NCBI GenBank assembly: GCA_016202545.1
Contig: JACQON010000013.1
Coordinates: 1-64,000, forward strand
DNA from: Chloroflexota bacterium
GTDB lineage: Bacteria > Chloroflexota > Dehalococcoidia > Dehalococcoidales > JACQON01
Reading direction: 5' to 3'
Length of the DNA: 64,000 nt
In this document: positions 1-64,000 of the stretch, piece after piece
How the letters are laid out: the number at the start of each line of letters is the position of its first letter
How positions within the stretch are numbered: position 1 is the first letter of the stretch
Position numbers and translations under genes: made by a program
Notes under the pieces: generated by a model
Told to the model about the DNA's origin: nothing
Databases searched by the model: none
Seen by the model: the letters and a program-made list of their open reading frames with translations, nothing else

Positions 1-15
1 CTCGAAGCTTTTCAT
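1..15 (-). CDS. possible first codons of a gene leaving the window
   Basis: On the reverse strand an ATG at 15 is preceded by a purine-rich GAGGGAGGA Shine-Dalgarno-like stretch (about 25-33) at normal spacing, and five sense codons (MKSFE) follow before the window edge. This looks like the start of a divergently transcribed gene. Nothing can be said about its product, and five codons are weak evidence. Confidence 0.3.
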
Positions 16-324
16 GCAGTAGTCCTCCCTCGTCCTAAAATGCTATGGGGTGCTCACCAGCCAGACTATGGCTCACATACGCTGCTATATGTAACATAAA
101 TGCCGCTGATTTGTCAAGCTAGCCAGTGCGCGCTGCCAATGCTATACTATACAAGTTGCCAGGAGAGCATAGTTGGTGCTATTTTAAGTACTACCATGAG
201 CTAAAGTATCTTTTGCTACCAAGACCGGAAGCCATCGAGGGAGTCTTCCGAAGGAAAGAGCGGTTTGAAAGCGAGCCGGTGAGCAGAGCTTCCCGGGATG
301 AAATAACGGCCAAAAGGGGGCAAA
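16..324. other. intergenic region upstream of the molybdenum hydroxylase
   Basis: This stretch is more AT-rich than its surroundings and holds no convincing gene. A forward extended -10 (TGC followed by TATACT, 143-148) may serve the gene starting at 325. No good -35 was found for it. The G-rich AAAAGGGGG at about 311-319 acts as ribosome binding site for the GTG start at 325. Confidence 0.4.
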
Positions 325-2622
325 GTGAGCCAAGAATTCGAGGTCATCGGCAAGCGTATCCCACACCTGGACTCCGTGCCCAAGGTCATCGGCGCGGCAA
401 AGTACATCAGGGACATGGTGCTCCCCGGCATGCTCTACGGCAAGTTCCTCAGAAGCCCCCACGCCCACGCCAGAGTAGTCAGCATTGATACCAGCCAGGC
501 CGAGAAGCTGCCGGGAGTAAAGCTGGTACTGACCCCGGACGACGTTATGCGGGAAACCCACCCCATCGGGCTTACCTTTCCCAAGCACCAGTATTGCCTG
601 CATTCAGAGGTCAGGTACGTGGGTGACGAGGTGGCGGCGGTCGCCGCCGTGGATGAGGAGACCGCTGAAGAGGCGGTGAATCTCATCAAGGTGGAGTATG
701 AGGAGCTGCCCGCCGTCCTTGACCCCGAAGAGGCGATGGCACCTGGCGCTCCGCAGCTACACGAAGAGCCGGGGAATATCCGCGAGCCGAAGCGGGTCCG
801 CATCGGCAATATCGAGGATGGCTTCAGGCAGGCCGACCATATAGTCAAGGCCAGGTTTCGAACGTCCAGACAGGCACACGTGTGCCTCGACGCGCATGGA
901 TGCATTTCCAGCTATGACCCGGCTACGGGAAAGCTCACCCACTGGTCGCCGGCGCAGTCTATCCTGTTCACCCGCCTTGATATTGCTGAAGCCCTGGGAA
1001 TACCCGCCAGCAGGGTCAGGGTTATCACGCCGGCCATAGGGGGAGGCTTCGGCAGCAAGGCGGGCACCTTCACGCACGATGTCGCCGCCGCCCTGATGTC
1101 CAGGCGGCTGGGCAGGCCGGTGAAGTTCGTCCTCAGCCGCGAAGAGGAGTTCCTGGCCAGCAGGACCCGCACCCCCTTCATCATCGAGGCAGAGGCGGGG
1201 CTGAAAAAAGACGGCACCATCACCGCCTGGCGAGAGAAGATGGTACTGGACTCAGGCGCTTACGCCGATATGGCCCCGTGGGTAGCCAAGATAAGCCTGG
1301 GCCTCATCGCAGGGCCGTACAAGATACCCAATGTATGGGTCGACTGTTACCCGGTGTACACCAACAAATCCATCAGCGGGGCATTCCGCGGCTTCGGGAA
1401 TGAAGCCGTAAGCCTGGCCAGGGAAGCACTGCTGGACATCGCCGCAGGGCAGATGGGGATAGACCCGCTGGAAATAAGGCTGAAAAATATCATTAAAGCC
1501 GAGGACATCCCTTTTACCACCTCAGCCGGCCTGGTAATCCGTAGCTGCGGCATGGAGGAATGTCTGAAGAAAGCGGCCGGGGCTATCGGCTGGGACAAGA
1601 AGAGAAAACCCCATAGCGGCGTCGGCCTGGCCTGCATGGTCGGCTGGAGCGGAGAAAAGTCGGCCTTCGATGTGGACTTCAGCTCCGCCCAGGTGGAGAT
1701 AGCGGCTGACGGCTCGGTTATCGTACGCACCGGCAATTCAAATATCGGCCAGGGCTTGTATACCACGCTGGCCCAGATTGCCGCTGAGGAGTTAGGCGTA
1801 CCTCTGGAAATGGTTGCCGTTGTCGGTGGTGACACCGAAGGCACGCCGCCCGAGCTGGGATGCTGGGCCAGTCGGTCGGCGGTGACAACGGGAAGCGCGG
1901 TGAAAAGAGCCGCCTCCGAGGCCAGGGAGAAGCTCCTCAGGGTCGCCGGAAACATGCTCGAGGTTGACCCCCAGGACCTGATGGCCAGGCGGGGCAACAT
2001 CCACGTCAAGGACATGAGCCGGTCATTGAGCGTCGCTGAAGTGGCCGGCGCGGCATATTTTACCAGCATGGATGGTGACGCCGGGCCGGTGGTTGGCCGT
2101 GGTGTGTGGGCGAGCCAGACAAAGCCTCAAAACGATGATGGTTACGGGCATTTCACCTCGGTCTATGTCTTTGCCGCCCATGCCGCCGAAGTTGAGGTAG
2201 ACCCCGAGACGGGACTGGTGAAGGTCACCAGGTATGTAACTGCCCATGATTGCGGCCGGGCGCTGAACGTGAGCACAGTGGAAGGACAGCTTCAGGGTGG
2301 GGCAAGCCAGGGGATTGGCCTGGGGCTATTCGAAGACGATACCCATGACAAGACCACCGGTCAGCCGCTTAATCCGTCAATCATGAGCGATAAAGTGCCC
2401 ACTGCCGTAGACCTTCCCGATATAGAACCTATCCTGGTTGAGACCGTTGACCCCCTTACCCCGTTTGGCCAGAAAGGCGTGGGTGACGTGGCGCTGCACT
2501 GCGTGGCGGCCACCATTGCCAATGCCGTCCATAGCGCCACCGGGATAAGCATCACCGACCTGCCCATAACACCGGCCAAAATCCTGCGGGCGCTGAAAGA
2601 GAAGAATCAGGGCGAGATATGA
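325..2622 (+). CDS. xanthine dehydrogenase-family molybdopterin-binding subunit
   Basis: Large catalytic subunit (765 aa) of a molybdenum hydroxylase of the xanthine dehydrogenase / aldehyde oxidase / 4-hydroxybenzoyl-CoA reductase superfamily, a cytoplasmic enzyme hydroxylating a carbon next to N or C=O with water as oxygen donor. The N-terminal hammerhead domain spans roughly residues 15-125. Molybdopterin-binding motifs are GGGFGSKAG near 239 and GAFRGFG at 352-358. It lacks the CoxL-specific CSFR loop, so it is not a form I CO dehydrogenase. The position of the conserved catalytic Glu (GVGE in relatives) reads GVGD, Asp721. The start is GTG with a G-rich ribosome binding site. The FAD and 2Fe-2S subunits normally partnering this protein are not downstream and would have to lie outside the window. 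Substrate unknown. Confidence 0.88.
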   Translation: MSQEFEVIGKRIPHLDSVPKVIGAAKYIRDMVLPGMLYGKFLRSPHAHARVVSIDTSQAEKLPGVKLVLTPDDVMRETHPIGLTFPKHQYCLHSEVRYVGDEVAAVAAVDEETAEEAVNLIKVEYEELPAVLDPEEAMAPGAPQLHEEPGNIREPKRVRIGNIEDGFRQADHIVKARFRTSRQAHVCLDAHGCISSYDPATGKLTHWSPAQSILFTRLDIAEALGIPASRVRVITPAIGGGFGSKAGTFTHDVAAALMSRRLGRPVKFVLSREEEFLASRTRTPFIIEAEAGLKKDGTITAWREKMVLDSGAYADMAPWVAKISLGLIAGPYKIPNVWVDCYPVYTNKSISGAFRGFGNEAVSLAREALLDIAAGQMGIDPLEIRLKNIIKAEDIPFTTSAGLVIRSCGMEECLKKAAGAIGWDKKRKPHSGVGLACMVGWSGEKSAFDVDFSSAQVEIAADGSVIVRTGNSNIGQGLYTTLAQIAAEELGVPLEMVAVVGGDTEGTPPELGCWASRSAVTTGSAVKRAASEAREKLLRVAGNMLEVDPQDLMARRGNIHVKDMSRSLSVAEVAGAAYFTSMDGDAGPVVGRGVWASQTKPQNDDGYGHFTSVYVFAAHAAEVEVDPETGLVKVTRYVTAHDCGRALNVSTVEGQLQGGASQGIGLGLFEDDTHDKTTGQPLNPSIMSDKVPTAVDLPDIEPILVETVDPLTPFGQKGVGDVALHCVAATIANAVHSATGISITDLPITPAKILRALKEKNQGEI

Positions 2623-2782
2623 AGCTGGACTATTTGTGAACGCGCGCGGCGCTGATTTGACTTGAGACTATCCCTGTTATAAAATCATGTGGGCAGCCCA
2701 TAGCGGCTCCCCATACCTGGCTTTGCCTCAGAGTTCGAGCGCAGAAACAGAGAAAGCTGAGCCGCTTGGGCACGGAGGCGTA

Positions 2783-4786
2783 GTGAAACTTCAAATAAAA
2801 GTCCCCCTGCTGGTAATCATCATTCTGCTTGTCATTGGCACTATCTTCGGCGGGATGATGGTCTATTTTCAGAGAAAAGCCAGCGTAGACCAGTTCCAGC
2901 ACATGGCTATGACCCTATCTGGAGCGGTGCAGGGCTCTCTGGAGCAGGGAATGCTGAGCGGTGAACGTAAGCAGACCCAAGAAGCCATGCTACGAATCAA
3001 GCAAGAGGAAATGGTCAGCGAGATAGTCCTGTTCTCGCCCACGGGCATGGTCGCTGCTTCAGGCGAGGAATCGCAGGTGGGCAGAATAGACACCGATGAA
3101 GCAATCCGGCTGACATTGCAATCGGGTGAAGTCTCCATGCAGACAGCTAGGCAGAACGGCAGAAGCGAACTGTGGGTTATCACCCCTGTGTTCAATAAGC
3201 CGGAATGCCAGATTTGCCACATGCCCCAAAACCGGGTACTGGGGGCGATAAAGGTTGGCCTGGATGCCACCCCTGTGGACGAGCAAGCAAGGCAGCAGAC
3301 CCTGTTCATCGGCATCCTGGGAGGACTGACCTTCGTCATCATCGGCGGCGGCCTTGCCTTTGCCCTCAACCGGACCATCCTGAGTCCGCTGTCCAGGCTG
3401 ACTGAATCGGCGCAGAGACTTTCCTACGGCGACTACTCGGCCAGGGCCAAGGGCGACGGGAATGGCGATGAAATCGGCATGCTGGCCCAGACCTTCAACA
3501 AGATGGCCGAGAGCGTAGAGCTGCGCACCGGAGAGCTGGAGCTCTCCCGCCAGCAACTGGCGGAACTGAACATAGACCTGGAGAATAAGGTGGAGCAGAG
3601 GACCAATGAGCTATCGGCGCTGAATGCCATCATTACCACCATAAGCCAGTCCCTCGACCTTCACAAGATAATAAATGACGCCCTGAGCAAGATTTTAGCA
3701 GTAATGGGCATAGAGGCGGGCATGATACACTTGCTGGATGAGAAAGTCGGCTATCTGGTCTGCCTGGCTCACAGGGGTTTAGCACCGGAGTATGCCCGTG
3801 AAATCACGAGGCTAAAGCTAGGACAAGGAGTGGCCGGGAAGGCGGCCCAGTCAGGGGAGCCGGTTCTGGTTAATGACGTTGAGGCTAGCCCTGAAGCTAT
3901 CGTGATGATAGGGGAACGGGGCAAATTCCGTGGCTATATCGGCCTGCCGGTAAAGTTGCAGAACCGGGTGATAGGGGTGCTGGCCCTGGCCAGCTACATT
4001 CCTGACCGCTTTGAACCACAGACGTTGCATTTGCTCTCGGCGATGGGAGACGCCTTAGGTATCGGTGTGGAGAACGCCAGAAAGGCGCAAAGACTGGAGG
4101 AGGCAAACAAAATCCGGGAGCAACTGCTGGGAAAGCTCATCTCGGCGCAGGAGGAGGAGCGGCGGCGGATAGCCCGCGAGCTTCACGACGAGGCCAGCCA
4201 GTCCATGGCGGCCCTAGCCATCAACCTGGGCTCCATCGCGGAAACTCTGCCGGCGAGATACCGTGACGTCACACAACGGCTGGAGACTCTCAAAGAGCAG
4301 GCGATTCGCACCGCCGGCGGCATACGCGACCTGGCCCTGGAGCTGCGCCCGAGCGCGCTGGACGAGCTGGGACTGCCCCTGGCCATAGACTGGTATGTCA
4401 AGGACCGCCTGGTAAAACGCGGCCTTGACGTTAAAGTAGAGGTCTCCGGTCCCAAGGCTAAGCTGCCACCATACACTGAGACCATGCTGTTCCGGGTGAT
4501 ACAGGAGGCGCTGACCAACGTGGTCAAGCACGCCCAGGCCAGCAATGTCAGTGTACAGCTACAGATAGGCACCTCGAAGGTCATCGTCCAGGTGGAGGAC
4601 AATGGAAAGGGCTTTGACTCCGAGGCAGCCTTGAGCAGAGACAGCGCCCGGCGCAGCCTCGGCCTTCACGGAATGGCGGAGAGAGTCGCCCTCCTGGGCG
4701 GGACGCTAGCTATCAGGTCGCAGCCAGGGCAGGGAACCTGCGTCCGCGTGGAAGTGCCCCTGGCGAAAGAGGAAGCCGATGGATAA
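2783..4786 (+). CDS. membrane sensor histidine kinase with CxxCH haem motif, HAMP and GAF domains
   Basis: Sensor kinase of the NarL-partner (HisKA_3) type, 667 aa from the GTG at 2783, chosen because GGAGG lies 4 nt upstream; a longer in-frame ATG at 2687 lacks a ribosome binding site. Order: TM1 (about 7-29), extracytoplasmic sensor domain, a haem c motif CQICH at 142-146, TM2 (about 174-196), HAMP with following coiled coil, GAF (about 290-440), HisKA_3 phosphoacceptor motif RELHDEASQ, and a C-terminal HATPase_c ending near 665. A covalently bound haem in the sensor domain would make it a redox or gas sensor; this is inferred from the motif. It overlaps the response regulator gene by 8 bp, and a multihaem cytochrome/cytochrome b pair follows, the likely regulated target. 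Confidence 0.9.
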   Translation: MKLQIKVPLLVIIILLVIGTIFGGMMVYFQRKASVDQFQHMAMTLSGAVQGSLEQGMLSGERKQTQEAMLRIKQEEMVSEIVLFSPTGMVAASGEESQVGRIDTDEAIRLTLQSGEVSMQTARQNGRSELWVITPVFNKPECQICHMPQNRVLGAIKVGLDATPVDEQARQQTLFIGILGGLTFVIIGGGLAFALNRTILSPLSRLTESAQRLSYGDYSARAKGDGNGDEIGMLAQTFNKMAESVELRTGELELSRQQLAELNIDLENKVEQRTNELSALNAIITTISQSLDLHKIINDALSKILAVMGIEAGMIHLLDEKVGYLVCLAHRGLAPEYAREITRLKLGQGVAGKAAQSGEPVLVNDVEASPEAIVMIGERGKFRGYIGLPVKLQNRVIGVLALASYIPDRFEPQTLHLLSAMGDALGIGVENARKAQRLEEANKIREQLLGKLISAQEEERRRIARELHDEASQSMAALAINLGSIAETLPARYRDVTQRLETLKEQAIRTAGGIRDLALELRPSALDELGLPLAIDWYVKDRLVKRGLDVKVEVSGPKAKLPPYTETMLFRVIQEALTNVVKHAQASNVSVQLQIGTSKVIVQVEDNGKGFDSEAALSRDSARRSLGLHGMAERVALLGGTLAIRSQPGQGTCVRVEVPLAKEEADG

Positions 4787-5432
4787 AATCAGGGTTTTCC
4801 TGGCCGATGACCATATTATCATGAGGGAAGGCATTCGCTCGCTGCTACAGAAATACCCGGACATCGATGTTATTGGCGAGGCCGGTGACGGAGAGGAGGC
4901 GGTGACCAATGTCATACAGTCGGTGCCAGATGTGGTGCTGATGGATATAACCATGCCGGTGATAAACGGGCTAGAAGCTACCCGCCGAATAAAAGAAAAG
5001 AGCCCCCAAATCAAGGTGCTGATACTGACCATGCACGACACTGCCCAGTACCTGTCGCAGATGCTTCAGGCGGGGGCTTCAGGGTACGTGGTAAAGACCA
5101 CCGCCACCAGCGAACTAGTAGCGGCGATAAGGGCAGTCCACAAAGGCGATGTATACCTCTACCCTTCCATCGCGCGAATGCTGGTCGAGGACTACCTGAA
5201 GAGGGCAACCTCCGGACAGGCAAAGATAAGCTACGAGGGCTTAACCAAGCGCGAAAGGCAGATATTGACGCTTATCGCCGAGGACAAGAAGAACAAGGAT
5301 ATCGCCGACATGCTGGGCATAAGCGTGAGGACGGTTCAGGCCCACCGCACCAACCTCATGGACAAGCTCGGTGCCCACGACCGGACCGAACTGGTCAAAT
5401 TTGCCCTCCGAAAGGGGCTAATAGAGCTGTAA
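4779..5432 (+). CDS. NarL/FixJ-family response regulator
   Basis: A 217-aa DNA-binding response regulator: REC domain (residues 1-120) with acidic pair DD at 10-11, phosphoacceptor Asp56 in VLMDITMP and the conserved Lys in VVKTT, then a LuxR-type helix-turn-helix (about 150-215, LTKRERQILTLIAEDKKNKD). Its start overlaps the end of the sensor kinase gene, so the two are translated together and form a cognate pair. A close paralogue with the same architecture lies at 39524-40171 next to the cytochrome c maturation operon. Confidence 0.93.
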   Translation: MDKIRVFLADDHIIMREGIRSLLQKYPDIDVIGEAGDGEEAVTNVIQSVPDVVLMDITMPVINGLEATRRIKEKSPQIKVLILTMHDTAQYLSQMLQAGASGYVVKTTATSELVAAIRAVHKGDVYLYPSIARMLVEDYLKRATSGQAKISYEGLTKRERQILTLIAEDKKNKDIADMLGISVRTVQAHRTNLMDKLGAHDRTELVKFALRKGLIEL

Positions 5433-5489
5433 CCACTGTGTAGCGGCAGGCAGGTCGATACCTGATTGCAGAAATAGGCACCATTGTGA

Positions 5490-5612
5490 CAGGTCGCGTG
5501 TTGACAAGAGACCCTGCGTTTCGCTCAGGGTGACAAACCACATTAGTGACATTCTGAGCCGAAGCCCTGAGCGCAGCGAAGGGACAGCGAAGGGGCAGCG
5601 AAGAATGTTGTT
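5490..5612. repeat. dispersed non-coding repeat (GAAGC/CTGAGC-rich)
   Basis: Between the response regulator and the terminator at 5644 lies a stretch with inverted GACA/TGTC-like motifs and the words CCCTGCGTTTCGCTCAGGG and CCCTGAGCGCAGCGAAGGG, which can fold back on themselves. It resembles the repeats at 18405, 52640 and 59968. No ORF of substance is present. Confidence 0.5.
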
Positions 5613-5643
5613 ACACTGATTCAGGCAATCGCATACTAGTATC

Positions 5644-5675
5644 AAGATGCTATCCCACAGGGATAGCATCTTTTT
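5644..5675 (+). terminator. rho-independent terminator
   Basis: Perfect 13-bp stem (5644-5656 with 5660-5672), ACA triloop, followed by a T run. It probably ends the kinase/regulator transcript and isolates it from the gene at 5838. Confidence 0.85.
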
Positions 5676-5837
5676 GTTTTATTCCTGTCGGGTGCGCCGG
5701 CACGTATCCCGACATAACCTTGGGAATAGCATCTTCGCTCTATTAAAAAAGTACAACAAATGACTTATGCTAAAAATAGTGAGAGGTCAGAAGAGGCGAA
5801 AGAGGCTGCAGAGGAGAAGCGAAAGGAGGCACAAAAG

Positions 5838-6143
5838 ATGAGAGTGCACTACGGTGGGCAGTTGGCGGTAGGGGGCGTTTATCTGAACCGCAGCACCGGG
5901 GAGCTTATCCGCCCCAATGCCAGGACGTGGCACCTGCCCGGGGACAGCACGGCCAAATACCTCAAAGTGCCCGCGGTGCTGGCGGTGATAGCCGGTCCCC
6001 TGGCCGGCCTGGCGTTCATATTCTTCCTGCCTTTCATCGGCCTGGCCGGGGCTGCCATCTTCCTGGCATACAGGGCGGCATACGGGTTGCGGCTCGTCTG
6101 GGACAGGGCATCGCTGGTTTTCGCCAGCCGGAAGTCCCAGTAG
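5838..6143 (+). CDS. small membrane protein of unknown function
   Basis: A 101-aa protein with one long or two short hydrophobic segments between about residues 45 and 85. ATG 5838 is chosen because AAAGGAGG ends 8 nt before it; an in-frame ATG at 5760 would add 26 charged residues rich in E/K/A and has no ribosome binding site. No family recognised. It lies 75 bp upstream of the 11-haem cytochrome gene on the same strand and may be an assembly or small structural subunit of that module; this is inference from position only. Confidence 0.6.
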   Translation: MRVHYGGQLAVGGVYLNRSTGELIRPNARTWHLPGDSTAKYLKVPAVLAVIAGPLAGLAFIFFLPFIGLAGAAIFLAYRAAYGLRLVWDRASLVFASRKSQ

Positions 6144-6218
6144 CGCCAGCCCGCCAGCGTGGCCGTGGGCTTTCCGACCAATTGGCGGTGACATCTTGCC
6201 GGGCTGGAGGTCTTACGC

Positions 6219-7439
6219 ATGAAGAGTGCCAACCTATGGATAATAATCGGGGGGATAGCCGTGGCGGCAGCCGTGGCCTGGTTTTCAGCGGCACAGGCCG
6301 CCCCGGGGGCGCCCCAGGTGCCACACGGCGTAGCCGGCCAGGAGAAGTGCCTGACCTGCCACGGTTCCCAGGGCGTAAGGCCGGTGCCCTCAGGTCATGC
6401 CGCCTTTGACGAAAAGTCCTGTCTCGGCTGTCACTCCCCTTCCGCCGCCGCTCCGCCGGCCGCTTCACCACAGCAGGACTGCCTGGGCTGCCATGTCCAG
6501 CCTAGCCTCAGCATGACTCTCGCCAGCGGGGAGACGCTTCCGCTCGTCGTTAACCGTAAAGCATTCGCCACTTCCATCCACGGGGACAAATTATCATGCA
6601 CCGGTTGTCATAGCTCTATCTCGGCATACCCGCATCCCGAAAGCGAGATTCCCAGCCGCCGCGACTACCGCGTCGCCCAGTATGAGCTATGTCAAAACTG
6701 CCATTTTGATAACTATACCAGGATGCTGGACAGCGCCCATTACCAGTTGCTGGCCGGCGGCGATGCGCGCGCCCCCGTCTGCGCCGACTGTCACGGGGCG
6801 CATTACGTGACCCCACCCTCCCAGCCCAGGACTGAGGTCTCCCGCACCTGCTCGGCGTGCCACCAGGATGTCTACAGCGAGTATGCGGCGAGCGTACACG
6901 GAAGGGCAATATCAGGGGAAAACGGCGGTGATGTGCCGGTGTGCACCGATTGCCATACCGCCCATTCTATTGAAAGCCCGCTGACAGCCGCCTTCCGCCT
7001 TCAGTCCGTGAAGCTCTGCAGCGACTGCCACGGCGACAAGGAGCTGATGCAGAAGTACGGTCTCTCGACCAATGTGGTCAAGTCCTACCTCGAAGACTTC
7101 CACGGGAAAAGCGTGGCCTTGGTTGGCAAACAGAGCAAGGAAATCTGGGCCGAGGCTGCGGTATGCACTGACTGCCACGGCGTTCACGATATTCAGGCCG
7201 TGGATGACCCTGACTCGCCGGTGCTCAAGGCCAACCTGGCCAGCACCTGCAGCAAGTGTCATCCCGGTGCCACGGCAAACTTCCCCGGGGCATGGCTGTC
7301 TCACTATGAGCCCGGCATGGATAAAGCCACGCTGGTATTCCTGGTCCGATGGTTCTACCGGGTGCTCATCCCGTTCATTCTGGCCGGTCTCCTGGTGCAT
7401 ATCGGGCTCGGCCTGTGGCGGGCGCTAAAACACGATTAG
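6219..7439 (+). CDS. membrane-anchored multihaem (11 CxxCH) c-type cytochrome
   Basis: A 406-aa extracytoplasmic cytochrome with an N-terminal signal/anchor (about 5-27), eleven CxxCH haem c motifs (CLTCH, CLGCH twice, CTGCH, CQNCH, CADCH, CSACH, CTDCH twice, CSDCH, CSKCH) and a C-terminal transmembrane helix (about 375-400). Numerous extra His residues could serve as distal haem ligands. The C-terminal third is clearly homologous to the 7-haem cytochrome at 51302-52225. The cytochrome b gene follows 14 bp downstream, so the pair likely forms a quinol-linked membrane complex moving electrons to or from an external partner. Acceptor unknown; the family includes octahaem-type reductases but no catalytic signature is evident. 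Confidence 0.88.
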   Translation: MKSANLWIIIGGIAVAAAVAWFSAAQAAPGAPQVPHGVAGQEKCLTCHGSQGVRPVPSGHAAFDEKSCLGCHSPSAAAPPAASPQQDCLGCHVQPSLSMTLASGETLPLVVNRKAFATSIHGDKLSCTGCHSSISAYPHPESEIPSRRDYRVAQYELCQNCHFDNYTRMLDSAHYQLLAGGDARAPVCADCHGAHYVTPPSQPRTEVSRTCSACHQDVYSEYAASVHGRAISGENGGDVPVCTDCHTAHSIESPLTAAFRLQSVKLCSDCHGDKELMQKYGLSTNVVKSYLEDFHGKSVALVGKQSKEIWAEAAVCTDCHGVHDIQAVDDPDSPVLKANLASTCSKCHPGATANFPGAWLSHYEPGMDKATLVFLVRWFYRVLIPFILAGLLVHIGLGLWRALKHD

Positions 7440-7453
7440 AAGCGGAGGTTACA

Positions 7454-8290
7454 ATGGCGGCTAACTTCATAAGGTTCAATCTGAGCCAGCGGGTACAGCA
7501 TATTATACTGATGGTCATCTTCACCGCGCTGGCCGTAACCGGCCTTGCCCAGAGGTTCCACACCGCCGGTTGGGCGGAGTGGGTAATCATGGGCCTGGGT
7601 GGAATTGAACAGACCAGGTTGATTCACCGCATCTTCGGACTGCTGTTCACTTTGAGCATCGTCTACCACTTCAGCGAGGTGGCCATCTCCTTTTTCGTGC
7701 ACCGCTCCAGGTTGTCTATGATACCCACGCTCAGCGATTTTCGCGCCGTGGCCATCGCGGTCAAGCATGGCTTCGGCTTCACTGACAGGCGCCCGCAGTT
7801 CGGCCGTTTTGACTACAGCCAGAAGTTTGAGTACTGGGGGCTCATCTTCGGCAGCCTGGTGCTGACGGTCACCGGCTTTGTCCTGGCCTTTCCTGTCACT
7901 TTTACCAGGCTCCTGCCCGGCCAGGTAGTGGCCGCTTCGGTGGAGTTCCACGGTTACGAGGCGACGCTGGCAGTGCTCACCATCATCGTCTGGCACTTCT
8001 ACGATGTGTTTTTCAAGCCCGGCGTTTTCCCCGTTGATACCAGCATCCACACCGGGAAAATATCGGAGAAGAGGATGCTCGAGGAACATCCCCTGGAATA
8101 CGCCGAGATGGTTGCTGAAGCTCTCGGTGAGGCAGACGCGCTGCCGGCGGAGCAATGCCAGCCGGAACCCGCCGAGCATGAGATACAATCGCCGGATACC
8201 CCTGAAAGCATCGAATCGCCGGCAGCTATACCTGATGCGGCTGCTGCGCGGGAGACACAGTCACCTCATGCCTGTGAGAAGGCGACGTGA
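7454..8290 (+). CDS. cytochrome b/b6-type membrane subunit (FdhI/thiosulfate-reductase-like)
   Basis: A 278-aa integral membrane di-haem cytochrome b of the formate dehydrogenase gamma / prokaryotic cytochrome b561 family. ATG 7454 follows AGCGGAGG at good spacing. Four hydrophobic segments carry candidate haem-ligating His residues (SQRVQH, IHRIFG, YHF, IVWHFYD). A PGVFPVDTSIHTGK motif follows helix 4, and the last ~55 residues form a Pro/Glu/Ala-rich cytoplasmic tail of low complexity. It is homologous to the cytochrome b at 50562-51299, including the motif HPLEYAEM. Together with the preceding 11-haem cytochrome it likely exchanges electrons with the quinone pool. Confidence 0.88.
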   Translation: MAANFIRFNLSQRVQHIILMVIFTALAVTGLAQRFHTAGWAEWVIMGLGGIEQTRLIHRIFGLLFTLSIVYHFSEVAISFFVHRSRLSMIPTLSDFRAVAIAVKHGFGFTDRRPQFGRFDYSQKFEYWGLIFGSLVLTVTGFVLAFPVTFTRLLPGQVVAASVEFHGYEATLAVLTIIVWHFYDVFFKPGVFPVDTSIHTGKISEKRMLEEHPLEYAEMVAEALGEADALPAEQCQPEPAEHEIQSPDTPESIESPAAIPDAAAARETQSPHACEKAT

Positions 8291-8357
8291 TTTCTGTCAG
8301 CGTGTGGAAAAGGAAATCGAGGACTTGAAGCCCGCCTGACCAACCTGTTTCCGCTTC

Positions 8358-8924
8358 TCAGGCGACCTTTTCGTACTTGAGGCAGAACACCGGGCAGACC
8401 TCGACGCACTGGGGCTCCCCGCCGCACAGGTCGCACTTGAGCATCTTGTCGGCGCCTTCCACATACCAGACGGCGTTATAGGGACAGGCCCTCTCACAGG
8501 CCCGGCAATTGTTGCAGTACTCGGGGTCGATGATTACCGCCCCGGTCTTCTCATCCCGGTACATGGCACCAGCGACTTTGCACACCGCCATGCATGGCGC
8601 CAGCCCAGGGCACTGCCGGCATATCGTCCTCTCCACGGTAGGGTCGTCAGTTTCATGCAGCATCCACTCCAGCTCGGTGGGATTTATGACTATGCGGGAC
8701 AGGACAGTATTTGCCGAACCCTCGTGGAAGTGGGAGCAAAAATTCATGCAGGTCTCGCAGGCAGTGCAATCGGTGGCAAATTTGTTCTCCGAGACCACGC
8801 CCATAGTAGGAGTTACCCTCCAGATATTCTTCACCCGGATTTTCGACTCCACAGGTTGAAAGCCGCAGCTTGCGCAGACGGTGGCCCCTTTGGAAAGTTC
8901 CTTGCCGCACTTTTGACAGAACAT
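8358..8924 (-). CDS. zinc-ribbon/4Fe-4S ferredoxin-type protein next to AOR
   Basis: A 188-aa cytoplasmic iron-sulfur protein. The N terminus is a zinc ribbon (CQKCGKE...CASCG, residues 3-21). The rest carries ferredoxin-like clusters of the HycB/HydN/DmsB style: CTACETCMNFC, CRQCPGLAPC, CNNCRACERACP, and CDLCGGEPQCVEVCP. It begins 39 bp downstream of the aldehyde ferredoxin oxidoreductase gene with ribosome binding site AAGGAGGGG, so it is probably co-transcribed and supplies the electron-transfer partner for that enzyme. Confidence 0.87.
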   Translation of the reverse strand: MFCQKCGKELSKGATVCASCGFQPVESKIRVKNIWRVTPTMGVVSENKFATDCTACETCMNFCSHFHEGSANTVLSRIVINPTELEWMLHETDDPTVERTICRQCPGLAPCMAVCKVAGAMYRDEKTGAVIIDPEYCNNCRACERACPYNAVWYVEGADKMLKCDLCGGEPQCVEVCPVFCLKYEKVA

Positions 8925-8963
8925 GTCCCCTCCTTACGTCATTTCACTGCTCGGCTGTCACGG

Positions 8964-10931
8964 TCACAGCGGCGGCCCTTGCCAGCGAGGATAGGGCGCA
9001 TTGGCCTCCAGCTCGTCAGCGACATGGCCCAGCCCGAGTTCTTCCAGCTTGGCCCTGGCGGGAATGCCGGTGTTGACGTCCCAGCCCCTCGCCCGATAAT
9101 AGTCTTCAAGGTATTCCCTCATGCTTTTACCGGTGACCTCACCGACGGCCAGATAGTCAAACTCGATGTGCTGGTCCGCTTCCGGCAAGCCATCAGCTTC
9201 CTTGCTAGCTCCCTGTCTCACGCTGATGGCTCTTTCCACATTGGTGATTCTTTCTCCGCACTCATATATTTGTTCGGCGGCCCACTCCCTGCCGGTGAGG
9301 GCAGATAAGACCCTGGCGCGCCCCTCGGCTAACGGGTCGTCCTCAACCTCGGTTAGAATGGACTCGTTGCCGCCGATGCCTCCTGCCGGGAGAGCGCACC
9401 GTCCAATACTGTCAAGGACGGCTTTGTTGCTTTCCTCCCAGACCATCCATATCCCCTTTCCCTTAACCCCCGGCTCAGTTGGGGATGAAAGCTGCGGGTA
9501 CTTTTTAACCAGGTGTTTATAGATGGCCTCTTTGCTTTCCGGCGGCAAGAAAACGGCAAAGGATGTCCCCAGGTGGTCCGTGCCGCGCGGGCTGGTCATA
9601 AACGCCAGCCCAGGGGTGTATTTTCTGCCATAGGCCCCGTGCCGGTAGGGATATGCGCCGGGAATTTTCCTGGCCATATTATACGGGCCTTCAGCCAGCA
9701 TATTGCCGAAGCCCTCCCTGAAAGCGGTCATATGCGTCAGCTTAATTATCGTCTCATGGTCTCCGGCCTTGAGCTCTATGCCGCCGGTATCTTCCTTGGT
9801 GATGATTCCCCTCTCGTAAAGCTCCAGGGCAAAGGCCATGGCGCCTGGCATCATCTTGCCGCACATACCATACTCGTTAACCAGCTGGTGGAACTTCACC
9901 ATGGAACCGGAGTCGGCGTTGCCCATGCCCATGGTCATATAGTCGGTGCTGCCGAAGCGCAGGGCGGTCGTCCGTGTCCCGGCATAGGGACCGGCGAAGA
10001 CCTCCCACAGGAAGGTGCAGTGCTCCAGGCAGTTGGTGCAGCCAGCGTGATAGGCAACGGCATACTTTTCCTGGAGGGTGGACGCCCGAATCTGGTCTAA
10101 TTGCTCCGGAGTAAGATGCCTGTTGTCGGCCCCGTAGCCAACAAAGTTCGGCAGCAGGTCGTATAGCATTAGAGTTCCATACTGCCTGTAGTTGGCTTTA
10201 GAAAAATAGTAGCCTGGTTTTTCCTCGGCCTTTTTTATTCTTTCCACCTCTCGCTTGGCCAGCCGGTAGAACTCGTCAGGGTCAGCTATCACTACCTTCT
10301 TGGTCCCGGTGGCCGCAATCGCCTTGAGGTTTTTTGACCCCCAGACCGCACCGGAACCGCCGTGGGCGGAGAAGGAGCCGTCCACCATAGTAGAGGCAGT
10401 CCTGACCAGGTTCTCCCCCGCCTGCCCGATGCAGCATGCCCTGGTATCCCGGCCATACTTCTGCCTGAGTAGTTTCTCAGTCTGGATGGTGTTCTTTCCC
10501 CACAGGTCACCGGCGTCCAGGAGCTGGGCGCCATCGTCATTGATGAAGATGTAGACGGGCTTGGGCGCTTTCCCGGTAACGACGATATGGTCATAGCCGG
10601 CTGCCTTCAGCCTCGATGGAAACCAGCCACCAGAATTGCCAAACCCGTATATGCCATTTAGAGCCGATATACAGCCGACGTTTATCCTCCCGCATTCCGG
10701 GAAAACGGTGCCGGTAAGGAGGCCGGCCCCCAGGCTTAAAACATTTTCAGGACTAAGCGGGTCAATGTTTGGCTTGACCATCTCCCAAAGGAACTTGGCG
10801 TCAAACCCCCTGGAGCCGATGAAGTCATAAGCCAGGTCATCGGTCAGCGGCTCTTCAACTATTTTCCCGCGGGTGAGGTCTACCCTCAGTATCTTGCCTG
10901 CCCAACCGCCTCTGACACGTGAGCCACCCAT
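8964..10931 (-). CDS. aldehyde ferredoxin oxidoreductase (tungsten)
   Basis: A 655-aa member of the AOR family, which oxidises aldehydes to carboxylates (or the reverse) using a tungsto-bispyranopterin and a 4Fe-4S cluster, with ferredoxin as partner. The N-terminal domain starts GGWAGKILRVDLTRG, typical of the family. The cluster motif CTNCLEHC (CxxCxxxC) falls near residue 297, and a later Cys in DSIGRCALPAGG probably supplies the fourth ligand. Length is close to the usual ~600-650. The start ATG has AAAGGAGGG upstream. Its promoter faces that of the mttB-like gene across 264 bp, and the Fe-S protein gene follows. Substrate range cannot be read from the sequence. Confidence 0.93.
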   Translation of the reverse strand: MGGSRVRGGWAGKILRVDLTRGKIVEEPLTDDLAYDFIGSRGFDAKFLWEMVKPNIDPLSPENVLSLGAGLLTGTVFPECGRINVGCISALNGIYGFGNSGGWFPSRLKAAGYDHIVVTGKAPKPVYIFINDDGAQLLDAGDLWGKNTIQTEKLLRQKYGRDTRACCIGQAGENLVRTASTMVDGSFSAHGGSGAVWGSKNLKAIAATGTKKVVIADPDEFYRLAKREVERIKKAEEKPGYYFSKANYRQYGTLMLYDLLPNFVGYGADNRHLTPEQLDQIRASTLQEKYAVAYHAGCTNCLEHCTFLWEVFAGPYAGTRTTALRFGSTDYMTMGMGNADSGSMVKFHQLVNEYGMCGKMMPGAMAFALELYERGIITKEDTGGIELKAGDHETIIKLTHMTAFREGFGNMLAEGPYNMARKIPGAYPYRHGAYGRKYTPGLAFMTSPRGTDHLGTSFAVFLPPESKEAIYKHLVKKYPQLSSPTEPGVKGKGIWMVWEESNKAVLDSIGRCALPAGGIGGNESILTEVEDDPLAEGRARVLSALTGREWAAEQIYECGERITNVERAISVRQGASKEADGLPEADQHIEFDYLAVGEVTGKSMREYLEDYYRARGWDVNTGIPARAKLEELGLGHVADELEANAPYPRWQGPPL

Positions 10932-10960
10932 CTTTGCCCTCCTTTCGCCTTTATGCTGTA

Positions 10961-10966
10961 ATTATA
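10961..10966 (-). promoter_or_regulatory. -10 box for the AOR gene
   Basis: A perfect TATAAT on the reverse strand lies 30 bp before the AOR start codon. The -35 region 17 bp away is only an A/T tract, so an activator may be needed. Confidence 0.5.
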
Positions 10967-11195
10967 GCACACGGGTTCTGTTTAAAAAAATCACTGTTAT
11001 GACAATAGTTGTAGTCCAAATAGCGAAGATACTCCCCTGATAGCAGGATACCGCCGCTATCGTCCCGTGCGATTATGGGATTTGTTCCCATTTGAAGTAT
11101 ATTGAATATTGACTTTTTTACCCGGCAGTAACTAAAATCAGCTAAACTGAATTGTAAGCCAGTGTCATCAAGCGAAATTCATAAGGAGGTAAGCG
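10967..11195. other. AT-rich divergent intergenic region between AOR and mttB-like genes
   Basis: No gene is seen. A forward TTGACT around 11109 followed about 19 bp later by TAAAAT is a plausible but loosely spaced promoter for the methyltransferase gene at 11196, whose ribosome binding site is AAGGAGG directly upstream. Confidence 0.4.
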
Positions 11196-12662
11196 ATGGG
11201 CAAGTGCATCACGAGATTTATATCAGATGCAGATGTTAAGAAAATGAGAACCGAGGCGATAAATATCCTGGAGGAAGTGGGGGTAAAGGTCAGCCATGAG
11301 GGTGCCAAACAGATGCTGGAAAAGGCCGGCGCCAAAGTGGACTATCAGACGGATTTGGTGAAAATTCCCGGCGAGCTCTCGGAAGAATGCCTGAGAAGAC
11401 TCCCCGGAAAGGTCGTCCTGGGTGGGCGCCAGCCAGATAAGGACGTGGTACTGGAACCCGGCAATGAAAGGGTGTATAACCGCGGCATGAGCGGCGGCGA
11501 GTACTACATTGACCTGCAAGATGGGAAATATAGAAAAGCCGTCCTCTCTGACGTGAAAGACTGGGCAATAGCCACCGACGGCACAAAGGGCATAGATATC
11601 TGCTGCATGCCCTACTACTATGACCCCGGCCTGAATGTAAGCGTAAGGGATGTGCATGGCTTCGAGATACTCCTGGAAAATACCACCAAGCCCATCGAGT
11701 TACAGCCCTACGGCAAGAAGAACATAGAATATATGATAGAAATGTGCCTGGCAGAGTACGGAAGCAAAAAGGAGTTTAAAAAGAGACCGCGATTCATGTG
11801 CATGATAGGCCCTGTTTCCCCTCTGCACTGGCACGGGAATAGCGTTGATATGCTGCTTCTGGCAGGTCAATACGGGATACCAGTTGAACCAGACCCCATG
11901 CCGATTGCCGGGGCCGGCGGGCCTGTCACCATCCTGGGTAATACGTTACTGTCGCTGGCTGAACACCTGTCGGCGGTGGTCATCAGTGAACTAGCTAACC
12001 CGGGTGCGCCGGTGATTTTCGCCCCGCGGCCAGTAGCCATGAACATGGCCACCGGCCAGGTGATTGAGGCCTCCGTAGAAGTAGCGATGATTTCAGCCAT
12101 CCAAACGCAGGTAGCCAGAGAGGGATTTGGATGGCCAACGGATATGTATGCTTTTGTCAGCGACTCCCCCGTTACTGACGGGCAGTCGATAATAGACAGG
12201 TGCTTCAACGCCACCTTCTGCGCGTTTGCCGGGGCAGATATCTTGACCGGCTGGGGTTGCCTTGAAGCTTCCATCACGCTGGACATCGTGCAACTGGCGA
12301 TAGATAGCGAGATTGCCGATATGACAGCCAGAGCCCTGAAAGGCGTCGAGGTAAACGACGACACGCTGGGGCTGGAAGCGATAAGGAGAGTGGGGGCCGG
12401 CACGGGAAACACCTTCCTGACTGACCCGCATACCATTAAATACTTCAAGACCGAGTACCGTAAGCCCCAGATTCTCACCTATGCCAGGAGAAAAGCCTGG
12501 GAAGCGGAGGGGCGAAAGGACCTGTATGAGAGGGCCAAGGAAAAAGTAAAGCGCCTGCTCAGTGAGCATAAGCCCGCACCCGCGGACGCAGCCCTGGTAA
12601 AAGAATGGAGGGAGATTACGGAAAGGGCGGAAAAGGAAATAGTGAGAATGTCGACGGTTTAG
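11196..12662 (+). CDS. MttB-family (trimethylamine methyltransferase-like) protein without pyrrolysine
   Basis: A 488-aa member of the trimethylamine methyltransferase superfamily (COG5598), which transfers a methyl group from a quaternary or tertiary amine to a Co(I) corrinoid protein. The reading frame is open throughout, with no internal UAG, so it belongs to the large non-pyrrolysine branch (like glycine betaine methyltransferase MtgB) rather than true MttB. The TIM-barrel portion has conserved stretches such as PIAGAGGPVTILGN. The cognate corrinoid protein gene follows 75 bp downstream. No MtgA/MtvA-like methyltransferase or corrinoid reactivase is seen nearby, so the final methyl acceptor is unknown. 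Confidence 0.9.
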   Translation: MGKCITRFISDADVKKMRTEAINILEEVGVKVSHEGAKQMLEKAGAKVDYQTDLVKIPGELSEECLRRLPGKVVLGGRQPDKDVVLEPGNERVYNRGMSGGEYYIDLQDGKYRKAVLSDVKDWAIATDGTKGIDICCMPYYYDPGLNVSVRDVHGFEILLENTTKPIELQPYGKKNIEYMIEMCLAEYGSKKEFKKRPRFMCMIGPVSPLHWHGNSVDMLLLAGQYGIPVEPDPMPIAGAGGPVTILGNTLLSLAEHLSAVVISELANPGAPVIFAPRPVAMNMATGQVIEASVEVAMISAIQTQVAREGFGWPTDMYAFVSDSPVTDGQSIIDRCFNATFCAFAGADILTGWGCLEASITLDIVQLAIDSEIADMTARALKGVEVNDDTLGLEAIRRVGAGTGNTFLTDPHTIKYFKTEYRKPQILTYARRKAWEAEGRKDLYERAKEKVKRLLSEHKPAPADAALVKEWREITERAEKEIVRMSTV

Positions 12663-12737
12663 AAGGGAAAGGCATGCCCATCTGCGACAAAACGAAGCCT
12701 CAGAAAAGAGAGGACAAAAACGGGGAGGTAAGACAAC

Positions 12738-13394
12738 ATGGCTTCTATCTTCGAAGAGATTGCGGACGCTGTGGTTAAAGCCGAGTCCGAGGCAAAGGTA
12801 AGGGGGCTCACGCAAAAGGCGCTCGATGAAGGGCATCCGGTGAAAAAGATACTGGAAGATGGCCTGGTGAAGGGGATGAATGAGATTGGGGAGAGGTGGA
12901 AACAAGGTGACGCTTTCATTCCCGAGGTCTTACTTTCGGCGGAGATGATGCGCGCCGGCATTGATGTAGTCAAGGAGCTAATCATCAGGGACGGCATCAA
13001 GCCGCTGGGCAAAGTCGTTATCGGGACAGTGCAGGGGGATGTCCACAGCATTGGGAAATCTCTGGTCGGCATGATGCTACAAAGCTCTGGATTTGAGGTG
13101 CAGGACCTGGGAGTTGACGTTACCGTAGGGAAATTCGTTGAAGTCGTTAAAGCCCAAAAACCTGACTTGCTTGCCCTGTCGGCCTTGCTTACCACCACCA
13201 TGCCAGCGATGGAAGATACAATTAAAGCGGTAAAGAAAGAGGGGTTAAAAATAAAGACCATAATCGGCGGTTCCCCGACCAGCCAGGTCTATGCCACTAG
13301 CATAGGGGCAGATGGCTACGCGTCTGACGCAGTCTCAGCGGTGGACAAGGTCAAAGAGCTGCTTGACCTGCCCCCTGAAATCAGGTTCCTCTAG
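12738..13394 (+). CDS. methyltransferase corrinoid protein (MtaC/MtbC/MttC family)
   Basis: A 218-aa cobalamin-binding carrier protein with an N-terminal four-helix cap (B12-binding-2, about residues 1-90) and a Rossmann B12-binding domain. The cobalt-ligating motif DVHSIGKSLVG (DxHxxG) is present, followed by GVDVTVGKFVE and the nucleotide-tail segment IIGGSPTSQ. ATG 12738 has a GGGGAGG ribosome binding site. Directly downstream of the MttB-like gene, it accepts the methyl group removed by that enzyme. Confidence 0.94.
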   Translation: MASIFEEIADAVVKAESEAKVRGLTQKALDEGHPVKKILEDGLVKGMNEIGERWKQGDAFIPEVLLSAEMMRAGIDVVKELIIRDGIKPLGKVVIGTVQGDVHSIGKSLVGMMLQSSGFEVQDLGVDVTVGKFVEVVKAQKPDLLALSALLTTTMPAMEDTIKAVKKEGLKIKTIIGGSPTSQVYATSIGADGYASDAVSAVDKVKELLDLPPEIRFL

Positions 13395-13479
13395 AGGCGG
13401 ACAGTGGCGAGCAGCGGTTATGCTGGCTGGAGGGCATAGCTGGACTCGATGGTATTCATAATTCAAACAGCCATTACCC

Positions 13480-13689
13480 CGAAAATAGAAGTTCCGTGTG
13501 CTGGGATATTATCGACCGATTTCAAACGGGCGCCCATCTCCCTGCCCTCTTCCCAGTGGGAAGAGGGAGTTAAGTAAAAGAGAGGGGCGAAGCCCCTATC
13601 TTTAAATCTCTTCCCCCTCTCCTTGCCAAGGAGAGGGGGATTAAGGGGATGAGGTCGGTACGAATATAGGAGAACCGCAGTATTTTCAT
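13480..13689. repeat. MITE-like repeat, copy A
   Basis: A ~210-bp non-coding element bounded by GAAAATA and its inverse TATTTTC, with internal hairpins (CCTCTTCCCAGTGGGAAGAGG; AGAGGGGCGAAGCCCCTAT; CTCTCCTTGCCAAGGAGAG). It is closely similar over its whole length to 38438-38668. No ORF is present, so it would be non-autonomous. It fills most of the gap between the corrinoid gene and the next gene. Confidence 0.75.
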
Positions 13690-13745
13690 ATAATCAATGA
13701 CGGCAGAGGCCGAATGGCCTCGGAACGTGAAAGGGGGTGGCCGGA

Positions 13746-14894
13746 ATGAGAATATTAGTGCTTGGTGGATTCGGGGTTATGGGTGCGTCAACTTGTCGCG
13801 ACCTCATCAAGGGCTCCAATGTTGAGAAAGTTATTATTGCTGGTAGGAATATCCGCATGGAACGATTACACAAGTCTGTTCAGGAAAGTAGCAAGGTATC
13901 CACCCAGGTGGTTGATGTCGATGACCATGCGGCAGTTGTCAAATTGATTAAAGGGAATGATGTAGTTGTTAACTGCACCGGTCCATATCATAAATATGGT
14001 ATTCCCATTATGAAAGCTGCCATAGAGGCTGGTGTTGACTATCTCGACATGATGGATGATTATGACACAACCATTGCTGCCTTTGACCTGGACAAGCCAG
14101 CGAAAGAGGCGGGGCTATCCCTCTGCATTGGCTTTGGAAGTAGTCCCGGCTTCGGCAATATAGTGGCGAGATATGCCGTTGACAAGCTGGACCAGGTTGA
14201 TGAGATTCGCCTGCTGTGGGGACTGGCCTTAAATGACCCGTATGGCCCGGGTGTAATGTCTCATTTGTTCCATGCTCTTCGGGGTAATGTCCCGCAATTT
14301 CTGGATGGGAAATTGGTAGATGTTCCAGGCGGTTCCGGCGGTGAAGAGATCGTGGATTTCATGGAACCGTATGGCAAATGCCCGGTTTACTACCTGGGTC
14401 ATCCTGAGCCAATAACCATGCCTCGCTATTTCAAGGGAATAAAGACCGTGGTTAATAAAGGATGCTGCCTACCGCTATGGGTAAACGACCTAATCTTTGA
14501 CTTAATGAAACGCGGTCTTGCTGACCGAGAACCCATAACCATAGATGGCACCTCAATAATGCCTGAGGACTTTATAGTACAAGTCATGCAAACAGGAGCT
14601 ACCTTCAGGACACAGGTGGAAAAGTATACCACGGCACCACTGGCCGTCGTTGTGAAAGGCAGAGAGGGGAATAAGGCGGTAACTTACGTCTATGAGTCGG
14701 CAGGGCGGATGGCGCCAGGAACGGCTATCCCGGCTTCAATTTGTGCCCAGATGCTGGGTAGAGGCGAAATCAAGGAGAAAGGCGTTTTACCGCCAGAAGC
14801 TTGCATCGACCCTAAGGTGTTCCTCAGAAGATTTGCTGAAAGAGGATTCAGGCTTTTCGAACGAAAAACGATTACAGGAGAGGCCCAAATCTAG
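13746..14894 (+). CDS. saccharopine dehydrogenase-like NAD(P)-binding oxidoreductase
   Basis: A 382-aa protein with an N-terminal Rossmann fold (LVLGGFGVMGASTCRDL, residues 5-21) and the layout of the saccharopine dehydrogenase family (COG1748). It probably catalyses NAD(P)-dependent reductive condensation or cleavage at an imine; substrate unknown. ATG 13746 is preferred over the GTG at 13737, whose distance to the G-rich ribosome binding site is too short. Base composition is less GC-rich than the flanking genes, as is the next gene, hinting at recent acquisition. It is convergent with the acyl-CoA synthetase gene, 71 bp apart. Confidence 0.82.
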   Translation: MRILVLGGFGVMGASTCRDLIKGSNVEKVIIAGRNIRMERLHKSVQESSKVSTQVVDVDDHAAVVKLIKGNDVVVNCTGPYHKYGIPIMKAAIEAGVDYLDMMDDYDTTIAAFDLDKPAKEAGLSLCIGFGSSPGFGNIVARYAVDKLDQVDEIRLLWGLALNDPYGPGVMSHLFHALRGNVPQFLDGKLVDVPGGSGGEEIVDFMEPYGKCPVYYLGHPEPITMPRYFKGIKTVVNKGCCLPLWVNDLIFDLMKRGLADREPITIDGTSIMPEDFIVQVMQTGATFRTQVEKYTTAPLAVVVKGREGNKAVTYVYESAGRMAPGTAIPASICAQMLGRGEIKEKGVLPPEACIDPKVFLRRFAERGFRLFERKTITGEAQI

Positions 14895-14965
14895 TCAAGA
14901 GGAGCAGAAAGAGGCCAGCAGACCCGGATTTCATATTCAAACCTCGTTCTGGAACTGTTATCATT

Positions 14966-16525
14966 CTACTCAGTTTGCTTTCCCCAGTCTTGTAGCTTAT
15001 ATTTCATGACCTTACCAGAAACGTTTCGAGGTAGAGGCTCATAAGCAAACAGGAAGTATTTTGGTATCTTATAGGTAGCCAATCTACTTCTACAGAAACC
15101 GGTTAACTCTTCCTCAGCCATAACCTCGCCCTCCTTCAGTCTAACAAAGGCTTTGCCAACCTCACCCCATTTCCCCTCGGAGTCCTGAATGCCACAGACA
15201 GCCGCTTCGGCCACCTTTGGATGGCTGGAGATGATATTTTCAACTTCAGCGGGATACACATTTAACCCACCGCTTATAAATAGCTCTTTTTTTCTACCGA
15301 CAATATACAAAAACCCATCACTATCATACTGAGCTAAGTCACCGGTATAAAACCAGCCCTCCCTCAGAGTTTCCCGAGTTTTTTCGTCATCTTTGTAATA
15401 GCCCTGCATTGATGCAGCGCTTTTTACAATCAGTTCGCCCGTTTCACCCGGAGCTACTGTTTTCCCTTCGTTATCAACCACCTTAACCTCGTAGATAAGA
15501 CCAGCCTTACCACACGACCCCCTTCTCTCCATCTCAAACTTGGGGTCCAATATGGCAACTTTACTCCCACACTCTGTTGCTCCATAGACCTGCGAGAGAC
15601 CAATGGAGGGAAAAAGCTGGCAAAACTTCTTAATGACATCAACTGGTACAGGTGCACCACCCGTTTCAATCCACCGCAAGGAGCTAATATCATGCTTCTT
15701 TATATCTGGATACTCGACAAGCCGCTTCAGCACTGTCGGAACCATTAAACACATTGTGGCCTTCTCTTTTTCCACTAGCTCCAACACATTCCCTATGTCC
15801 AGATGCCCACTCGGCCTTAATATAACCTTGCCTCCTAGCATCAGCGCAGGAAGTACAAAATCCATCCACCCTGCAAACCAGCAGAATTCCAGCAATTGAA
15901 GATAAGCATCCTGAGCGGTCATCTTACAATCAATGATTTGATGAATATTATTCCATAGTACGCTTCCGTGCGTATGAATGGCTCCCCTTGGAAAACCTGT
16001 AGTTCCTGAAGTAAAGTAAATTGCAAAAGGGTCCTCCAGTCCCACCTGCACCAACGGTTCAGTCTCAACGCCATCCTCCAAGAGTCTTCTAAAGTCGATA
16101 TACCCCCTATTTTCGCCAGCGCCAACACGGATACATTCTTTCACCAAGTTCAGGTTAGCCCTAATATCCTCAACCACCGGAATTAAGCTATCCTGCACGA
16201 TAACATAACTTACCTCCGAATTAGCAAGGATATACTCAACCTCTGGCGCTTTAAACAGGATGTTAACCGGGACCAAGATAGCACCAATTTTGGCTAAGGC
16301 GAAATACGTAAATACCCACTCGCTGCAATTTCTCAGGAAAACAGCCACCTTATCTTTCTTTTTCACACCTAGCTCCGTCAGCGAATTGGCAACTCTATTA
16401 ACCATCTTATTCAGTTGAGCATAGCTGTACCTCTCATCCTGGTAGACTAGGGCCACCGAATTCGGGTCTACTGGTAGACCCTCCTTCTGACTAAACCTTC
16501 TTAAGATAAAACCTACATCATTCAT
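14966..16525 (-). CDS. AMP-forming acyl-CoA synthetase (ANL superfamily)
   Basis: A 519-aa ATP-dependent acyl-CoA ligase activating a carboxylic acid through an acyl-adenylate. Core motifs are the P-loop YFTSGTTGFPRGA, the ATEC motif VYGATECGSK, the hinge GWFYTGDLAQYDSDGF with GRKKELFISGG, and the C-terminal catalytic Lys in NVSGKVMKYKLQ. Full length for the family. The gene is noticeably AT-richer than most of the window. It has its own promoter at 16595-16623. The acid substrate (fatty, aryl or branched) cannot be told from sequence. Confidence 0.92.
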   Translation of the reverse strand: MNDVGFILRRFSQKEGLPVDPNSVALVYQDERYSYAQLNKMVNRVANSLTELGVKKKDKVAVFLRNCSEWVFTYFALAKIGAILVPVNILFKAPEVEYILANSEVSYVIVQDSLIPVVEDIRANLNLVKECIRVGAGENRGYIDFRRLLEDGVETEPLVQVGLEDPFAIYFTSGTTGFPRGAIHTHGSVLWNNIHQIIDCKMTAQDAYLQLLEFCWFAGWMDFVLPALMLGGKVILRPSGHLDIGNVLELVEKEKATMCLMVPTVLKRLVEYPDIKKHDISSLRWIETGGAPVPVDVIKKFCQLFPSIGLSQVYGATECGSKVAILDPKFEMERRGSCGKAGLIYEVKVVDNEGKTVAPGETGELIVKSAASMQGYYKDDEKTRETLREGWFYTGDLAQYDSDGFLYIVGRKKELFISGGLNVYPAEVENIISSHPKVAEAAVCGIQDSEGKWGEVGKAFVRLKEGEVMAEEELTGFCRSRLATYKIPKYFLFAYEPLPRNVSGKVMKYKLQDWGKQTE

Positions 16526-16594
16526 CCTGACCCCCGATACTAGAGTGTTACAAGCTCAATTAGCATTCCACCATATGAGCCAAACCCATGAACC

Positions 16595-16623
16595 AGTTTA
16601 ATTGAGAGAAGCTTAGAGGTCAA
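16595..16623 (-). promoter_or_regulatory. sigma70-type promoter of the 14966-16525 gene
   Basis: On the reverse strand TTGACC (16618-16623) is spaced 17 bp from TAAACT (16595-16600), pointing at the synthetase start 70 bp downstream. Confidence 0.55.
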
Positions 16624-16685
16624 CAAAAAGTCCAAGAAGCTATTGACAAGTATAAAGTGCTAAAATTGCAGGCGTCCTTTCCTTA

Positions 16686-18320
16686 TCATGAACTCTTCAG
16701 CTCATCAGGGTTCGCAGCGCACGTTCTATCCCTGAGCACCCGCCTCAGCACCTTGCCTACCGGCGTCTTGGGTATCTCGCTGATGAACTCGACTTCCCGT
16801 ATCTTCTTGTAAGGGGCCACTCTCTGCTCACAAAACTTCACCAGCTCTCCGCCGGTCAGGACACAGCCTTCCTTTAGCACCACGTACGCCTTGGGCACCT
16901 CGCCAGCCAGCGCATCCGGCCTGCCCACTACGGCGCATTCTCTGACGGCAGGGTGTTCATACAGCACGGCTTCGATTTCAGCCGGAGCGATGGTATAGCC
17001 TTTGTACTTGATGGTCTCTTTCTTGCGGCCGACGATACGGAAGTAGCCTTCCTCGTCCATCACGGCCAGGTCGCCAGTGTACAGCCAGCCGTTCCTGAGC
17101 GTCTGGCTGGTCTCTTCGGGCCGGCCGAGGTATCCTTTCATGACCTGAGGCCCCCTGATGGCCAGTTCGCCTACCTTGCCTGGCGGCAGCTCGGTCTCGC
17201 CCGCGTCTTCGTCCACAATCCGGGCGTCTGTGTCCATGATGGGTATGCCGATGCTCCCCGGCTTGACCCGCCGGGGCGGAGAGTTGTGAGTCTCAGGTCC
17301 GGCCTCGGTCAGGCCATAGCCCAGGACCATCTTGACGCCGGTCAGTTGCTCCCACCTTTGCTTGATTTCAGGAGCGATGGGCATGGCCCCCGTCTTGACA
17401 TATCTCAAGCTTGACAGGTCATACCTGGTGATGGCCGGGCTGTTCACCAGCATGATGTACATGGATGCCGCGCCGTATAAGACGGTAGCCCTCTCCTTTT
17501 CAATGGTGCCCAGCAATCCCTCGGCGTCGAAGCCGGGCAGGATGATTACCCTGGCGCCGCTGTAAACGGGCGAGTTGATGCAGGCGCAGCCCGCCCAGGC
17601 ATGGGAGAAGGAAAGCAGGCCGATGACTATATCCCGGCTGCTCCATTTGAACCAGGAGGCATTTTGTATGGCATTGACCGCCAGGTTATAGTGGGTCAGC
17701 ATCGCCCCTTTGGGTAGCCCGGTGGTGCCGCCGGTGTAGGTGATAGCCGCCAGGTCTTCCCCGGGCTTCAGCCCCGGCTCAGGCTGGCTGGCCGGGCAGC
17801 CGGCCAGGATTTCCCCCAGCGAAACGGCACCGTCAGTACCCGCGGCATCGGCCAGGATTACGACCTTGAGCCCGGTCTCACTCCTGAGCTCCCTGACCAG
17901 GGGATAGGAATCAAGACCGGCTATGATAGCAGCCACCTGGCAATCATTGAGCTGGTGCTTCAGCTCCTTCCCCCGGTACAGCCAACTGGCCGTGGTGACG
18001 GTGGCCCCGGCTTTCAGGATGCCGTAGTACCCGATGACGAACTCCAGGCAATTGGGCAGGAAAAGCATCACCCGGTCGCCTTTTTTTATCCCAAGCTGGC
18101 GGAGGCCGGTGGCCAGCCGGCTAGACTGGTCATCAAGCTCGCCAAAGCTGAGCGCCCGTCCCTGGCAGCCGAAGGCGATGTTGTCCGGATATTTTCTGGC
18201 CGTGTTTGACAGAAGCTCGAACAGGGGGAGCTCCGGATAGTCTATGTGTCGCGGGACGCCCTCCGGCCAGAACCTGAACCACGGCCTATCTGGTAAGATG
18301 GTCACTTTTCCCTCTCTCAC
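16686..18320 (-). CDS. AMP-forming acyl-CoA synthetase (ANL superfamily)
   Basis: A second ATP-dependent acyl-CoA ligase, 544 aa, of ordinary GC content. Motifs: ITYTGGTTGLPKGAM (P-loop), LGYGLTEAGPE, GWLYTGDLAVMDEEGYF, GRKKETIKYKGY and the catalytic Lys in TPVGKVLRR. It is only distantly similar to the neighbouring synthetase at 14966-16525, so the two are probably not a recent duplication. Likely supplies acyl-CoA for beta-oxidation-like degradation; substrate unknown. Confidence 0.92.
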   Translation of the reverse strand: MREGKVTILPDRPWFRFWPEGVPRHIDYPELPLFELLSNTARKYPDNIAFGCQGRALSFGELDDQSSRLATGLRQLGIKKGDRVMLFLPNCLEFVIGYYGILKAGATVTTASWLYRGKELKHQLNDCQVAAIIAGLDSYPLVRELRSETGLKVVILADAAGTDGAVSLGEILAGCPASQPEPGLKPGEDLAAITYTGGTTGLPKGAMLTHYNLAVNAIQNASWFKWSSRDIVIGLLSFSHAWAGCACINSPVYSGARVIILPGFDAEGLLGTIEKERATVLYGAASMYIMLVNSPAITRYDLSSLRYVKTGAMPIAPEIKQRWEQLTGVKMVLGYGLTEAGPETHNSPPRRVKPGSIGIPIMDTDARIVDEDAGETELPPGKVGELAIRGPQVMKGYLGRPEETSQTLRNGWLYTGDLAVMDEEGYFRIVGRKKETIKYKGYTIAPAEIEAVLYEHPAVRECAVVGRPDALAGEVPKAYVVLKEGCVLTGGELVKFCEQRVAPYKKIREVEFISEIPKTPVGKVLRRVLRDRTCAANPDELKSS

Positions 18321-18404
18321 GCAACCGGCGGCTTTTAGAAAAAGGGTAGCACCTGCTTCGGGCGGGTGTCAACCTCACCGGTTTGGGGAGATTGTTTACC
18401 AACA

Positions 18405-18566
18405 CTCTGTCATTGCGAGGGCGAAGCCCGAAGCAATCTCAAGCGATACTCCCTGTGCCTGGTCGGAGATTGCTTCGCGGAGCCTGTCCTGAACGCCATG
18501 AGATTCTTCGCTTCGCTCAGAATGACAGGAAGTGAAGGGCTCGCAATGACATATGGAGTTATCTAC
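18405..18566. repeat. GAAGCAATCTC-type dispersed repeat
   Basis: A non-coding element with outer inverted ends (TGTCATTGCGAG near 18409 and CTCGCAATGACA near 18540) and internal GAAGCAATCTC / GAGATTGCTTC. A ~55-bp core (about 18426-18480) reappears in inverted orientation at about 52670-52725. It occupies most of the 345-bp gap between the synthetase and the next gene. Confidence 0.7.
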
Positions 18567-18613
18567 GATGTGGTTATTAAACACCCTGGTTTTATCAGAT
18601 TTGTCTTCTATGC

Positions 18614-18619
18614 TATAGT
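18614..18619 (+). promoter_or_regulatory. extended -10 promoter upstream of ATC hydrolase-like gene / tRNA-Sec
   Basis: TGC immediately before TATAGT forms an extended -10; the -35 is weak. The transcript could run through the 18666 gene into tRNA-Sec. Confidence 0.45.
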
Positions 18620-18665
18620 AGTTATATAGTCAATAGAACCACCATCACGGAAAGGAGAGAGCACT

Positions 18666-19157
18666 ATGGCGTCCGAGAATTTTTCCCAGGAAGAGCTTAT
18701 CGAAAGGCTGCTGGATATAAGGGCCAGGGATATTATCACTTTGACCAAGCTCCTTGTCTCCCAGGTGGGCAAGGAAAAGGCCAAGGAGCTTATCAGAAAG
18801 GCGCGCTGGGCGAGCTGGAGCGCGATGGGGAAAAAGGCAGCTGAGAGAGAAGGGCATCCGGAGGACCTGGATGGCTATATCGAGGCTTACTTCGTCAAGG
18901 AGCTAGGCGGCATGCCCTGGGTGCCGCCAACGGTGTGGGACGAGCGGACGGAGCACCGGGCAGTCACTACCTATCGCGCGCCCTGTATCGGCAGGTCAAT
19001 CGCCAAGTTTGCCGATGAGGAGATGAAGGAGCTGGGCATAGCCTACTGCGTCCAGGACCTGGCCTGGGCCAAGGGCTTCAACCCGGATATAAAGATGAAG
19101 ATGACCAAGACCTACTGCGCCGGGGATGATTGCTGCCAGTTCGTGATTGAACTATAG
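18666..19157 (+). CDS. L-2-amino-thiazoline-4-carboxylate hydrolase-like protein
   Basis: A 163-aa protein resembling the ATC hydrolase family (the Pseudomonas enzyme opens 2-aminothiazoline-4-carboxylate on the way to cysteine), recognised mainly by the C-terminal block MTKTYCAGDDCCQFVIEL. Family members in anaerobes are common and mostly uncharacterised, so the reaction is uncertain. Ribosome binding site GGAAAGGAGAG precedes the ATG. The stop codon is only 7 nt before tRNA-Sec, suggesting co-transcription. Confidence 0.68.
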   Translation: MASENFSQEELIERLLDIRARDIITLTKLLVSQVGKEKAKELIRKARWASWSAMGKKAAEREGHPEDLDGYIEAYFVKELGGMPWVPPTVWDERTEHRAVTTYRAPCIGRSIAKFADEEMKELGIAYCVQDLAWAKGFNPDIKMKMTKTYCAGDDCCQFVIEL

Positions 19158-19164
19158 GTCTTCA

Positions 19165-19261
19165 GGGAGCGGATAGGTTCCGGTGGGCTTCGCGGACTTC
19201 AAATCCGTCGGGGGGCATGAAAAATGTCTTCGGTGGGTTCGACTCCCATACGCTCCCGCCA
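19165..19261 (+). tRNA. selC: tRNA-Sec (anticodon UCA)
   Basis: A 97-nt selenocysteine tRNA. The 5' arm GGGAGCG (19165-19171) pairs with CGCTCCC (19251-19257), followed by discriminator G and an encoded CCA (19259-19261). The anticodon loop CTTCAAA (19197-19203) carries TCA and reads UGA. A long variable arm lies between about 19208 and 19232, and the T loop is TTCGACT (19238-19244) on a 5-bp stem. The oversized variable arm and UCA anticodon distinguish it from other tRNAs. SelA, SelB and SelD genes follow within 6 kb. Confidence 0.95.
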
Positions 19262-19304
19262 GACTCTCCTAACCTCTTCTGCCTAATCATAGGGATGCAG
19301 TCTA

Positions 19305-19330
19305 CTTTCATGACAGCTTGAAGTTTTATA
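19305..19330 (+). repeat. 26-bp direct repeat, copy 1
   Basis: This copy starts 44 bp after tRNA-Sec and matches 19595-19620 at 24 of 26 positions (core GACAGCTTGAAGTT). The two copies bracket the small gene at 19355-19564. Confidence 0.6.
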
Positions 19331-19354
19331 AAACTCCGCTTGACTGAAATCAAA

Positions 19355-19564
19355 CTACATCGTCTTCTTTTTTTCAAAAAGTAAGAAATGATAGAAACCA
19401 GTCTGGTAAACTGGGTGGGGAGATGACAAGCAGGTTACCTGGTATGTATGAAGATGCCAACCATCTTTCTCATAGTCTTCTATTATTGGGGTAACTCCAG
19501 TGATTTCTGCAGGGTAACCAACTTTGTGGTCGCCTCTCGTCATAACACATTTGTATTCTTTCAA
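19355..19564 (-). CDS. small DUF4177-like protein
   Basis: A 69-aa soluble protein starting at TTG 19564, which is supported by GGAGG 9 nt upstream. The pattern (YKCVM near the start, a central EKDGWHLHTYQ, and a C-terminal FLLFEKKK) resembles DUF4177 proteins, whose function is unknown. The gene is AT-rich and is flanked by 26-bp direct repeats, directly beside tRNA-Sec. Confidence 0.55.
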   Translation of the reverse strand: MKEYKCVMTRGDHKVGYPAEITGVTPIIEDYEKDGWHLHTYQVTCLSSPHPVYQTGFYHFLLFEKKKTM

Positions 19565-19594
19565 TTTCTTCTACCTCCATTATTAATTATTCAG

Positions 19595-19620
19595 CTTTCA
19601 GGACAGCTTGAAGTTCTATA
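19595..19620 (+). repeat. 26-bp direct repeat, copy 2
   Basis: Second copy of the repeat at 19305-19330, located just upstream of the small DUF4177-like gene. Confidence 0.6.
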
Positions 19621-19637
19621 GGGCACCGCCGGGTTAG

Positions 19638-20081
19638 TTAACACCAATTAAGGAAAATAAACAGACCGAAGATAATGGTTGCTAGTCCATATAGCCAAAT
19701 GTAAAGCGTCCGAACGTAAAAAGGGTTATATAAAGGTGAGAGTTCTTGCTCAAACGGAATATAGTTTTTCAGCTGCTCTTTGTTTTTCTCTCCAGTCAAC
19801 TCGCCTACAAGCCATAATGCCCTTCGTCTGTGGTCATAAGCGGTTTTTCTTGTCCGCCAACAAAGAAAAAGCCCCATTAGAGAAAGAATGGTCAAGAACA
19901 AGAAGACGAAAATATGCCGTTCCTCATTATTATGTGTAGTAGCTACAAAAGCGATTACGGCAACGACTAGTAAAGCATAAAAATTCGTGAAAGAAAGCCG
20001 TAAATTCTCTATGTGTCTTATCTGTTCCCAATTCTGACGAAACGCTTCCAACTTTGTTTGGTCTACAATATTGCTATTCAT
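19638..20081 (-). CDS. two-TM membrane protein of unknown function
   Basis: A 147-aa protein with hydrophobic segments at about residues 30-50, 56-75 and 122-143, the first two separated by a short polar loop (THNNEERH), plus a charged cytoplasmic stretch between them and the last helix. ATG 20081 is chosen because AAAGGAGA lies about 10 nt upstream. The sequence is AT-rich relative to the window. No family recognised with confidence; it vaguely resembles small bacterial membrane proteins of mobile islets. The 269 bp upstream (20082-20350) hold nothing recognisable. Confidence 0.6.
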   Translation of the reverse strand: MNSNIVDQTKLEAFRQNWEQIRHIENLRLSFTNFYALLVVAVIAFVATTHNNEERHIFVFLFLTILSLMGLFLCWRTRKTAYDHRRRALWLVGELTGEKNKEQLKNYIPFEQELSPLYNPFYVRTLYIWLYGLATIIFGLFIFLNWC

Positions 20082-20350
20082 GTAGTCACATCTCCTTTTC
20101 CCCATCCTTTTTGTTTCTATGTTTATTTCACGTGTAGTGACGACAGTATAGTGACTTCATACGGTGTTGTCAAAATTGTGTAAACGAAGTGGGCTTGGGC
20201 GGGGAAAGGTAATAGCGGGTTATTGTTCGGTGCCCATGAAATTTTCAATTCTTGAGCCTAACTCAACAACCGATTATAAACGGCGCTAATCGGGCAAGGG
20301 AGTCTGGTAATAGTCGCTTAACACAGCACCCGCCGTAACCACACGTTGGC

Positions 20351-20719
20351 TTACCCCTCTTCAATCTCTCGCAGCCGGGCGTCACTGATGCCGAAGTGGT
20401 GGGCAATCTCGTGCCTCAGCGTCTTCTTTATCACGGCGTAGACTTCGTCGGCGTTACGGCACCTGGCCTCGATAGGCTTTTGAAAGATGGTTATTTTGTC
20501 TGGCAGTATCATCCCGTAATGGCTGCCTCGCCTGGTTTGAGGGACTCCCTCATAAAGCCCGAGCAGTGTCTTCCCCCGTCCCAGTCCCGTTCTCTTAAGC
20601 TCAGACGGGGTCGGCTCCTCTCTGACAACGACATCGGCATTTTCCAGCCTGGTCAGAAATTCCTCGGGCAAGTCCTCAACCGCCCTGGCAACTAACCGGG
20701 CGAACTCTTCCTGGTTCAT
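20351..20719 (-). CDS. zincin-like metallopeptidase family protein
   Basis: A 122-aa member of the small metallopeptidase family (PF06262), cytoplasmic, with the HExxH motif in LRHEIAHHFGISD near residue 104, suggesting zinc binding. Start MNQEEFARLVARAVEDLP is typical of the family. It lies 23 bp downstream of the C_GCAxxG_C_C protein gene on the same strand, so the two are probably co-transcribed. Physiological substrate unknown. Confidence 0.85.
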   Translation of the reverse strand: MNQEEFARLVARAVEDLPEEFLTRLENADVVVREEPTPSELKRTGLGRGKTLLGLYEGVPQTRRGSHYGMILPDKITIFQKPIEARCRNADEVYAVIKKTLRHEIAHHFGISDARLREIEEG

Positions 20720-20742
20720 GGCATCAATGCAGCATCCATTCG

Positions 20743-21279
20743 TTATCCCTTATCCGGTTTTTCTCGCAGCTTTTCTATTTCCTCGGCGGCGACCTGTGCC
20801 GCTAGCCCACAGACCGCAGGACAACCGGAATCGCTGTGCCCGCCGGCGTCAACGAAAGCCTGGTATTCCGCCTTATTCGCCAGGTCGAAGTGTCTGCCGT
20901 AAATCATCTCCTGGATATGCCAGCACAGATTGTCCCGCAAATCCTTCTTTAAGCCAAACCGCTTCTTCAACTCTTCCCTGAACCTGGCGCTGACTCTTAC
21001 GGCAGCGTCCATGGCCGCCTTATTAGCCCCGGTGTCCTCGATGCTTGCCCGCCCCATTTCCAGCCCTAATGCCGAAAGGGCGCCCACGATGGCTCCGCAG
21101 GTCTCTCCCTGCCGGGCAATCCCGCCGGAAAGCACGCTGGCGGCCTTGAACGAGTCTTTATTGCCAATCCCGAACTCTTCCTGAAGAGCGCCCAGGACGC
21201 ACTGCGCGCATCCCCCGTAATCCCTCTCATACCGGTGAGCTTTTTCCTTAGCCCTGTCTATCCGCTCCATGCTTTGCAT
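20743..21279 (-). CDS. C_GCAxxG_C_C family redox protein
   Basis: A 178-aa protein with the family pattern: YGGCAQCVLG near residue 24, GETCGAIVGAL near 60, CWHI near 118 and a terminal CPAVCG. These regularly spaced cysteines suggest a metal or redox site, but function in the family is not established. The start ATG at 21279 has GTGAGGGG upstream; ATG 21270 is an alternative. It lies 50 bp from selB on the same strand and could be read through from the selAB transcript. Confidence 0.8.
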   Translation of the reverse strand: MQSMERIDRAKEKAHRYERDYGGCAQCVLGALQEEFGIGNKDSFKAASVLSGGIARQGETCGAIVGALSALGLEMGRASIEDTGANKAAMDAAVRVSARFREELKKRFGLKKDLRDNLCWHIQEMIYGRHFDLANKAEYQAFVDAGGHSDSGCPAVCGLAAQVAAEEIEKLREKPDKG

Positions 21280-21329
21280 TCTACCATCCCCTCACTTTCT
21301 ATTGACGATTTTCTCCTCATTCAAAATGC

Positions 21330-23198
21330 CTAGTACAGCACCCGCTCATCTCCCACGCGGCGGGTGATTTTCTTGCCGTCCAGGTGCTCCAGGAACGCCT
21401 GGGCATACTTCCGGCTGGTGTTGAACAGGTCCCGCACTTCGGCCAGGGTTATCCTGCCCCGCGCCTTGATATGCTCCGTGACCTTTTCCGCCATCTCGTC
21501 ATAAGCCGAGGCTGAGAAGACCACGCTGTCGCTCACCTTCACCACCTGGCGCCGCTCGATGAGCAGGTTGAGCAAATCAGGCCCGGGGATGAGGTCGGCA
21601 GGCGGAGCGTAGGGGCTTTGACGCAGGGAGTCGAGGAAAGCGTCCATGCTCGCCTGCTGCGCCGGTGTAAGCTGCACCCGGTGGGACGGCAGGCGAACGG
21701 CCATACCCTGCTCAACCAGTACGCCTTTATCAATTAGCTTCTGGAGCACGGCCGGGGCATATGTCCCCAGCTTCAGCTTGCTGCGTACCTCCTCCCTGGG
21801 CATGCCGGCGCGGGCCGGGAACTTCTGATGGTAGTCCCCCACCAGGCTGGCAGCCCGCTGGCACAGTTTCCGCCAGCCGGACCCGGTCAGCAGCAGGCCC
21901 TGCGCGCCTTCACCTACCATTGCTTCGACTTTGCTCAGTACAAGCACCACTTTCCCCTGCCGGACAAGGGCTTCCACCAGCGACTGGAGTTGAGCGGCGG
22001 GAAGATTGCTCTCAGCCGACAGCGCCGATAGCTCTACCGGCTGCTTCGCCTCCAGCAAGGTCAGAATCACCTGCTCGGGGGTGCCCTCTTCCTTGACCTT
22101 GAGGCTCTCAATGACCGCCGTGTGGAGGCGGCGCAGCCGCCTGGCGTGGGCCTCGACTACCCTGCCGCCACCCAGCGTCTCTGTGGACGAGCGGATAATA
22201 AAATGGTCGCCGTTGACCACGGCCACGGGCTTACCCAGTAATAACTGCGCCCAGGTGACTCCTCCCGGCTGAAGCTCGTTTCCCTCCAGCAGACGGACCC
22301 TGGCCGCAGCCTCATCCGCCCCGGCGTAGAAGTTGACGGTGGTATTATGCCGTAGCGTGCGGCGGGCAATCGAACGGAGCCTGGCCGTCACCAGGGTAGT
22401 CGGCGCCAGCCAGCCGGGCGAGGCGAGCACATCACCGCGCCGCAACTGGGCAGTGGCGACGCCCACCAGGTTGGCAGCCACCCGGCTTCCCGGCGTGGCA
22501 GTATCGATGCGGGACTTGTGCACCTGCAACCCCCGCAGCCGCGCCGTCAGCCCGGCAGGGACAATCTCCACCGTCTGCCCCACCGTCAGTGAGCCATCTA
22601 CCAGCGTGCCGGTCACTACCGTACCAGCGCCGGCGATGGTGAACACCCGGTCTATGGCCAGCCGTGGCCGCCCCAGGTCGCTCTTCGGCTGTAGAGTGGC
22701 GAGAAGTGCATCGATGGCCGAGACCAGCCCGGGCAGGCCCTCGCCGGTCACCGCCGAGACAGCCAGGACCGGCGCGCCGGACAGGGCGGTCCGGGAAACC
22801 AGCCCGTCTACCTCCGTCCTGACCAGGTCCAACCACTCGTCATCCACCAGGTCTGTCTTGGTGATGACCACGACCCCCTTTTGCAGCTCCAGCAAGTCCA
22901 GGATGGCCAGGTGCTCCCTGGTCTGCGGCATCACCCCTTCGTTGGCGGCAACCACCAGCAGGGCCAGGTCAACGCCTCCCACACCGGCCAGCATGTTCTT
23001 GATAAAGCGCTCATGTCCGGGGACATCAACAATTCCCACCTCCCGCCCGCTGGGAAGCCTCAGCCAGGCGAAGCCCAGGTCTATGGTCATCCCCCGCTCC
23101 TTCTCCTCGCGGAGACGGTCAGGGTCTATGCCGGTCAAAGCACGCACCAGGGCTGATTTTCCGTGGTCGGTGTGGCCGGCAGTGCCCACGACAAACAT
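21330..23198 (-). CDS. selB: selenocysteine-specific elongation factor SelB
   Basis: A 622-aa translational GTPase that delivers Sec-tRNA to recoded UGA codons by binding the SECIS hairpin. G1 is GTAGHTDHGKS, the switch region GMTIDLGF, G3 DVPGHERFIKN, G4 TKTD. Beta-barrel domains follow, then C-terminal winged helices (from about residue 450, ending in ITRRVGDERVLY) that recognise mRNA. ATG 23198 is preferred because GGGAGG lies 5 nt upstream; the ATG 12 nt earlier overlaps that site. selA ends 63 bp upstream, giving a selA-selB operon. Confidence 0.96.
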   Translation of the reverse strand: MFVVGTAGHTDHGKSALVRALTGIDPDRLREEKERGMTIDLGFAWLRLPSGREVGIVDVPGHERFIKNMLAGVGGVDLALLVVAANEGVMPQTREHLAILDLLELQKGVVVITKTDLVDDEWLDLVRTEVDGLVSRTALSGAPVLAVSAVTGEGLPGLVSAIDALLATLQPKSDLGRPRLAIDRVFTIAGAGTVVTGTLVDGSLTVGQTVEIVPAGLTARLRGLQVHKSRIDTATPGSRVAANLVGVATAQLRRGDVLASPGWLAPTTLVTARLRSIARRTLRHNTTVNFYAGADEAAARVRLLEGNELQPGGVTWAQLLLGKPVAVVNGDHFIIRSSTETLGGGRVVEAHARRLRRLHTAVIESLKVKEEGTPEQVILTLLEAKQPVELSALSAESNLPAAQLQSLVEALVRQGKVVLVLSKVEAMVGEGAQGLLLTGSGWRKLCQRAASLVGDYHQKFPARAGMPREEVRSKLKLGTYAPAVLQKLIDKGVLVEQGMAVRLPSHRVQLTPAQQASMDAFLDSLRQSPYAPPADLIPGPDLLNLLIERRQVVKVSDSVVFSASAYDEMAEKVTEHIKARGRITLAEVRDLFNTSRKYAQAFLEHLDGKKITRRVGDERVLY

Positions 23199-23261
23199 GC
23201 TGCCTCCCATAAGTGGCGCTGAGATTGTTTCTGTTAAGCGCTCTCAGCGGTGTCGTTGCTG

Positions 23262-24650
23262 TCAGACGGATTCCAGTCCGGTCCCGATTCGGGAAAGGGC
23301 TTCAAGCACAATCCGGTCGTCCTCGGGGAGGACGGAGCGGGGGTCGAGAAGCAGCATGTTGCCGCTGACCCGTCCGATGATGGGAAATTCGCCGGAGACC
23401 AGCCTTTGGTTCACAAGCTGGGTGGCGTTCTTTCCCTTTTTGCCCGCCTGGCCGATGGCGACCAGCTTTGTCGGCAGGACAGCGCCCGGCAGGCTGCCGC
23501 CGCCGACCATGGTCTCCCCGTCAATCACACTGGCCAGTTCGCCGCCAGCCTCGGCCCAGCTCCTGGCCCGGCGGTCGATTTCCGCCAGCGGCGCTGATAT
23601 CATCCGCCACACCGGTATCTTGCTTATCGCCTCGCCCTTGAGATAGTGAATCAAGGTGGCCGCCAGGCCGGCCAGCCTCGCCTTATCAATCCTCACCACG
23701 CGCGCCAGGGAATGGTTTTTCAGCCGGTCAACAAGCTCCTTGCTGCCCACGACAACCCCCGCCTGGGGGCCGCCCAGGAGCTTATCGCCGGAGGCAAAGA
23801 CCAGCCCGGCACCGGCAGCGACGCTCTCCTGGAGCATCGGCTCCGGGTCAAGCCCGTAAGCGGTGGTATCCAGAAGACAGCCGCTGCCCAGGTCGTCAAG
23901 TACCGGCAGCCCGTACCGCCTGCCCAGTGCCACCAACTCGGCCAGGCTGACCTGCTGGGTGAAGCCTATCAGCTTGAAGTTGCTGGCATGGACACGCATC
24001 AGCGCCGCCGTCCTGGGAGTGATGGCCTGCTCATAGTCGGAAACATAGGTGTAGTTGGCGGTGCCCACCTCCACCAGCCTGGCCCCGCTCTGGCGCATCA
24101 CATCAGGGATGCGGAAGCCCCCACCGATTTCTACAGCCTGGCCCCTGGAGACGATTACCTCCCGCTTCTTGGCCAGCGCCGCCAGGGCCAGCAGCAGAGC
24201 GGAGGCATTGTTATTTACCGCCAGGGCCGCCTCAGCCCCGGTCAACTGGCACAAGCCCAGCTCAACGTGAGCCTGGCGGGTGCCCCTGGCCCGGCTATCA
24301 ACCTCCATCTCCAGGTTGCAGTAGCCGCTGGCGACGGCAGCCATGGCCGCGGTGGCCTCCTTGCTGAGCGGGGCACGGCCCAGGTTGGTATGGAGTATCA
24401 CCCCGGTGGCATTTATCACCGGCCGCAGGCTGGAAGTAAACAGGGCATACACCTGTGCGCGCACGGACTCCACTATGTTATCCATTGACGGACAGGGCTG
24501 ACCAGCGGCTATGGAACGACGCTGGCGTTCAAGGTGCTGCCTCACCACGTCTACCAGAAGGGTGCGCGGATAGGTATCTTCGAGTCGCTTCAGGCGCTCG
24601 TCGGAGACGACCCTGTCCACGCTGGGAAGATGACGAAGCTCGCTAGTCAT
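23262..24650 (-). CDS. selA: L-seryl-tRNA(Sec) selenium transferase SelA
   Basis: A 462-aa PLP enzyme converting Ser-tRNA-Sec to Sec-tRNA-Sec with selenophosphate. It has the family N-terminal domain (LRHLPSVDRVV) that grips the tRNA, and the PLP-binding Lys290 in SGDKLLGGPQAG. Length matches bacterial SelA. It is divergent from selD with 136 bp between start codons. A reverse-strand TAGAAT about 10 bp upstream of the ATG may be its -10. Confidence 0.96.
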   Translation of the reverse strand: MTSELRHLPSVDRVVSDERLKRLEDTYPRTLLVDVVRQHLERQRRSIAAGQPCPSMDNIVESVRAQVYALFTSSLRPVINATGVILHTNLGRAPLSKEATAAMAAVASGYCNLEMEVDSRARGTRQAHVELGLCQLTGAEAALAVNNNASALLLALAALAKKREVIVSRGQAVEIGGGFRIPDVMRQSGARLVEVGTANYTYVSDYEQAITPRTAALMRVHASNFKLIGFTQQVSLAELVALGRRYGLPVLDDLGSGCLLDTTAYGLDPEPMLQESVAAGAGLVFASGDKLLGGPQAGVVVGSKELVDRLKNHSLARVVRIDKARLAGLAATLIHYLKGEAISKIPVWRMISAPLAEIDRRARSWAEAGGELASVIDGETMVGGGSLPGAVLPTKLVAIGQAGKKGKNATQLVNQRLVSGEFPIIGRVSGNMLLLDPRSVLPEDDRIVLEALSRIGTGLESV

Positions 24651-24716
24651 AGTATCCTGGATATTCTAACATGCGCCGCTCATTTTCAAAAGCTGCCCTG
24701 TGCAGTGTCCAGGGCT

Positions 24717-24745
24717 TTGCTTTCCACTAGCAGTATTGCTACAAT
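24717..24745 (+). promoter_or_regulatory. selD promoter and leader hairpin
   Basis: TTGCTT (24717-24722) and TACAAT (24740-24745) are spaced 17 bp. Downstream in the leader (24752-24768) a 7-bp hairpin AAGCTGG/CCAGCTT with a CAT loop precedes the ribosome binding site GGAGGAG. Confidence 0.55.
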
Positions 24746-24786
24746 GAAGGCGAAGCTGGCATCCAGCTTTAGTATACGGAGGAGCC

Positions 24787-25836
24787 ATGAGAAAAGAGGC
24801 AAATCCTCGCCTGACCGAGTTGGTGCGCGGGGCCGGCTGAGCTTCCAAGATGGGTCCGGGTGACCTGAACCAAGCTCTATGTGACCTGCCTGAGATGTCA
24901 GACCCCAACCTTATCCTGGGCCTGGCAAGCCCTGACGATGCCGGCGTGTATAAATTGACCGATGACCTGGCCATCATCCAGACCATCGATTACTTCACGC
25001 CCATCGTTGATGACCCGTACGACTTCGGTCAGATTGCCGCCGCCAATTCCCTCAGCGATGTCTACGCCAAGGGCGGCAGACCGCTTACGGCGATGAACGT
25101 GGTCTGTTTCCCCACCAAGACCCTGGACATCTCGGTGCTGAAGACCATCCTCAGGGGCGGCGTGGACAAGATGATGGAGGCGGGGGTACTGCTGGTAGGA
25201 GGGCACAGCGTGGATGACGTTGAGCTCAAATATGGCCTTTCCGTCACCGGCGTCATACACCCCGACCGGCTGGTGACCAGCGCCGGGGCCAGGCCGGGGG
25301 ACAAACTGATACTGACCAAGCCTCTGGGGACCGGCATTATCAGCACCGCCTTAAAGGGAGGCGCAGCCGATGGCGGACTGGTGGCCAAAATCACCAGGTA
25401 TATGGCCACCTTAAACAAGAAAGCCTCGGAGCTAATGCAGGAGGTGGGGGTCAACGCCTGCACTGACGTCACCGGCTTCGGTCTCCTCGGCCATGCCGCC
25501 CAGCTTGCCGAAAACAGCCGGGCGAGCATGGAGCTCCGCTTTTCGTCAGTCCCTTACTTCCCCGAAGTGGCCGAGTTCTCCCGGAGAGGGCTATGCCCGG
25601 CCGGGCTGTCACGGAACAAGGATTTTTACTCCCCCAGAGTAAGGTTTGCCGTTGACCTCCCGGAGCACCTGCGAGATACCCTGTTTGACCCACAGACTTC
25701 CGGCGGACTGCTTATCAGCGTGGCTGCGGCCAAAGCCGACCTCCTACTCAGCAAGCTGCGCCAGGCGGGGATAGCCGATGCCGCCATCATTGGGGAGATA
25801 GGCAGCCAGCCTGCGGGCGCCATTACCGTAACGTAG
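24787..25836 (+). CDS. selD: selenide, water dikinase SelD, itself a selenoprotein (in-frame UGA)
   Basis: SelD makes selenophosphate from selenide and ATP, the selenium donor for SelA. The frame from ATG 24787 (GGAGGAG upstream) reads MRKEANPRLTELVRGAG, then TGA at 24838-24840, then ASKMGPGDL. The UGA sits exactly at the catalytic Cys/Sec of the family (GAG-C/U-xxK), so it encodes Sec18, and the conserved Lys21 follows. Decoding yields 349 aa, normal for SelD; starting after the UGA would delete the active site. Later AIRS-type motifs include DPYDFGQIAAANSLSD and VLLVGGHSVDD. The needed tRNA-Sec, SelA and SelB genes are adjacent. Confidence 0.95.
24851..24867 (+). promoter_or_regulatory. candidate bacterial SECIS hairpin in selD
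   Basis: Starting 10-12 nt after the UGA, GGTC pairs with GACC around a CGGGT loop (24853-24865), extendable by two G-U pairs. A short stem with a GU-containing apical loop just 3' of the UGA is what SelB recognises in bacteria. The stem is short, so confidence is limited. Confidence 0.45.
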
Positions 25837-25890
25837 GATAAGCGGCTATCCCCGTATTTCCACCATTATCTAGGCCACCGCACTCAGGGC

Positions 25891-25920
25891 TTGACAACTG
25901 AAGACCTCCTGTGGTTTAAT
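25891..25920 (+). promoter_or_regulatory. strong sigma70-type promoter for the ncRNA
   Basis: A consensus TTGACA (25891-25896), an 18-bp spacer and TTTAAT (25915-25920, five of six consensus bases). No protein gene follows on this strand, so the promoter drives the structured RNA starting near 25927. Confidence 0.7.
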
Positions 25921-25926
25921 AATATA

Positions 25927-26179
25927 GACGCCCGGGCGGAAGACTACTGCAGGAGGTGTGATATGAAGCTTCAGGCAGTATTGGGGGTGTGGCAGGTTGA
26001 TAGTTGACGCCCTGCGATGTGCAGGGCACCCCGAGACTCGAACCTGGCTCGTGAAGATGTAGAAGGGGCAGTCTTAGGGAATGAAAAAGGCCCACTACTC
26101 CGGTAGTGATTACCGATAGTGAGCCGGGTCGAGAAGGTAAGTTAAAGAGAGCACCTGACAAGGTGCTCTCTTCTTGTTT
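25927..26179 (+). ncRNA. stand-alone structured RNA of unknown family (~250 nt)
   Basis: The segment runs from a near-consensus promoter to a rho-independent terminator and has no credible ORF. Helices visible: GCCCTGC/GCAGGGC (26009-26015 with 26021-26027, 5-nt loop), GGGGT 25984-25988 with ACCCC 26028-26032 stacking outside it, a long stem pairing 26037-26050 with 26121-26133 (13 pairs, one bulged A, one U-G), and inside it CACTAC-UCCG-GUAGUG (26093-26108) capped by a UNCG tetraloop. It lacks hallmarks of tmRNA, RNase P RNA, SRP RNA and 6S RNA. It lies between selD and the convergent fix operon. Confidence 0.65.
26145..26179 (+). terminator. rho-independent terminator of the ncRNA
   Basis: Perfect 12-bp stem AAGAGAGCACCT/AGGTGCTCTCTT with a GACA loop, followed by CTTGTTT. 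Confidence 0.85.
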
Positions 26180-26285
26180 GGCCGTTTAATCGCCGCCGGG
26201 CCAGCCTGAGGACAGTACGCCTAGGAGCGCGTCAGGCAAATAGAAATGCTATCGGATATCATCGTCACCTTGCGAGTTGGCTAAG

Positions 26286-26411
26286 GCGAGAACGCCCATC
26301 CCCTTCAGGGTGAACCCTTCAGAGCGAGCCTTCAGGACGAGCCCTTCTGGGTGAACCCCTGACCCCCTTCCCGACGGGAAGGGGGAATTAAGTGAATCCG
26401 CAAATAGGAGT
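26286..26411. repeat. degenerate fragment related to the MITE-like repeat
   Basis: It contains CGCCCATC at the left, a hairpin CCCCTTCCCGACGGGAAGGGG and GAATTAAGTGAATC, recalling parts of the elements at 13480 and 38438, interspersed with short CTTCAGGGTGAACCC-like repeats (also seen at 38596-38620). No gene is seen between 26180 and 26460. Confidence 0.45.
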
Positions 26412-26460
26412 ATGTGCGCAAAGGTTGGTTCTAAAGTACACGTATTAGCCTGACAGGGCA

Positions 26461-26742
26461 CTAGCCGAACTTATGGCTGACTCCATAGCCACCCTTGGGA
26501 AAGCGCCACTCAATGTTCAGGTGAGGGCAGGCGATGCGGCAGGAGCCGCACTCCAGACACCCCTCATGACGGACGCTGATGCGGTCCACTTCCAGGCGAT
26601 AGACATTCCCCGGGCACAGGTACAGGCAGGACTGTTGGAGGCATTTCTTAAGGCAGATTTCGCCGTCGATTATCCGCAAATGGCTTTCCTCATCCACTTT
26701 GAAACGGTCTAAGAACAGCTTGTCTTCTATCTTTACCGTCAT
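26461..26742 (-). CDS. fixX: FixX-like ferredoxin
   Basis: A 93-aa ferredoxin-like protein that transfers electrons with FixC. Cysteine motifs: CLKKCLQQSCLYLCPG (first half) and CLECGSCRIACPHLNIEW. The C-terminal tail PKGGYGVSHKFG is typical of FixX. ATG 26742 follows GGAGGG at 7 nt and overlaps the fixC stop codon by ATGA, indicating translational coupling. It is the last gene of the etfB-etfA-fixC-fixX operon. Confidence 0.92.
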   Translation of the reverse strand: MTVKIEDKLFLDRFKVDEESHLRIIDGEICLKKCLQQSCLYLCPGNVYRLEVDRISVRHEGCLECGSCRIACPHLNIEWRFPKGGYGVSHKFG

Positions 26743-28046
26743 TTTACTGCCCTCCATCCCTGCCACAAAAGGCGAGCCAGCCTGAAGATGGACATCTTTT
26801 CGCCGCGGAAATTCTGCATTATCAATTTCTGCTTCTGCTTCTTGCCGACGCCGTTGACGGTGAGCATCTCCCTGGCGGCAAAGGAGGCGGCACGGGGCAT
26901 CTCGTTGAATAGCTCTTTATGGTGGTGCATGAACCTGCCGAACCTCCGATATTTCTTCATATCCTTGAGGACGTAGGACTCGGCCAGCCTCTCGCCATAC
27001 CTGGATAGAGCCTTCCTGGAGCAGTCATCCCGCCCAAGCGCTTCGATGATGGTCTCGGCAGCCATGCGGCCAGAAGCCATGGCCAGGTTGTTCCCCTCCC
27101 GGTGCAGGGCGTTGAACAGCATGGCTGAATCTCCGGCAATGAGATAGCCATCCCCGCAAAGCCGGGGGATAGCGTCATAGCCTCCCTCCGCCAGCCAGTG
27201 GGCGATGTATTCCAGTGACTTACCGCCGGAGATGAGCGGGGCTACCATGGGATGCTGCTTAAACTCCTCTATCAGCTCATAGGGCTTGATTTTAGTTGCG
27301 GCAAAATCGGCCAGGTTGGCCCCCACGGACAGGGACAGCGAATTGCGGTTGGTGTAGAGGGCGGCTACGCCGTCCATCCCGCCGGTAACTCCGCCCATTA
27401 TCTCGGCGGTGACCCCGTCTATGCCGGAGACGCCGAAACGCTGCTCAATAACGGCAGCGGGCAAGTCGATGAGCTCTTTAACTGCCAGGGCCACCTGTTC
27501 CGGCTTAGGCTCAAGGCGGAAGCCGGTACGGACAGCCAGGGGCGAATTGACGCCGTCGGCCAGAAGGGTAATCCTGGCCCGGACCTCGCCTTCCGCCCTG
27601 CCAGTAGCCACCCCGGTCACGGCGCCACGGCTGTCTCTGAGCAGGTCAACTACCACGGTAGCGGGGACAACCAGCGCCCCTTTCTTCTGCGCCTGCTCAG
27701 CGTACCAGCGGTCGAATTTGGCCCTGAGCACGGTGAAGGCATTGTGTTTTCTCTCGGTGCCAAGGGCAGCATCTCGATAGCCGACGCTGAAACCGCTATC
27801 CCGGGAAAGGTACCATATCCTGGACTCGATGATGTTGCGCTCGATGGGGCATTTGCGCTCAGCGAAGTCAGGGAGTATCCGGGCCAGGTCATAGCCGTAG
27901 AGCACGGCACCGGACAGGTTCTTAGCCCCGGGATATTCCCCCCGCTCAAAAACGATGGTCTTTACGCCAGCATCGGCGAGGATACAGGCGGCAGATATGC
28001 CAGCAGGCCCGGCGCCAACTATAGCGACATCGAAGGCCGCCTTCAT
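26739..28046 (-). CDS. fixC: FixC, electron transfer flavoprotein-quinone oxidoreductase
   Basis: A 435-aa FAD-dependent membrane-associated oxidoreductase carrying electrons from the flavoprotein FixAB toward quinone. The N-terminal dinucleotide-binding motif is VGAGPAGISAACILADAG (about residues 9-26), followed by the FAD signature FERGEYPGAKNLSG. A conserved GDSAMLFNALHREG comes later. Its start overlaps the etfA stop by 4 bp, so FixB, FixC and FixX are coupled. Confidence 0.94.
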   Translation of the reverse strand: MKAAFDVAIVGAGPAGISAACILADAGVKTIVFERGEYPGAKNLSGAVLYGYDLARILPDFAERKCPIERNIIESRIWYLSRDSGFSVGYRDAALGTERKHNAFTVLRAKFDRWYAEQAQKKGALVVPATVVVDLLRDSRGAVTGVATGRAEGEVRARITLLADGVNSPLAVRTGFRLEPKPEQVALAVKELIDLPAAVIEQRFGVSGIDGVTAEIMGGVTGGMDGVAALYTNRNSLSLSVGANLADFAATKIKPYELIEEFKQHPMVAPLISGGKSLEYIAHWLAEGGYDAIPRLCGDGYLIAGDSAMLFNALHREGNNLAMASGRMAAETIIEALGRDDCSRKALSRYGERLAESYVLKDMKKYRRFGRFMHHHKELFNEMPRAASFAAREMLTVNGVGKKQKQKLIMQNFRGEKMSIFRLARLLWQGWRAVK

Positions 28047-29305
28047 CCCTGCCGTACCCTTTCCTTTATCCTGGCTTCAAGTCCCTTGATGAGCTCAGGC
28101 ACGACTTGCAGATAGTCGCCGATGAGGGCGTAATCAGCGATTTGAACCATGGGGGCGTGACGGTCGGTATTGATGGCGATTATCCTTTCCGAAGTCTGCA
28201 TTCCCACCAGGTGCTGCACCGCGCCGGATACTCCGACGCCGATGTATAGCTTGGGCGCTACCGTCTTCCCCGTCTGGCCCACCTGGCGCATATAGGGAAG
28301 AAGGCCGGACTCAACCACCGCCCGAGAGCAGCCGACAGCCCCCCCCAGCAGGTGGGCAAGTTCCTCCAGCATAGGCAGGTGCCTGGAGTTACAAGCGCCT
28401 CTGCCCACTACCACCAGCACCGAAGCCTTGGTGATATCCACCCCGCCTAGCTCCAGCTTTCGGGGGATAAACTCAAGCACCCGGGGGAGTTCATCCCGGG
28501 GAGGCTGGAAGTCGAGAAGGCGAATCTCACCTCGCCGCTCAGGGTCTTTCTTGGGCATCTTCATCACCCTGGGCCTTACCGTGCTCATCTGCGGCCGGTA
28601 GTTCCGGCAGAGGATGGTAGCCATGATATTGCCGCCGAAGGTGGGGCGGGTCATCAACAGCAACTTCTCCTCATCATCTATGTCCAGCCCGGTGCAATCA
28701 GCGGTCAGCCCGGTCTTCAGGTAAGTGGCGGCAATGCTGGCCAGGTCTCTCCCCAGCGGAGTCGCCCCCAGCAGCACTATCGCCGGCTTGACCTGCTGGC
28801 ACAGGCTGGTCAATGCCTTGCCATAGACCTTTGACAGGTATATTTCAAGGACGGGGTTGTCCATCATGTAAACTATATCGCATCCGTAGGCGATAGCCTC
28901 TTTGGCTATCGGCTCAATGCCCTTTCCCAGAAGGAGCCCTATGACCTGGGTGTCCAGCTTGGCGGCGAGCTCCCTGGCCTTGCCTACCAGCTCCCAGGCT
29001 ACGTCAGCCCCTTTGCCCTGGTGGACCTCGATAAAGACCGCCACGCCGCGGTATTCGTCAATAGGCTGCGGCCCTTTCTCGGCCTCAACCTTCTTTTTCC
29101 TCACCTTTTCAAAAAGGATGGAGTTGGCGGGGCAGACATCAACGCATTTTCCGCAGCCAACGCACTTGTCGGGGTCGATTATGGCCACCCCGCCTTCCAT
29201 GCGCATGGCACCTTTGACCGGGCATTCCCCGATGCATAGCTGACAGCCAATACATTTATCGGGGATTATCTCGGCAATTTCCCTGCCTTTGCTGTTCTTC
29301 GGCAT
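28043..29305 (-). CDS. fixB: electron transfer flavoprotein alpha subunit with N-terminal 2x[4Fe-4S] ferredoxin domain (FixB/EtfA)
   Basis: A 420-aa EtfA. Residues about 18-62 form a bacterial ferredoxin domain (CIGCQLCIGECP and CVGCGKCVDVCP). The EtfA domain follows: adenine-nucleotide-like fold, then the C-terminal FAD-binding part with VVVGRGACNS, QVGQTGKTVAPKLYIG and GVSGAVQH. The ferredoxin extension is found in some anaerobes and provides an extra electron route, consistent with electron bifurcation or confurcation between NADH or acyl-CoA, ferredoxin and quinone. Only 2 bp separate it from fixA. Confidence 0.94.
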   Translation of the reverse strand: MPKNSKGREIAEIIPDKCIGCQLCIGECPVKGAMRMEGGVAIIDPDKCVGCGKCVDVCPANSILFEKVRKKKVEAEKGPQPIDEYRGVAVFIEVHQGKGADVAWELVGKARELAAKLDTQVIGLLLGKGIEPIAKEAIAYGCDIVYMMDNPVLEIYLSKVYGKALTSLCQQVKPAIVLLGATPLGRDLASIAATYLKTGLTADCTGLDIDDEEKLLLMTRPTFGGNIMATILCRNYRPQMSTVRPRVMKMPKKDPERRGEIRLLDFQPPRDELPRVLEFIPRKLELGGVDITKASVLVVVGRGACNSRHLPMLEELAHLLGGAVGCSRAVVESGLLPYMRQVGQTGKTVAPKLYIGVGVSGAVQHLVGMQTSERIIAINTDRHAPMVQIADYALIGDYLQVVPELIKGLEARIKERVRQG

Positions 29306-29307
29306 GG

Positions 29308-30147
29308 TTATCCCTGACCGTTGCTGAATAGTTCATTTAGCAACTCCGTCTCCTTACCGAAGAAGGTATCGAAGAAGCTGCTAATAGCCTGCTCTTTGTT
29401 CTCGGTGCTGTCAAAGACCAGGCCCCCACCCCGCTTCGGCGGAGTGAATATTTGCTTTACCATGGTGGGCGAGCCTTTCAAGCCGAACATTTCAGGCTGC
29501 CCGCCCAGGTCGGCGGCCGTCCAGGCCTTGACCTCCTGCGTCAAAGAGCGCACCAGCTCGGGGAGAGACGCATATCGCGGGGCCGCCAGTTCCAGCTCAG
29601 CGGTCAGCAGCACGGGCAATCTGCCCTCGATTATCTCGCTGCCGCCCTCGACCTCCCGCCTGACCCTGATGGTCTTTTTCTCCAGGTCTACGCCGATAAT
29701 CTCAGAGACGTAGGTGAACTGGTTGAAACCCAGGCGGGTGGCTGTGCCCGGCCCGGTCTGGGCAGTATCCCCGTCAATGGCCTGTTTGCCGAACAGGACA
29801 ACATCTACCGGCTCGGTCTGGGCAACCTTGGCTATGGCCAGCGACAGGGTGGCGCTGGTGGAGAGGGTATCAGCGCCGGCAAAGGCGCGGTCAGTGAGCA
29901 GGATAACCTCGTGAGCCCCCAGGGACAAACACTCCCGCAGGGCCGATTCAGCCTGCGGCGGCCCCATGGAGATGACGGTCACCTTCCCGCCATACTTCTC
30001 CGCCAGACGAACGGCGGCCTCAACAGCCACCACGTCATAGGGGTTGCAGATTGACTCAACCCCGGCACGGATGAGGGTGTTGGTCTCCGGGTCAATCTTG
30101 ACCTGCGCCGTGTCCGGCACCTGTTTGACGCAGCAGATAATATGCAT
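29308..30147 (-). CDS. fixA: electron transfer flavoprotein beta subunit (FixA/EtfB)
   Basis: A 279-aa EtfB, partner of the alpha subunit. The N terminus (IICCVKQVPDTAQVKIDPET) and the AMP/FAD-binding stretch FGKQAIDGDTAQTGPGTATR are diagnostic. First gene of the fixABCX operon, with a promoter at 30269-30297. The complex shuttles electrons from dehydrogenases to FixCX; direction here cannot be determined. Confidence 0.94.
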   Translation of the reverse strand: MHIICCVKQVPDTAQVKIDPETNTLIRAGVESICNPYDVVAVEAAVRLAEKYGGKVTVISMGPPQAESALRECLSLGAHEVILLTDRAFAGADTLSTSATLSLAIAKVAQTEPVDVVLFGKQAIDGDTAQTGPGTATRLGFNQFTYVSEIIGVDLEKKTIRVRREVEGGSEIIEGRLPVLLTAELELAAPRYASLPELVRSLTQEVKAWTAADLGGQPEMFGLKGSPTMVKQIFTPPKRGGGLVFDSTENKEQAISSFFDTFFGKETELLNELFSNGQG

Positions 30148-30268
30148 TTGTTACCCGGTACTCCCCTGTCAATCGCACGTTGACTGGCTCAACAGCGACC
30201 ACCCAAGAACATATCTCGCCGCAGGAAGCTCAGGTGACTTACAGAGATTAACCAATCTGGCCGTGCAT

Positions 30269-30297
30269 ATTTTACCCGATGCCGAGCAATTATGCAA
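30269..30297 (-). promoter_or_regulatory. promoter of the fixABCX operon
   Basis: On the reverse strand TTGCAT (30292-30297), 17-bp spacer, TAAAAT (30269-30274), leaving an untranslated leader of roughly 115 nt before fixA. The opposite-facing radical SAM gene ends nearby, so this promoter serves fix alone. Confidence 0.5.
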
Positions 30298-30308
30298 GTC
30301 TTGGCGTC

Positions 30309-31733
30309 TCAGGTCCTTTTAGCCATGCTCTGTCTGAGGATATCCCAGTAGGCGCCTCGGGCACCCTGCTCAATCAGCCGGCCCAGCGCTTCATCACCGG
30401 CGTAGTTGTAGCTCCCCTTCTCAGACGGCCGGGATAGTACCAGGAACCTGGGGTCATCGCCGACGAGCCGGTCTATCAGGGCGGTGGCATCATCACCCAG
30501 AGCGGGAGACAGGTAGAAAAGCGGCTCACCCGGGGCCTGGCTGACTGCCGGGTATAGTCCGTCCCTGACGGCGCCGCTGACCACGGCCTCTTCAAGCGGG
30601 GTGTGCGGGTATACCCTCACCCCGGCGGCGATTCCCACCAGGGGGACATCCATCTCCCTGACCTTTTCTACGGTCGCCCGCAGCGTCCCGGGTGTTTCTC
30701 CGGGAGCACCTGCCAGCAGGTCAAATATATAGTTGAGTCCTTGACGGCGGAGAACGGCGACAAGCCGGGCAACATCAGCGACCAAGTAGGACTTGCCCAG
30801 CCGACGTAGCTGCTCGTCGCAAAGGGAATCAACGCCGAAATTTATGCCGGCGCAGCCTGCCGCCTTCATCAGGCCGTCCAGCTCCCGGTCAAAGGGAACC
30901 GGCGAGCAGTAGCAATACCACCTCACCCTATCCTTCAAGCCAGCGCCGATTATGGCCTGGCAGACTTCCCTGGCATGGCCAACGGGGAGGTTGAACTCGC
31001 TATCGCACAGGTGGAACCAGGAGACGCCCTGGTCAACCAGGTCTTGAAGCTCATGGACCACCATTTGCGGCGGCCTCAAGCGCATCCTGTTTCCCCTGGC
31101 TACAGGGTCGGCGCAGAAGATACACCCCTGGGAGCAGCCCCGCTTGGTCTCTACGCCCACCATGGCCCCGGCTTGCTCATATCTCCTGTTGTCGAACAGG
31201 CGGCGGCGCGGCGCAGGCAAGCGCCGGAGGTCAACATCCGCCCTGGGGTTGCGGACTACCTTTTCACCCCGCCGGTAGACCAGGCCGGGCAAGCCGGTGA
31301 TAGCCTCGCCCCCGGCCAGCGCCCTGGCCAGGGACGCCAGCGCTTCTTCGCCATCGCCTTCGATGCCAGCCTCGGCTCCGGTGGCCAGGAGCACAGCCTC
31401 AGGCATGGTGGAAAAGCCGCCGCCGCCGAGGAACACCGGCGCAGCGGTCAGCTTTTTAAGCTCGGAGACAACACTGCTGACCCAGGGTAGGAAGGACTTC
31501 CGGGAAATGAAGGAGCAATCGTCAGTGTTGCGGACGCCCACTCCGACTGCCAGCGGCTCATCGCTTCCAAGCTGCTTTCGCAGCGAGGCCTTCCAGTCAG
31601 CCTCAAAGGACAGGTCCAGCACCTGCACCGGTATGCCGGCGTCGATAAGCGCCTGGCCGACATACTCCAGGCCGACCGGACTCACTGGCGGCCGGACGAC
31701 GTTGGTGTTAACCAGTAATATAACCTGCGACAT
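30309..31733 (-). CDS. B12-binding domain radical SAM protein
   Basis: A 474-aa protein with an N-terminal cobalamin-binding fold (about 1-140; begins VILLVNTNVVRPPVSPVGLEY) and a radical SAM barrel with the cluster motif CSQGCIFC (CxxxCxxC) near residue 205. The class includes methyltransferases and ring-forming enzymes for lipids, cofactors and peptides; nothing here fixes the substrate. Neighbours are the fix operon promoter downstream and a divergent TRAP transporter 146 bp upstream. No obvious precursor peptide gene is adjacent. Confidence 0.88.
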   Translation of the reverse strand: MSQVILLVNTNVVRPPVSPVGLEYVGQALIDAGIPVQVLDLSFEADWKASLRKQLGSDEPLAVGVGVRNTDDCSFISRKSFLPWVSSVVSELKKLTAAPVFLGGGGFSTMPEAVLLATGAEAGIEGDGEEALASLARALAGGEAITGLPGLVYRRGEKVVRNPRADVDLRRLPAPRRRLFDNRRYEQAGAMVGVETKRGCSQGCIFCADPVARGNRMRLRPPQMVVHELQDLVDQGVSWFHLCDSEFNLPVGHAREVCQAIIGAGLKDRVRWYCYCSPVPFDRELDGLMKAAGCAGINFGVDSLCDEQLRRLGKSYLVADVARLVAVLRRQGLNYIFDLLAGAPGETPGTLRATVEKVREMDVPLVGIAAGVRVYPHTPLEEAVVSGAVRDGLYPAVSQAPGEPLFYLSPALGDDATALIDRLVGDDPRFLVLSRPSEKGSYNYAGDEALGRLIEQGARGAYWDILRQSMAKRT

Positions 31734-31821
31734 ACCCTGCTAGCCAAAACCCGGGCAACCTGACTCATTATAGCCCTGGTCGCTTATCCGGACAAGCGAA
31801 AAACACCTTGAAGAATAGGTA

Positions 31822-31850
31822 TTGACTTTAGGGGCTGAACATGGTACAAA
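31822..31850 (+). promoter_or_regulatory. promoter of the TRAP transporter operon
   Basis: TTGACT (31822-31827), exact 17-bp spacer, TACAAA (31845-31850), about 30 bp before the dctP start codon. Confidence 0.55.
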
Positions 31851-31879
31851 GGTGAATATTGCAACAGGAGGTAGGTAAT

Positions 31880-32971
31880 ATGAAAGGGAAACTGGTAATA
31901 GCCGGCTTGCTCGTATCACTGCTGACGCTGTCGCTCATGGCCTGCGCCAAGGCGCCGACGCCAGCCCCTACACCAGTTCCAACACCGGCCCCCACGCCAA
32001 CACTGACACCACCTCCAGCACCAGTGGAGTGGAAGGGGTTAAGGCCATGGGCTTTGGAAACTGCTGATGTTTTCGTCTACAGGGAACTCATCAAGCGGGT
32101 CAATGAGCGTTCGGCAGGACGCCTGGTAATAAAGGACCTCGGCGGCTCCGAGGTAATCTCTTCAACGGCGCAATTCGCCCCTCTTAAGACAGGGTTAGTT
32201 GACCTGCTGCTCACCTCCACCGGTTACATAGCCGATAAATACCCCGAGGGCAACGCCATGATGTACGGATTCGGGGCTACCCCGGACAAGTTGCGCGCCG
32301 GCGGAGTATATGCCAAGCTCGACGAGATAGCGCTCAAGGAACACGGCGTGCGCCTCCTGGGCATCGGGGCCTGGTATAGCGCCCATGTATGGTTGACCAA
32401 GCCTATTAATGGACTTGCTGACCTGAAGACGATGAAAATGAGAAGCCATCCTGCCTATGACCCGCTTCTCAAAGGGCTGGGCGTCCCCACCGTTACTATA
32501 TCCTTCGGCGAGGTCTATACCGCCTTGGAGCGCGGGGTGATTGATGGCATGGCATGGTCTGGAGGGATTAGCGAGTACGGCTTACAGAAGGTGTTAAAAT
32601 ACCGCATTGACCCGCCATTCTGGAGAGCTGGATGGGTTCCTATAATGGTGAATGCCAAGAGCCTGGATGCGCTGCCGGCAGACCTACAAAAGCTAGTCAT
32701 TGATACCATGCTAGAGATTGAGAAGGACATTACTAAAACATTTGACGACATCTTCACCAAGATGGAAGCTCCGGCCCTCAAGGAGGCAGGTATACGGACG
32801 GCACAACTGAGCCAGGCCGACTGGCTGGAGACACAGCGCATCGCCTGGGAAAAGGGACTGCCAGAAACCTTGGCTAAGGTCAGCCCGGCGTACGGGCAGG
32901 AGCTGATAAAGCTGCTGAGCCGGTTCTACCCACCCAAGGAAGCCTATCCAGAGGTGCCGGTGCTCGACTGA
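31880..32971 (+). CDS. dctP: TRAP transporter substrate-binding lipoprotein DctP
   Basis: A 363-aa extracytoplasmic solute receptor. ATG 31880 follows CAGGAGG. The signal peptide ends at a lipobox (LMAC), after which a Pro/Thr/Ala/Val linker of about 28 residues tethers the domain to the membrane, a style shared with two other lipoproteins in this window. The rest is a DctP-type periplasmic binding fold with the family's TSTGYIADKYPEG and MKMRSHPAYDPLLKGLG regions. TRAP receptors bind organic acids; the exact ligand is unknown. DctQ and DctM genes follow after a 209-bp gap with a strong hairpin. Confidence 0.9.
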   Translation: MKGKLVIAGLLVSLLTLSLMACAKAPTPAPTPVPTPAPTPTLTPPPAPVEWKGLRPWALETADVFVYRELIKRVNERSAGRLVIKDLGGSEVISSTAQFAPLKTGLVDLLLTSTGYIADKYPEGNAMMYGFGATPDKLRAGGVYAKLDEIALKEHGVRLLGIGAWYSAHVWLTKPINGLADLKTMKMRSHPAYDPLLKGLGVPTVTISFGEVYTALERGVIDGMAWSGGISEYGLQKVLKYRIDPPFWRAGWVPIMVNAKSLDALPADLQKLVIDTMLEIEKDITKTFDDIFTKMEAPALKEAGIRTAQLSQADWLETQRIAWEKGLPETLAKVSPAYGQELIKLLSRFYPPKEAYPEVPVLD

Positions 32972-33033
32972 TTCAGGTGCCGGAATACACCCTTTGCAGA
33001 AGCTCACGCCGTTTCAACGATAACGGGGCTGGT

Positions 33034-33068
33034 ATTATAGAGAGGGGGCTGCGCCCCCTCTCTATAAT
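33034..33068 (+). terminator. perfect 16-bp hairpin between dctP and dctQ
   Basis: Bases 33034-33049 pair perfectly with 33053-33068 around a TGC loop. No T run follows immediately (CCTATCGCTTTT), so it is more likely a partial terminator or mRNA-stabilising processing hairpin that lets the receptor be made in excess over the membrane subunits. Confidence 0.65.
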
Positions 33069-33180
33069 CCTATCGCTTTTCCTCCTCAGGAGAAGTGATA
33101 AATGGAATGAGGCCGCCAGCAAGCGCGTTGAAGCAGTAATAAACCTGGCAATATGCTAGGCCATCTTAAAGGCATTTGTT

Positions 33181-33666
33181 ATGTTAAGCCGCCTTTTCGA
33201 CAGGGTCTTGTTTGCTTCGGCCGTGGTCGCTGCAGCTCTGGTCGTCTACATGGCAGTGACCACTGATTTCGATGTAATCATGCGGTACTTCTTCCGCCGG
33301 CCTACCCGGTGGGCGGTCGACTTCAGCGAATACGCCCTTCTCTATGTGACCTTCCTGGGGGCCGCCTGGGTGCTGGCAAGGGAAGGACATGTCAAGATTG
33401 ACATCGTGTTGAACGCGCTGTCATCGAGAAGCCAGCAGTTACTGAACATCATCACCTCGTTGTTGGGGGCTGGAGCCTGTGGGATATTCTTCTGGCTCGG
33501 TCTGGAGGTAACCTGGGAGGTATACGAAGCCGGGGATATCCTGTGGAAATCGACCATCATCCCCAAGTGGCCGGTCTGGATGGTGATGCCGGCTGGCAGC
33601 TTGCTGCTCACGATCCAGTTCCTCAGGCGGACATGGTACTACGTCCGCGGGCACGATATGCCCTGA
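33181..33666 (+). CDS. dctQ: TRAP transporter small membrane subunit DctQ
   Basis: A 161-aa membrane protein with four predicted helices, matching the small TRAP permease. The conserved region VDFSEYALLYVTFLGAAWVL and an N-terminal LFDRVLFASAVVAA are typical. It works with the large permease downstream to couple solute uptake to an ion gradient. No strong ribosome binding site is seen before the ATG, consistent with lower expression than the receptor. Confidence 0.9.
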   Translation: MLSRLFDRVLFASAVVAAALVVYMAVTTDFDVIMRYFFRRPTRWAVDFSEYALLYVTFLGAAWVLAREGHVKIDIVLNALSSRSQQLLNIITSLLGAGACGIFFWLGLEVTWEVYEAGDILWKSTIIPKWPVWMVMPAGSLLLTIQFLRRTWYYVRGHDMP

Positions 33667-33746
33667 GGCAATTCAGGTAAACCGGAGCGGTACTGGTGAG
33701 AGTCCGCCAGCGCCGGCATTTCGGGCAGAGGAGAGAAAACGTAGAC

Positions 33747-35057
33747 ATGGAGTGGTGGGCCATATTGCTCATCATCGCCGGCCTGTTGCTGGCCTTCTTT
33801 GCGTCCGGCATTCCGGTAGCGTTTGCTTTCCTCGGGCTCAACATCATCGGCTTCGCCGTCTGGGCGGGCGGCCTCAGGGGGCTGGAGCTCCTGGTGCCCA
33901 GCGCCTATGACAGCGTCGCCACCTTCACCTGGGTAGCCGTACCGCTATTCATCTTCATGGGCCAGATGCTGTTCCAGACCGGGCTGGGCAGATTGCTGAT
34001 AGACCAGTCGGCAAAGTGGGTCGGCGGAATACCGGGTAGCCTGAGCCTGGTGGCCATTGGCTCTGGTACTTTGTTCGCCATGATGAGCGGTTCCGGCATA
34101 AGCGGGGTCGCTCTATTCGGGTCAACCCTGGCCCCGGAAATGAGTCTCAGGGGGTACAGCAAGCAGATGATTTATGGCCCTCTTCTGGCGGCTGGCGGAC
34201 TGGCCGTGATTATCCCCCCGAGCACCTTAGCTGTAATCGTAGCTACTTTGTCTGTGCAGTCAGTAGGAGACCTCTTGATTGGCGGAGTCATCCCAGGGTT
34301 TATCCTGGCCGGTTTCTACGTGGCCTATATCCTGGTACGGGGACATCTCCAGCCACACCTATGCCCTACCTTTGCCCCACCCCACATCACCTGGGGTGAC
34401 AGGATAAAGGCGCTGGCATTGATAGCTCCGCTCGGCAGCATTATCTTTTTGGTACTCGGACTCATCTTTCTGGGCGTAGCCACCCCTTCTGAAGCGGCAG
34501 CGCTGGGAGCCACAGGCACCCTCGTCCTGGCGGCGGCCTACCGCCGATTGACCTGGCAAGCGATAAAAGAGACGCTGTGGGCCACGACTACGGTGACGGT
34601 TATGGTCTTCGTGATTCTGCTGTCAGCCACCGCCTTTGGCCAGCTACTGGCCTACACAGGCGTATCGCGGGAGCTTAGCACCCTGGTCACCAGCCTGCCC
34701 GTCCCGCCTATTGTCATCATTATCGCTATACAGATAACACTGGTCATCATGGGGATGTTTATGGAATCCGTGCCCATGGTGATGATAACCATTCCTATTT
34801 TCTTTCCTATAGTCCGGGCGCTGGGGTTTGACCCGGTATGGTTCGGCGTCCTGATGGTAGTCAATATGGAGCTGGCAGCTATGTCGCCTCCCTTCGGGCT
34901 GTACCTGTTCACGCTGAAGGGAGTCCTCCCAGATGCCACCATGGCCGATATCTACCGGGCGGTTGTCCCCATGTGCCTGATAGTCCTGGTACTGGTCATC
35001 GCCCTGCTTATCTTTCCGTCGCTGGTCACCTGGCTGCCCGGGCTGATGCTGAAATAG
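33747..35057 (+). CDS. dctM: TRAP transporter large permease DctM
   Basis: A 436-aa polytopic membrane protein with about 11-12 helices, the ion-coupled permease of the TRAP system. ATG 33747 is chosen because GAGGAGAG precedes it; a GTG at 33696 would add 17 Arg-rich residues unlike the family. Family features include ASGIPVAFAFLGLN, SGSGISGVALFGS, and PPSTLAVIVATLS, with MSPPFGLYLF near the C terminus. It ends 69 bp from the convergent RlmD-Maf gene. Confidence 0.93.
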   Translation: MEWWAILLIIAGLLLAFFASGIPVAFAFLGLNIIGFAVWAGGLRGLELLVPSAYDSVATFTWVAVPLFIFMGQMLFQTGLGRLLIDQSAKWVGGIPGSLSLVAIGSGTLFAMMSGSGISGVALFGSTLAPEMSLRGYSKQMIYGPLLAAGGLAVIIPPSTLAVIVATLSVQSVGDLLIGGVIPGFILAGFYVAYILVRGHLQPHLCPTFAPPHITWGDRIKALALIAPLGSIIFLVLGLIFLGVATPSEAAALGATGTLVLAAAYRRLTWQAIKETLWATTTVTVMVFVILLSATAFGQLLAYTGVSRELSTLVTSLPVPPIVIIIAIQITLVIMGMFMESVPMVMITIPIFFPIVRALGFDPVWFGVLMVVNMELAAMSPPFGLYLFTLKGVLPDATMADIYRAVVPMCLIVLVLVIALLIFPSLVTWLPGLMLK

Positions 35058-35126
35058 TAGCATTGAGGCGATACCTGAATACCCCCGGCACCATTACAGG
35101 AAACAAAATCCTGAGTGAAAGCAGGC

Positions 35127-36974
35127 TTACTGCGCCCTAGATATACGGCGGCAATCAGGGCACCTGCCTGGAGGCGTCCAGTCGGGGTCGATAGAGGGGA
35201 AGACTCCCATCTGATGCAACAGGATGACCAAGACGCAGGGAGGAAGCCCGACCACATTCAGATAACATCCGACCACATCAACTACGGGATGGAAATCGGC
35301 GTCCTGGATGCCGTAGGCCCCTGCCTTGTCCCACGGGCTGCCTGAGGCGATATAGTCCGCAATCTCCTCATCGCTGTACTGGCGCATACGCACCCGGCTA
35401 ACGCGGTAGCCGGTAAGCTCCTCTCCGGTGGCGGCGTTTACCAGGGCCAGCCCGGTAACCACGCGGTGCTCCTTGCCCCTCAGCCGGCGCAGAACATCAA
35501 AGGCTTCCTCCTCCGAGGAAGGCTTCCCCAGTAGCTCGTCTCCGTCAGCCACGATAGTATCGGCGCCTATCACCATGCCCCGATGCAGCCCACCAGCCGC
35601 CGCCCTGGCTTTATGCCGGGCCCGCTCCTGTGCGATGGCCGCCGGGTCGCCGGAAGCAGGCAGGGGTTCTTCCACTTCAGACGGCACCACCTGGAAGCTA
35701 AGCCCGAGCGTGGCCATAATCTCCCGCCGCCTGGGTGATTGCGATGCCAGGAAAAGCCGCTGGCGCGCCCGGAAGGACTGCTCCCTCTCCGTGCTATATA
35801 CAAGGGCGGCCACGCATTCCACGTGATGGGTCTGGGGGAAAAGGTCAACCGGCGTCACCTCTTCCAGAACGAACGGGCCATGGCACAGCACCTTCAGGTC
35901 ACGGGCCAGGGTATTCGGGTCGCAAGAGACATAGGCTATCCGCCGCGGCGGGTGCATGAGTAGTGCCTGGAGAGCCTGCGGCTGGCATCCGGAACGCGGC
36001 GGGTCGAGGACCAGGGCATCCGGCGGCCGGGTCAGGGAACCGAGCAGTTTCTCCGCCTCTCCGTGGACTATCTTCACATCAGTTAGCCCCTGCACGTTGA
36101 CCTCGGCGTCCTCGATGGCTGAAGCAGATACCTCGATGGCCAGCACGTTTCGGGCGTAGGCGGATAGCAGGACGCTGAAGGTGCCCACGCCAGCATAGGC
36201 ATCTACCAATAGCTCCTCCCCGGTCAGGGCGAGGCACTGGCGTACTACCTCCGCCATCCGCTCTGCCTGGGCCGTATTCACCTGGAAGAAGGACGGCGAC
36301 GAGATGCGGAAGCGCTTGCCCCACAGGGCTTCGTGATAGTATCCTTGCCCTGACGCCAGGGCCACTCCGGCTGACTTAAGGGCAGGCTGAATCAGCCAAT
36401 CGCCGGTATTCGTCCCGTAGCGGATGGAGAGCTGCGTGGTCTCACCGCAATGCCCCTGTAGCCGGGAGAGGGCCTGGTTTATCCACGGGTGCATGAGCAA
36501 GCACCGGTCAATGCGGACAAAGCGGCGGGTCTGGCGGTTAACGAAACCCAGGCTGCCTTCAGGGCCTACGGTGAAGCGGGCATGGTTGCGGTAGCCGAAC
36601 ACCTGGGACGCTGGCACCGCCGCTGCCACCGGCGCATCCGCCATGCCGCCTTCTCTTGCCAGGGCCTGCCGGACTACTTCCCGCTTCAGCTCCAGTTGCC
36701 GCCGGTAGCTTATATGCTGCCACTGACAGCCGGTGCACGGGCCGAAATAAGGGCAGGGCGCTTCCACCCGGTGGGGAGAGCCGACCGTAGCCGTCACCAC
36801 CCGCGCCGCAATGTGTCCCCGGTGCCGCCGCACTATCTCGGCCAGCACCTCCTCCCCGGGGATGCCCCCGAACACAAACGCCTCCTGGCCATCATACCGG
36901 GCCAGGGCTTCGCCAAGCTGCCCCATGCCGGTGAGCTTCAAACAAAGCTCCAGTTTCCCCTCGGAATCGCCCAT
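35127..36974 (-). CDS. fusion of RlmD-type 23S rRNA m5U methyltransferase and Maf nucleotide pyrophosphatase
   Basis: A 615-aa two-domain protein. Residues 1 to about 395: TRAM domain, then the TrmA/RlmD class I methyltransferase with its 4Fe-4S motif CPYFGPCTGC (CX5CX2C) and a further Cys in DRCLLMHP, DPPRSGC, and the nucleophile-bearing VSCDPNTLARDL. From about residue 407 (35756 to 35127): complete Maf domain (LFLASQSPRRREIM, GADTIV, LGKP, WDKAGAYGIQ), a dTTP/UTP or modified-nucleotide pyrophosphatase. A ~12-residue linker joins them and no stop intervenes. ATG 36974 follows GGAGGG; the ATG at 37007 lacks one. The tail has an extra CPDC. Confidence 0.9.
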   Translation of the reverse strand: MGDSEGKLELCLKLTGMGQLGEALARYDGQEAFVFGGIPGEEVLAEIVRRHRGHIAARVVTATVGSPHRVEAPCPYFGPCTGCQWQHISYRRQLELKREVVRQALAREGGMADAPVAAAVPASQVFGYRNHARFTVGPEGSLGFVNRQTRRFVRIDRCLLMHPWINQALSRLQGHCGETTQLSIRYGTNTGDWLIQPALKSAGVALASGQGYYHEALWGKRFRISSPSFFQVNTAQAERMAEVVRQCLALTGEELLVDAYAGVGTFSVLLSAYARNVLAIEVSASAIEDAEVNVQGLTDVKIVHGEAEKLLGSLTRPPDALVLDPPRSGCQPQALQALLMHPPRRIAYVSCDPNTLARDLKVLCHGPFVLEEVTPVDLFPQTHHVECVAALVYSTEREQSFRARQRLFLASQSPRRREIMATLGLSFQVVPSEVEEPLPASGDPAAIAQERARHKARAAAGGLHRGMVIGADTIVADGDELLGKPSSEEEAFDVLRRLRGKEHRVVTGLALVNAATGEELTGYRVSRVRMRQYSDEEIADYIASGSPWDKAGAYGIQDADFHPVVDVVGCYLNVVGLPPCVLVILLHQMGVFPSIDPDWTPPGRCPDCRRISRAQ

Positions 36975-37003
36975 GGTGAGGCCCTCCCCGGTTTCCTCCA
37001 CAG

Positions 37004-38362
37004 TCATGCCTGCCTGCGGGCCGAACCGCCCTTCGGCGGGCAGGCCTGGGCTGACTTACGAATCGGCCTCAGAAGCAGGGCCAGGATAACGCTCATGGCG
37101 CTGATTACCGCGGTAATTACGAACATAAGCTGATAACCGCTGGTGACATCGAATATGTAGCCGGCCAGGGCCGGGCCGACAGATTCGCCCACCAGGCCGA
37201 TAAAGGTGGCGAACCCCAGGATGGCACCGTGCGCCTTCAGGCCGAATATTTCTGCCACCGTCAGCGTCCCCAACGCCCACAGGCCGCCGTAGGCAAAGCC
37301 GAAAAGAACGCCGAACAAGTAAAACATCCAGGCGCTATCAGCCACCAGCAGCCACAGCGAAGCCATGACCACCAGGGTGCCGACAATGGCCAGGGCTACC
37401 CTGGCGCCAATCCTATCAACTGCGCTGCCCATGGTTATCCCGCCCACGATGCCGAGCATGCCGACGACTATCAGTATCCTGGCAGCGCTAGCCGCCGGGA
37501 CTCCCACCCCGGTAGCATGGATGACAACGTGCACCAGGGTGGAGGAGTAGGACATGAACAGAGAGACAAGCACGGCGATGAACATCCATAGCTGCCTGGT
37601 GCGGACTGCTTCCGGAAAAGAAAGGCCGCTAAGCTGCAAACTCACGTTTTCTTCTTTTACCTCACTCCCGCCGTAAGGCGATAGCCCCATCTGTCCCGGG
37701 TCACGCCTCAGAAGCTGGGCGAGCACCACTACCAGCACCACGGTGATGACGCCGATAATGACATACGAGTTACGCCAGCCATAGGCGGACAGAAGCCACA
37801 TGGCTGGTGCGGGTATGACCACCAGGCCCATGCTGGAGCCGGCGCTGACGATGCCCACCGCCAGCCCTCTCCTCCTGGCAAACCACCTGGCAACTGTGGA
37901 GTTGACCGCAATATAGCCGCTCATGCCTATGCCCAGCAGCACCCCGTAAAAGAGATATAGCTGCCAGATAGCGGCAATCTGTGCCGTCAGTACGTAGCCC
38001 AGGCCAAGGGCAAGGCCGCAGATGGTAGCGATTATCCTCGGGCCAACCCGGTCGTTCAGCCGCCCCATGACCGCACATACCGGCGCGGTGACCAGGAGAT
38101 AGAGGGAGAAGGCGCCTGAGGTAGCCGCCCGCGTCCAGTCGAATTCGGACAGCATCGCCTCGAAGAAGACGGGAAAGGTGCCCCACATGCCCCAGGCCAG
38201 CAGTTGAAAAAGAAAGGCCGCCAAAACTATGACATAGCCATAGAAAAACCTGGGCCTGGATTCAATCAGAGGAACACCTCGCTGGCGCTTCAAAATAGGC
38301 TCCGCCTGCGGCTCTGTCAAAGGCACAAAGCCGCGGCTATCCCATGGTAAATGGTGGCGCAC
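37004..38362 (-). CDS. MFS transporter (monocarboxylate/oxalate-formate antiporter-like)
   Basis: A 12-helix major facilitator, up to 452 aa. The first helix begins near residue 40 (RFFYGYVIVLAAFLFQLLAW), characteristic of the MCT/OFA group that moves small organic acids. The loop 2-3 signature GRLNDRVGPR is present, with a second copy-like DRIGARVAL in the C-terminal half. The true start is uncertain: GTG 38362 has no ribosome binding site, and a start nearer residue 25-40 is plausible. The RlmD-Maf gene follows at once on the same strand, probably by chance of operon packing. Confidence 0.85.
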   Translation of the reverse strand: MRHHLPWDSRGFVPLTEPQAEPILKRQRGVPLIESRPRFFYGYVIVLAAFLFQLLAWGMWGTFPVFFEAMLSEFDWTRAATSGAFSLYLLVTAPVCAVMGRLNDRVGPRIIATICGLALGLGYVLTAQIAAIWQLYLFYGVLLGIGMSGYIAVNSTVARWFARRRGLAVGIVSAGSSMGLVVIPAPAMWLLSAYGWRNSYVIIGVITVVLVVVLAQLLRRDPGQMGLSPYGGSEVKEENVSLQLSGLSFPEAVRTRQLWMFIAVLVSLFMSYSSTLVHVVIHATGVGVPAASAARILIVVGMLGIVGGITMGSAVDRIGARVALAIVGTLVVMASLWLLVADSAWMFYLFGVLFGFAYGGLWALGTLTVAEIFGLKAHGAILGFATFIGLVGESVGPALAGYIFDVTSGYQLMFVITAVISAMSVILALLLRPIRKSAQACPPKGGSARRQA

Positions 38363-38437
38363 AATAAATCAAATCAAGCCTGGGCTACCAAGGGTGTTTA
38401 ATAGATATATGACGGATAACTACATGTGTCATTGCTA

Positions 38438-38668
38438 CGAAAATACGCGTTCCGCGTGCTTAGACATTATCGGCTGACTTCAGGTGGGCGCCCATCTCCC
38501 TACCCTCTTCCCAGTGGGAAGAGGGAGTTAAGTAAAAGAGAGGGGCTTCGCCCCTCTCTAAATCTCTTCCCCTTCTCCTGAGCAGGAGAAGGGGTTCACC
38601 CTGAAGGCTCACCCTGAAGGGGATAAAGGGGATGATGTCGGTACGAATGCGGGAAAACCCTATTTTCA
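38438..38668. repeat. MITE-like repeat, copy B
   Basis: A ~230-bp non-coding element with GAAAATA/TATTTTC ends, collinear with 13480-13689. The shared core runs from GGGCGCCCATCTCCCT to GTCGGTACGAAT. Differences are mainly a ~20-bp insertion of CACCCTGAAGG-type repeats. Remnants of the GAAGCAAT-type repeat follow (38685-38760). Together they fill the 485-bp gap before the DUF502 gene. Confidence 0.75.
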
Positions 38669-38847
38669 TCCTTTGTGGTGCTGGTTGTCCAGCATGACAG
38701 ATTACGAGCGTAGCGAAGCAATGATAGAGTAAATGACAGAGTGTTGATAAGCAATCTCGACCACTCATTGAATTTTTCACCTTTAAGCTGGCCCAGCCAT
38801 GCCGGCAAATATGCTAAAATAGAGGCCTGGACAGGAGGTAAGCTGCC

Positions 38848-39513
38848 ATGAAGGAAGAGCAGACTGAAACGTTTAGGCACCGCCTGATACGGACAACGAG
38901 AAGGCATTTCCTGGCCGGAATCCTGGTGGCTGTACCGTTAGGTGCAGCTATTGCCATCCTGGTCTGGCTTTTCACCACTATTGACAACCTCCTCCAGCCG
39001 GCGATTCAAGCTGTCCTGGGGCGCAAGATAATCGGGCTGGGATTTGTCGTTACCGCAGCACTGGTCTACCTGATAGGCGTCATCGCTGACAACTACTTTG
39101 GCCGCAGGATTCTCCGTTTCCTCGAATCGCTGGCGGGCAGTATACCAGTGTTCCGGCAGCTCTATTTCAGCTTCAAGCAGGTGATGGAGAAACTATCTGG
39201 CGGCGGACTGGGAAAAGCTGCCTTCAGAGAGGTAGTGCTGGTGGAGTTTCCCAGGCAGGGGATGAGGGCTCTGGCCTTTGTCACCAATGAGCTTATCGAT
39301 GAGTCAGGGAAGAAGGTGTTCGCCATCTATGTGCCCACGGCACCACTGCCCACGTCAGGTTTCTTTGGGATGGTCAGCGAGGACATGATTACCCGTACCA
39401 GCCTGTCAGTCGACGAAGCCATGAGGATGGTCATATCCAGCGGTATGGTATCGCCCGCTAAAATAGAGGCCAGGGAGAAGCCAGAGTCCCAACCGCCAGC
39501 CGCTCCAGGCTGA
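38848..39513 (+). CDS. DUF502 membrane protein
   Basis: A 221-aa protein of the DUF502 family: two N-terminal transmembrane helices (about 20-45 and 60-85), then a conserved cytoplasmic domain with SIPVFRQLYFSFKQVMEKL and VPTAPLPTSGFFGMVSEDM. Function unknown. Ribosome binding site ACAGGAGG. An upstream TGC-TAAAAT (38813-38818) is a possible extended -10. Its 3' end converges on the response regulator gene 11 bp away. Confidence 0.9.
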   Translation: MKEEQTETFRHRLIRTTRRHFLAGILVAVPLGAAIAILVWLFTTIDNLLQPAIQAVLGRKIIGLGFVVTAALVYLIGVIADNYFGRRILRFLESLAGSIPVFRQLYFSFKQVMEKLSGGGLGKAAFREVVLVEFPRQGMRALAFVTNELIDESGKKVFAIYVPTAPLPTSGFFGMVSEDMITRTSLSVDEAMRMVISSGMVSPAKIEAREKPESQPPAAPG

Positions 39514-39523
39514 CACGCTTCGG

Positions 39524-40171
39524 CTACGTGTCTATGCTGACCATCCCTTTGCGCATGGCGTACTTGATAAGCTCGGTGCGGTTGTGGATGTCCAGCTTCT
39601 CCATTATCTTTGTCCGGTGGCCCAGCACCGTCTTCAAGCTGATAAAGAGCATATCGGCAATTTCCTGGCTGGTATGACCCTCTGCAATCAGCTTGAGTAT
39701 CTCCCTTTCCCTATCGGTCATGCGGTCGAAGGGCTCCTCCTTGACCTGGCGCAGGTAGTCCTCAATCAGTATGGTGGTTGCAGAGGGGTAGAGAAAAGAG
39801 TCGCCGCGGTATACCGAGCGTATGGCTGTCATCAGTTCCGAGCCCAATGCTCTCTTGGGTATATAGCCGGCAGCGCCGGCCTTGACCGCCGATAGTACGT
39901 ACTCCCTGCTATCGTGCTGGGTCAGCACCAGTACCTTAATTTCCGGGTTTTTCTTGGTGATGCGGCGGGTAGCTTCCAGACCATCTATCCCGGGCATGGC
40001 TATATCCATGACTATGACATCAGGGGTAAGCTCTCGCGCTTTCTCGATGGCCTCTTTCCCCTCTGATGCCTCGCCGGCTATCTCAATGTCCTCACAGACG
40101 GCAACCAAAGCGCGAATGCCGTCCCGCATCAGAGCATGGTCATCCACTACCAGCACCCTTATCTTATCCAT
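39524..40171 (-). CDS. NarL/FixJ-family response regulator (orphan)
   Basis: A 215-aa response regulator with phosphoacceptor Asp56 (VIVMDIAMP), acidic DD at 10-11 and a LuxR helix-turn-helix (MTDREREILKLIAEGHTSQE). ATG 40171 follows GAGGTG; GTG 40183 is possible. It is strikingly like the regulator at 4779-5432 (same first seven residues MDKIRV+, same Asp position). No kinase gene is adjacent. It sits 17 bp downstream of ccmD as the last gene of the cytochrome maturation operon, so it may share a kinase with the haem-sensor pair or regulate cytochrome genes. Confidence 0.92.
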   Translation of the reverse strand: MDKIRVLVVDDHALMRDGIRALVAVCEDIEIAGEASEGKEAIEKARELTPDVIVMDIAMPGIDGLEATRRITKKNPEIKVLVLTQHDSREYVLSAVKAGAAGYIPKRALGSELMTAIRSVYRGDSFLYPSATTILIEDYLRQVKEEPFDRMTDREREILKLIAEGHTSQEIADMLFISLKTVLGHRTKIMEKLDIHNRTELIKYAMRKGMVSIDT

Positions 40172-40188
40172 GGGGCACCTCACAATTC

Positions 40189-40335
40189 CTAGACCTTTCT
40201 TGCCTTGAGCGCCTCCTTGAGCGATTCTATCTGCCGTCGCAGCTCCCTCTGCCTTCCCAGCAGGAGGAGCACATAGCCGAACACCGCCGCCCAGACAGCG
40301 GCAAAGGCAGCCAGCATGTAGGGTGCATTTTCCAT
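40189..40335 (-). CDS. ccmD: CcmD-like haem exporter small subunit
   Basis: A 48-aa protein: one transmembrane helix (MLAAFAAVWAAVFGYVLLLL, residues 7-26) and a basic, coiled C terminus (RQRELRRQIESLK). This is the size and shape of CcmD, which holds CcmC and CcmE together. ATG 40335 has AGGAG six nt upstream; an ATG two codons earlier is possible. It lies directly after ccmC, the usual position. Confidence 0.85.
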   Translation of the reverse strand: MENAPYMLAAFAAVWAAVFGYVLLLLGRQRELRRQIESLKEALKARKV

Positions 40336-40366
40336 CTTCATCTCCTTAACTATCTGAATTATAAAC

Positions 40367-41041
40367 TCAGCTATATGTTTTCTTCAATCTGGCTATCTCG
40401 ATTTCATCGTTCCTCATCGACACTCGCTGCACCAGGAGAAGGCAGTATAAAGCAGTGAAGGCGATAATGCTGACGATAAGGGTCAGCAGCATGGCAGGGT
40501 CTATACCACCCTGGAAGATTATCATCGGCGGATGCATGCCGCGCCACAACGTGGTGGACATCCCGATAATGGGCACATCAATGAAGCCCACGATGCCCAC
40601 CACCGCGGCAAAGGCGGCTCCCCGGGACTCCTCGGCGGCGAAAGCCCGCACCATGAAATAGGCAAGGTAGATAAGCCACAACACCAGGGTGGCCGTCAGC
40701 CGGGGCTCCCATGTCCACCATACTCCCCACACCGGACGAGCCCAGATAGAGCCAACGATGAGAGCCAGGCTGGTAAAGAGGACACCCAGCTCGGCCGAAG
40801 ACAGGGCTATGACGTCCCAGCTCCTGCTCCTGCTCTTCAGATAGAGGATGCTGCACACGAATATGACCAGAAAAGCCAGTATGGCCAGCCAGCCCATGGG
40901 CACCATGAGGTAAAAGTTCCTCTGTATCACCCCCATTTCCCTCTCGGTGGGCACGTAGATGAACACCAGGTACAGAGCCGCCATGAACAGGACGAAGGTC
41001 AACCCGAGCAGCCCGGTTTTGAGCGCGTGGTTCTTGTCCAT
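40367..41041 (-). CDS. ccmC: haem exporter/cytochrome c biogenesis protein CcmC
   Basis: A 224-aa, six-helix membrane protein presenting haem to CcmE. The tryptophan-rich haem-handling motif reads WGVWWTWEPRLTATL, and conserved His residues flank it (e.g. in LWRGMHPP). Length and hydropathy match CcmC rather than the longer CcsA. Located between ccmB and ccmD. Confidence 0.93.
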   Translation of the reverse strand: MDKNHALKTGLLGLTFVLFMAALYLVFIYVPTEREMGVIQRNFYLMVPMGWLAILAFLVIFVCSILYLKSRSRSWDVIALSSAELGVLFTSLALIVGSIWARPVWGVWWTWEPRLTATLVLWLIYLAYFMVRAFAAEESRGAAFAAVVGIVGFIDVPIIGMSTTLWRGMHPPMIIFQGGIDPAMLLTLIVSIIAFTALYCLLLVQRVSMRNDEIEIARLKKTYS

Positions 41042-41050
41042 GCTTCACCT

Positions 41051-41722
41051 CTATTCTTCGATGACGAAGGGAAAGACTAAAAATGAGACCGCCAGGAAGA
41101 TGACGTTAAAAGCGGCTATTATCTGAAGCCAGGAAGACAGGTCGGCCCAGGCTTTGCCGGAAAGGGCCAGCCCTGAGGACTCGACGGCGCCGATGATTAT
41201 GGGGACGACAATGGGCAGGAAAAGGATGGGCAGCACCATCTCGCGCGCTCTGGTATTGACCGCCAGGGCAGAGAACAGGGTGCCCACGGCGACAAAACCC
41301 ACCGTGGTCAGGATGGTGATGACTATAATCTGGAGTGACAGCACCGGCAGATTGAAAAGGAAAGCGAATATGGGCAACGCTACGGCCTCGATGACCAGCA
41401 TGAACAGCAGGCTGGCCAGCATCTTGCCGACATAGATAGCCCCGCGGCTTACCGGACAGACCATCAACCCCTCCAGGCAACCTTGCTCCTTCTCCGGGAT
41501 GAAGGCGCGGTTCAGACTCAGCACCCCGGCAAAGGCGAAGGTCACCCACAGCAGGCCGGGGGCAATCGCCGTCACCACCTCCTGCCTGGTGCCAAAGGCG
41601 AAATTGAAGACCACTATCACCAGAAGGGCAAACACCAGCACTGAAGAGACGACCTCCCTGGTGCGCACCTCAGACAGGGCGTCCTTCCAGGTGATGGCTA
41701 GAACTTTGCGCCAGAATCCCAT
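41051..41722 (-). CDS. ccmB: haem exporter permease CcmB
   Basis: A 223-aa six-helix membrane protein with the CcmB opening WKDALSEVRTREVVSSVLVF and the central NRAFIPEKEQGCLEGLMVCP. It forms the CcmABCD complex that releases holo-CcmE. Its start overlaps the end of ccmA by 25 bp. Confidence 0.94.
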   Translation of the reverse strand: MGFWRKVLAITWKDALSEVRTREVVSSVLVFALLVIVVFNFAFGTRQEVVTAIAPGLLWVTFAFAGVLSLNRAFIPEKEQGCLEGLMVCPVSRGAIYVGKMLASLLFMLVIEAVALPIFAFLFNLPVLSLQIIVITILTTVGFVAVGTLFSALAVNTRAREMVLPILFLPIVVPIIIGAVESSGLALSGKAWADLSSWLQIIAAFNVIFLAVSFLVFPFVIEE

Positions 41723-42465
41723 TCCCCGCCTGCAGCGTAGTCCTGATAAGCCTGTTTTAGCTCGGCCAGGCTTAAAGCTTGCTTCGCCTTCTGGTAAACA
41801 ATCTGTCCCTTCGCCAGTATCAGCAGGCGCTCGCCCAGCTCGAAGCCCCGCTCCAGGTTATGGGTGGTAAGCACAATGCTGGGCTCCGTCCCACCCTCTG
41901 CCTCCAGTGCCCGCCACACCATGGGGACGGCTTGCGGGTCCAGTCCGGTCTCCGGCTCATCCAACAGTATGATGGCCGGCTTGTGCAGCAGGCAGCGAGC
42001 AATGGACAGCCTCTGCTGCATGCCGCGCGAGAGAGTGCCCACACGGTCATGGAGGCGGGAGGTCATTCCCACCATGGCTACCACATCATGAATCCGCTCC
42101 CTGGCTTTGGGCACGTCATACATACGGCTGTAGAACTGGAGGTTCTCATAGGCGGTGAGGTTACCGTACAGGTAAGTATGGTGAGTAACTACCCCGATGC
42201 GGTATCGCGCCTCCTCGGCATGGCTCTTGAGGTCAAGCCCGCCAATCATGACCCTGCCGGATGACGGGTTCAGTATGGTGGACAACACCTTAATCAAGGT
42301 GGTCTTCCCCGCCCCGTTAGGGCCGAAGATGACGACACGCTCCCCGCGCCTTACCTCAAGGTCTACCCCCCGCAAAGCAAAATGGTCGCCAAAGGACCTG
42401 ATAAGCCCCTGCGTCTGTATCGCCCAGCCCGGGGAAGCATGACTGGATTCTCCATTATCCGTCAC
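41698..42465 (-). CDS. ccmA: haem exporter ATP-binding protein CcmA
   Basis: A 255-aa ABC ATPase: Walker A GPNGAGKTTLIK, signature LSRGMQQRLS, Walker B IILLDEPETGLD, switch His in TTHNLERG. It uses ATP to free haem-loaded CcmE from CcmC. Overlaps the upstream gene by 4 bp and ccmB by 25 bp. Confidence 0.93.
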   Translation of the reverse strand: MTDNGESSHASPGWAIQTQGLIRSFGDHFALRGVDLEVRRGERVVIFGPNGAGKTTLIKVLSTILNPSSGRVMIGGLDLKSHAEEARYRIGVVTHHTYLYGNLTAYENLQFYSRMYDVPKARERIHDVVAMVGMTSRLHDRVGTLSRGMQQRLSIARCLLHKPAIILLDEPETGLDPQAVPMVWRALEAEGGTEPSIVLTTHNLERGFELGERLLILAKGQIVYQKAKQALSLAELKQAYQDYAAGGEWDSGAKF

Positions 42466-43622
42466 TTCCGGCCTTTTCTTGACCTCCGTACCTGCTCAAC
42501 CAGTTGCGCCTTTTTCTCCGTCCGCAGTCTCCTGTAGACATCCTCCTGGATTTTGCCACCTTCAAAGTCATCGTCTAACTGAGCAAGCTCAACCAGTAGC
42601 TCCTGCCTGGCCCGGCCGGGACGGCTGACTGCTCTGGCCGGCTGCGGCCTTCTCTTCGTCCGGTAGACAAAGGCAAATCCGCCGCCGAGCACTGCCAGCG
42701 CCACCACCAGCCACGGTAGAACCGCGCCCTCTTTCGGAGCGTCAGGCAGGTTGGATAGCCGGATATTTACGGCAGCGCCACGGGCGAGGTCCTTGCCCGA
42801 TAGGCGGCTAAAAAAAGTGCCTTCGATGTTCACCGGCTCCGCCGCGGTCATCTGGTCGCTGACGACGCCGGTGGCATCACCCTGGACTATCACGTCATAA
42901 GAGAGCGTGGGGTAACTCATGCTCCGGGAAAGCGAGTATGTCCCTGATTTATAGCTGACGCGGTAGGAATAAAGCAGCTCTTTCATTCCGGGCACTATCG
43001 CCATGGTATCGGCAAAGCCACCGTCGCTGTTGACAACGCAGCACTCCATCAGGCTGCCGGAATACTGAAGCTCAGTTGCCCCGCCGGGCAGTGGCAGTTC
43101 CATGGTCTTTCTCCTCCCCACGGCGGTAATCTCACCTGTCCCGATATAGGTCCGGTCGCTCTCATTGGCAATCAGGTAATATTCGATGATTTCAAGGCTG
43201 CCCGCCTCAACGTATACCACGGTGTGTGCCTGTGCCACCTTGATAGCGGCATCGTCGGTGGTAGAATCGTATACCGTCATCTCGGTAGACTTGCTGGTCT
43301 CCCCTGCGCCGAAGCTGACTCGCTTGCCAATGTACTCCGCCTCCTGGTAGGTGAGGTTCACCTCATAGCTATAGGTCGGCCCGGTGGCCAGGCCATCGAA
43401 GACGAAGTTGCCCTCGGCATCCGTAGTAGCGGTAGCCGAGCCTGCCTCGGCATCATTGAGGTAGGTCTTGAGAGTCACCTCCAGGCTGGCGACGCTGCTG
43501 CCGCCCTCGGTGCCGTTGATTATGCGGCCTTCAACGGCGCCGTTTTCCGGCTCAGCCGCCAGAACCGGCACCGATAGTCCCAGGACAAGAAACGCCATTA
43601 TACAGGCGATACGCTTGGTCAA
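42462..43622 (-). CDS. exported carboxypeptidase-regulatory-like domain protein in the ccm operon
   Basis: A 386-aa protein with signal peptide (TKRIACIMAFLVLGLSVPVL), a beta-sandwich domain of the carboxypeptidase-regulatory/Cna-B type (GRIINGTEGGSSVASLEVTL to the GPTYSYEV region), a long beta-rich extracytoplasmic part, one TM helix near residue 325 and a cytoplasmic tail of short helices (LVELAQLDDDFEGGKIQED) like SHOCT/CcmI-type tails. Start TTG 43622 overlaps the previous stop (TTGA) and has GAGGAG upstream. Role in cytochrome maturation is inferred only from position and coupling. Confidence 0.75.
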   Translation of the reverse strand: MTKRIACIMAFLVLGLSVPVLAAEPENGAVEGRIINGTEGGSSVASLEVTLKTYLNDAEAGSATATTDAEGNFVFDGLATGPTYSYEVNLTYQEAEYIGKRVSFGAGETSKSTEMTVYDSTTDDAAIKVAQAHTVVYVEAGSLEIIEYYLIANESDRTYIGTGEITAVGRRKTMELPLPGGATELQYSGSLMECCVVNSDGGFADTMAIVPGMKELLYSYRVSYKSGTYSLSRSMSYPTLSYDVIVQGDATGVVSDQMTAAEPVNIEGTFFSRLSGKDLARGAAVNIRLSNLPDAPKEGAVLPWLVVALAVLGGGFAFVYRTKRRPQPARAVSRPGRARQELLVELAQLDDDFEGGKIQEDVYRRLRTEKKAQLVEQVRRSRKGRK

Positions 43623-44161
43623 CTGGACTCCTCCTCTTTGAGACGCGCTCCGCAGTAAGCGCAGAAACGGTCGCTCTCCCGACGCTTCTCCCCGCATTGA
43701 GGACAAAATCGCTCTTTGCCCTCCTTGCCCCGGCGCAACTCTTGAATACTCTTCTCTATCTCATCCTCGACAACGGCGCTCCTGGCCGGCCCCTCCGTGC
43801 CTTTCAGGGCAGGAATGGCCTTGCTCAGGCGCAGCTTTCGGATGCTCTTTTCTATATCATCTTCTACTTCGGCGCTATCGGCACTTTTGGCCAGGCTATC
43901 CATCTCTTTGAGGACGGAGATGGCCTTTTTCTTGTACCTTGTCTCCAGGTCCTGGTAGTCCTCCGTGGTCAGGATTCCCGACTGGAAATCGAACTCCAAC
44001 TCCTTGAGCATGGAGTAGGCGGTGTGCCGCTTTGACTGCAGCTCACGCGTTCTGTCATCCTCCGCTGATTCCAGTGCCACCGCCGGCTTTCTCTTGAAGA
44101 AGGGATAGATGACAAAGGCAAAGGCCAGCGCCGCCAGCAGCAGGGCGACAAAGACCGTCAT
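43619..44161 (-). CDS. CcmI-like membrane protein with C-terminal zinc ribbon
   Basis: A 180-aa protein: N-terminal TM helix (about 3-20), coiled-coil helices (LKELEFDFQSGILTTEDYQD, resembling the CcmI/CycH N-terminal region), and a C-terminal zinc ribbon CPQCGEKRRESDRFCAYCG. It lies between ccmH and the preceding gene in coupled order, so it probably substitutes for CcmI as apocytochrome-handling scaffold; the zinc ribbon is unusual for that role. Confidence 0.75.
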   Translation of the reverse strand: MTVFVALLLAALAFAFVIYPFFKRKPAVALESAEDDRTRELQSKRHTAYSMLKELEFDFQSGILTTEDYQDLETRYKKKAISVLKEMDSLAKSADSAEVEDDIEKSIRKLRLSKAIPALKGTEGPARSAVVEDEIEKSIQELRRGKEGKERFCPQCGEKRRESDRFCAYCGARLKEEESS

Positions 44162-44655
44162 CTGAATCCCTCCTCGGCGAACTCTTTCAGTTCCTTTTCC
44201 AGCAGGCGCTGGTATTCCTCGTCCCCTTCCCCGCTGTCAACCGCCACGGTCGTCTCCAGCTCCCTGCCCCGGGCAACCCATTTCTTAAGGACGAGGTAGA
44301 TTATGGCTCCTCCCGCCAGTATGGCGGCGAAGGGCGCAATCCAGGCAGTCAGGTTGAAGCCCTGCTTGGGCGGAGAGGCCAATACCTGCTCCCCGTATTG
44401 GGCCACGAAGAACTGGATAATCTGCTCCGCCGAATCTCCCCGGTCCAGCCTCTGCGCAATCACGGTGGTCATGGTATCCCGCACCATGCATTCGCCATGG
44501 ACGCAGTTGCTCAGCAACGAGTTACACCCGCACTGACAGATAAGCTGCTTGGCTATTTCATCAACTGTGGCGGCATAGGCCACTGCTCCCGTAGCCAGCA
44601 CCAAAATGACGCTCACAACCAGGACGACCAAAAGCTTGCTCAGCCTTGCCTTCAT
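44158..44655 (-). CDS. ccmH: cytochrome c-type biogenesis protein CcmH
   Basis: A 165-aa thiol-active protein with N-terminal signal/TM (8-28), the motif LICQCGCNSLLSNC (variant of the LRCxxC active site, as in CcmH/CycL/NrfF relatives), and a C-terminal TM helix (about 103-122). It reduces or holds apocytochrome cysteines for haem ligation. Overlaps ccmF and the next gene by 4 bp each. No separate CcmG thioredoxin is present in the operon. Confidence 0.9.
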   Translation of the reverse strand: MKARLSKLLVVLVVSVILVLATGAVAYAATVDEIAKQLICQCGCNSLLSNCVHGECMVRDTMTTVIAQRLDRGDSAEQIIQFFVAQYGEQVLASPPKQGFNLTAWIAPFAAILAGGAIIYLVLKKWVARGRELETTVAVDSGEGDEEYQRLLEKELKEFAEEGFR

Positions 44656-46628
44656 CTTCCCTCACCCCCTTGTGTTTTTGGAGCCACCGGCTTCCGCCGC
44701 TCCGGCCAGAAGGCGAGCAGCCCCCCTATGACCAGGACTATACCCCCAAGCCACATCCAGTTGACCAGCGGATTGACCAGCACCTTAAAGGCGGTGGTGC
44801 CGTCTGCATCCCAGCCAACCAGGATGACGTATAAGTCTTCGACAAGAGTGGAGCGAATGGCGACCTCGGTCACCGGCTGGTCAAAGTTGCGGTGAAAGTA
44901 TTTTTCCGGGGCCAACCTGCCCAGGGGCTCGCCTGAGTTAGATACGGACAGGGTGGCGGTCACCACTTGCCGGCTCTGCGTTTCGTAGTTGTCCATGCCC
45001 TCATAGGTGAGAATGTAGTTGTTGATGGTCATGGTCTCACCGGGCTTCAGCGAAGCCTCCTTCTCCACATTATAGACCGAGGAGGCGACCACACCGATGG
45101 CGAACAGGATGATGCCAATATGGACGATATAGCCGCCGTAGCGCGGTCTGTTGCTGGTAATCAGTCCCCAGAAGGCCTTGAAATAGTTCTCTGCCCTCAT
45201 CCGGTGGCGGGCACTGGTGCCGCGGAACCACTCATAAAAGATGGTAGCCAGGACAAAGCCGCATATGGGAAACGCAGCCAGGGCATACCACTCCCTTATC
45301 CCCACGGCAAAGAGGACCACGGCCAGGGCCAGTGCCCCTACCAGCGGCCAGAGAAAGTTGCGCACCAGGTTGGTGGCTGATGTCCGCCGCCAGCCGATAA
45401 GAGTGCAAATCCCGGCCAGGAGAATGAGCGCCAGGAAGATAGGGCTGTTCACCTGGTTGAAAAAGGGCGGCCCCACGCTTATTTTGACACCGCGGACCGC
45501 TTCAGAGAGCACCGGGAAGAAAGTCCCCACCAGGATGGCGAAGGTGGCGCCGACCAGAAGCAGGTTGTTGAGCAGGAAGGTGCTTTCCCTGGAGAGAAGG
45601 GACTCCATCTCTGTCTCTCCTCTTAGCTCTTCACTGCGGTAATAGAGCAAGCCCAGCGAGCTGAACAGGACGGCGCCGATAAAGCTCAGGAACAGGGTGC
45701 CCAGCAGCGGCGACTCGGCGAAGGTGTGCACCGAAGACAGCACGCCGCTCCGGGTGAGGAAAGTGCCCAGTATCGCCAGTGTGAAAGTAAGAATTATCAG
45801 CACCATATTCCAGACTTTGAGCATCCCCCGCCTTCGCTGCATCATGATGGAGTGAAGGAAGGCGGTGGCCACCAGCCAGGGCATAAAGCTGGCGTTTTCC
45901 ACCGGGTCCCAGGCCCAGTAGCCCCCCCAGCCCAGCTCCACGTAGGCCCACCAGGCGCCGAAGAGGTTGCCCAGCGCCAGAGACAGCCACGCCAGCAGCG
46001 TCCATCTGCGTACGGCTACTATCCATTCATCGCCGAGCCTCCTGGTCCACAGGGCGGCTATGGCGAAAGCGAAGGGGACGGTGAAGCCAACATAGCCTGC
46101 CAGCAAAAAGGGCGGATGGAAGAACATCCCCGGGTTCTCCAGCAGTGGGTTGAGGCCCCTGCCCTCGGCGGGGACAAAAGACAGCAACTGGAAGGGGTTA
46201 GCCACGAACAGCAGCAGGAACAGGAAGAAGGCCTGGGTAGCCATAACCACGCTGGCGGCGTAGGGCACCAACTCCTTGCCGATGTCCCGCCTGTGAAGCA
46301 CAATTACCGCGGCGACAATAGAGAGAATCCAGGCCCAGAACAGCAACGAGCCGTCGTTACCCGCCCACAGCGCGCTGAGGAGATAGTTTAAGGGCATGTC
46401 GCTGCTGGTGTATGTCGCTACGTACTCTACCTGGAAATTATGCGTGACTATGGCGTAAACCAGGGCGATTACCGATATGGAAACCAGGCCGCAAACGGCA
46501 ACAAGGCTGTTTCGAGCGCTCTCAACCAGCGCTGAACGCCCGCGCCTCACCCCGATGGGAAAGGCAACAACCGAATAAACGGCAGCTATCAGTGCCAGGA
46601 ACAGAGCGGCGTAGCCTATTTCTACCAT
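44652..46628 (-). CDS. ccmF: haem lyase CcmF
   Basis: A 658-aa, multi-helix membrane protein that attaches haem to CxxCH motifs. The WWD domain is WGGYWAWDPVENASFMPWL, with conserved His residues on both sides and a large extracytoplasmic C-terminal loop (VEKEASLKPGETMTINNY). Full length for the family. It starts 31 bp downstream of ccmE. Confidence 0.96.
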   Translation of the reverse strand: MVEIGYAALFLALIAAVYSVVAFPIGVRRGRSALVESARNSLVAVCGLVSISVIALVYAIVTHNFQVEYVATYTSSDMPLNYLLSALWAGNDGSLLFWAWILSIVAAVIVLHRRDIGKELVPYAASVVMATQAFFLFLLLFVANPFQLLSFVPAEGRGLNPLLENPGMFFHPPFLLAGYVGFTVPFAFAIAALWTRRLGDEWIVAVRRWTLLAWLSLALGNLFGAWWAYVELGWGGYWAWDPVENASFMPWLVATAFLHSIMMQRRRGMLKVWNMVLIILTFTLAILGTFLTRSGVLSSVHTFAESPLLGTLFLSFIGAVLFSSLGLLYYRSEELRGETEMESLLSRESTFLLNNLLLVGATFAILVGTFFPVLSEAVRGVKISVGPPFFNQVNSPIFLALILLAGICTLIGWRRTSATNLVRNFLWPLVGALALAVVLFAVGIREWYALAAFPICGFVLATIFYEWFRGTSARHRMRAENYFKAFWGLITSNRPRYGGYIVHIGIILFAIGVVASSVYNVEKEASLKPGETMTINNYILTYEGMDNYETQSRQVVTATLSVSNSGEPLGRLAPEKYFHRNFDQPVTEVAIRSTLVEDLYVILVGWDADGTTAFKVLVNPLVNWMWLGGIVLVIGGLLAFWPERRKPVAPKTQGGEGR

Positions 46629-46659
46629 AAACTAGTTTAAACTACTTTCCCGGACGGCC

Positions 46660-47055
46660 TCATTCCGCAGGCTCATATCTGGACGGGCATTTGGCCAGGA
46701 CGGTGCTGGCATAGAAAATCCCTGATGAGTCGAGATAGCCCTCGGCGACAACCTCGCTGTCTTCCTTGAAGGTATCAGGGACGACTCCCCGGTAAACCAC
46801 GGGAAATCCCTGCCCGCTATCGGCATCAATCACGCTGAAGCGGAGTAAAGTACCCTGCTCTTCCCGCTCCACCGAGCCGGGCGCGACCTTGCCGTTCACC
46901 CGTATGTTCTCCCCGTAGACTGAGCTTCCCAGCGCCGATAGCTCACTGACGGTATAATAGTAAGTCGCCGCACCCGTGAAGCCATTATAGAGCAGGAAAC
47001 CCAGGGCAAGAGCCACTACCAGCCCGCCAATCAAGAACTGCTTCCTCTTCAGCAC
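46660..47055 (-). CDS. ccmE: haem chaperone CcmE, CxxxY variant
   Basis: A 131-aa membrane-anchored beta-barrel haem chaperone. TM helix about 8-24; conserved YRGVVPDTFKEDSEVVAEG. The haem-binding position, HxxxY in most bacteria, is Cys-Pro-Ser-Arg-Tyr (AKCPSRYEP), that is the CxxxY type known from some archaea and sulfate reducers. First gene of the ccmEF-H operon. Confidence 0.94.
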   Translation of the reverse strand: MLKRKQFLIGGLVVALALGFLLYNGFTGAATYYYTVSELSALGSSVYGENIRVNGKVAPGSVEREEQGTLLRFSVIDADSGQGFPVVYRGVVPDTFKEDSEVVAEGYLDSSGIFYASTVLAKCPSRYEPAE

Positions 47056-47132
47056 CCTTCACCCCCGGCCGGAACTTGTATCACACATCACCTAGCAAAG
47101 GCTACCTCGCGCCGCTGCTGAACTCCATATCA

Positions 47133-47450
47133 TCAAGCTGTCTTATGACAGGCCTGGCACATTTCACTGGTGCGGCCAGCATGGTCAGCCGGGTACGGCT
47201 TAATTCCGCTTGCCCCATGGCACAGAAGACAATCAGCACGCCCCTCCAGAGTATGAGGTATTATCGGCGGCGCCCCCGGCGTTGGAGTGACCGTGGCAGT
47301 TGGTGTAGGCGTCGGCGTGGGAGTTGATGTAGGCGTTGGTGTTGGCGTTGGTGTGGGAGCCGGGGTCGGTGACGGAGCGGCGCAGGCCGCCGCCAGTGGC
47401 ACCAGAACCAGCAGTGTCGCTACCATCAATAGTACCACTTTAGTCTTCAT
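47133..47450 (-). CDS. small diheme c-type lipoprotein with Thr/Pro linker
   Basis: A 105-aa lipoprotein: signal ending in the lipobox AAAC, a ~40-residue linker of alternating Thr-Pro, then a compact C-terminal domain with two haem c motifs, CLLCH and CQACH. It resembles half of a multihaem cytochrome domain; probably an electron shuttle at the outer face of the membrane. ATG 47450 has AGGAGG upstream. It lies between the pentahaem lipoprotein and the ccm operon on the same strand. Confidence 0.85.
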   Translation of the reverse strand: MKTKVVLLMVATLLVLVPLAAACAAPSPTPAPTPTPTPTPTSTPTPTPTPTATVTPTPGAPPIIPHTLEGRADCLLCHGASGIKPYPADHAGRTSEMCQACHKTA

Positions 47451-47562
47451 GTGCTCACCTCCTAAGCTATTATAGTTAAAGTTGCTGCCCATTCCTTAGA
47501 GCGGACCTAGGAGATGCTTAGCCCTTCATTATAATAGCGCATCAGCCCGCCCGTTGGCAACG

Positions 47563-47590
47563 AAGAAGCTGGGAATACTCCCAGCTTCTT
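47563..47590. terminator. hairpin/terminator downstream of the pentahaem cytochrome gene
   Basis: A perfect 12-bp stem (AAGAAGCTGGGA/TCCCAGCTTCTT, ATAC loop). It carries some T residues on both strands. Two further GC-rich hairpins (GGGGCGGCC/GGCCGCCCC, and GCCTGGCGGG/CCCGCCAGGC) lie at 47641-47697, just after the cytochrome stop codon, without T runs. Confidence 0.55.
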
Positions 47591-47712
47591 TACCCGAACA
47601 TCAAGCACCGCTCGACTTCGATTTTCGGCATCTCCTTTACCGGGGCGGCCGTTTCCGGCCGCCCCCCAGCCTGGCGGGATTCTAAGCCCGCCAGGCAAAA
47701 TGACCTGTTGGA

Positions 47713-49017
47713 CTATTTTAAGGCATTGATAGAGGCATCCAGCACGCTCCAGATGAAGTTGGGATTATGAACGCCCTCGCTGCCGTCGCCGTGAATCAGG
47801 AAGTAGTTCCATCCCACCTTTACCAGCGGGTCACCAAGGGCAATCACCTTGTTGGTCCCATCGGTAGTGATATCAGCCAGTTGCACCTCTGCCTTGCTCA
47901 TGGAGACGGAGTGAGCGGCCTCACCCGCCGGGCTATAGGTGAAGGTCACCGGGGACTTGAACTTGATGAGGAATCCCTGCTGTCCGTGAGGTTCTGTAGG
48001 CTCAATGGAAGCGATGTCGGACTTGGTCACGGTGACGTTGGCGCTCTTCACATCATACTCCTTGCCCTGGTACTGGTGTGGCGTGTAGTCGTTGAGCTGG
48101 AATTGGTCGCCCAGCTTGCTAAGTAAGTAGCCAGCCATCTTCTCCCCCAGCTCGTGGAGCTTGGCCTCCGTGCTTTCCTGAAGCGAGCCGCCGGTGAAGA
48201 CGCCGTGGCAACTGGAGCATATCTCCAGGCTGGCTTCAAAGGTATGGTTAGGACCGCCAAGCTGTTGGCCGCCCTCTGCCGGTGGCAGCGTCAACTCCAC
48301 ATGGCAGGTTACGCAGCTATCCCCGATGAAAGAGTGCGGAGAACGGGCGCCTACGCTGACAAAGTAGGCATTCTCACCCATGAGCACATCGCCCTGGGCC
48401 GCCGTGTGCGGCGCTGAGTAGCTGGCAGGGGTGCCCGTGGAATCGTTGCGGGCGCCGTTCCTGGTGTTGTGACAGGTGATGCACAGCGCCCCGCGGCCGA
48501 CGCCTACCGCCTTGAACCCGGCGGGTAGCATGGCTGTATCACCCTTGATGGCTGCGCTTGCGGTATCATGACAGGTTGCGCAATTTTGAGGCTGCACTTT
48601 ATCCACGGTAAGGCCAAGCGCTTTCAGTTCGTCAACAGTGGCATTGCCCTTGGCCCCCTGGATTTGCTTGGTGAGGTCGCCCTGCTTTAGCCAGGCCAGG
48701 AAGCCCTGCCCGGAGTGGCAGCGCCCACAGTGAGCGGCGGTAGCGCCGCGGTTCTCCACGGTGGCTTCCAGTACTGCCAGGTCAATATTGGCATGCCCGC
48801 TCTCTTTCCACTGACTGTTTATCTGGTCCACGGTTGGCTTTGCTGGAACCGGTGGCTGAAGAGGCTTGCCCTCAGGTCCGGGAGGCCCCTGCAGGCCGGG
48901 AGCACCAGCCGGACCTACTTGACCTTGCGGACCCTGGCAGGCCGTCATAAATCCCACCAGGAATAGCGCTCCTACCACCGCAGGCACTAAATACCACCTC
49001 AAGCTTCTCTTTGGCAT
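47713..49017 (-). CDS. pentahaem c-type cytochrome lipoprotein with collagen-like stalk
   Basis: A 434-aa exported lipoprotein. The lipobox FMTAC is followed at once by eight collagen-like Gly-X-Y triplets (GPQGQVGPAGAPGLQGPPGP and on), then a cytochrome part with five CxxCH motifs (CGRCH, CATCH, CITCH, CVTCH, CSSCH), and a C-terminal domain of about 150 residues without haems, probably beta-rich. It resembles multihaem cytochromes of respiratory and extracellular electron transfer chains, but no catalytic family was recognised. Its promoter region is the AT-rich 49018-49193 with a reverse TATAAT near 49150. Confidence 0.85.
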   Translation of the reverse strand: MPKRSLRWYLVPAVVGALFLVGFMTACQGPQGQVGPAGAPGLQGPPGPEGKPLQPPVPAKPTVDQINSQWKESGHANIDLAVLEATVENRGATAAHCGRCHSGQGFLAWLKQGDLTKQIQGAKGNATVDELKALGLTVDKVQPQNCATCHDTASAAIKGDTAMLPAGFKAVGVGRGALCITCHNTRNGARNDSTGTPASYSAPHTAAQGDVLMGENAYFVSVGARSPHSFIGDSCVTCHVELTLPPAEGGQQLGGPNHTFEASLEICSSCHGVFTGGSLQESTEAKLHELGEKMAGYLLSKLGDQFQLNDYTPHQYQGKEYDVKSANVTVTKSDIASIEPTEPHGQQGFLIKFKSPVTFTYSPAGEAAHSVSMSKAEVQLADITTDGTNKVIALGDPLVKVGWNYFLIHGDGSEGVHNPNFIWSVLDASINALK

Positions 49018-49193
49018 ATCGCCCTCCTTTCTACAAAGACCAGCTCAACGTAGCGGGCGCAAAACCATGCTCCGCCCGTGACACGAATCATAGTTTCTAA
49101 ATAGGTCGCATACATACTAGTAATTATATAGCTACACATAACTACTATGTATTATACCATAATTATGCTTGGCATAGTTGGGGGTATTTCTAC

Positions 49194-50342
49194 CTATTTT
49201 TGCGTCGGAAACAGCCCTGTTTGTTCCAGCGCAAAGTAGTGGCACAGGTTGCAGCTGACGTCAATTGGCTGGCCCTTCTGCTCGCCGGCGGTGGCCGCCA
49301 GCTTGCCGTGGCACCTGAAGCAGCCCGGCGCTTCCTGGTGACCTATATTGATGGGGTAGCTCTTCCAGGTCACCTTCATTTCAGGGAAGGTGGTAAGGCG
49401 GGCCACCTCCTTCAGCTCCAGTACCATCTGGGCGATTGTTTGAGCTTTTTCCTCGTACACCTGGGGGTAATTGGCGCGGTAAAAGTCTCCTATCGCCTTC
49501 ACCCTGTCAGAAGCCTGGTCCAGGCTGGCGCTGGGTGGGTCCAGAGCTTTCATGGACTCCCTCTTGATAAAGGGAAGGCTTTTATCTATCTTGCCCTGGG
49601 CCAGGGCCGTGTCAACCAGCTCTGCCGGAGAGCGGAAGATGTGGGTGGCCCGGTTGTGGCAGTCTATGCAGTCCATAAGCCGTTTCTCCGCGGCCACGCG
49701 CTCAGGAGTGACCTCGTCAGCCTTCTGGGGGTCGACATATTCCACCAGTTCACCACCAGTGTTCTCAACACCGACCCAGCCAATCTCCTGGCGCTTGCTG
49801 TCCAGCGCCAAGTACCACACCTGGGCGGCGATATGCCAGTGGATATCCCGGGCTACCTCAGACTCCCCACCACCCACCCGGAGCACCCGGACATCTATCT
49901 TTTCAGTGTTCGTCTCGTCAGGGGCGTAGCTGGTGTGGACACGGACAAGGTCACCGGCAAATTTCTCCGGCCGATGGCATTGCTCACAGGTCTCCCGGGC
50001 CGGGCGCAGGTTTTCCACCGGGGTCGGGATGGGACGGCTATAGGAATCGGAAATGGTGGCGAAGATGAGAGGCACACCGGCGAGCTTGGACTTTACCAGG
50101 TAATCAGCCCCCGGGCCAACATGGCATTCGGTGCAGCGCACTCGAGAGTGAGGAGATGCCTGATAGGCGGTATATTCAGGGTACATCACCTGGTGACACA
50201 GGCGGCCGCAGAAGGCGGTGGAGTCGGTGAACTCCACCAGCTGATAGCTGCCGATGACCAGCAGTATTATTGATATTGCCCCGGCCAGCATGAGGAACAG
50301 CAGCTTGTCGCGGTGTCGCCGGCGTTGTTCCCGTGGCTCCAT
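49194..50342 (-). CDS. NapC/NirT-type membrane multihaem cytochrome
   Basis: A 382-aa protein with one N-terminal TM helix (about 14-35) and a NapC/NirT/NrfH-like domain, the class that oxidises membrane quinol and passes electrons outward. Haem motifs: CGRLCH (a CX3CH variant, in FCGRLCHQVMYPEY), CTECH, CEQCH, CIDCH, CFRCH and CNLCH. The C-terminal half is longer than classical NapC. It starts the string of genes with the two-TM protein and cytochrome b immediately upstream (10 bp gap), so all probably form one complex. Confidence 0.88.
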   Translation of the reverse strand: MEPREQRRRHRDKLLFLMLAGAISIILLVIGSYQLVEFTDSTAFCGRLCHQVMYPEYTAYQASPHSRVRCTECHVGPGADYLVKSKLAGVPLIFATISDSYSRPIPTPVENLRPARETCEQCHRPEKFAGDLVRVHTSYAPDETNTEKIDVRVLRVGGGESEVARDIHWHIAAQVWYLALDSKRQEIGWVGVENTGGELVEYVDPQKADEVTPERVAAEKRLMDCIDCHNRATHIFRSPAELVDTALAQGKIDKSLPFIKRESMKALDPPSASLDQASDRVKAIGDFYRANYPQVYEEKAQTIAQMVLELKEVARLTTFPEMKVTWKSYPINIGHQEAPGCFRCHGKLAATAGEQKGQPIDVSCNLCHYFALEQTGLFPTQK

Positions 50343-50351
50343 TGTATCCTC

Positions 50352-50561
50352 CTACTCCACCCTCAGTATGGCCAGCATGAAGATTACCCCGCCAACGACG
50401 AACAAGACCGGCACCATGGAAAAGTTAATAACGCCAAAAAGGGGATATTTTTCAGGGAGGCCAGAGTAGATATTGAATAAGACCAGCGCCACCACCAGCA
50501 CGAACAGTATGCCGGCAGTCCTGGTCAGCCAGTCATCGAAAATCTCCTTCAGGTATTTCAT
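50352..50561 (-). CDS. small two-TM membrane protein of the cytochrome module
   Basis: A 69-aa protein: short amphipathic N terminus (MKYLKEIFDDWLTR), TM helices at about 15-33 and 46-66. Its ATG directly follows the cytochrome b stop codon (TGA-ATG junction), and the NapC-like gene follows after 9 bp, so it is probably a structural subunit of the same complex. No family recognised. Confidence 0.7.
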   Translation of the reverse strand: MKYLKEIFDDWLTRTAGILFVLVVALVLFNIYSGLPEKYPLFGVINFSMVPVLFVVGGVIFMLAILRVE

Positions 50562-51299
50562 TCACTCCTCCTTGTCCTGCGTGGCCGGGAACATCTCCTC
50601 ATACTCCAGGGGATGGTCCCGCCGGTACCGTTCACCGGACACTTTCCCGGTGAAGATAGACTTGTTAAGAGGGAATATTCCCGGAGAAAAGTGGTTGAAG
50701 AATATGTGCACCATGAAAATCCAGACCAGCGCCAGCATGGCTTCATCGCTGTGGGCTATCAAAGCCGTCGGAACGACCCACCCGGGCAGCACTCTGGTGA
50801 CCAGGACGGGGTACATCAGAATAAAGCCTGAGCCAGCCATGACAGGCATTCCCCAGAAAATGGCCCAGTAGTCAAACTTCTCTCTCCAGTTGAAGCGGTG
50901 CCACTTCGGTGGCTCCTTTATCAGCCCGAAGAAGTAGGCTATCTCCTGGAACAGCTTCACCACGTCATCGCCGCTGGGGACCATCCTTACCGGGAAAGGC
51001 TTTTTGAGGATGAGGATGGTATAGAGAAGATAACCCAGGTGATAGAGGCAAACTACGACGATAGCCCAGGCGGCAACACGGTGGATGGAGCGGGTGACTT
51101 CAACTCCTCCCCATACCCCCACCCACCACTGGCTTATTGCCGACTCAGGGAACTTGAGGGGCAGACCGGTAACTACCAGCAGGATGAAGGTCACCATCAG
51201 CCCGGCATGCTGTATTACCTGATGGACGTCAAAACGGACGATTTGCCCTTCCGCCGTTCTAGCTGCCGTTACAGGGACGCTTTCGGTCACTGCCGCCAT
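50562..51299 (-). CDS. cytochrome b membrane subunit (FdhI-like)
   Basis: A 245-aa four-helix cytochrome b, homologous to the protein at 7454-8290: shared patterns include VxQHxxLM, TRSIHRVAAW, and FSPGIFPLNKSIFTGK followed by HPLEYEEMF. His residues in helices 1, 2 and 4 probably ligate two haems b. ATG 51299 is chosen because GGAGGG precedes it; upstream in-frame codons overlap the 7-haem cytochrome gene. Likely links quinone to the adjacent multihaem subunits. Confidence 0.9.
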   Translation of the reverse strand: MAAVTESVPVTAARTAEGQIVRFDVHQVIQHAGLMVTFILLVVTGLPLKFPESAISQWWVGVWGGVEVTRSIHRVAAWAIVVVCLYHLGYLLYTILILKKPFPVRMVPSGDDVVKLFQEIAYFFGLIKEPPKWHRFNWREKFDYWAIFWGMPVMAGSGFILMYPVLVTRVLPGWVVPTALIAHSDEAMLALVWIFMVHIFFNHFSPGIFPLNKSIFTGKVSGERYRRDHPLEYEEMFPATQDKEE

Positions 51300-51301
51300 G
51301 G

Positions 51302-52225
51302 CTATTCCCTCCACCTGTTTATGGAAAACCTGACTATGGCAGCCACCACTACGATGGCGCCAAAGGAGAGCACCGCAGTAAGCAGCGTGGTAAAAAGTAT
51401 CTCGGTATAGTGTGCCACCGGGATGTTCCGGGGAGAAGCCTCCTTGTGCCCGAGGAAGCCGCTGGCGAACTCCACCCCACCGCCAGGGTGACATTGCTCA
51501 CAGGTCCTGGCCAGGTTCTCCACGCCGGCCACCGGAGACGCGGGGTCGCTCGCCCTCTTTATATCATGAGTGCCGTGGCAGTTGGCGCAGGTGGCCTTGT
51601 CCAACTGGGTTATCTCATAGGTGCCCAGTTGTATCGCCTTGCCATGGAAGCTACGCATGTATGACTCGTAGACCTTCTCCACGATGCCGTAGCTGGCCAT
51701 CAGCCTTACATCGCCATGACAGTTGCCGCAGGTCTGGGCGATGTTCTTCTTGTAGGCGGGAGAGCTATATTCCAGCACACGGATGACGCTGTGGGGGCTT
51801 CTCTCCGAGCTGTGGCAGTCAACGCAGGTAGCTACATCGGTGTTGCCCTGGACTAGCTGCTGACCGTGGACGCTCTCCAGGTGCAGCTTATACTGGTACT
51901 GGTGGCAACTACCGCACTTTTCCGCCAGGGACAGCTTGGTCAGGGGCGTCTCGACTTTGTGCGGCTCAGCGGTATGGCAGGTGGTGCAGTCTATAAACCG
52001 GTGAGCGGCGGTGTTTACTGCTTCCTCGCTGACATACAGGGATATCTTTCTGCCGTCCTCAGTGGTCTTGGTGAGCTGCTGATTGCCGTGGCATGACAGG
52101 CAGTCGTTTTCATCAAGGGCGTAAGACCTGAGAGAAAAGACCAAAAGGAATACAATTATCCCCAGCCCCACCACCGAAATCAGCAGCAGTTTCTTCGCCC
52201 TTGCTCCGGCCATTTTCATCACCAT
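51302..52225 (-). CDS. membrane-anchored 7-haem c-type cytochrome
   Basis: A 307-aa extracytoplasmic cytochrome: N-terminal signal/anchor (12-34), seven CxxCH motifs (CLSCH, CTTCH, CGSCH, CVDCH, CGNCH, CANCH, CEQCH), and a C-terminal TM helix (about 275-298). The last 150 residues align well with the 11-haem cytochrome at 6219-7439 (e.g. SxxxFHGKA, CxxCHGxHDI). First gene of module 2, followed 2 bp later by its cytochrome b. Confidence 0.9.
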   Translation of the reverse strand: MVMKMAGARAKKLLLISVVGLGIIVFLLVFSLRSYALDENDCLSCHGNQQLTKTTEDGRKISLYVSEEAVNTAAHRFIDCTTCHTAEPHKVETPLTKLSLAEKCGSCHQYQYKLHLESVHGQQLVQGNTDVATCVDCHSSERSPHSVIRVLEYSSPAYKKNIAQTCGNCHGDVRLMASYGIVEKVYESYMRSFHGKAIQLGTYEITQLDKATCANCHGTHDIKRASDPASPVAGVENLARTCEQCHPGGGVEFASGFLGHKEASPRNIPVAHYTEILFTTLLTAVLSFGAIVVVAAIVRFSINRWRE

Positions 52226-52639
52226 TCGTCCGTCTCTATCTTTCGTCAGCGAACTGGCGCCGAGCTATGCCGATAACTGCTATAATTTTAAGGTTAGACT
52301 GCGCTCAGTTATTCAATACCCTGGCACATCCACGGGCAAAGGGAACGTTGCACGGTCCAAATACTCCCGGCTTACTGCGGGTAGGGAAGTGGTCAAACTC
52401 TGTCAGGGCAAACATCAGCCTGACGATGCTGGAGATAAGCGGCAGGGCAGTTTTTATACTCAAACTATTATTAGTCTATCATATCTACTACTGCCTTTGT
52501 AATAATATCTTCTCCCTATTAAATTCCTAAAAACTACCTGTTTTCCTGCAAATAACACCCTGTTACCCATGTTGTATCTCGTTTTCCTTGAAGCCCTCGT
52601 ATTCTCCTCAGTGCGGTGAGAAATAGGTGATGAGTAAGA

Positions 52640-52830
52640 GATTGTTTACCAAACAGCCATTGCGAACGTAGCGAAGCAATCTCCGACCAGGCACAGAGGA
52701 GCGCTTGAGATTGCTTCGGGCTCTCGCCCTCGGGACTTCGGCGTGAGCTCAGTCGAACGCTGAACTCGGGCCTCGGACTGAAGCTCGGTCTGAAGGCTGA
52801 AGCCCTCGCCATGACAGATTATTGATAGAC
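52640..52830. repeat. GAAGCAATCTC-type dispersed repeat, inverted relative to 18405
   Basis: This element contains the ~55-bp core of the 18405 copy in reverse orientation (GCGAAGCAATCTCCGACCAG to GAGATTGCTTCGGGC). It lies in the 684-bp non-coding gap between module 2 and proB. The rest of the gap (52226-52639) is AT-rich and shows nothing recognisable. Confidence 0.65.
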
Positions 52831-52850
52831 AATCTCTATGGTTAACCCGC

Positions 52851-52880
52851 TTGTCCCACCTGGCTCTGGCTTGCTATAAT
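52851..52880 (+). promoter_or_regulatory. promoter of the proBA operon
   Basis: TTGTCC (52851-52856), 18-bp spacer, perfect TATAAT (52875-52880) with an extended TGC just before it, 30 bp upstream of the proB start. Confidence 0.65.
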
Positions 52881-52909
52881 TGGGATGGATTTAAACCGAG
52901 CGTATACAA

Positions 52910-54058
52910 ATGGTCAAGTCTGAGAATGATAAAGCCGGCTCAAAATTGCCCTATCGCCGCATAGTGGCCAAATTCGGCACCAGCTTGCTCACCGGCGGCA
53001 GTGCCCATCTGGATGAAGCCATGATGTCACGCCTGGTCGCCCAGGCGGCACAGCTCCACCAGCAGGAGCGGGAGGTAGTCATCGTCTCCTCAGGAGCCAT
53101 CGCCCTGGGCATAGATAAGCTGGGGCTGACCCGTAAGCTCAAGGGTATCCCCTTCAAGCAGGTCATGGCCGCGGTTGGGCAGAACCGCCTGATGCAGACC
53201 TATGAGCAACTGTTCAGCCGATACAATATCCCCGTGGCCCAAGCCCTGCTTACCAAGGCCGACCTCTCTGACCGTGCCGGCTACCTTAATGCCCGCAACA
53301 CCCTTCTGGCCCTGCTCGAACTGCGGGTGGTCTGCATCGTCAACGAAAACGATGTGGTGGCCGTGGACGAGCTGGATGGGGCCAGGTTCGGTGATAATGA
53401 TAACCTCTCCGCCATGGTGGCCAACCTGATTGACGCTGACCTGCTGATGATTCTGACCGATGCCGCCGGGCTATGCACCGCCGACCCACACTGCAATCCT
53501 GATGCCCGCCTCATCACGCAGGTGGAAAGGATAGACTCGGATATTGAGTGCCTGGCGACCGGTGCATCGAGCAAGCTGGGGACGGGGGGCATGGTCACCA
53601 AGATAGAAGCCGCCAGGCTGGCCACTGCCTCCGGGGTGACGGTGGTCATCGCCGATGGCAAAGACAAGGACGTAATTCTGAGGCTGGCCAGCGGTGAGGC
53701 GGTAGGCACACGTTTCCTGCCCGCCGCCAGCAAGCTGGAAAGCCGCAAGCGCTGGATGCTCAGCGACCTTTGTACCAGGGGGAAGCTGGTGGTAGACGCC
53801 GGGGCTGCCCTGGCCCTGCAAACGCACCATCGGAGCCTGCTGGCGGCCGGCATCAGGCAGGTCGAGGGCGACTTCCAGCGGGGCGACGTCGTCAGCATCT
53901 GCGACCCGGATGGAGTCCGCATTGCCTGCGGCATAACCAACTACGCCTCCGGGGATATTGACGCCATCAAATCCATGCACTCGGGAAAGATAAGTTCCGT
54001 GCTCGGACATGATTACGGTTCTGAGATAGTGCACCGAAATAACCTTGTGGTCTTTTAA
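52910..54058 (+). CDS. proB: glutamate 5-kinase ProB
   Basis: A 382-aa enzyme phosphorylating glutamate in the first step of proline synthesis. The amino-acid kinase domain begins [10 protein letters not shown] (about residues 21-30), with [20 protein letters not shown] and [12 protein letters not shown]. The C-terminal PUA domain (from about residue 285, [14 protein letters not shown]-like) is present. Cytoplasmic. proA follows after one small gene, so proline synthesis is an operon here. Confidence 0.96.
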
Positions 54059-54070
54059 GGAGGGGCAAAA

Positions 54071-54334
54071 GTGAGTCCAGTCAAACTTTACCGGCTCGAC
54101 GGTCAATTTATCGTCACCGTCAACTGCCAGTTCCACGACCTGTCAGATGCCGGATGGTGGGGTGAGATGGTGCCCACGGAATACAAGGCCTTCAGCGAGA
54201 ATGACGTCTATGTTCTTGAACTACCGGATGGACGGAGGGGCAGGTGCTCCCTGAGGAAACTGGTCAACCGGGCGGTGAACGGCGTCCCTCCGCTTTACCA
54301 CTACAATTTCAGGGGACATGCGCCGTTCAAATAA
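54071..54334 (+). CDS. small protein of unknown function between proB and proA
   Basis: An 87-aa soluble protein from GTG 54071 with an excellent ribosome binding site (TAAGGAGGGG) 12 bp after proB. Composition is mixed, rich in Tyr, Gly and Arg, with ELPDGRRGRCSLRKLVNRAV in the middle; no transmembrane segment or known motif. Its coupling to proB and the 42-bp gap to proA suggest co-expression. No family recognised. Confidence 0.65.
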   Translation: MSPVKLYRLDGQFIVTVNCQFHDLSDAGWWGEMVPTEYKAFSENDVYVLELPDGRRGRCSLRKLVNRAVNGVPPLYHYNFRGHAPFK

Positions 54335-54376
54335 AGAACCCGCCAGCAAGCTGGAGGATATCCAGCGGAGAATTCT

Positions 54377-55651
54377 ATGAAACTTGCAATTGAAGAACTG
54401 GAAGCTAAGGCCCGGGCAGCCAAAGCGGCGTCCCGCCGCCTGGCATACCTGTCAACTGAAGTCAAAAACAGAGCCCTGAGTTACATTGCCGATGACCTGC
54501 TGGCGAAAAGGGATGATATACTGGCAGCCAACAAGATTGACTATGATAGAGGTGAGGCCTCAGGCATGGGCACGGCTATGCTCGACCGGCTGATGCTGTC
54601 GGTGGAGCGCCTTGAGGCTATGGCCCACGATGTGCGGACGGTGGCTGCCCTGCCCGACCCGGTGGGTGAAGTCTTCGATATGCGCACCCTGCCCAATGGC
54701 CTGCTCATCGGCAGGAAGCGAGTGCCCCTGGGCGTAATCGGGGCTATCTACGAAAGCCGGCCCAACGTCACCATAGACATCTCCGGCCTGTGCCTGAAAT
54801 CGGGCAACGCCGTAATCCTGCGGGGCGGCAAGGAAGCCATTAGCTCCAATACCGCCCTGGCCAGAGTGGTCCAGGAGGCCGTGACCAGGGCTGGAGTGCC
54901 TGAAGGGGCAGTCCAGCTTATCGAGAATACCGACCGTGCCCTGGTCAACCACTTGCTCAAACTGCGCCAGTTCATCGACCTGATGATTCCCCGCGGCGGC
55001 GCTGACCTGATAAAATTCGTCTCCGAGAATGCCGCCATGCCGGTGGTCACCGGCGGCATCGGGGTATGCCATACCTACGTTGACAGGAACGCCGACATAG
55101 ACAAGGCGGTGGCCATAGCCTTCAATGCCAAGGTACAACGCCCCACGGTATGCAATGCCCTGGATACGCTATTGGTCCACGCTGACATCGCTGAGCGTTA
55201 CCTGCCGCGGATAGCCGCCGAGTGGGCCAGGGCAGGGGTAGAGATGCACTGCGATAAGCGCGCCCTGGCTGTCCTCGGTTTGAAGCCAGGTTTGAAGGTT
55301 ATACCGGCCACCGATGCCGACTGGGGTAAGGAGTTCCTGGCGCTGGTGGCAGCGGTCAAAGTGGTGGACTCCCTGGACGAGGCGCTCCAGCACATCGAGC
55401 GCTATGGCTCCGGGCACTCCGAGGCCATCGTCACCGAAGACTACCAGGCGGCGATGCGCTTCTTAAACGAGGTGGATGCCGCCTGCGTCTACGCCAATGC
55501 CAGCACCCGGTTCACCGATGGCGGTCAATTTGGCCTGGGCGCCGAGGTGGGCATTAGCACCCAGAAACTTCATGCCCGTGGCCCGCTGGGGCTAACGGAA
55601 CTGACCACCTACAAGTGGATTATCCTGGGCAGCGGGCAGGTGCGCCCTTAG
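54377..55651 (+). CDS. proA: gamma-glutamyl phosphate reductase ProA
   Basis: A 424-aa NADPH-dependent enzyme making glutamate-5-semialdehyde, second step of proline synthesis. ALDH fold with IGAIYESRPNVTID, GGKEAISSN and the catalytic Cys in RPTVCNALDTLLVH. C-terminal HARGPLGLTELTTYKW is diagnostic. Its stop overlaps the convergent rph stop by 4 bp. Confidence 0.96.
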   Translation: MKLAIEELEAKARAAKAASRRLAYLSTEVKNRALSYIADDLLAKRDDILAANKIDYDRGEASGMGTAMLDRLMLSVERLEAMAHDVRTVAALPDPVGEVFDMRTLPNGLLIGRKRVPLGVIGAIYESRPNVTIDISGLCLKSGNAVILRGGKEAISSNTALARVVQEAVTRAGVPEGAVQLIENTDRALVNHLLKLRQFIDLMIPRGGADLIKFVSENAAMPVVTGGIGVCHTYVDRNADIDKAVAIAFNAKVQRPTVCNALDTLLVHADIAERYLPRIAAEWARAGVEMHCDKRALAVLGLKPGLKVIPATDADWGKEFLALVAAVKVVDSLDEALQHIERYGSGHSEAIVTEDYQAAMRFLNEVDAACVYANASTRFTDGGQFGLGAEVGISTQKLHARGPLGLTELTTYKWIILGSGQVRP

Positions 55652-56367
55652 CCCTTTAAGACAGCCTGCTGGATTTGAAGTAGCTGCCTGATGCCCTTCT
55701 CAGCCAGAGACAGAACGGAATCAATGGTCTCCCTGGAGAAAGGCTTGCCCTCAGCCGTCCCCTGGACTTCGACAAACTCGCCTTCTGAGGTCATCACCAC
55801 ATTGAAGTCAACGGCAGCATTGAAGTCTTCATCGTAGCACAGGTCGAGCAGCATCTGGCTGTGAACGATGCCCACGCTGGTGGCAGCCACTGCCGTCCTC
55901 AACGGTACTGATGCCAGCACCCCTATGTTTGCCAGGGCCTCCAGGGCTCGGCGCAGCGCCACATAGGCGCCGGTAATGGCCGCCGTCCTGGTGCCGCCAT
56001 CTGCCTGAAGCACATCGCAGTCCACAATCAACGTCCTCTCTCCCAGCTTGGCAAGGTCAGCCACCGCCCGCAGCGCCCGCCCGATGAGTCGCTGAATTTC
56101 CTGGTTCCTGCCGGCGACCCTGCCCAGGGTGGAAGCACGCGGAGTGCGGGTTACGGTGGCCCGGGGCAGCATGGCATACTCAGCCGTAATCCAGCCGGTG
56201 CCGCTTCCCCTGAGAAAAGCAGGCACCCTGTCCTCCACGCTGACCGAGCACAACACCCTGGTCTTTCCCATCTCTATCAGCGCCGAACCCTCGGCAAAAT
56301 CCAGGCATCCCGGTGTTATCTTCACCGGCCGCAGCTCATCCCAGGAGCGGCCATCAGTCCTCTTCAT
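55648..56367 (-). CDS. rph: ribonuclease PH
   Basis: A 240-aa phosphorolytic 3'-5' exoribonuclease that trims tRNA 3' ends. Start ATG 56367 (MKRTDGRSWDELRPVKI) matches the family N terminus; in-frame upstream residues do not. Motifs: GSGTGWITAEYAMLPRAT, GRVAGRNQEIQRLIGRALR, CDVLQADGGTRTAAITGAYV. Complete length. Confidence 0.95.
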   Translation of the reverse strand: MKRTDGRSWDELRPVKITPGCLDFAEGSALIEMGKTRVLCSVSVEDRVPAFLRGSGTGWITAEYAMLPRATVTRTPRASTLGRVAGRNQEIQRLIGRALRAVADLAKLGERTLIVDCDVLQADGGTRTAAITGAYVALRRALEALANIGVLASVPLRTAVAATSVGIVHSQMLLDLCYDEDFNAAVDFNVVMTSEGEFVEVQGTAEGKPFSRETIDSVLSLAEKGIRQLLQIQQAVLKG

Positions 56368-56581
56368 ACTGTCTTCCCTCTTCGCCTGCCGTATATGCCA
56401 GAGTATAGCACTGAGAGATGCTGCTGGCAATCTGGCCTGGCAAGCGGCACCGGGGATTATGTCAATGCGGCCTCTTGCATAACCCTGCTAAAAACCCTAA
56501 GATTTATGTGGGCAAGACGCGCAATACAAATCAAGAGCCGGCGAATTCGACCGGGAACGAATGTTACCGCAGGAGAAAGCT

Positions 56582-57532
56582 ATGACACTCAGCGAGATAT
56601 ACCAAAAGGGGGCCGAGATTCTGGAAAACAAGAATCTCGGTTTTTACTTACGAGGCGTGGAAACTGAATATGTCATGAAACATAATGAGGAAATTTTCAG
56701 AGAGTACAGGTTTGTTCAGAGCGCGATAGACTCGATTGAAGCCACCACCGAAACCAGGCTGCTCGATGTGACCCTTCAGGTCCCGATAGTCATGTCCTCC
56801 ATTACTGCGCCTATCCCCCGCATCCAGCGCGATGGGCTGCTGAAGATTGCCACGGCTTTGAAAGAGACAGGCTCTATGATGTGGACAGGTACGCCCATTC
56901 CCTCCAACCTCAGGGAACTGGTGGAAGTCGGCGTGCCGCTGGTGCAAACTGTCAAACCTTACACCGATAGAAGCAAGGTCATGAAAATGCTATCGCAAGC
57001 CGAGGCTGCCGGCGCTACCTGGGTGGGGATAGAGGTCGATGCCGGCCAGGGAACCAAAATACTGGACCGGCAGATGGCGAAGGACTGTTCGCCCATGTCA
57101 GTGAGCGAACTTAAAGAGTTGAAGCATAAGATAAGCAGGCCTCTGGTCTTAAAGGGAATCCTGAGTCCCCGGGACGCAGAGAAGGCCTTAGAAGCAGGCG
57201 CCGATGTAATAGTGGTGTCCAACCACGGCGCCCATACTATCGACTATCTTCCCCATCCCCTGGAGGTATTGGAGGAAATTGCAAAGGTAATAGCAAATCA
57301 AATCCCCATAATCATAGACGGAGGATTCCGGCGGGGGACTGACGTTTTGAAGGGACTGGCGTTCGGGGCACAAGCGATAGGAGTGGGCAGGCCAATACTT
57401 TATGGCCTGGCGGCAGACGGTGAAGAAGGAGTAAAAAAAGTCATAGCTGAAATGGCAGGGGAACTAAAGAGAGCCATGACCATGACCGGAGTCAAAGACC
57501 CCGCCAGCGCCCACAGGGGAATTATCTTGTAG
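56582..57532 (+). CDS. FMN-dependent alpha-hydroxy acid dehydrogenase-like protein
   Basis: A 316-aa TIM-barrel protein of the glycolate oxidase / lactate dehydrogenase (FMN) family. ATG 56582 follows CAGGAG. Visible FMN-site features: PIVMSSITAP near residue 63, catalytic-loop VSNHGAHTID near 212-221, IIIDGGFRRGTDVLKGLAFG and IGVGRPILYGL. The His of SNHG is kept, but the substrate-carboxylate Arg of the usual SNHGGR motif is missing (SNHGAH), so the substrate is probably not a plain 2-hydroxy acid. Shorter than typical members (~350-380). Isolated between rph and cinA. Confidence 0.82.
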   Translation: MTLSEIYQKGAEILENKNLGFYLRGVETEYVMKHNEEIFREYRFVQSAIDSIEATTETRLLDVTLQVPIVMSSITAPIPRIQRDGLLKIATALKETGSMMWTGTPIPSNLRELVEVGVPLVQTVKPYTDRSKVMKMLSQAEAAGATWVGIEVDAGQGTKILDRQMAKDCSPMSVSELKELKHKISRPLVLKGILSPRDAEKALEAGADVIVVSNHGAHTIDYLPHPLEVLEEIAKVIANQIPIIIDGGFRRGTDVLKGLAFGAQAIGVGRPILYGLAADGEEGVKKVIAEMAGELKRAMTMTGVKDPASAHRGIIL

Positions 57533-57574
57533 CCTGACCCGGCAAGAAGAAACCCGCCCATTACTTCTACAAGT

Positions 57575-58054
57575 TTACTCTAAGGCAGTCAGGTATTCCT
57601 TCAGCCAGGCCAGGGCAGCCGAAGCGGCGCTGAGCTTGTTCTGCTCCCGGCTTCCCTGGAACTGATGCCGGCGGCTCCAGGTCCCGGCCTGGTGTGACAG
57701 CCCGATATAGAACAGCCCCACCGGCTTGTCCGGCGTGCCCCCGGAAGGTCCGGCGATGCCGGTATCGGCCAGGCATATATCCACCCCCAGCACCCTCCTG
57801 CCCCCCTGCGCCATCTCCTCAGCCACCTGGGGGCTTACCACGCCGTAGCGGTCTATGGTATCCGCCTTTACGCCGACCACTTTCACTTTGACCTCGCTGC
57901 TATAGGCGGTGATGGCACCCTTATAGTAGGCCGAGCCGCCAGGGACGTCGGTTATCAGGTGGGATATCAGCCCGCCGGTGGCGGACTCAACCACCCCCAG
58001 GGTCAGGCCCTTCTGCCGAAGCAGGCCAACTATCTCTTGCTCCAGGCTGACCAT
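57575..58054 (-). CDS. CinA C-terminal domain protein (nicotinamide-nucleotide amidase)
   Basis: A 159-aa stand-alone CinA C domain, which deamidates NMN in pyridine-nucleotide salvage. Motifs: ESATGGLISHLITDVPGGS, YGVVSPQVAEEMA, ADTGIAGPSGGTPDKPVG. The N-terminal CinA domain is absent, as in many bacteria. It lies 12 bp downstream of the radical SAM gene in the same operon. Confidence 0.92.
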   Translation of the reverse strand: MVSLEQEIVGLLRQKGLTLGVVESATGGLISHLITDVPGGSAYYKGAITAYSSEVKVKVVGVKADTIDRYGVVSPQVAEEMAQGGRRVLGVDICLADTGIAGPSGGTPDKPVGLFYIGLSHQAGTWSRRHQFQGSREQNKLSAASAALAWLKEYLTALE

Positions 58055-58066
58055 GTCACCTCCCTG

Positions 58067-59203
58067 CTATATGAACCCCTTCATCAGGGCGTACAGTGCC
58101 TCTGGCTGCATTTGGCTGCCATCGGCAGCGAGCTGCTTCATTGCCCGCTCCACCATATCACGCCTGCGTGAGTCAGACATGTCATCCAGGTAGGTATAGA
58201 TGCCCATCCTCCTGCCGACCGTGAAACCGAGCCTTTCTCCGGCAGGCAGCGATTGAAACCTGTCTATAACCGCCAGCATCTTCTCCTTGTCCCCGGGCAG
58301 CCTGCCTTCGACTTCCTGCAGCAGGTTAGTTATATGGTCGCTGACATAGTTTGAGCGACACTCCAGGCGCTCGATGAGCAGCCTTTCCTCGCCCACGATT
58401 CCCTCGTCGGTGGCCCGGACAAAGCGGCCGCCTTCGACTTCTTCATGAAGGGGCATCCTCTCGTTTACGGTCAGCGTCCTGACCCTGATAAAATCGGGGT
58501 TTATTTCATTGAGTACCCTGGCGGTCTCAACGGCGTGCTCTCGCCACATCGCCTGTCCACCCAGGCCCAGCAGGACATACTCACAGAGCGAGATGCCCGA
58601 TTCCACCACCTTCCTGCCCGCTTCTATATGCTCGGCTGCGGTAACCCCCTTGTCCATCAACTCAAGCAGGGGGTCATAGCCAGACTCCAGCCCGATATGC
58701 AGGCGGGAAAGGCCGGCCCGGCGCAGCGCCTCCATCTCCTCCAGCGTCTTTCTGGCCGCTGTCTTCGACCGGGCATAGCAGGTCACCCGTTTGACGCCGG
58801 GGAAGGTCTCCTTGAGAAACCTGAGCACCTCAACAAGGTCGGCGGTCTTCATAATCAGGCTGTTAGCATCCTGGAGAAAAGCGCTCTCGCCGCCAGCGTG
58901 CATCCACAGGGCTACATTGTTAAAAGCGTGGTCTGGCGGATTAGCCAGCACGGCAAGGGCCGCTTCCCTCACCCTCCCGCCAAAGCCCAGCTTCCAGGAA
59001 AGCTCTTTTATCTCGGCTTCGATAGCCTCAGCAGCTTCGATGTCCTTCTTTATCTCGTCCACCGACCTCAACTGGAACTTTTCGCCTTTGTAGGTGGGGC
59101 AGAACTTGCACCGGTTCCACGGGCAGTTTCTGGTGGTCCGGATAAGCAGAGAATAGGCCTCGCTGGGGGGTCTTATCGGTCCCAGTTCAAACGAATCTGT
59201 CAC
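58067..59203 (-). CDS. radical SAM protein with CX4CX2C cluster motif
   Basis: A 378-aa radical SAM enzyme. Near residue 27 the cluster Cys pattern is CPWNRCKFC, i.e. CX4CX2C instead of the canonical CX3CX2C; the nucleotides confirm the extra codon. The barrel has conserved LSRLHIGLESGYDPLLELMD and ISLCEYVLLGLGG. No SPASM-like C-terminal Cys cluster is evident. It overlaps the metallo-hydrolase gene upstream by 4 bp and precedes cinA. Substrate unknown. Confidence 0.87.
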   Translation of the reverse strand: MTDSFELGPIRPPSEAYSLLIRTTRNCPWNRCKFCPTYKGEKFQLRSVDEIKKDIEAAEAIEAEIKELSWKLGFGGRVREAALAVLANPPDHAFNNVALWMHAGGESAFLQDANSLIMKTADLVEVLRFLKETFPGVKRVTCYARSKTAARKTLEEMEALRRAGLSRLHIGLESGYDPLLELMDKGVTAAEHIEAGRKVVESGISLCEYVLLGLGGQAMWREHAVETARVLNEINPDFIRVRTLTVNERMPLHEEVEGGRFVRATDEGIVGEERLLIERLECRSNYVSDHITNLLQEVEGRLPGDKEKMLAVIDRFQSLPAGERLGFTVGRRMGIYTYLDDMSDSRRRDMVERAMKQLAADGSQMQPEALYALMKGFI

Positions 59204-59862
59204 TTGTAACCAAAGACATAACTGTTGATAAACTCGAAGTTGCTCTTTACCTCTTCGGCCCCGCTCACGATTCCCATGTGGCCGGGAAGGAGATAATCAA
59301 TGTCCATCTCTGATAGCGCTGTCAACGACTGCTTGAGCTTGTCAGCGTCCCCGCCGGGGATATCGGTCCGACCTGCGTTCCGGTCAAAGACGACATCCCC
59401 GCTGACCAGCGCCTTTTCCTTATCCAAATAGTAACAGATGCTATCAGGAGAGTGCCCCGGGGATGGCACCAGCCCAAGCTCAATGTCGCCAGCGCTCAGC
59501 TTATCGCCGTCCAGGTAGCCGTCCGGCTTGAATGGCACCGGCGGCAGCCCGAAGAAGCTTGATACCTGAACGCCGCTTACATCGTAGAACTTCTCCTGCA
59601 GCCGGTGGGACAGGATTTTTGCCCCGGAGAGCTCTTTGAAGGCCTGGTCCCCCCAGCAGTGGTCGCCGTGGAGATGGGTATTGATGATAATGCTGATGTC
59701 TTTCGGGGCGATGCCGTCTTTACTCATGTCCGCGACCAGCTCCGGCAAGAACTGGGGGGAACCCGGGTCTATGATTATGCCCACCCTGTCCTTGATAACG
59801 TAGGTATTGCAGTCCAGCGCCCCCTTCTCCGGGTAAAGGTACAGACCGTCTTTTAGCCTCAT
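59200..59862 (-). CDS. metallo-beta-lactamase-fold hydrolase
   Basis: A 220-aa binuclear metal hydrolase of the glyoxalase II/MBL group: NTHLHGDHCWGDQAF (HxHxDH), LVPSPGHSPDSICYYL, and the later Asp in VSGDVVFD plus His in LLPGHMGIV. Substrate unknown. First gene of an operon with the radical SAM protein and CinA domain protein. Confidence 0.9.
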   Translation of the reverse strand: MRLKDGLYLYPEKGALDCNTYVIKDRVGIIIDPGSPQFLPELVADMSKDGIAPKDISIIINTHLHGDHCWGDQAFKELSGAKILSHRLQEKFYDVSGVQVSSFFGLPPVPFKPDGYLDGDKLSAGDIELGLVPSPGHSPDSICYYLDKEKALVSGDVVFDRNAGRTDIPGGDADKLKQSLTALSEMDIDYLLPGHMGIVSGAEEVKSNFEFINSYVFGYK

Positions 59863-59967
59863 GCTCTCTCTTCGCTGTCAGGACTGGACTTTGCGCCTTT
59901 TGATTATACCGTAACTACAGGCTAAAATAAAGCAAAAGAGAGGGAGGTCGTTTATTATACGGAAACT

Positions 59968-60052
59968 GTCATTGCAAGGCGGAGCCGAAGCAATCTCATT
60001 CTTCATACTCTACAGATTGCTTCGCCGCCTACGGCTGGCTCGCAATGACAAC
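59968..60052. repeat. compact GAAGCAATCTC-type palindromic repeat
   Basis: An ~85-bp element with TGTCATTGC at one end and GCAATGACA at the other, and inner GAAGCAATCTC and AGATTGCTTC. It is a short, complete-looking relative of the 18405 and 52640 copies, sitting in the divergent gap between the MBL gene and the DUF1284 gene. Confidence 0.7.
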
Positions 60053-60149
60053 CACCCATCCAATGCTAAACGACCTCAGAGAGGCTTACCCCGTAAAAAC
60101 CTGAAGGGATTGGAGAGTGGTTGATTTTGAAGACAGGAAGCACCCGCCG

Positions 60150-60536
60150 ATGAGGTTGCGCGCCCATCATCTTTGCTGCTCCAGGTTCTGGGAAGAGCCG
60201 GCTGAAGAGCGCGGACCGGCCTTCAAGCGGGCCAGAGACGACATAAGGCAGGCGCTGCTGTCACGGCCTGAAGCCATGATAGTGGCCGTCGAAGGCGCTG
60301 ACGAGCTGTGCCAGGCATGCCCTCTGTGCGTGGGCGGGCGCTGCGCCAGCCCACGCGGGGATGAAGACCGGGTCAGGAAATGGGACGCCATACTGCTCAA
60401 GGAGCTGGGACTGCCCGCCGGCACTTGCCTGGCTTCTGGCAGGTGGCGGGAGCTGATTGAGCGAAAGACGCCCTTTAAGCTGTGCCAGAGATGCCAGTGG
60501 AAGAAAGTGTGCAGCGTTGGCGCCATCCTGCTATAG
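60150..60536 (+). CDS. DUF1284 protein
   Basis: A 128-aa cysteine-rich protein. ATG 60150 is preferred because the family begins MRLRAHHL; a GTG at 60117 with its own ribosome binding site is an alternative. Cysteine groups include RAHHLCCSRFW, CQACPLCVGGRCASP and CQRCQWKKVC, suggesting a metal or Fe-S site. Function unknown. It is followed 16 bp later by the DUF167 gene. Confidence 0.82.
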   Translation: MRLRAHHLCCSRFWEEPAEERGPAFKRARDDIRQALLSRPEAMIVAVEGADELCQACPLCVGGRCASPRGDEDRVRKWDAILLKELGLPAGTCLASGRWRELIERKTPFKLCQRCQWKKVCSVGAILL

Positions 60537-60552
60537 CCGATGTGGAGAGGCT

Positions 60553-60840
60553 ATGACCGAGACCAAAATTTCGCTGCGCGTCTATCCCAATGCCGCCAGG
60601 AATGAGGTGGTCGGCGTCGTTGATGGGGTATTTCGGGTAAGGGTGGCAGCGCCGCCGGTCAGAGGCAAGGCTAACAGGGAGTTACTCGCCTTCCTCAGCC
60701 GGGCGCTGGGCATACGTAAAGGCGCATTGACCATCGTCACCGGTCACACCAGCCGGAACAAGGTCATCACCGTTGACGGCCTGAGCCAGCCAGAGGTCAT
60801 AGAGCGGCTGCTTTCCTCCTCCGGAGACGCCACAGGATAA
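60553..60840 (+). CDS. DUF167 (YggU-type) protein
   Basis: A 95-aa protein with the family core LRVYPNAARNEVVGV, AAPPVRGKANRELLAFLS and GHTSRNKVITVDG. ATG 60553 has GGAGAGG upstream. YggU-like proteins are widespread and uncharacterised. Its last 44 bp overlap, tail to tail, the end of the lipoprotein gene on the other strand. Confidence 0.9.
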   Translation: MTETKISLRVYPNAARNEVVGVVDGVFRVRVAAPPVRGKANRELLAFLSRALGIRKGALTIVTGHTSRNKVITVDGLSQPEVIERLLSSSGDATG

Positions 60841-61681
60841 ATCCAAGCAGGCTGCCCCATATCGGGACAAAGATGCCCACCCAGATGGCCACGGTGACCA
60901 GCCATTGGCCCAGGACGGTTATCCCGCGGACGGCTGACTTGAATGTTTCGGTAGCGCTCCAGCCGCCCAGCGGCCTGGCGGTGGTCACCGGTTCCAGGGA
61001 AACGGTTATCTGGGACAGCGCCGTGGTCCGCTCCAGATACTGCATTCGGCCTTTGATTTGCTCTATTTCAGCCCTCACCCGCGACAGGGCGTCATAAATC
61101 ATCAGCAGCTCCTCTACCTTCTCGGCCTTCCCCAGAATGGCCAGGTACTGGGCCTCGGTGGCCTCGGCATTCTTCAGCCGGGCCTGAAGGTCAACATACT
61201 CCTCGGTGACATCCTGGCTGCTGGTGCTCTCCGATTTCACCCTGGTCGCCAGCTTTCTCATCTCAGCCAGCGCCGTCTCAAATCGCTCGTTGGGTACGCG
61301 TATTGAAATCCATCCCCTCCTCTCTTCTCCCTCGCCGAAAATCTGCGATGATACCACGTAGCCTTCAAGCCTCTCTGCCACCCCGGCAACCTCATCCCGG
61401 GCTTTAACCACGTCATTGACCTCCAGCAACATATCACCGGTGCGGACTATCAGGCGGTCCTGCGCCACCGAGGGCATCACCATGCCGCCTGCCTGGTCCA
61501 CAATCACCCCCCGCCCCGGCGGCGCTGGCTCCGGCGCTATTGTTATCTTTGGCGCCGGGTATGGTGTTGGCATTGGTGCCGGCGCTGGCACTGGCCCCGG
61601 CGACGGTGTTGGCGCCTTAGCACAGGCGACCGGCACCAGCAGCAGCCCCACCAGCGCCAGCACCAGTATCAACTTTTTCAT
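60797..61681 (-). CDS. DUF4349 lipoprotein with Pro-rich linker
   Basis: A 294-aa lipoprotein. ATG 61681 follows GAGGAGG. Lipobox VPVAC, then a Pro-rich linker (about residues 22-50), then the DUF4349 domain (RTGDMLLEVNDVVKARDEV, ISIRVPNERFETALAEM), a coiled coil (about 165-235) and a C-terminal TM helix followed by RLRRRK. It is therefore tethered at both ends on the outer face. Function unknown. Its 3' end overlaps the DUF167 gene by 44 bp. Confidence 0.88.
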   Translation of the reverse strand: MKKLILVLALVGLLLVPVACAKAPTPSPGPVPAPAPMPTPYPAPKITIAPEPAPPGRGVIVDQAGGMVMPSVAQDRLIVRTGDMLLEVNDVVKARDEVAGVAERLEGYVVSSQIFGEGEERRGWISIRVPNERFETALAEMRKLATRVKSESTSSQDVTEEYVDLQARLKNAEATEAQYLAILGKAEKVEELLMIYDALSRVRAEIEQIKGRMQYLERTTALSQITVSLEPVTTARPLGGWSATETFKSAVRGITVLGQWLVTVAIWVGIFVPIWGSLLGFILWRLRRRKAAAL

Positions 61682-61775
61682 CAGACGGCCTCCTCTTTTC
61701 TCGCTAAAGTACAGTATGAGGTTGTTCCAATACAGTATAACGCTGGCGGGAGCGAAAGGATAGGCGAATCCCCTA

Positions 61776-64000
61776 TTATTCCCCAACTTTCAGCCACAGC
61801 CTTTCGCCGTCGGTGATGAATTCTATCGTGCCTTGCAGGTCAGTCCGGTAGATATTTTCATCACCTACCTTCAGCCGCAGGCGCTCCATCACATCATCGC
61901 GAGGATGGCCAAAGGGGTTATCCGCACCCACTGATATGACAGCTATCTGAGGACTCACCACGTCCAGGAACCCGGCGGCGGTGGAGGTATCCGAGCCGTG
62001 GTGGGCGACCTTAAGCACGGTGCTGTCCAGGGCGGCACGCCGGGCGATAAGCTCAAGCTCCGCCGGCCAGCCTATATCGGCGGTGAGCAGGAAGCTGACC
62101 CTGCCGGCGCTCACGCGCAGTACCACTGCATTATTATCGATGTCGGACTCGGTATCCTTGAGACGCGGCGCTTGAGGGTTAAGCACCTCTATCCCCACGC
62201 CCTCACTCAGGGCAATGCTCTGTCCGGCCCGGGCTACGGTGGAGTCGATGCCCTTCTCTTTGATAATGCTGAACCACTCGCCATAGGCTGACGACTCATA
62301 CTTCAAATCGGGGTAAAGCACCTGCGTGACACGATACCGCCGCAAGACCTCCACCAACCCAGTTAAATGGTCACTATGGGGATGAGTCAATATCACCAGT
62401 TCGATAGTCCTGTCCCAGAAAGGCATCTTGCTGCCCAGTCCCAGGCCTATCGCCTGCGGGCTGGGCCCGCCATCGACCAGGACTTGCTGATGTCCCCTGG
62501 AGATAAGGATGGCATCACCCTGGCCGACATCGAGGAAGCTCACGCGAAGCCTGCCATCGGGCATGGTGATGGCGGCAGATAACGCTAGAATAGCCGCCAG
62601 CAGCAGCGGCGGGATGACCCACTTCCTGGGCGCTCTGGAGACAAAGGCGGCGGTCTTATCTATCCCCGCCTTCAAAGCTCTGATGCCCGGCGTGCCCTGA
62701 CGCCAGCGGCTGCCGAGCCACAGAAGCGCAGCCAGGGCAGAGTAGTAGCCCAGCAGCAGTGGAGTGCCCACCGAGCCAACTTCAACGAAGGATAGCGGAA
62801 CGGCAGCGAAGCCGTTGACCACCCAGAGCAGGTATGACAAGAAAAGCCAGGCCATCCACGCCGCCACCTGGGCCACGGGCAATGCCACCAGCCCGATGCC
62901 GCCAGCCAAAGCCCCGGTGACGATGATGCCCGGCAGCGCAGGCAGGGCAAAGAAGTTGGCCGGTAGGCCAACCAGAGAGACGATGCCGAAGTAATGGGCA
63001 ACCACCGGCCAGACGGCGATAATTGCCGCCAGGGTGACGCTGAGGCTATTGGCGACGACATCGGCCATGGATGCTGCCGCTCCTTCCTCGCCCAGAACGG
63101 CAGCCACCGCCCTCTTGCCGCCAGCCTGCAAAGGGGGATAGACCAGCACCAGCCCGGCCATGGCCAGAAAGCTCAACTGAAAGGAGGCCGTCCACATCAC
63201 CTGAGGGCTGACGGCCACCATCGCCGCGGCAGCGAAGGCCAGAGCGGGGAGGGCACTGCGCTGCCTGCCCAGAAGCTCGGCAGCGAGGAACAGGCTGGCC
63301 ATAATCGCTCCCCTGACCACTGGCGGCTGCATTCCGCTGAGCAGGACATAAAACCAGATGCCACTCATGGCCAGCCAGACGTACAGGTAATGCCTCCGGC
63401 CGAAGAGCCATATCCCCATGCCGAGCAGCACGCCGGCCACGACGCCGAGGTGGAGGCCGGATATAGCCAGCAGATGGGCGGTGCCGGCGCGGGAGAAACT
63501 GTCTTTTACCGCCGGCGGAATATCGCCCCGGATGCCCAGGATGATGCCCTGCGCCAGCGCCGCCTGCGGCTCAGGCAGGATGCTGGCCAAGCTCCGGGAC
63601 AACCCATCCCTCAATGAGTAAACCCACTCCAGTGGCTTGAGGCCTTTCCCCCTGTCCACAACTTCAACCCGGGGATAGCTCATAATGAAGCGGACCCCCT
63701 GGCTCGCCAGGTAAGCGTGGTAATCAGAATCGGCTAGCTGAAGCGCTTCAAGCTTTCCCGTCGCCAGGAGCACGTCACCGTAGCTGTAAGTGGGATACCG
63801 GGGCACGAACAGCAGCGCCGCCCCCGACGCTTCCTGCCACTCCCCACCCACTCCTACCTCTTCGACCTCAAGGCGCAGGCGGACGACCTTATCGCCGACC
63901 TCAGGGGCGGCGCCGACCACGCCTCTGAGCTGCACCTCATGGCCGTTGTAGAAGCTCGGCCAGCTATTGTCGCCAGGAGGCGAGCTGTGCTGAACGCGGA
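61776..64000 (-). CDS. comEC: ComEC/Rec2-family competence channel, 5' end outside window
   Basis: At least 741 codons, running off the right edge: the frame stays open through 64000 with a ComEC-like N-terminal stretch (SFYNGHEVQLRGVV), so the GTG at 63935 is internal. The DUF4131 region comes first, then the Competence domain of many TM helices beginning with AGTAHLLAISGLHLGVVAG, then the C-terminal metallo-beta-lactamase domain (LTHPHSDHLTGL, LLTADIG, KVAHHGSDTS). It imports single-stranded DNA during natural transformation. Confidence 0.94.
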   Translation of the reverse strand, partial: RVQHSSPPGDNSWPSFYNGHEVQLRGVVGAAPEVGDKVVRLRLEVEEVGVGGEWQEASGAALLFVPRYPTYSYGDVLLATGKLEALQLADSDYHAYLASQGVRFIMSYPRVEVVDRGKGLKPLEWVYSLRDGLSRSLASILPEPQAALAQGIILGIRGDIPPAVKDSFSRAGTAHLLAISGLHLGVVAGVLLGMGIWLFGRRHYLYVWLAMSGIWFYVLLSGMQPPVVRGAIMASLFLAAELLGRQRSALPALAFAAAAMVAVSPQVMWTASFQLSFLAMAGLVLVYPPLQAGGKRAVAAVLGEEGAAASMADVVANSLSVTLAAIIAVWPVVAHYFGIVSLVGLPANFFALPALPGIIVTGALAGGIGLVALPVAQVAAWMAWLFLSYLLWVVNGFAAVPLSFVEVGSVGTPLLLGYYSALAALLWLGSRWRQGTPGIRALKAGIDKTAAFVSRAPRKWVIPPLLLAAILALSAAITMPDGRLRVSFLDVGQGDAILISRGHQQVLVDGGPSPQAIGLGLGSKMPFWDRTIELVILTHPHSDHLTGLVEVLRRYRVTQVLYPDLKYESSAYGEWFSIIKEKGIDSTVARAGQSIALSEGVGIEVLNPQAPRLKDTESDIDNNAVVLRVSAGRVSFLLTADIGWPAELELIARRAALDSTVLKVAHHGSDTSTAAGFLDVVSPQIAVISVGADNPFGHPRDDVMERLRLKVGDENIYRTDLQGTIEFITDGERLWLKVGE

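Follow-up and report, generated by a model that had tools for sequence, protein, structure and literature searches.

The window, meaning the whole stretch of 64,000 nucleotides that was analysed, encodes a sensor histidine kinase and an overlapping response regulator, followed by a small membrane protein and two cytochrome genes, while the genes of a Ccm system lie on the opposite strand. The features concerned are as follows.

2783..4786, + strand: sensor histidine kinase of 667 aa, an open frame with a GTG start and GGAGG at 2775-2779
2804..2869, + strand: transmembrane (TM) helix 1, about residues 8-29, from Kyte-Doolittle windows
2870..3298, + strand: extracytoplasmic sCache-type predicted c-haem sensor domain, residues 30-172, PF21563
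2951..2953, + strand: Met57, predicted distal haem ligand
3206..3220, + strand: CQICH, residues 142-146, predicted site of covalent haem attachment with His146 as proximal ligand, conserved in the family
3299..3373, + strand: TM helix 2, about residues 173-197, from hydropathy
3365..3520, + strand: HAMP domain (Pfam)
3653..4069, + strand: cytoplasmic GAF domain (GAF_2, Pfam)
4157..4360, + strand: HisKA_3, dimerisation and phosphoacceptor domain (Pfam)
4478..4765, + strand: HATPase_c (Pfam)
4779..5432, + strand: NarL/GacA-type response regulator, overlapping the kinase gene by 8 bp
5644..5672, + strand: terminator-like hairpin of 13 pairs with a T-run (0.8 expected in shuffles, weak on its own)
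5838..6143, + strand: small membrane protein that matches no Pfam family and has homologues next to the L109 and L142 kinases
6219..7439, + strand: undecahaem c-type cytochrome with 11 CXXCH motifs and a C-terminal hydrophobic segment
7454..8290, + strand: cytochrome b561 / formate dehydrogenase gamma-type membrane subunit
40367..47055, - strand: Ccm system I genes, comprising ccmC (40367-41041), ccmB (41051-41722), an ABC ATPase (ccmA, 41698-42465), ccmH (44158-44655), ccmF (44652-46628) and ccmE (46660-47055)

The start of the kinase gene was placed at GTG 2783, where the similarity to its relatives begins, and a start at 2687 was set aside, as both the GGAGG sequence and the start of the orthologue alignment favour the former. 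Kyte-Doolittle analysis established hydrophobic segments at about residues 1-31 and 172-200, which bracket residues 30-172, and this hydropathy profile, together with the position of the HAMP domain after the second helix, places the PF21563-type domain outside the cytoplasm between the two TM helices. An earlier reading made from the sequence alone had described a two-TM HAMP-GAF-HisKA_3 histidine kinase with a CQICH motif between its helices; the Pfam matches to HAMP, GAF_2, HisKA_3 and HATPase_c and the two hydrophobic segments bear out this architecture, and the motif was found at the residues given.

The sensor domain was assigned to PF21563 (Mcp40H-20_sensor), with a match of 38.1 bits for the whole protein and 41.8 bits for the domain alone against a Pfam cut-off of 27. 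When the window sequence alone was compared by phmmer with proteins of solved structure, the only plausible relatives were 3b47 (E 0.0084) and 3b42 (E 0.056); these single-sequence scores are weak, so that a family profile was needed to reach the two structures, and a profile of 13 members matched 3b42 at E 5.6e-16 and 3b47 at E 1.8e-15. According to the literature 3b47 is GSU0582 and 3b42 is GSU0935, the PDB entry name being only 'methyl-accepting chemotaxis protein'. All 13 aligned domains matched PF21563 at E<=0.01, while PF11845 (Tll0287-like) did not match the window domain at that threshold and was matched weakly by two of the 13. The comparison with Tll0287-like sensors that had been suggested earlier is therefore replaced by one with GSU0582 and GSU0935, the closest relatives, which belong to PF21563 and have a distal Met, and not to the Tll0287 branch of PF11845 with its distal Cys. 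Under the wide definition of sCache_heme, in which a CXXCH motif is inserted in a single Cache domain and GSU0582 and GSU0935 are included, the window domain fits. A single-sequence AlphaFold2 model of residues 30-172 was unusable (pLDDT 34.7), and the fold assignment rests on sequence profiles. The proposal that this is a c-haem sensor domain was supported by the PF21563 score above the cut-off, the profile match to the c-haem domains of 3b42 and 3b47 and the conservation of CXXCH. Scanning contigs with the whole kinase recovered relatives of its kinase half, none of the 80 loci carrying the sensor domain (best profile E 0.15). A CYLCH motif in the L003 kinase was rejected as a further candidate; its frame opens with a PAS-like stretch, more Cys residues come after the motif, and it is probably cytoplasmic.

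Conservation was assessed in 13 aligned domains, comprising that of the window and those of 12 relatives obtained in groups of four, seven and one from separate searches. The relatives are the fetched frames with full-domain profile matches at E<=1e-17, all of which contain CXXCH, and their domains are 19-60% identical to that of the window, the nearest orthologues being those of G361 (60%), G434 (57%), G003 (54%) and G024 (52%). CXXCH is present in all 13 members, in the loop that precedes the final strand, the stretches examined for the relatives having been cut around this motif. Six columns are invariant, namely M57, P135, C142, C145, H146 and G154 in kinase numbering (28, 106, 113, 116, 117 and 125 in domain numbering), so that loss of the motif among orthologues, by which the earlier proposal could have been refuted, was not observed. 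The motif of the window aligns with CQSCH of both 3b42 and 3b47, and phmmer sets M57 opposite chain residue 26 of 3b42; as C106, C109 and H110 of that chain correspond to Cys140, Cys143 and His144 of GSU0935, chain residue 26 is Met60. The next ten weaker frames outside the Tll0287 group (E 1.8e-12 to 2.3e-6; the partial match G355:C45 was left out) have no CXXCH and resemble ordinary Cache-like kinases, which indicates that the motif follows the family boundary; four further frames scored as lacking it are second weak matches inside frames already counted. When the 143-residue domain was shuffled 200,000 times, a C..CH pattern arose by chance in 49 cases, and among 20,000 shuffled versions of the complete kinase it arose in 2.

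The regulators that accompany the orthologous kinases of L108, L142 and L143 share 73-77% identity with the response regulator of the pair, and that of L109 shares 69%. In 7 of the 13 loci (the window, L108, L109, L142, L143, L144 and L147) the gene after the kinase encodes a NarL-type regulator. The output of the family is not always transcriptional, as in L145 (482-2479) the same sensor domain is fused to HAMP-GAF-HD (HD-GYP-like) with no kinase; in L149 (5066-7930) it belongs to a hybrid kinase that also has a GGDEF domain and two matches to receiver domains. An orphan NarL-type regulator (39524-40183, - strand) adjoins the ccm genes of the window; it was rejected as a copy of the regulator of the pair, to which it is 51% identical, the nearest of those compared being the regulator of the dCache kinase described below (53%).

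Downstream of the pair, the sequence-only reading had noted a multihaem cytochrome and a cytochrome b, which correspond to the 11-CXXCH cytochrome and to the b561-type protein ending at 8290. It had also pointed to the region upstream of 5838-6219 as the place to footprint the regulator; a non-coding stretch does separate the regulator from the next gene (5433-5837), but 5838-6219 itself holds the gene for the small membrane protein, whose alternative start at ATG 5760 was set aside in favour of 5838. Homologues of this small protein were found at L109:6051-6374 (40% identity over 72 aa, E 3e-15) and L142:9041-9298 (34% over 67 aa, E 2e-11). A search of 5380-6260 for sigma-70 promoter patterns gave none. 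A respiratory module lies beside the kinase in 3 of the 13 loci: that of the window, L142 (an 8-CXXCH cytochrome, an Fe-S protein and NrfD) and L148 (Rieske, cytochrome b and c-type cytochromes). The remaining ten have no adjoining module, L143 (5.1 kb) and L146 (3.3 kb) being short contigs and L108 starting at a contig end. That the pair controls the undecahaem cytochrome/cytochrome b operon downstream of it is something that we infer; against it, the terminator-like hairpin lies between the two units and the neighbours differ or are absent in the 12 relatives, although two of these also stand beside quinone/cytochrome c modules.

The ccm machinery invoked in the earlier reading is present in the same window in the form of the Ccm system I genes. 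Further multihaem cytochromes are encoded near these genes (47133-52225); the frames at 47713, 49194 and 51302 have 5, 5 and 7 CXXCH motifs, respectively, and that at 47133 has 2. The window also contains a selenocysteine tRNA gene (19165-19261) and a SelB-like frame (21330-23210), the latter named from the look of its sequence only.

The properties of the nearest studied relatives are set out in a review, PMC8396549. The haems are high-spin when oxidised and low-spin when reduced, and the potentials are -156 mV for GSU0582 and -251 mV for GSU0935. In GSU0935 one haem is ligated by His144 and Met60 and the other by His144 and water; the Met ligates the reduced haem and is released upon oxidation, and NO or CO replaces Met60. 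CO binds the reduced form of the Geobacter domains, while NO binds both redox states. The domains form a swapped dimer in which each haem lies between the helices of one chain and the strands of the other, and PMC3460858 and PMC3831638 likewise present the swapped-dimer model, along with further homologues in Anaeromyxobacter.

Very probably the kinase has a haem bound covalently on the outer side of the membrane, by which it would read redox state or nitric oxide; redox or gas sensing, as documented in PMC8396549 and PMC12889525 for its nearest studied relatives, is the best guess by analogy for its function. We consider it likely that this kinase belongs with GSU0582 and GSU0935 (PF21563) among the c-haem sCache sensors, with redox-linked His/Met switching and binding of NO and CO, that signals to the adjacent NarL-type regulator; the conservation of Met57 makes the same ligand switch the best guess for the window kinase. 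According to this model, Ccm would attach haem to C142 and C145, with H146 as the proximal ligand, and Met57, in the N-terminal helical part, would serve as the distal ligand, and might be supplied by the other chain of a dimer, as happens in the swapped Geobacter dimers. Reduction would favour His146/Met57 ligation, and oxidation or the binding of NO or CO would displace Met57. The N-terminal helices would shift as a result, and this movement may be passed through TM1 and TM2 and the HAMP domain to HisKA_3, changing phosphorylation of the regulator; electron-transfer modules of the quinone/cytochrome c type, such as 5838-8290, are the genes whose expression is likely to be the output.

That the protein is mainly a nitric-oxide sensor, with the redox state only setting the background, appears rather unlikely, although there is something to be said for it: the Geobacter domains, as reported in PMC8396549, bind NO in both redox states, and according to PMC12889525 a signalling-type sCache_heme protein of P. 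azotoformans binds NO tightly and does not bind O2, NO sensing having been proposed for those sCache_heme domains that are joined to signalling modules. Against this, the neighbours of the kinase are electron-transfer genes, the conserved Met is a requirement of a redox-linked ligand switch, and the genome of the window (G000, a 1.74 Mb assembly that is 88% complete) offers no evident NO metabolism, with no NrfA-type nitrite reductase found and, for the COX1 family, one partial match only (query 305-407) in a short frame. The lack of an NrfA match, the partial COX1 match and the electron-transfer neighbours lead us to prefer redox over NO, on thin evidence. Slightly less probable still is an electron-accepting, cytochrome-like relay, in which a periplasmic cytochrome would reduce the haem directly and the haem would report electron supply; multihaem cytochromes adjoin the kinase in the window and in L142 and a bc-type complex does so in L148, but most relatives are without such neighbours, and the relay overlaps with the main explanation.

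It could also be argued that the CXXCH motif binds no haem, being a metal site, a disulphide or a chance occurrence in an ordinary ligand-binding Cache domain, as the look of the ten weaker profile hits without the motif might suggest. This we regard as very improbable given the invariance of both CXXCH and Met in all 13 domains, the significant profile match to solved c-haem domains, the presence of the Ccm genes and the low frequency of the motif in shuffled domains. The redox-linked His/Met sensor of the GSU0582/GSU0935 kind is accordingly retained as the preferred reading.

Sensors of this type are infrequent in the genomes surveyed. PF21563 was found in 2 and PF11845 in 11 of 301 genomes drawn from the phylum, and 57 of 393 class genomes had any match to the sensor profile, only 8 with strong full-domain matches, most of the remainder being hit via the TM2-HAMP part. 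No reductive dehalogenase match was found in the 88%-complete G000, while each of four same-order relatives (single-contig, 1.4-2.1 Mb) has 21-50, a number to be expected in Dehalococcoides or Dehalogenimonas, which points to Dehalococcoidales (Chloroflexota) as the order. Our searches on multihaem and histidine-kinase topics for 'Dehalococcoidia' returned no literature. Judged by its sequence, the window protein is a further member of an already known c-haem sensor type, in Chloroflexota and probably Dehalococcoidales. It would place PF21563-type c-haem sensing with a Met switch in a phylum in which sCache_heme is described, in PMC12889525, as rare or absent, and the conserved Met57/CXXCH pair is directly testable, in anaerobes with few known signals.

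A second candidate group was encountered in the same genome. The strongest HisKA_3 match in G000 (L112:6543-8897, on G000:C10) is a kinase with dCache_1, HAMP, GAF, HisKA_3 and HATPase_c domains and a CHRCH motif at residues 248-252, and a paralogue lies at G000:C27:4549-5538. Matches to its sensor part occur in 62 of 294 genomes of the class, and such dCache CHxCH kinases are commoner in Chloroflexota than the window's own kind. C248, C251 and H252 occur in all 20 aligned sequences (its own and those of 19 loci) and H249 in 19 of them; among 19 further phylum loci, including its own paralogue, 8 have CHxCH (all E<=3.6e-83) and 11 have no CXXCH (all E>=2.7e-72). All 18 rows of one alignment matched dCache_1. 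The PDB matches of this sensor are dCache-type sensors, the matched stretches stopping before the motif, and no haem protein is named among them. In a profile comparison of moderate strength (probability 80.5, E 1.3e-5) the first dCache module was the one aligned with the window domain, whose haem loop faced a gap, while CHxCH is located in the second Cache module; this difference of module suggests that the haem motif was acquired separately in the two groups. A literature search on Cache domains with c-type haem or CXXCH yielded no paper describing a dCache c-haem sensor, and these kinases are possibly an unpublished class of candidate c-haem sensors. We tentatively suggest, at somewhat less than even confidence, that G000 has two separately evolved periplasmic c-haem redox sensors on a HAMP-GAF-HisKA_3 chassis, the single-Cache window kinase and the dCache_1 CHxCH kinases (that of G000:C10 and its C27 paralogue), the latter forming a new sensor class. 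If this is true, the two kinds of sensor together would allow these Chloroflexota to monitor the potential of their electron-transfer chain in the periplasm and to regulate quinone/cytochrome c modules accordingly. The dCache CHxCH kinases may represent a second route by which Cache domains have acquired haem.

The window kinase resembles GSU0935 and GSU0582 in that a predicted single domain of the Cache/PAS-like type lies outside the cytoplasm, flanked by two TM helices, with a CXXCH motif in the same loop and a predicted distal Met in the same place; those proteins are deltaproteobacterial chemoreceptors, however, whereas the window protein has a HAMP-GAF-HisKA_3 arrangement with a NarL-type regulator and is from Chloroflexota. 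In PMC12889525, a 2026 preprint, DUF3365/Tll0287, GSU0582 and GSU0935 are together named 'sCache_heme'. The sCache_heme (PF11845) proteins described there, in which a Cache fold with covalently bound haem is linked to signalling modules, histidine kinases included, resemble the arrangement predicted here, although Met is conserved in the window family and the distal ligand of Tll0287 is Cys. The two-component form is itself already known, as eight two-component proteins of G. sulfurreducens with c-haem motifs, including GSU0283 and GSU0303, are listed in PMC8396549, with one or two such motifs in each. NarX and NarQ likewise combine a HisKA_3 kinase with a NarL-type regulator, but the sensor domain of the window protein is from another family and the full-length models match its kinase half best, so that identity with either was rejected (NCBIfam NarQ, 124.5 bits against a cut-off of 553; NarX, 100.8 against 578).

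Follow-up and report, generated by a model that had tools for sequence, protein, structure and literature searches.

What occupies the gap between selD and fixX in this Chloroflexota genome: a non-coding structured RNA, a small message, or both at once? The DNA analyzed here, referred to as the window, is a 64,000-nt stretch of contig JACQON010000013.1, and the segment in question (25891–26179) lies in the gap between selD (+ strand, ending at 25836) and fixX (− strand, 26461–26766). An initial annotation had read it as a probable undescribed structured RNA of about 250 nt that carried no ORF.

A predicted transcription unit between selD and fixX

A starting RNA model was built from 11 sequences and the homologues it retrieved were assembled into a 79-sequence alignment. 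The following features were assigned to the unit (window coordinates, strand, description and basis):

25891–25896, +, −35 element TTGACA (sequence and homologue conservation)
25915–25920, +, −10 element TTTAAT, spacer of 18 (sequence and homologues)
25952–25958, +, Shine-Dalgarno sequence GGAGGTG (every position conserved in ≥95% of 79 homologues)
25963–26007, +, upstream ORF (uORF) of 14 codons plus stop, MKLQAVLGVWQVDS (peptide in homologues; codon-level selection)
26009–26027, +, helix H1, hairpin GCCCTGC-GATGT-GCAGGGC, 7 nt past the Asp13 codon (covariation, spacing, fold)
26037–26050, +, 5′ strand of helix H2, the long-range closing helix (covariation, fold)
26121–26134, +, 3′ strand of helix H2 (covariation, fold)
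26066–26093, +, helix H3, variable internal hairpin pairing GGGC 26066–26069 with GCCC 26090–26093 (covariation; window position read from the fold)
26101–26115, +, helix H4, hairpin CGGTAGTGATTACCG (covariation, fold)
26145–26179, +, intrinsic terminator, 12-pair stem at 26145–26172 followed by a T-rich tail (sequence; homologues)

The near-consensus promoter proposed earlier is borne out by the two hexamers with their spacing of 18 and by the homologues, since an exact TTGACA lies upstream in 92% of the 79 sequences compared with 3.6% in shuffles, mostly at 17 nt from the −10 element. Transcription would start near 25927. The terminator, described as perfect, likewise held, and by a crude test a terminator also lies downstream in 58 of the 79 homologues. 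The resulting RNA gene is about 250 nt long, carries its own promoter and its own terminator, and is single-copy in its 1.74-Mb genome. Between it and fixX, four tandem copies of a 13–14-nt unit (CCCTTCAGGGTGAA...) are found at 26301–26358.

On the other side of the RNA, the window contains a compact selenocysteine locus (19165–25836), whose gene names were assigned by sequence reading:

19165–19257, +, tRNA-Sec
21330–23210, −, selB-like gene (sequence reading)
23262–24650, −, selA-like gene (sequence reading)
24787–25836, +, selD (TGA read as Sec)

The selD gene itself appears to encode a selenoprotein (MRKEANPRLTELVRGAGUASKMGPGD...), with an in-frame TGA at 24838–24840. If this TGA is read as Sec, the gene starts at 24787, and the start at 24850 given in the mechanical ORF list is too late.

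A conserved 14-codon ORF under codon-level selection

The statement that the segment holds no ORF does not stand: a conserved and selected 14-codon ORF occupies 25963–26007, served by the GGAGGTG ribosome-binding site. In the first DNA search, TTGACA, a Shine-Dalgarno site and a short ORF were already common to all homologues once these were correctly oriented, and the homologous peptide mostly reads M(K/R)L(H/Q)xxxGVWQVD-x-stop. Among 78 distinct uORFs, 62% of the single-nucleotide codon differences are synonymous, against 22% expected, and in codons 8–13 synonymous single-base differences outnumber non-synonymous ones by 6481 to 1411. Codon 9 encodes Val in all 78 while using all four codons (GTA 30, GTG 18, GTT 17, GTC 13). 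On this codon-level evidence the peptide is under purifying selection, and the strongest conservation in the whole RNA is that of this translated-looking 14-codon ORF, which is presumably translated.

Codon 15 is a stop in 55 of the 78 uORFs, with all three kinds represented (TGA 33, TAA 14, TAG 8); otherwise it is a sense codon (TGG in 8, and others), so that about 30% of the main-set uORFs have no stop there. The residue following (W/R)QVD is S in 35, R in 14 and K in 8 of the 78. W10 is missing in 18, and about 10 carry R-Q-V-D. Variant peptides include GRWQ(V/I)D in family f127 and GVLQVD in family f58, and four homologues (L056, L058, L181, L182) end in GVW(L/F)FP(S/N/I)-stop in place of GVWQVDS-stop while retaining the RNA domain.

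A covarying multi-helix fold

The consensus order is Shine-Dalgarno site, uORF, H1, the long-range H2 closing over H3 and H4, and terminator. That the segment forms a structured RNA was upheld by two lines: folded alone, the RNA of the window reaches a stability that none of 200 shuffles matches (z = −4.1), and covariation among homologues, the check that had been proposed for it, exceeds all 500 shuffles on every measure. In the 79-sequence alignment, 36 of 38 pairs carry compensatory changes with both sides changed, double-change cells number 371 against 101 in shuffles, and the paired fraction is 90%, falling to 35–47% when the structure is slid along the alignment. The same helices were recovered in 24 phylum-level sequences outside model building, with 155 double-change cells versus 55, in an alignment that was fitted to the model and thereby favours structure.

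Left without its promoter, the RNA of the window folds into H1, H2 and H4 with probabilities mostly of 0.83–1.0. H1 shows double changes in seven of its eight pairs and pairing probabilities of 0.83–0.92; H2 has compensatory changes in all 14 pairs and a probability of 0.89 for the eight pairs tested. H3, the variable hairpin, has double changes in 6/6 outer and 3/3 inner model pairs. In H4, six of seven pairs show double changes, and with the promoter left out five of the six tested pairs have probabilities of 0.94–1.0, the innermost reaching 0.44. Two helices named in the initial annotation are not part of this fold. Its 13-pair 5′ stem pairs GACCUCCUGUGG, the −35/−10 spacer (25897–25914), with the Shine-Dalgarno region; because transcription probably starts downstream of this spacer, at ~25927, the stem would be absent from the RNA. 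Its UNCG-capped hairpin (CACTAC-TCCG-GTAGTG) competes with H4 (26101–26115), the helix that the homologues support.

Distribution within Chloroflexota and comparison with known RNA families

In the first DNA search, 10 of 60 genomes from the order yielded homologues. With the RNA models, whose strict filters make the genome counts lower bounds, the RNA was detected in at least 84 of the 156 genomes of the order (model R1, two of them marginal), at least 75 of the 393 genomes sampled in the class (R1) and at least 71 of the 400 sampled across the phylum (core model R3). The RNA thus occurs in about half of the genomes of its order and in other Chloroflexota classes. Family f9, represented by finished genomes of 1.4–2.1 Mb, gave no match; four of these finished genomes, used as negatives under loose filters, also gave none, the best hit reaching 16 bits (E 0.02).

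When 84,980 species genomes of bacteria and archaea were scanned for the exact pattern, 45 stretches matched; 44 of them are in records whose titles name Chloroflexi, Chloroflexota, Dehalococcoidia or ranks below it, and the remaining one is titled Deltaproteobacteria bin.571, and its contig matches the same-order genome G067. An origin in a mobile element, phage or plasmid was rejected, since most genomes have a single strong copy and there was no match in plasmid or phage records; nor was the exact pattern present in IMG/VR viral contigs. Genome G222, from outside the order, holds four matches, three of which we read as paralogous copies (L194, L258, L259) with diverged peptides (GVWQVDS, CLWQVDR, GVWQVEK).

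Searching Rfam 15 (4227 models) yielded nothing at the gathering cut-off for the RNA of the window or for 14 homologous loci, and at E ≤ 10 the RNA of the window gave nothing meaningful, with chance matches on the terminator only. The view that it is not tmRNA, SRP RNA, RNase P RNA or 6S RNA agrees with our searches. The genome has its own tmRNA elsewhere (RF00023; G000:C28:35200-35552, 164 bits), as do all 10 genomes tested, and its own RNase P RNA (RF00010; G000:C32:3578-3936). SRP RNA (RF00169) was located elsewhere in four genomes that also carry the uORF RNA, and the small-SRP model, which covers that form only, found none in the source genome G000. For 6S RNA (RF00013) there was no match in the source genome at E ≤ 10, the positive controls being detected. 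In the literature, the peptide motif GVWQVD appeared in no paper found, and the titles and abstracts on small RNAs and leader peptides of Chloroflexi or Dehalococcoidia describe no such RNA. Of the original reading, the undescribed structured RNA of about 250 nt therefore survives on the lack of an Rfam match and the strong covariation, whereas its purely non-coding character gives way to the 14-codon ORF. Two outcomes that had been named in advance as counting against it, a confident Rfam hit and a lack of covariation, did not occur. Judged from the sequences compared, it is almost certain that the RNA is real, is conserved, stands alone and carries a uORF under selection.

A fixed distance between the peptide end and H1

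The end of the Asp13 codon lies 7 nt from the first base of H1 in 77 of the 79 homologues, in 23 of the 24 phylum-set sequences, which are mostly from outside the class, and in 17 of 18 sequences from other families of the class. In the phylum set, by comparison, the peptide has between 6 and 15 residues ahead of GVWQVD. An element that is read at the peptidyl transferase centre would be expected to look like this, with its end fixed and its start variable.

If Asp13 occupied the P site, the first base of H1 would be at +11, counted from the start of the P-site codon. On bacterial ribosomes, a stem-loop that begins at +12 interferes with tRNA binding to the A site and causes pausing (PMC8861025, PMC7282821). 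ErmBL, whose arrest motif is RNVDK, halts the ribosome when Asp is in the P site, Lys or Arg being preferred in the A site (PMC4935803). The position of H1 and the ErmBL-like residues are unrelated features that point to the same codon, which argues for a pause, although the ErmBL resemblance spans three to four residues and may be due to chance. From this geometry and the analogy with ErmBL, the uORF probably pauses ribosomes at its end. Against such a pause speak the roughly 30% of uORFs without a stop at codon 15, the four GVW(L/F)FP peptides and the absence of W10 from 18 of 78.

Gene context and variants preceding genes

Among the 77 main-set loci with the full RNA, 45 have their next gene on the same strand and 32 on the opposite one; the corresponding numbers in the phylum set (24 loci) are 10 and 14. 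The 47 co-directional downstream neighbours are spread over 47 Pfam families, with none in common; the commonest is a rhomboid gene (8/47), probably through shared descent. The mixed strands and the lack of a shared downstream family indicate that the RNA stands alone. The earlier claim that no gene lies downstream is thus sustained, both at the window, where fixX is on the opposite strand, and across the RNA family, which has no conserved downstream gene. The argument against a riboswitch that followed from it is supported family-wide, although a few lineages place a version with the short ORF and hairpin before genes.

These variants take several forms. A few genera of the order have extra short copies (uORF and hairpin, no H2–H4) directly before genes, in which the Asp–H1 spacing and the stop are relaxed. 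About 14 of 15 weak uORF+H1 copies precede genes with apparent signal peptides, as judged by eye, and some of the genes after short copies are protease-like (Peptidase_A4, just below the cut-off, and Matrixin). L043, L044, L052 and L053 are repeated secreted-protein operons with up to four uORF copies in 11 kb, in which a protein ending in ...GWNDRAS(S/P)IS or similar is followed directly by the uORF and hairpin and then by another signal-peptide gene. In family f58 (L246, L254; genomes G207, G174), a uORF encoding MRKLNIHL(V/L)(F/Y)GVLQVD..., a short hairpin and a terminator lie directly upstream of a SIR2-like gene, possibly as an attenuator form. The uORF–hairpin module may accordingly be used in cis in some lineages.

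Discussion

The computational analysis establishes a promoter–uORF–H1–H2/H3/H4–terminator unit, selection on its peptide, covariation in its RNA, a fixed geometry between the two and no conserved downstream gene. As a predicted stand-alone transcript combining a conserved ORF with conserved structure, it has the makeup of a dual-function small RNA, and GVWQVD before a near-fixed stop, behind a variable N-terminus, is the pattern expected of an arrest peptide of the ErmBL/TnaC type. We propose that it is a dual-function, stand-alone small RNA of Chloroflexota. Ribosomes would load at the strong Shine-Dalgarno site and translate the 14-codon uORF, and the nascent GVWQVD chain, together with H1 located 7 nt past the Asp13 codon, would pause or arrest them when Asp13 occupies the P site and codon 14 the A site, or one step further on, at the stop codon. 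The held ribosome would cover the base of H1, and the hold would couple translation to the folding, lifetime or partner binding of the structured 3′ domain (H2–H4), which would act in trans. That the pause controls a trans-acting 3′ domain is a tentative proposal, to which we give somewhat less than an even chance, and the shortened uORF+H1 copies before secreted-protein genes fit control in cis better than action in trans.

Other explanations account for parts of the same evidence. The unit could be a minimal mRNA in which the released 14-residue peptide is the product (a signal, inhibitor or cofactor) and H1–H4 with the terminator form a protective 3′ UTR, as purifying selection on the peptide and a transcript standing alone between its own promoter and terminator would suggest; yet conservation is centred on GVWQVD at the C-terminus, whose distance from H1 is fixed, the N-terminus varies in length, the ORF can extend past codon 15, and 36 of 38 covarying pairs give the 3′ domain an architecture beyond the needs of a protective tail. 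We consider this reading unlikely. Did the uORF instead serve only to load ribosomes near the 5′ end, protecting a base-pairing regulatory sRNA against decay, one would expect the stand-alone gene, the single main copy in most genomes and the conserved unpaired positions, but protection alone needs neither a conserved peptide nor an exact 7-nt spacing, and we regard this as very unlikely.

Control in cis, with the position of the ribosome on the uORF setting terminator formation and hence read-through into the next gene, has the trp-type anatomy (uORF, hairpins, terminator) in its favour, as well as the f58 arrangement directly before the SIR2-like gene (L246, L254), the rhomboid gene next in 8 of 47 co-directional cases and the uORF+H1 version before apparent signal-peptide genes in about 14 of 15 weak copies. 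At 32 of the 77 main-set loci and 14 of the 24 in the phylum set, fixX at the window included, the next gene nevertheless runs in the opposite direction, and the 47 downstream proteins have no common family. Furthermore, no covariation links the uORF codons to the H1 arm, and their mean duplex energy (−7.7 kcal/mol) is no better than that with swapped arms (−7.6 kcal/mol), leaving the mutually exclusive pairing of an attenuator unsupported. Having found neither a conserved regulated downstream gene nor such pairing between uORF and H1 arm, we rejected a trp-type attenuator, and transcription attenuation in cis is quite unlikely for the family. The nearby selA, selB, selD and tRNA-Sec genes, together with a UGA followed at once by a hairpin, raise a further reading, in which the UGA of the uORF would encode selenocysteine and H1 would serve as a bacterial SECIS element. 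It is contradicted by TAA and TAG at the same codon 15, with all three stop kinds in the phylum set too; Cys homologues are not dominant, no frame is conserved past codon 15, and its probability is negligible.

Our proposal of a dual-function RNA with a ribosome pause can be set beside several characterized systems. Drug-dependent leaders of the ErmBL type share a short uORF, critical residues right before the stall, an adjacent RNA hairpin and a basic or small residue after the motif xxVD (PMC4935803), but ErmBL needs a macrolide and controls a downstream resistance gene, while the Chloroflexota RNA stands alone with a conserved multi-helix 3′ domain. The tryptophan-sensing leader TnaC is similarly short, has essential Trp and Asp residues and arrests at the end of its ORF beside the stop (PMC8429421); its residue spacing is W12-D16-P24, compared with W10-D13-stop15 in the Chloroflexota uORF, and it controls the tna operon by blocking Rho, whereas no operon lies downstream here. 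In Sinorhizobium meliloti, rnTrpL is likewise a small terminated RNA encoding a 14-residue, Trp-containing peptide, peTrpL, and both the RNA and the peptide act in trans (PMC7298713). Unlike the Chloroflexota RNA, which has its own promoter, a Shine-Dalgarno site, a different peptide and structure and no amino-acid operon, rnTrpL begins at the ATG and represents the attenuated trpE(G) leader. The mRNA stem-loops that stimulate frameshifting or pausing, such as those of dnaX and HIV, also place a hairpin at the mRNA tunnel entry, starting at about +11/+12 from the P-site codon (PMC7282821, PMC8861025), but the Chloroflexota RNA lacks a slippery sequence or conserved extended frame.

Leader peptides, hairpins and terminated small RNAs are each known; their combination on the scale of a phylum without a regulated gene is not known to us. 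A bolder reading, which we hold to be rather doubtful, is that the RNA represents a new class: a phylum-wide arrest RNA without a regulated gene, in which a ribosome is captured on a 14-codon message, the nascent chain and the entry hairpin sense translation and the 3′ domain reports in trans. The features of translation that such an RNA might sense possibly include elongation, release, a drug or a metabolite.

The RNA gene is conserved across much of the phylum, has no Rfam model and is apparently undescribed in the papers searched. It looks non-coding, yet centres on a strictly selected peptide that ends 7 nt from a hairpin; before other intergenic RNAs that are structured, terminated and without an evident ORF are classed as non-coding, they should be examined for selection on codons. 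Should the pause prove real, the Chloroflexota uORF would encode an arrest peptide that functions with no gene downstream.
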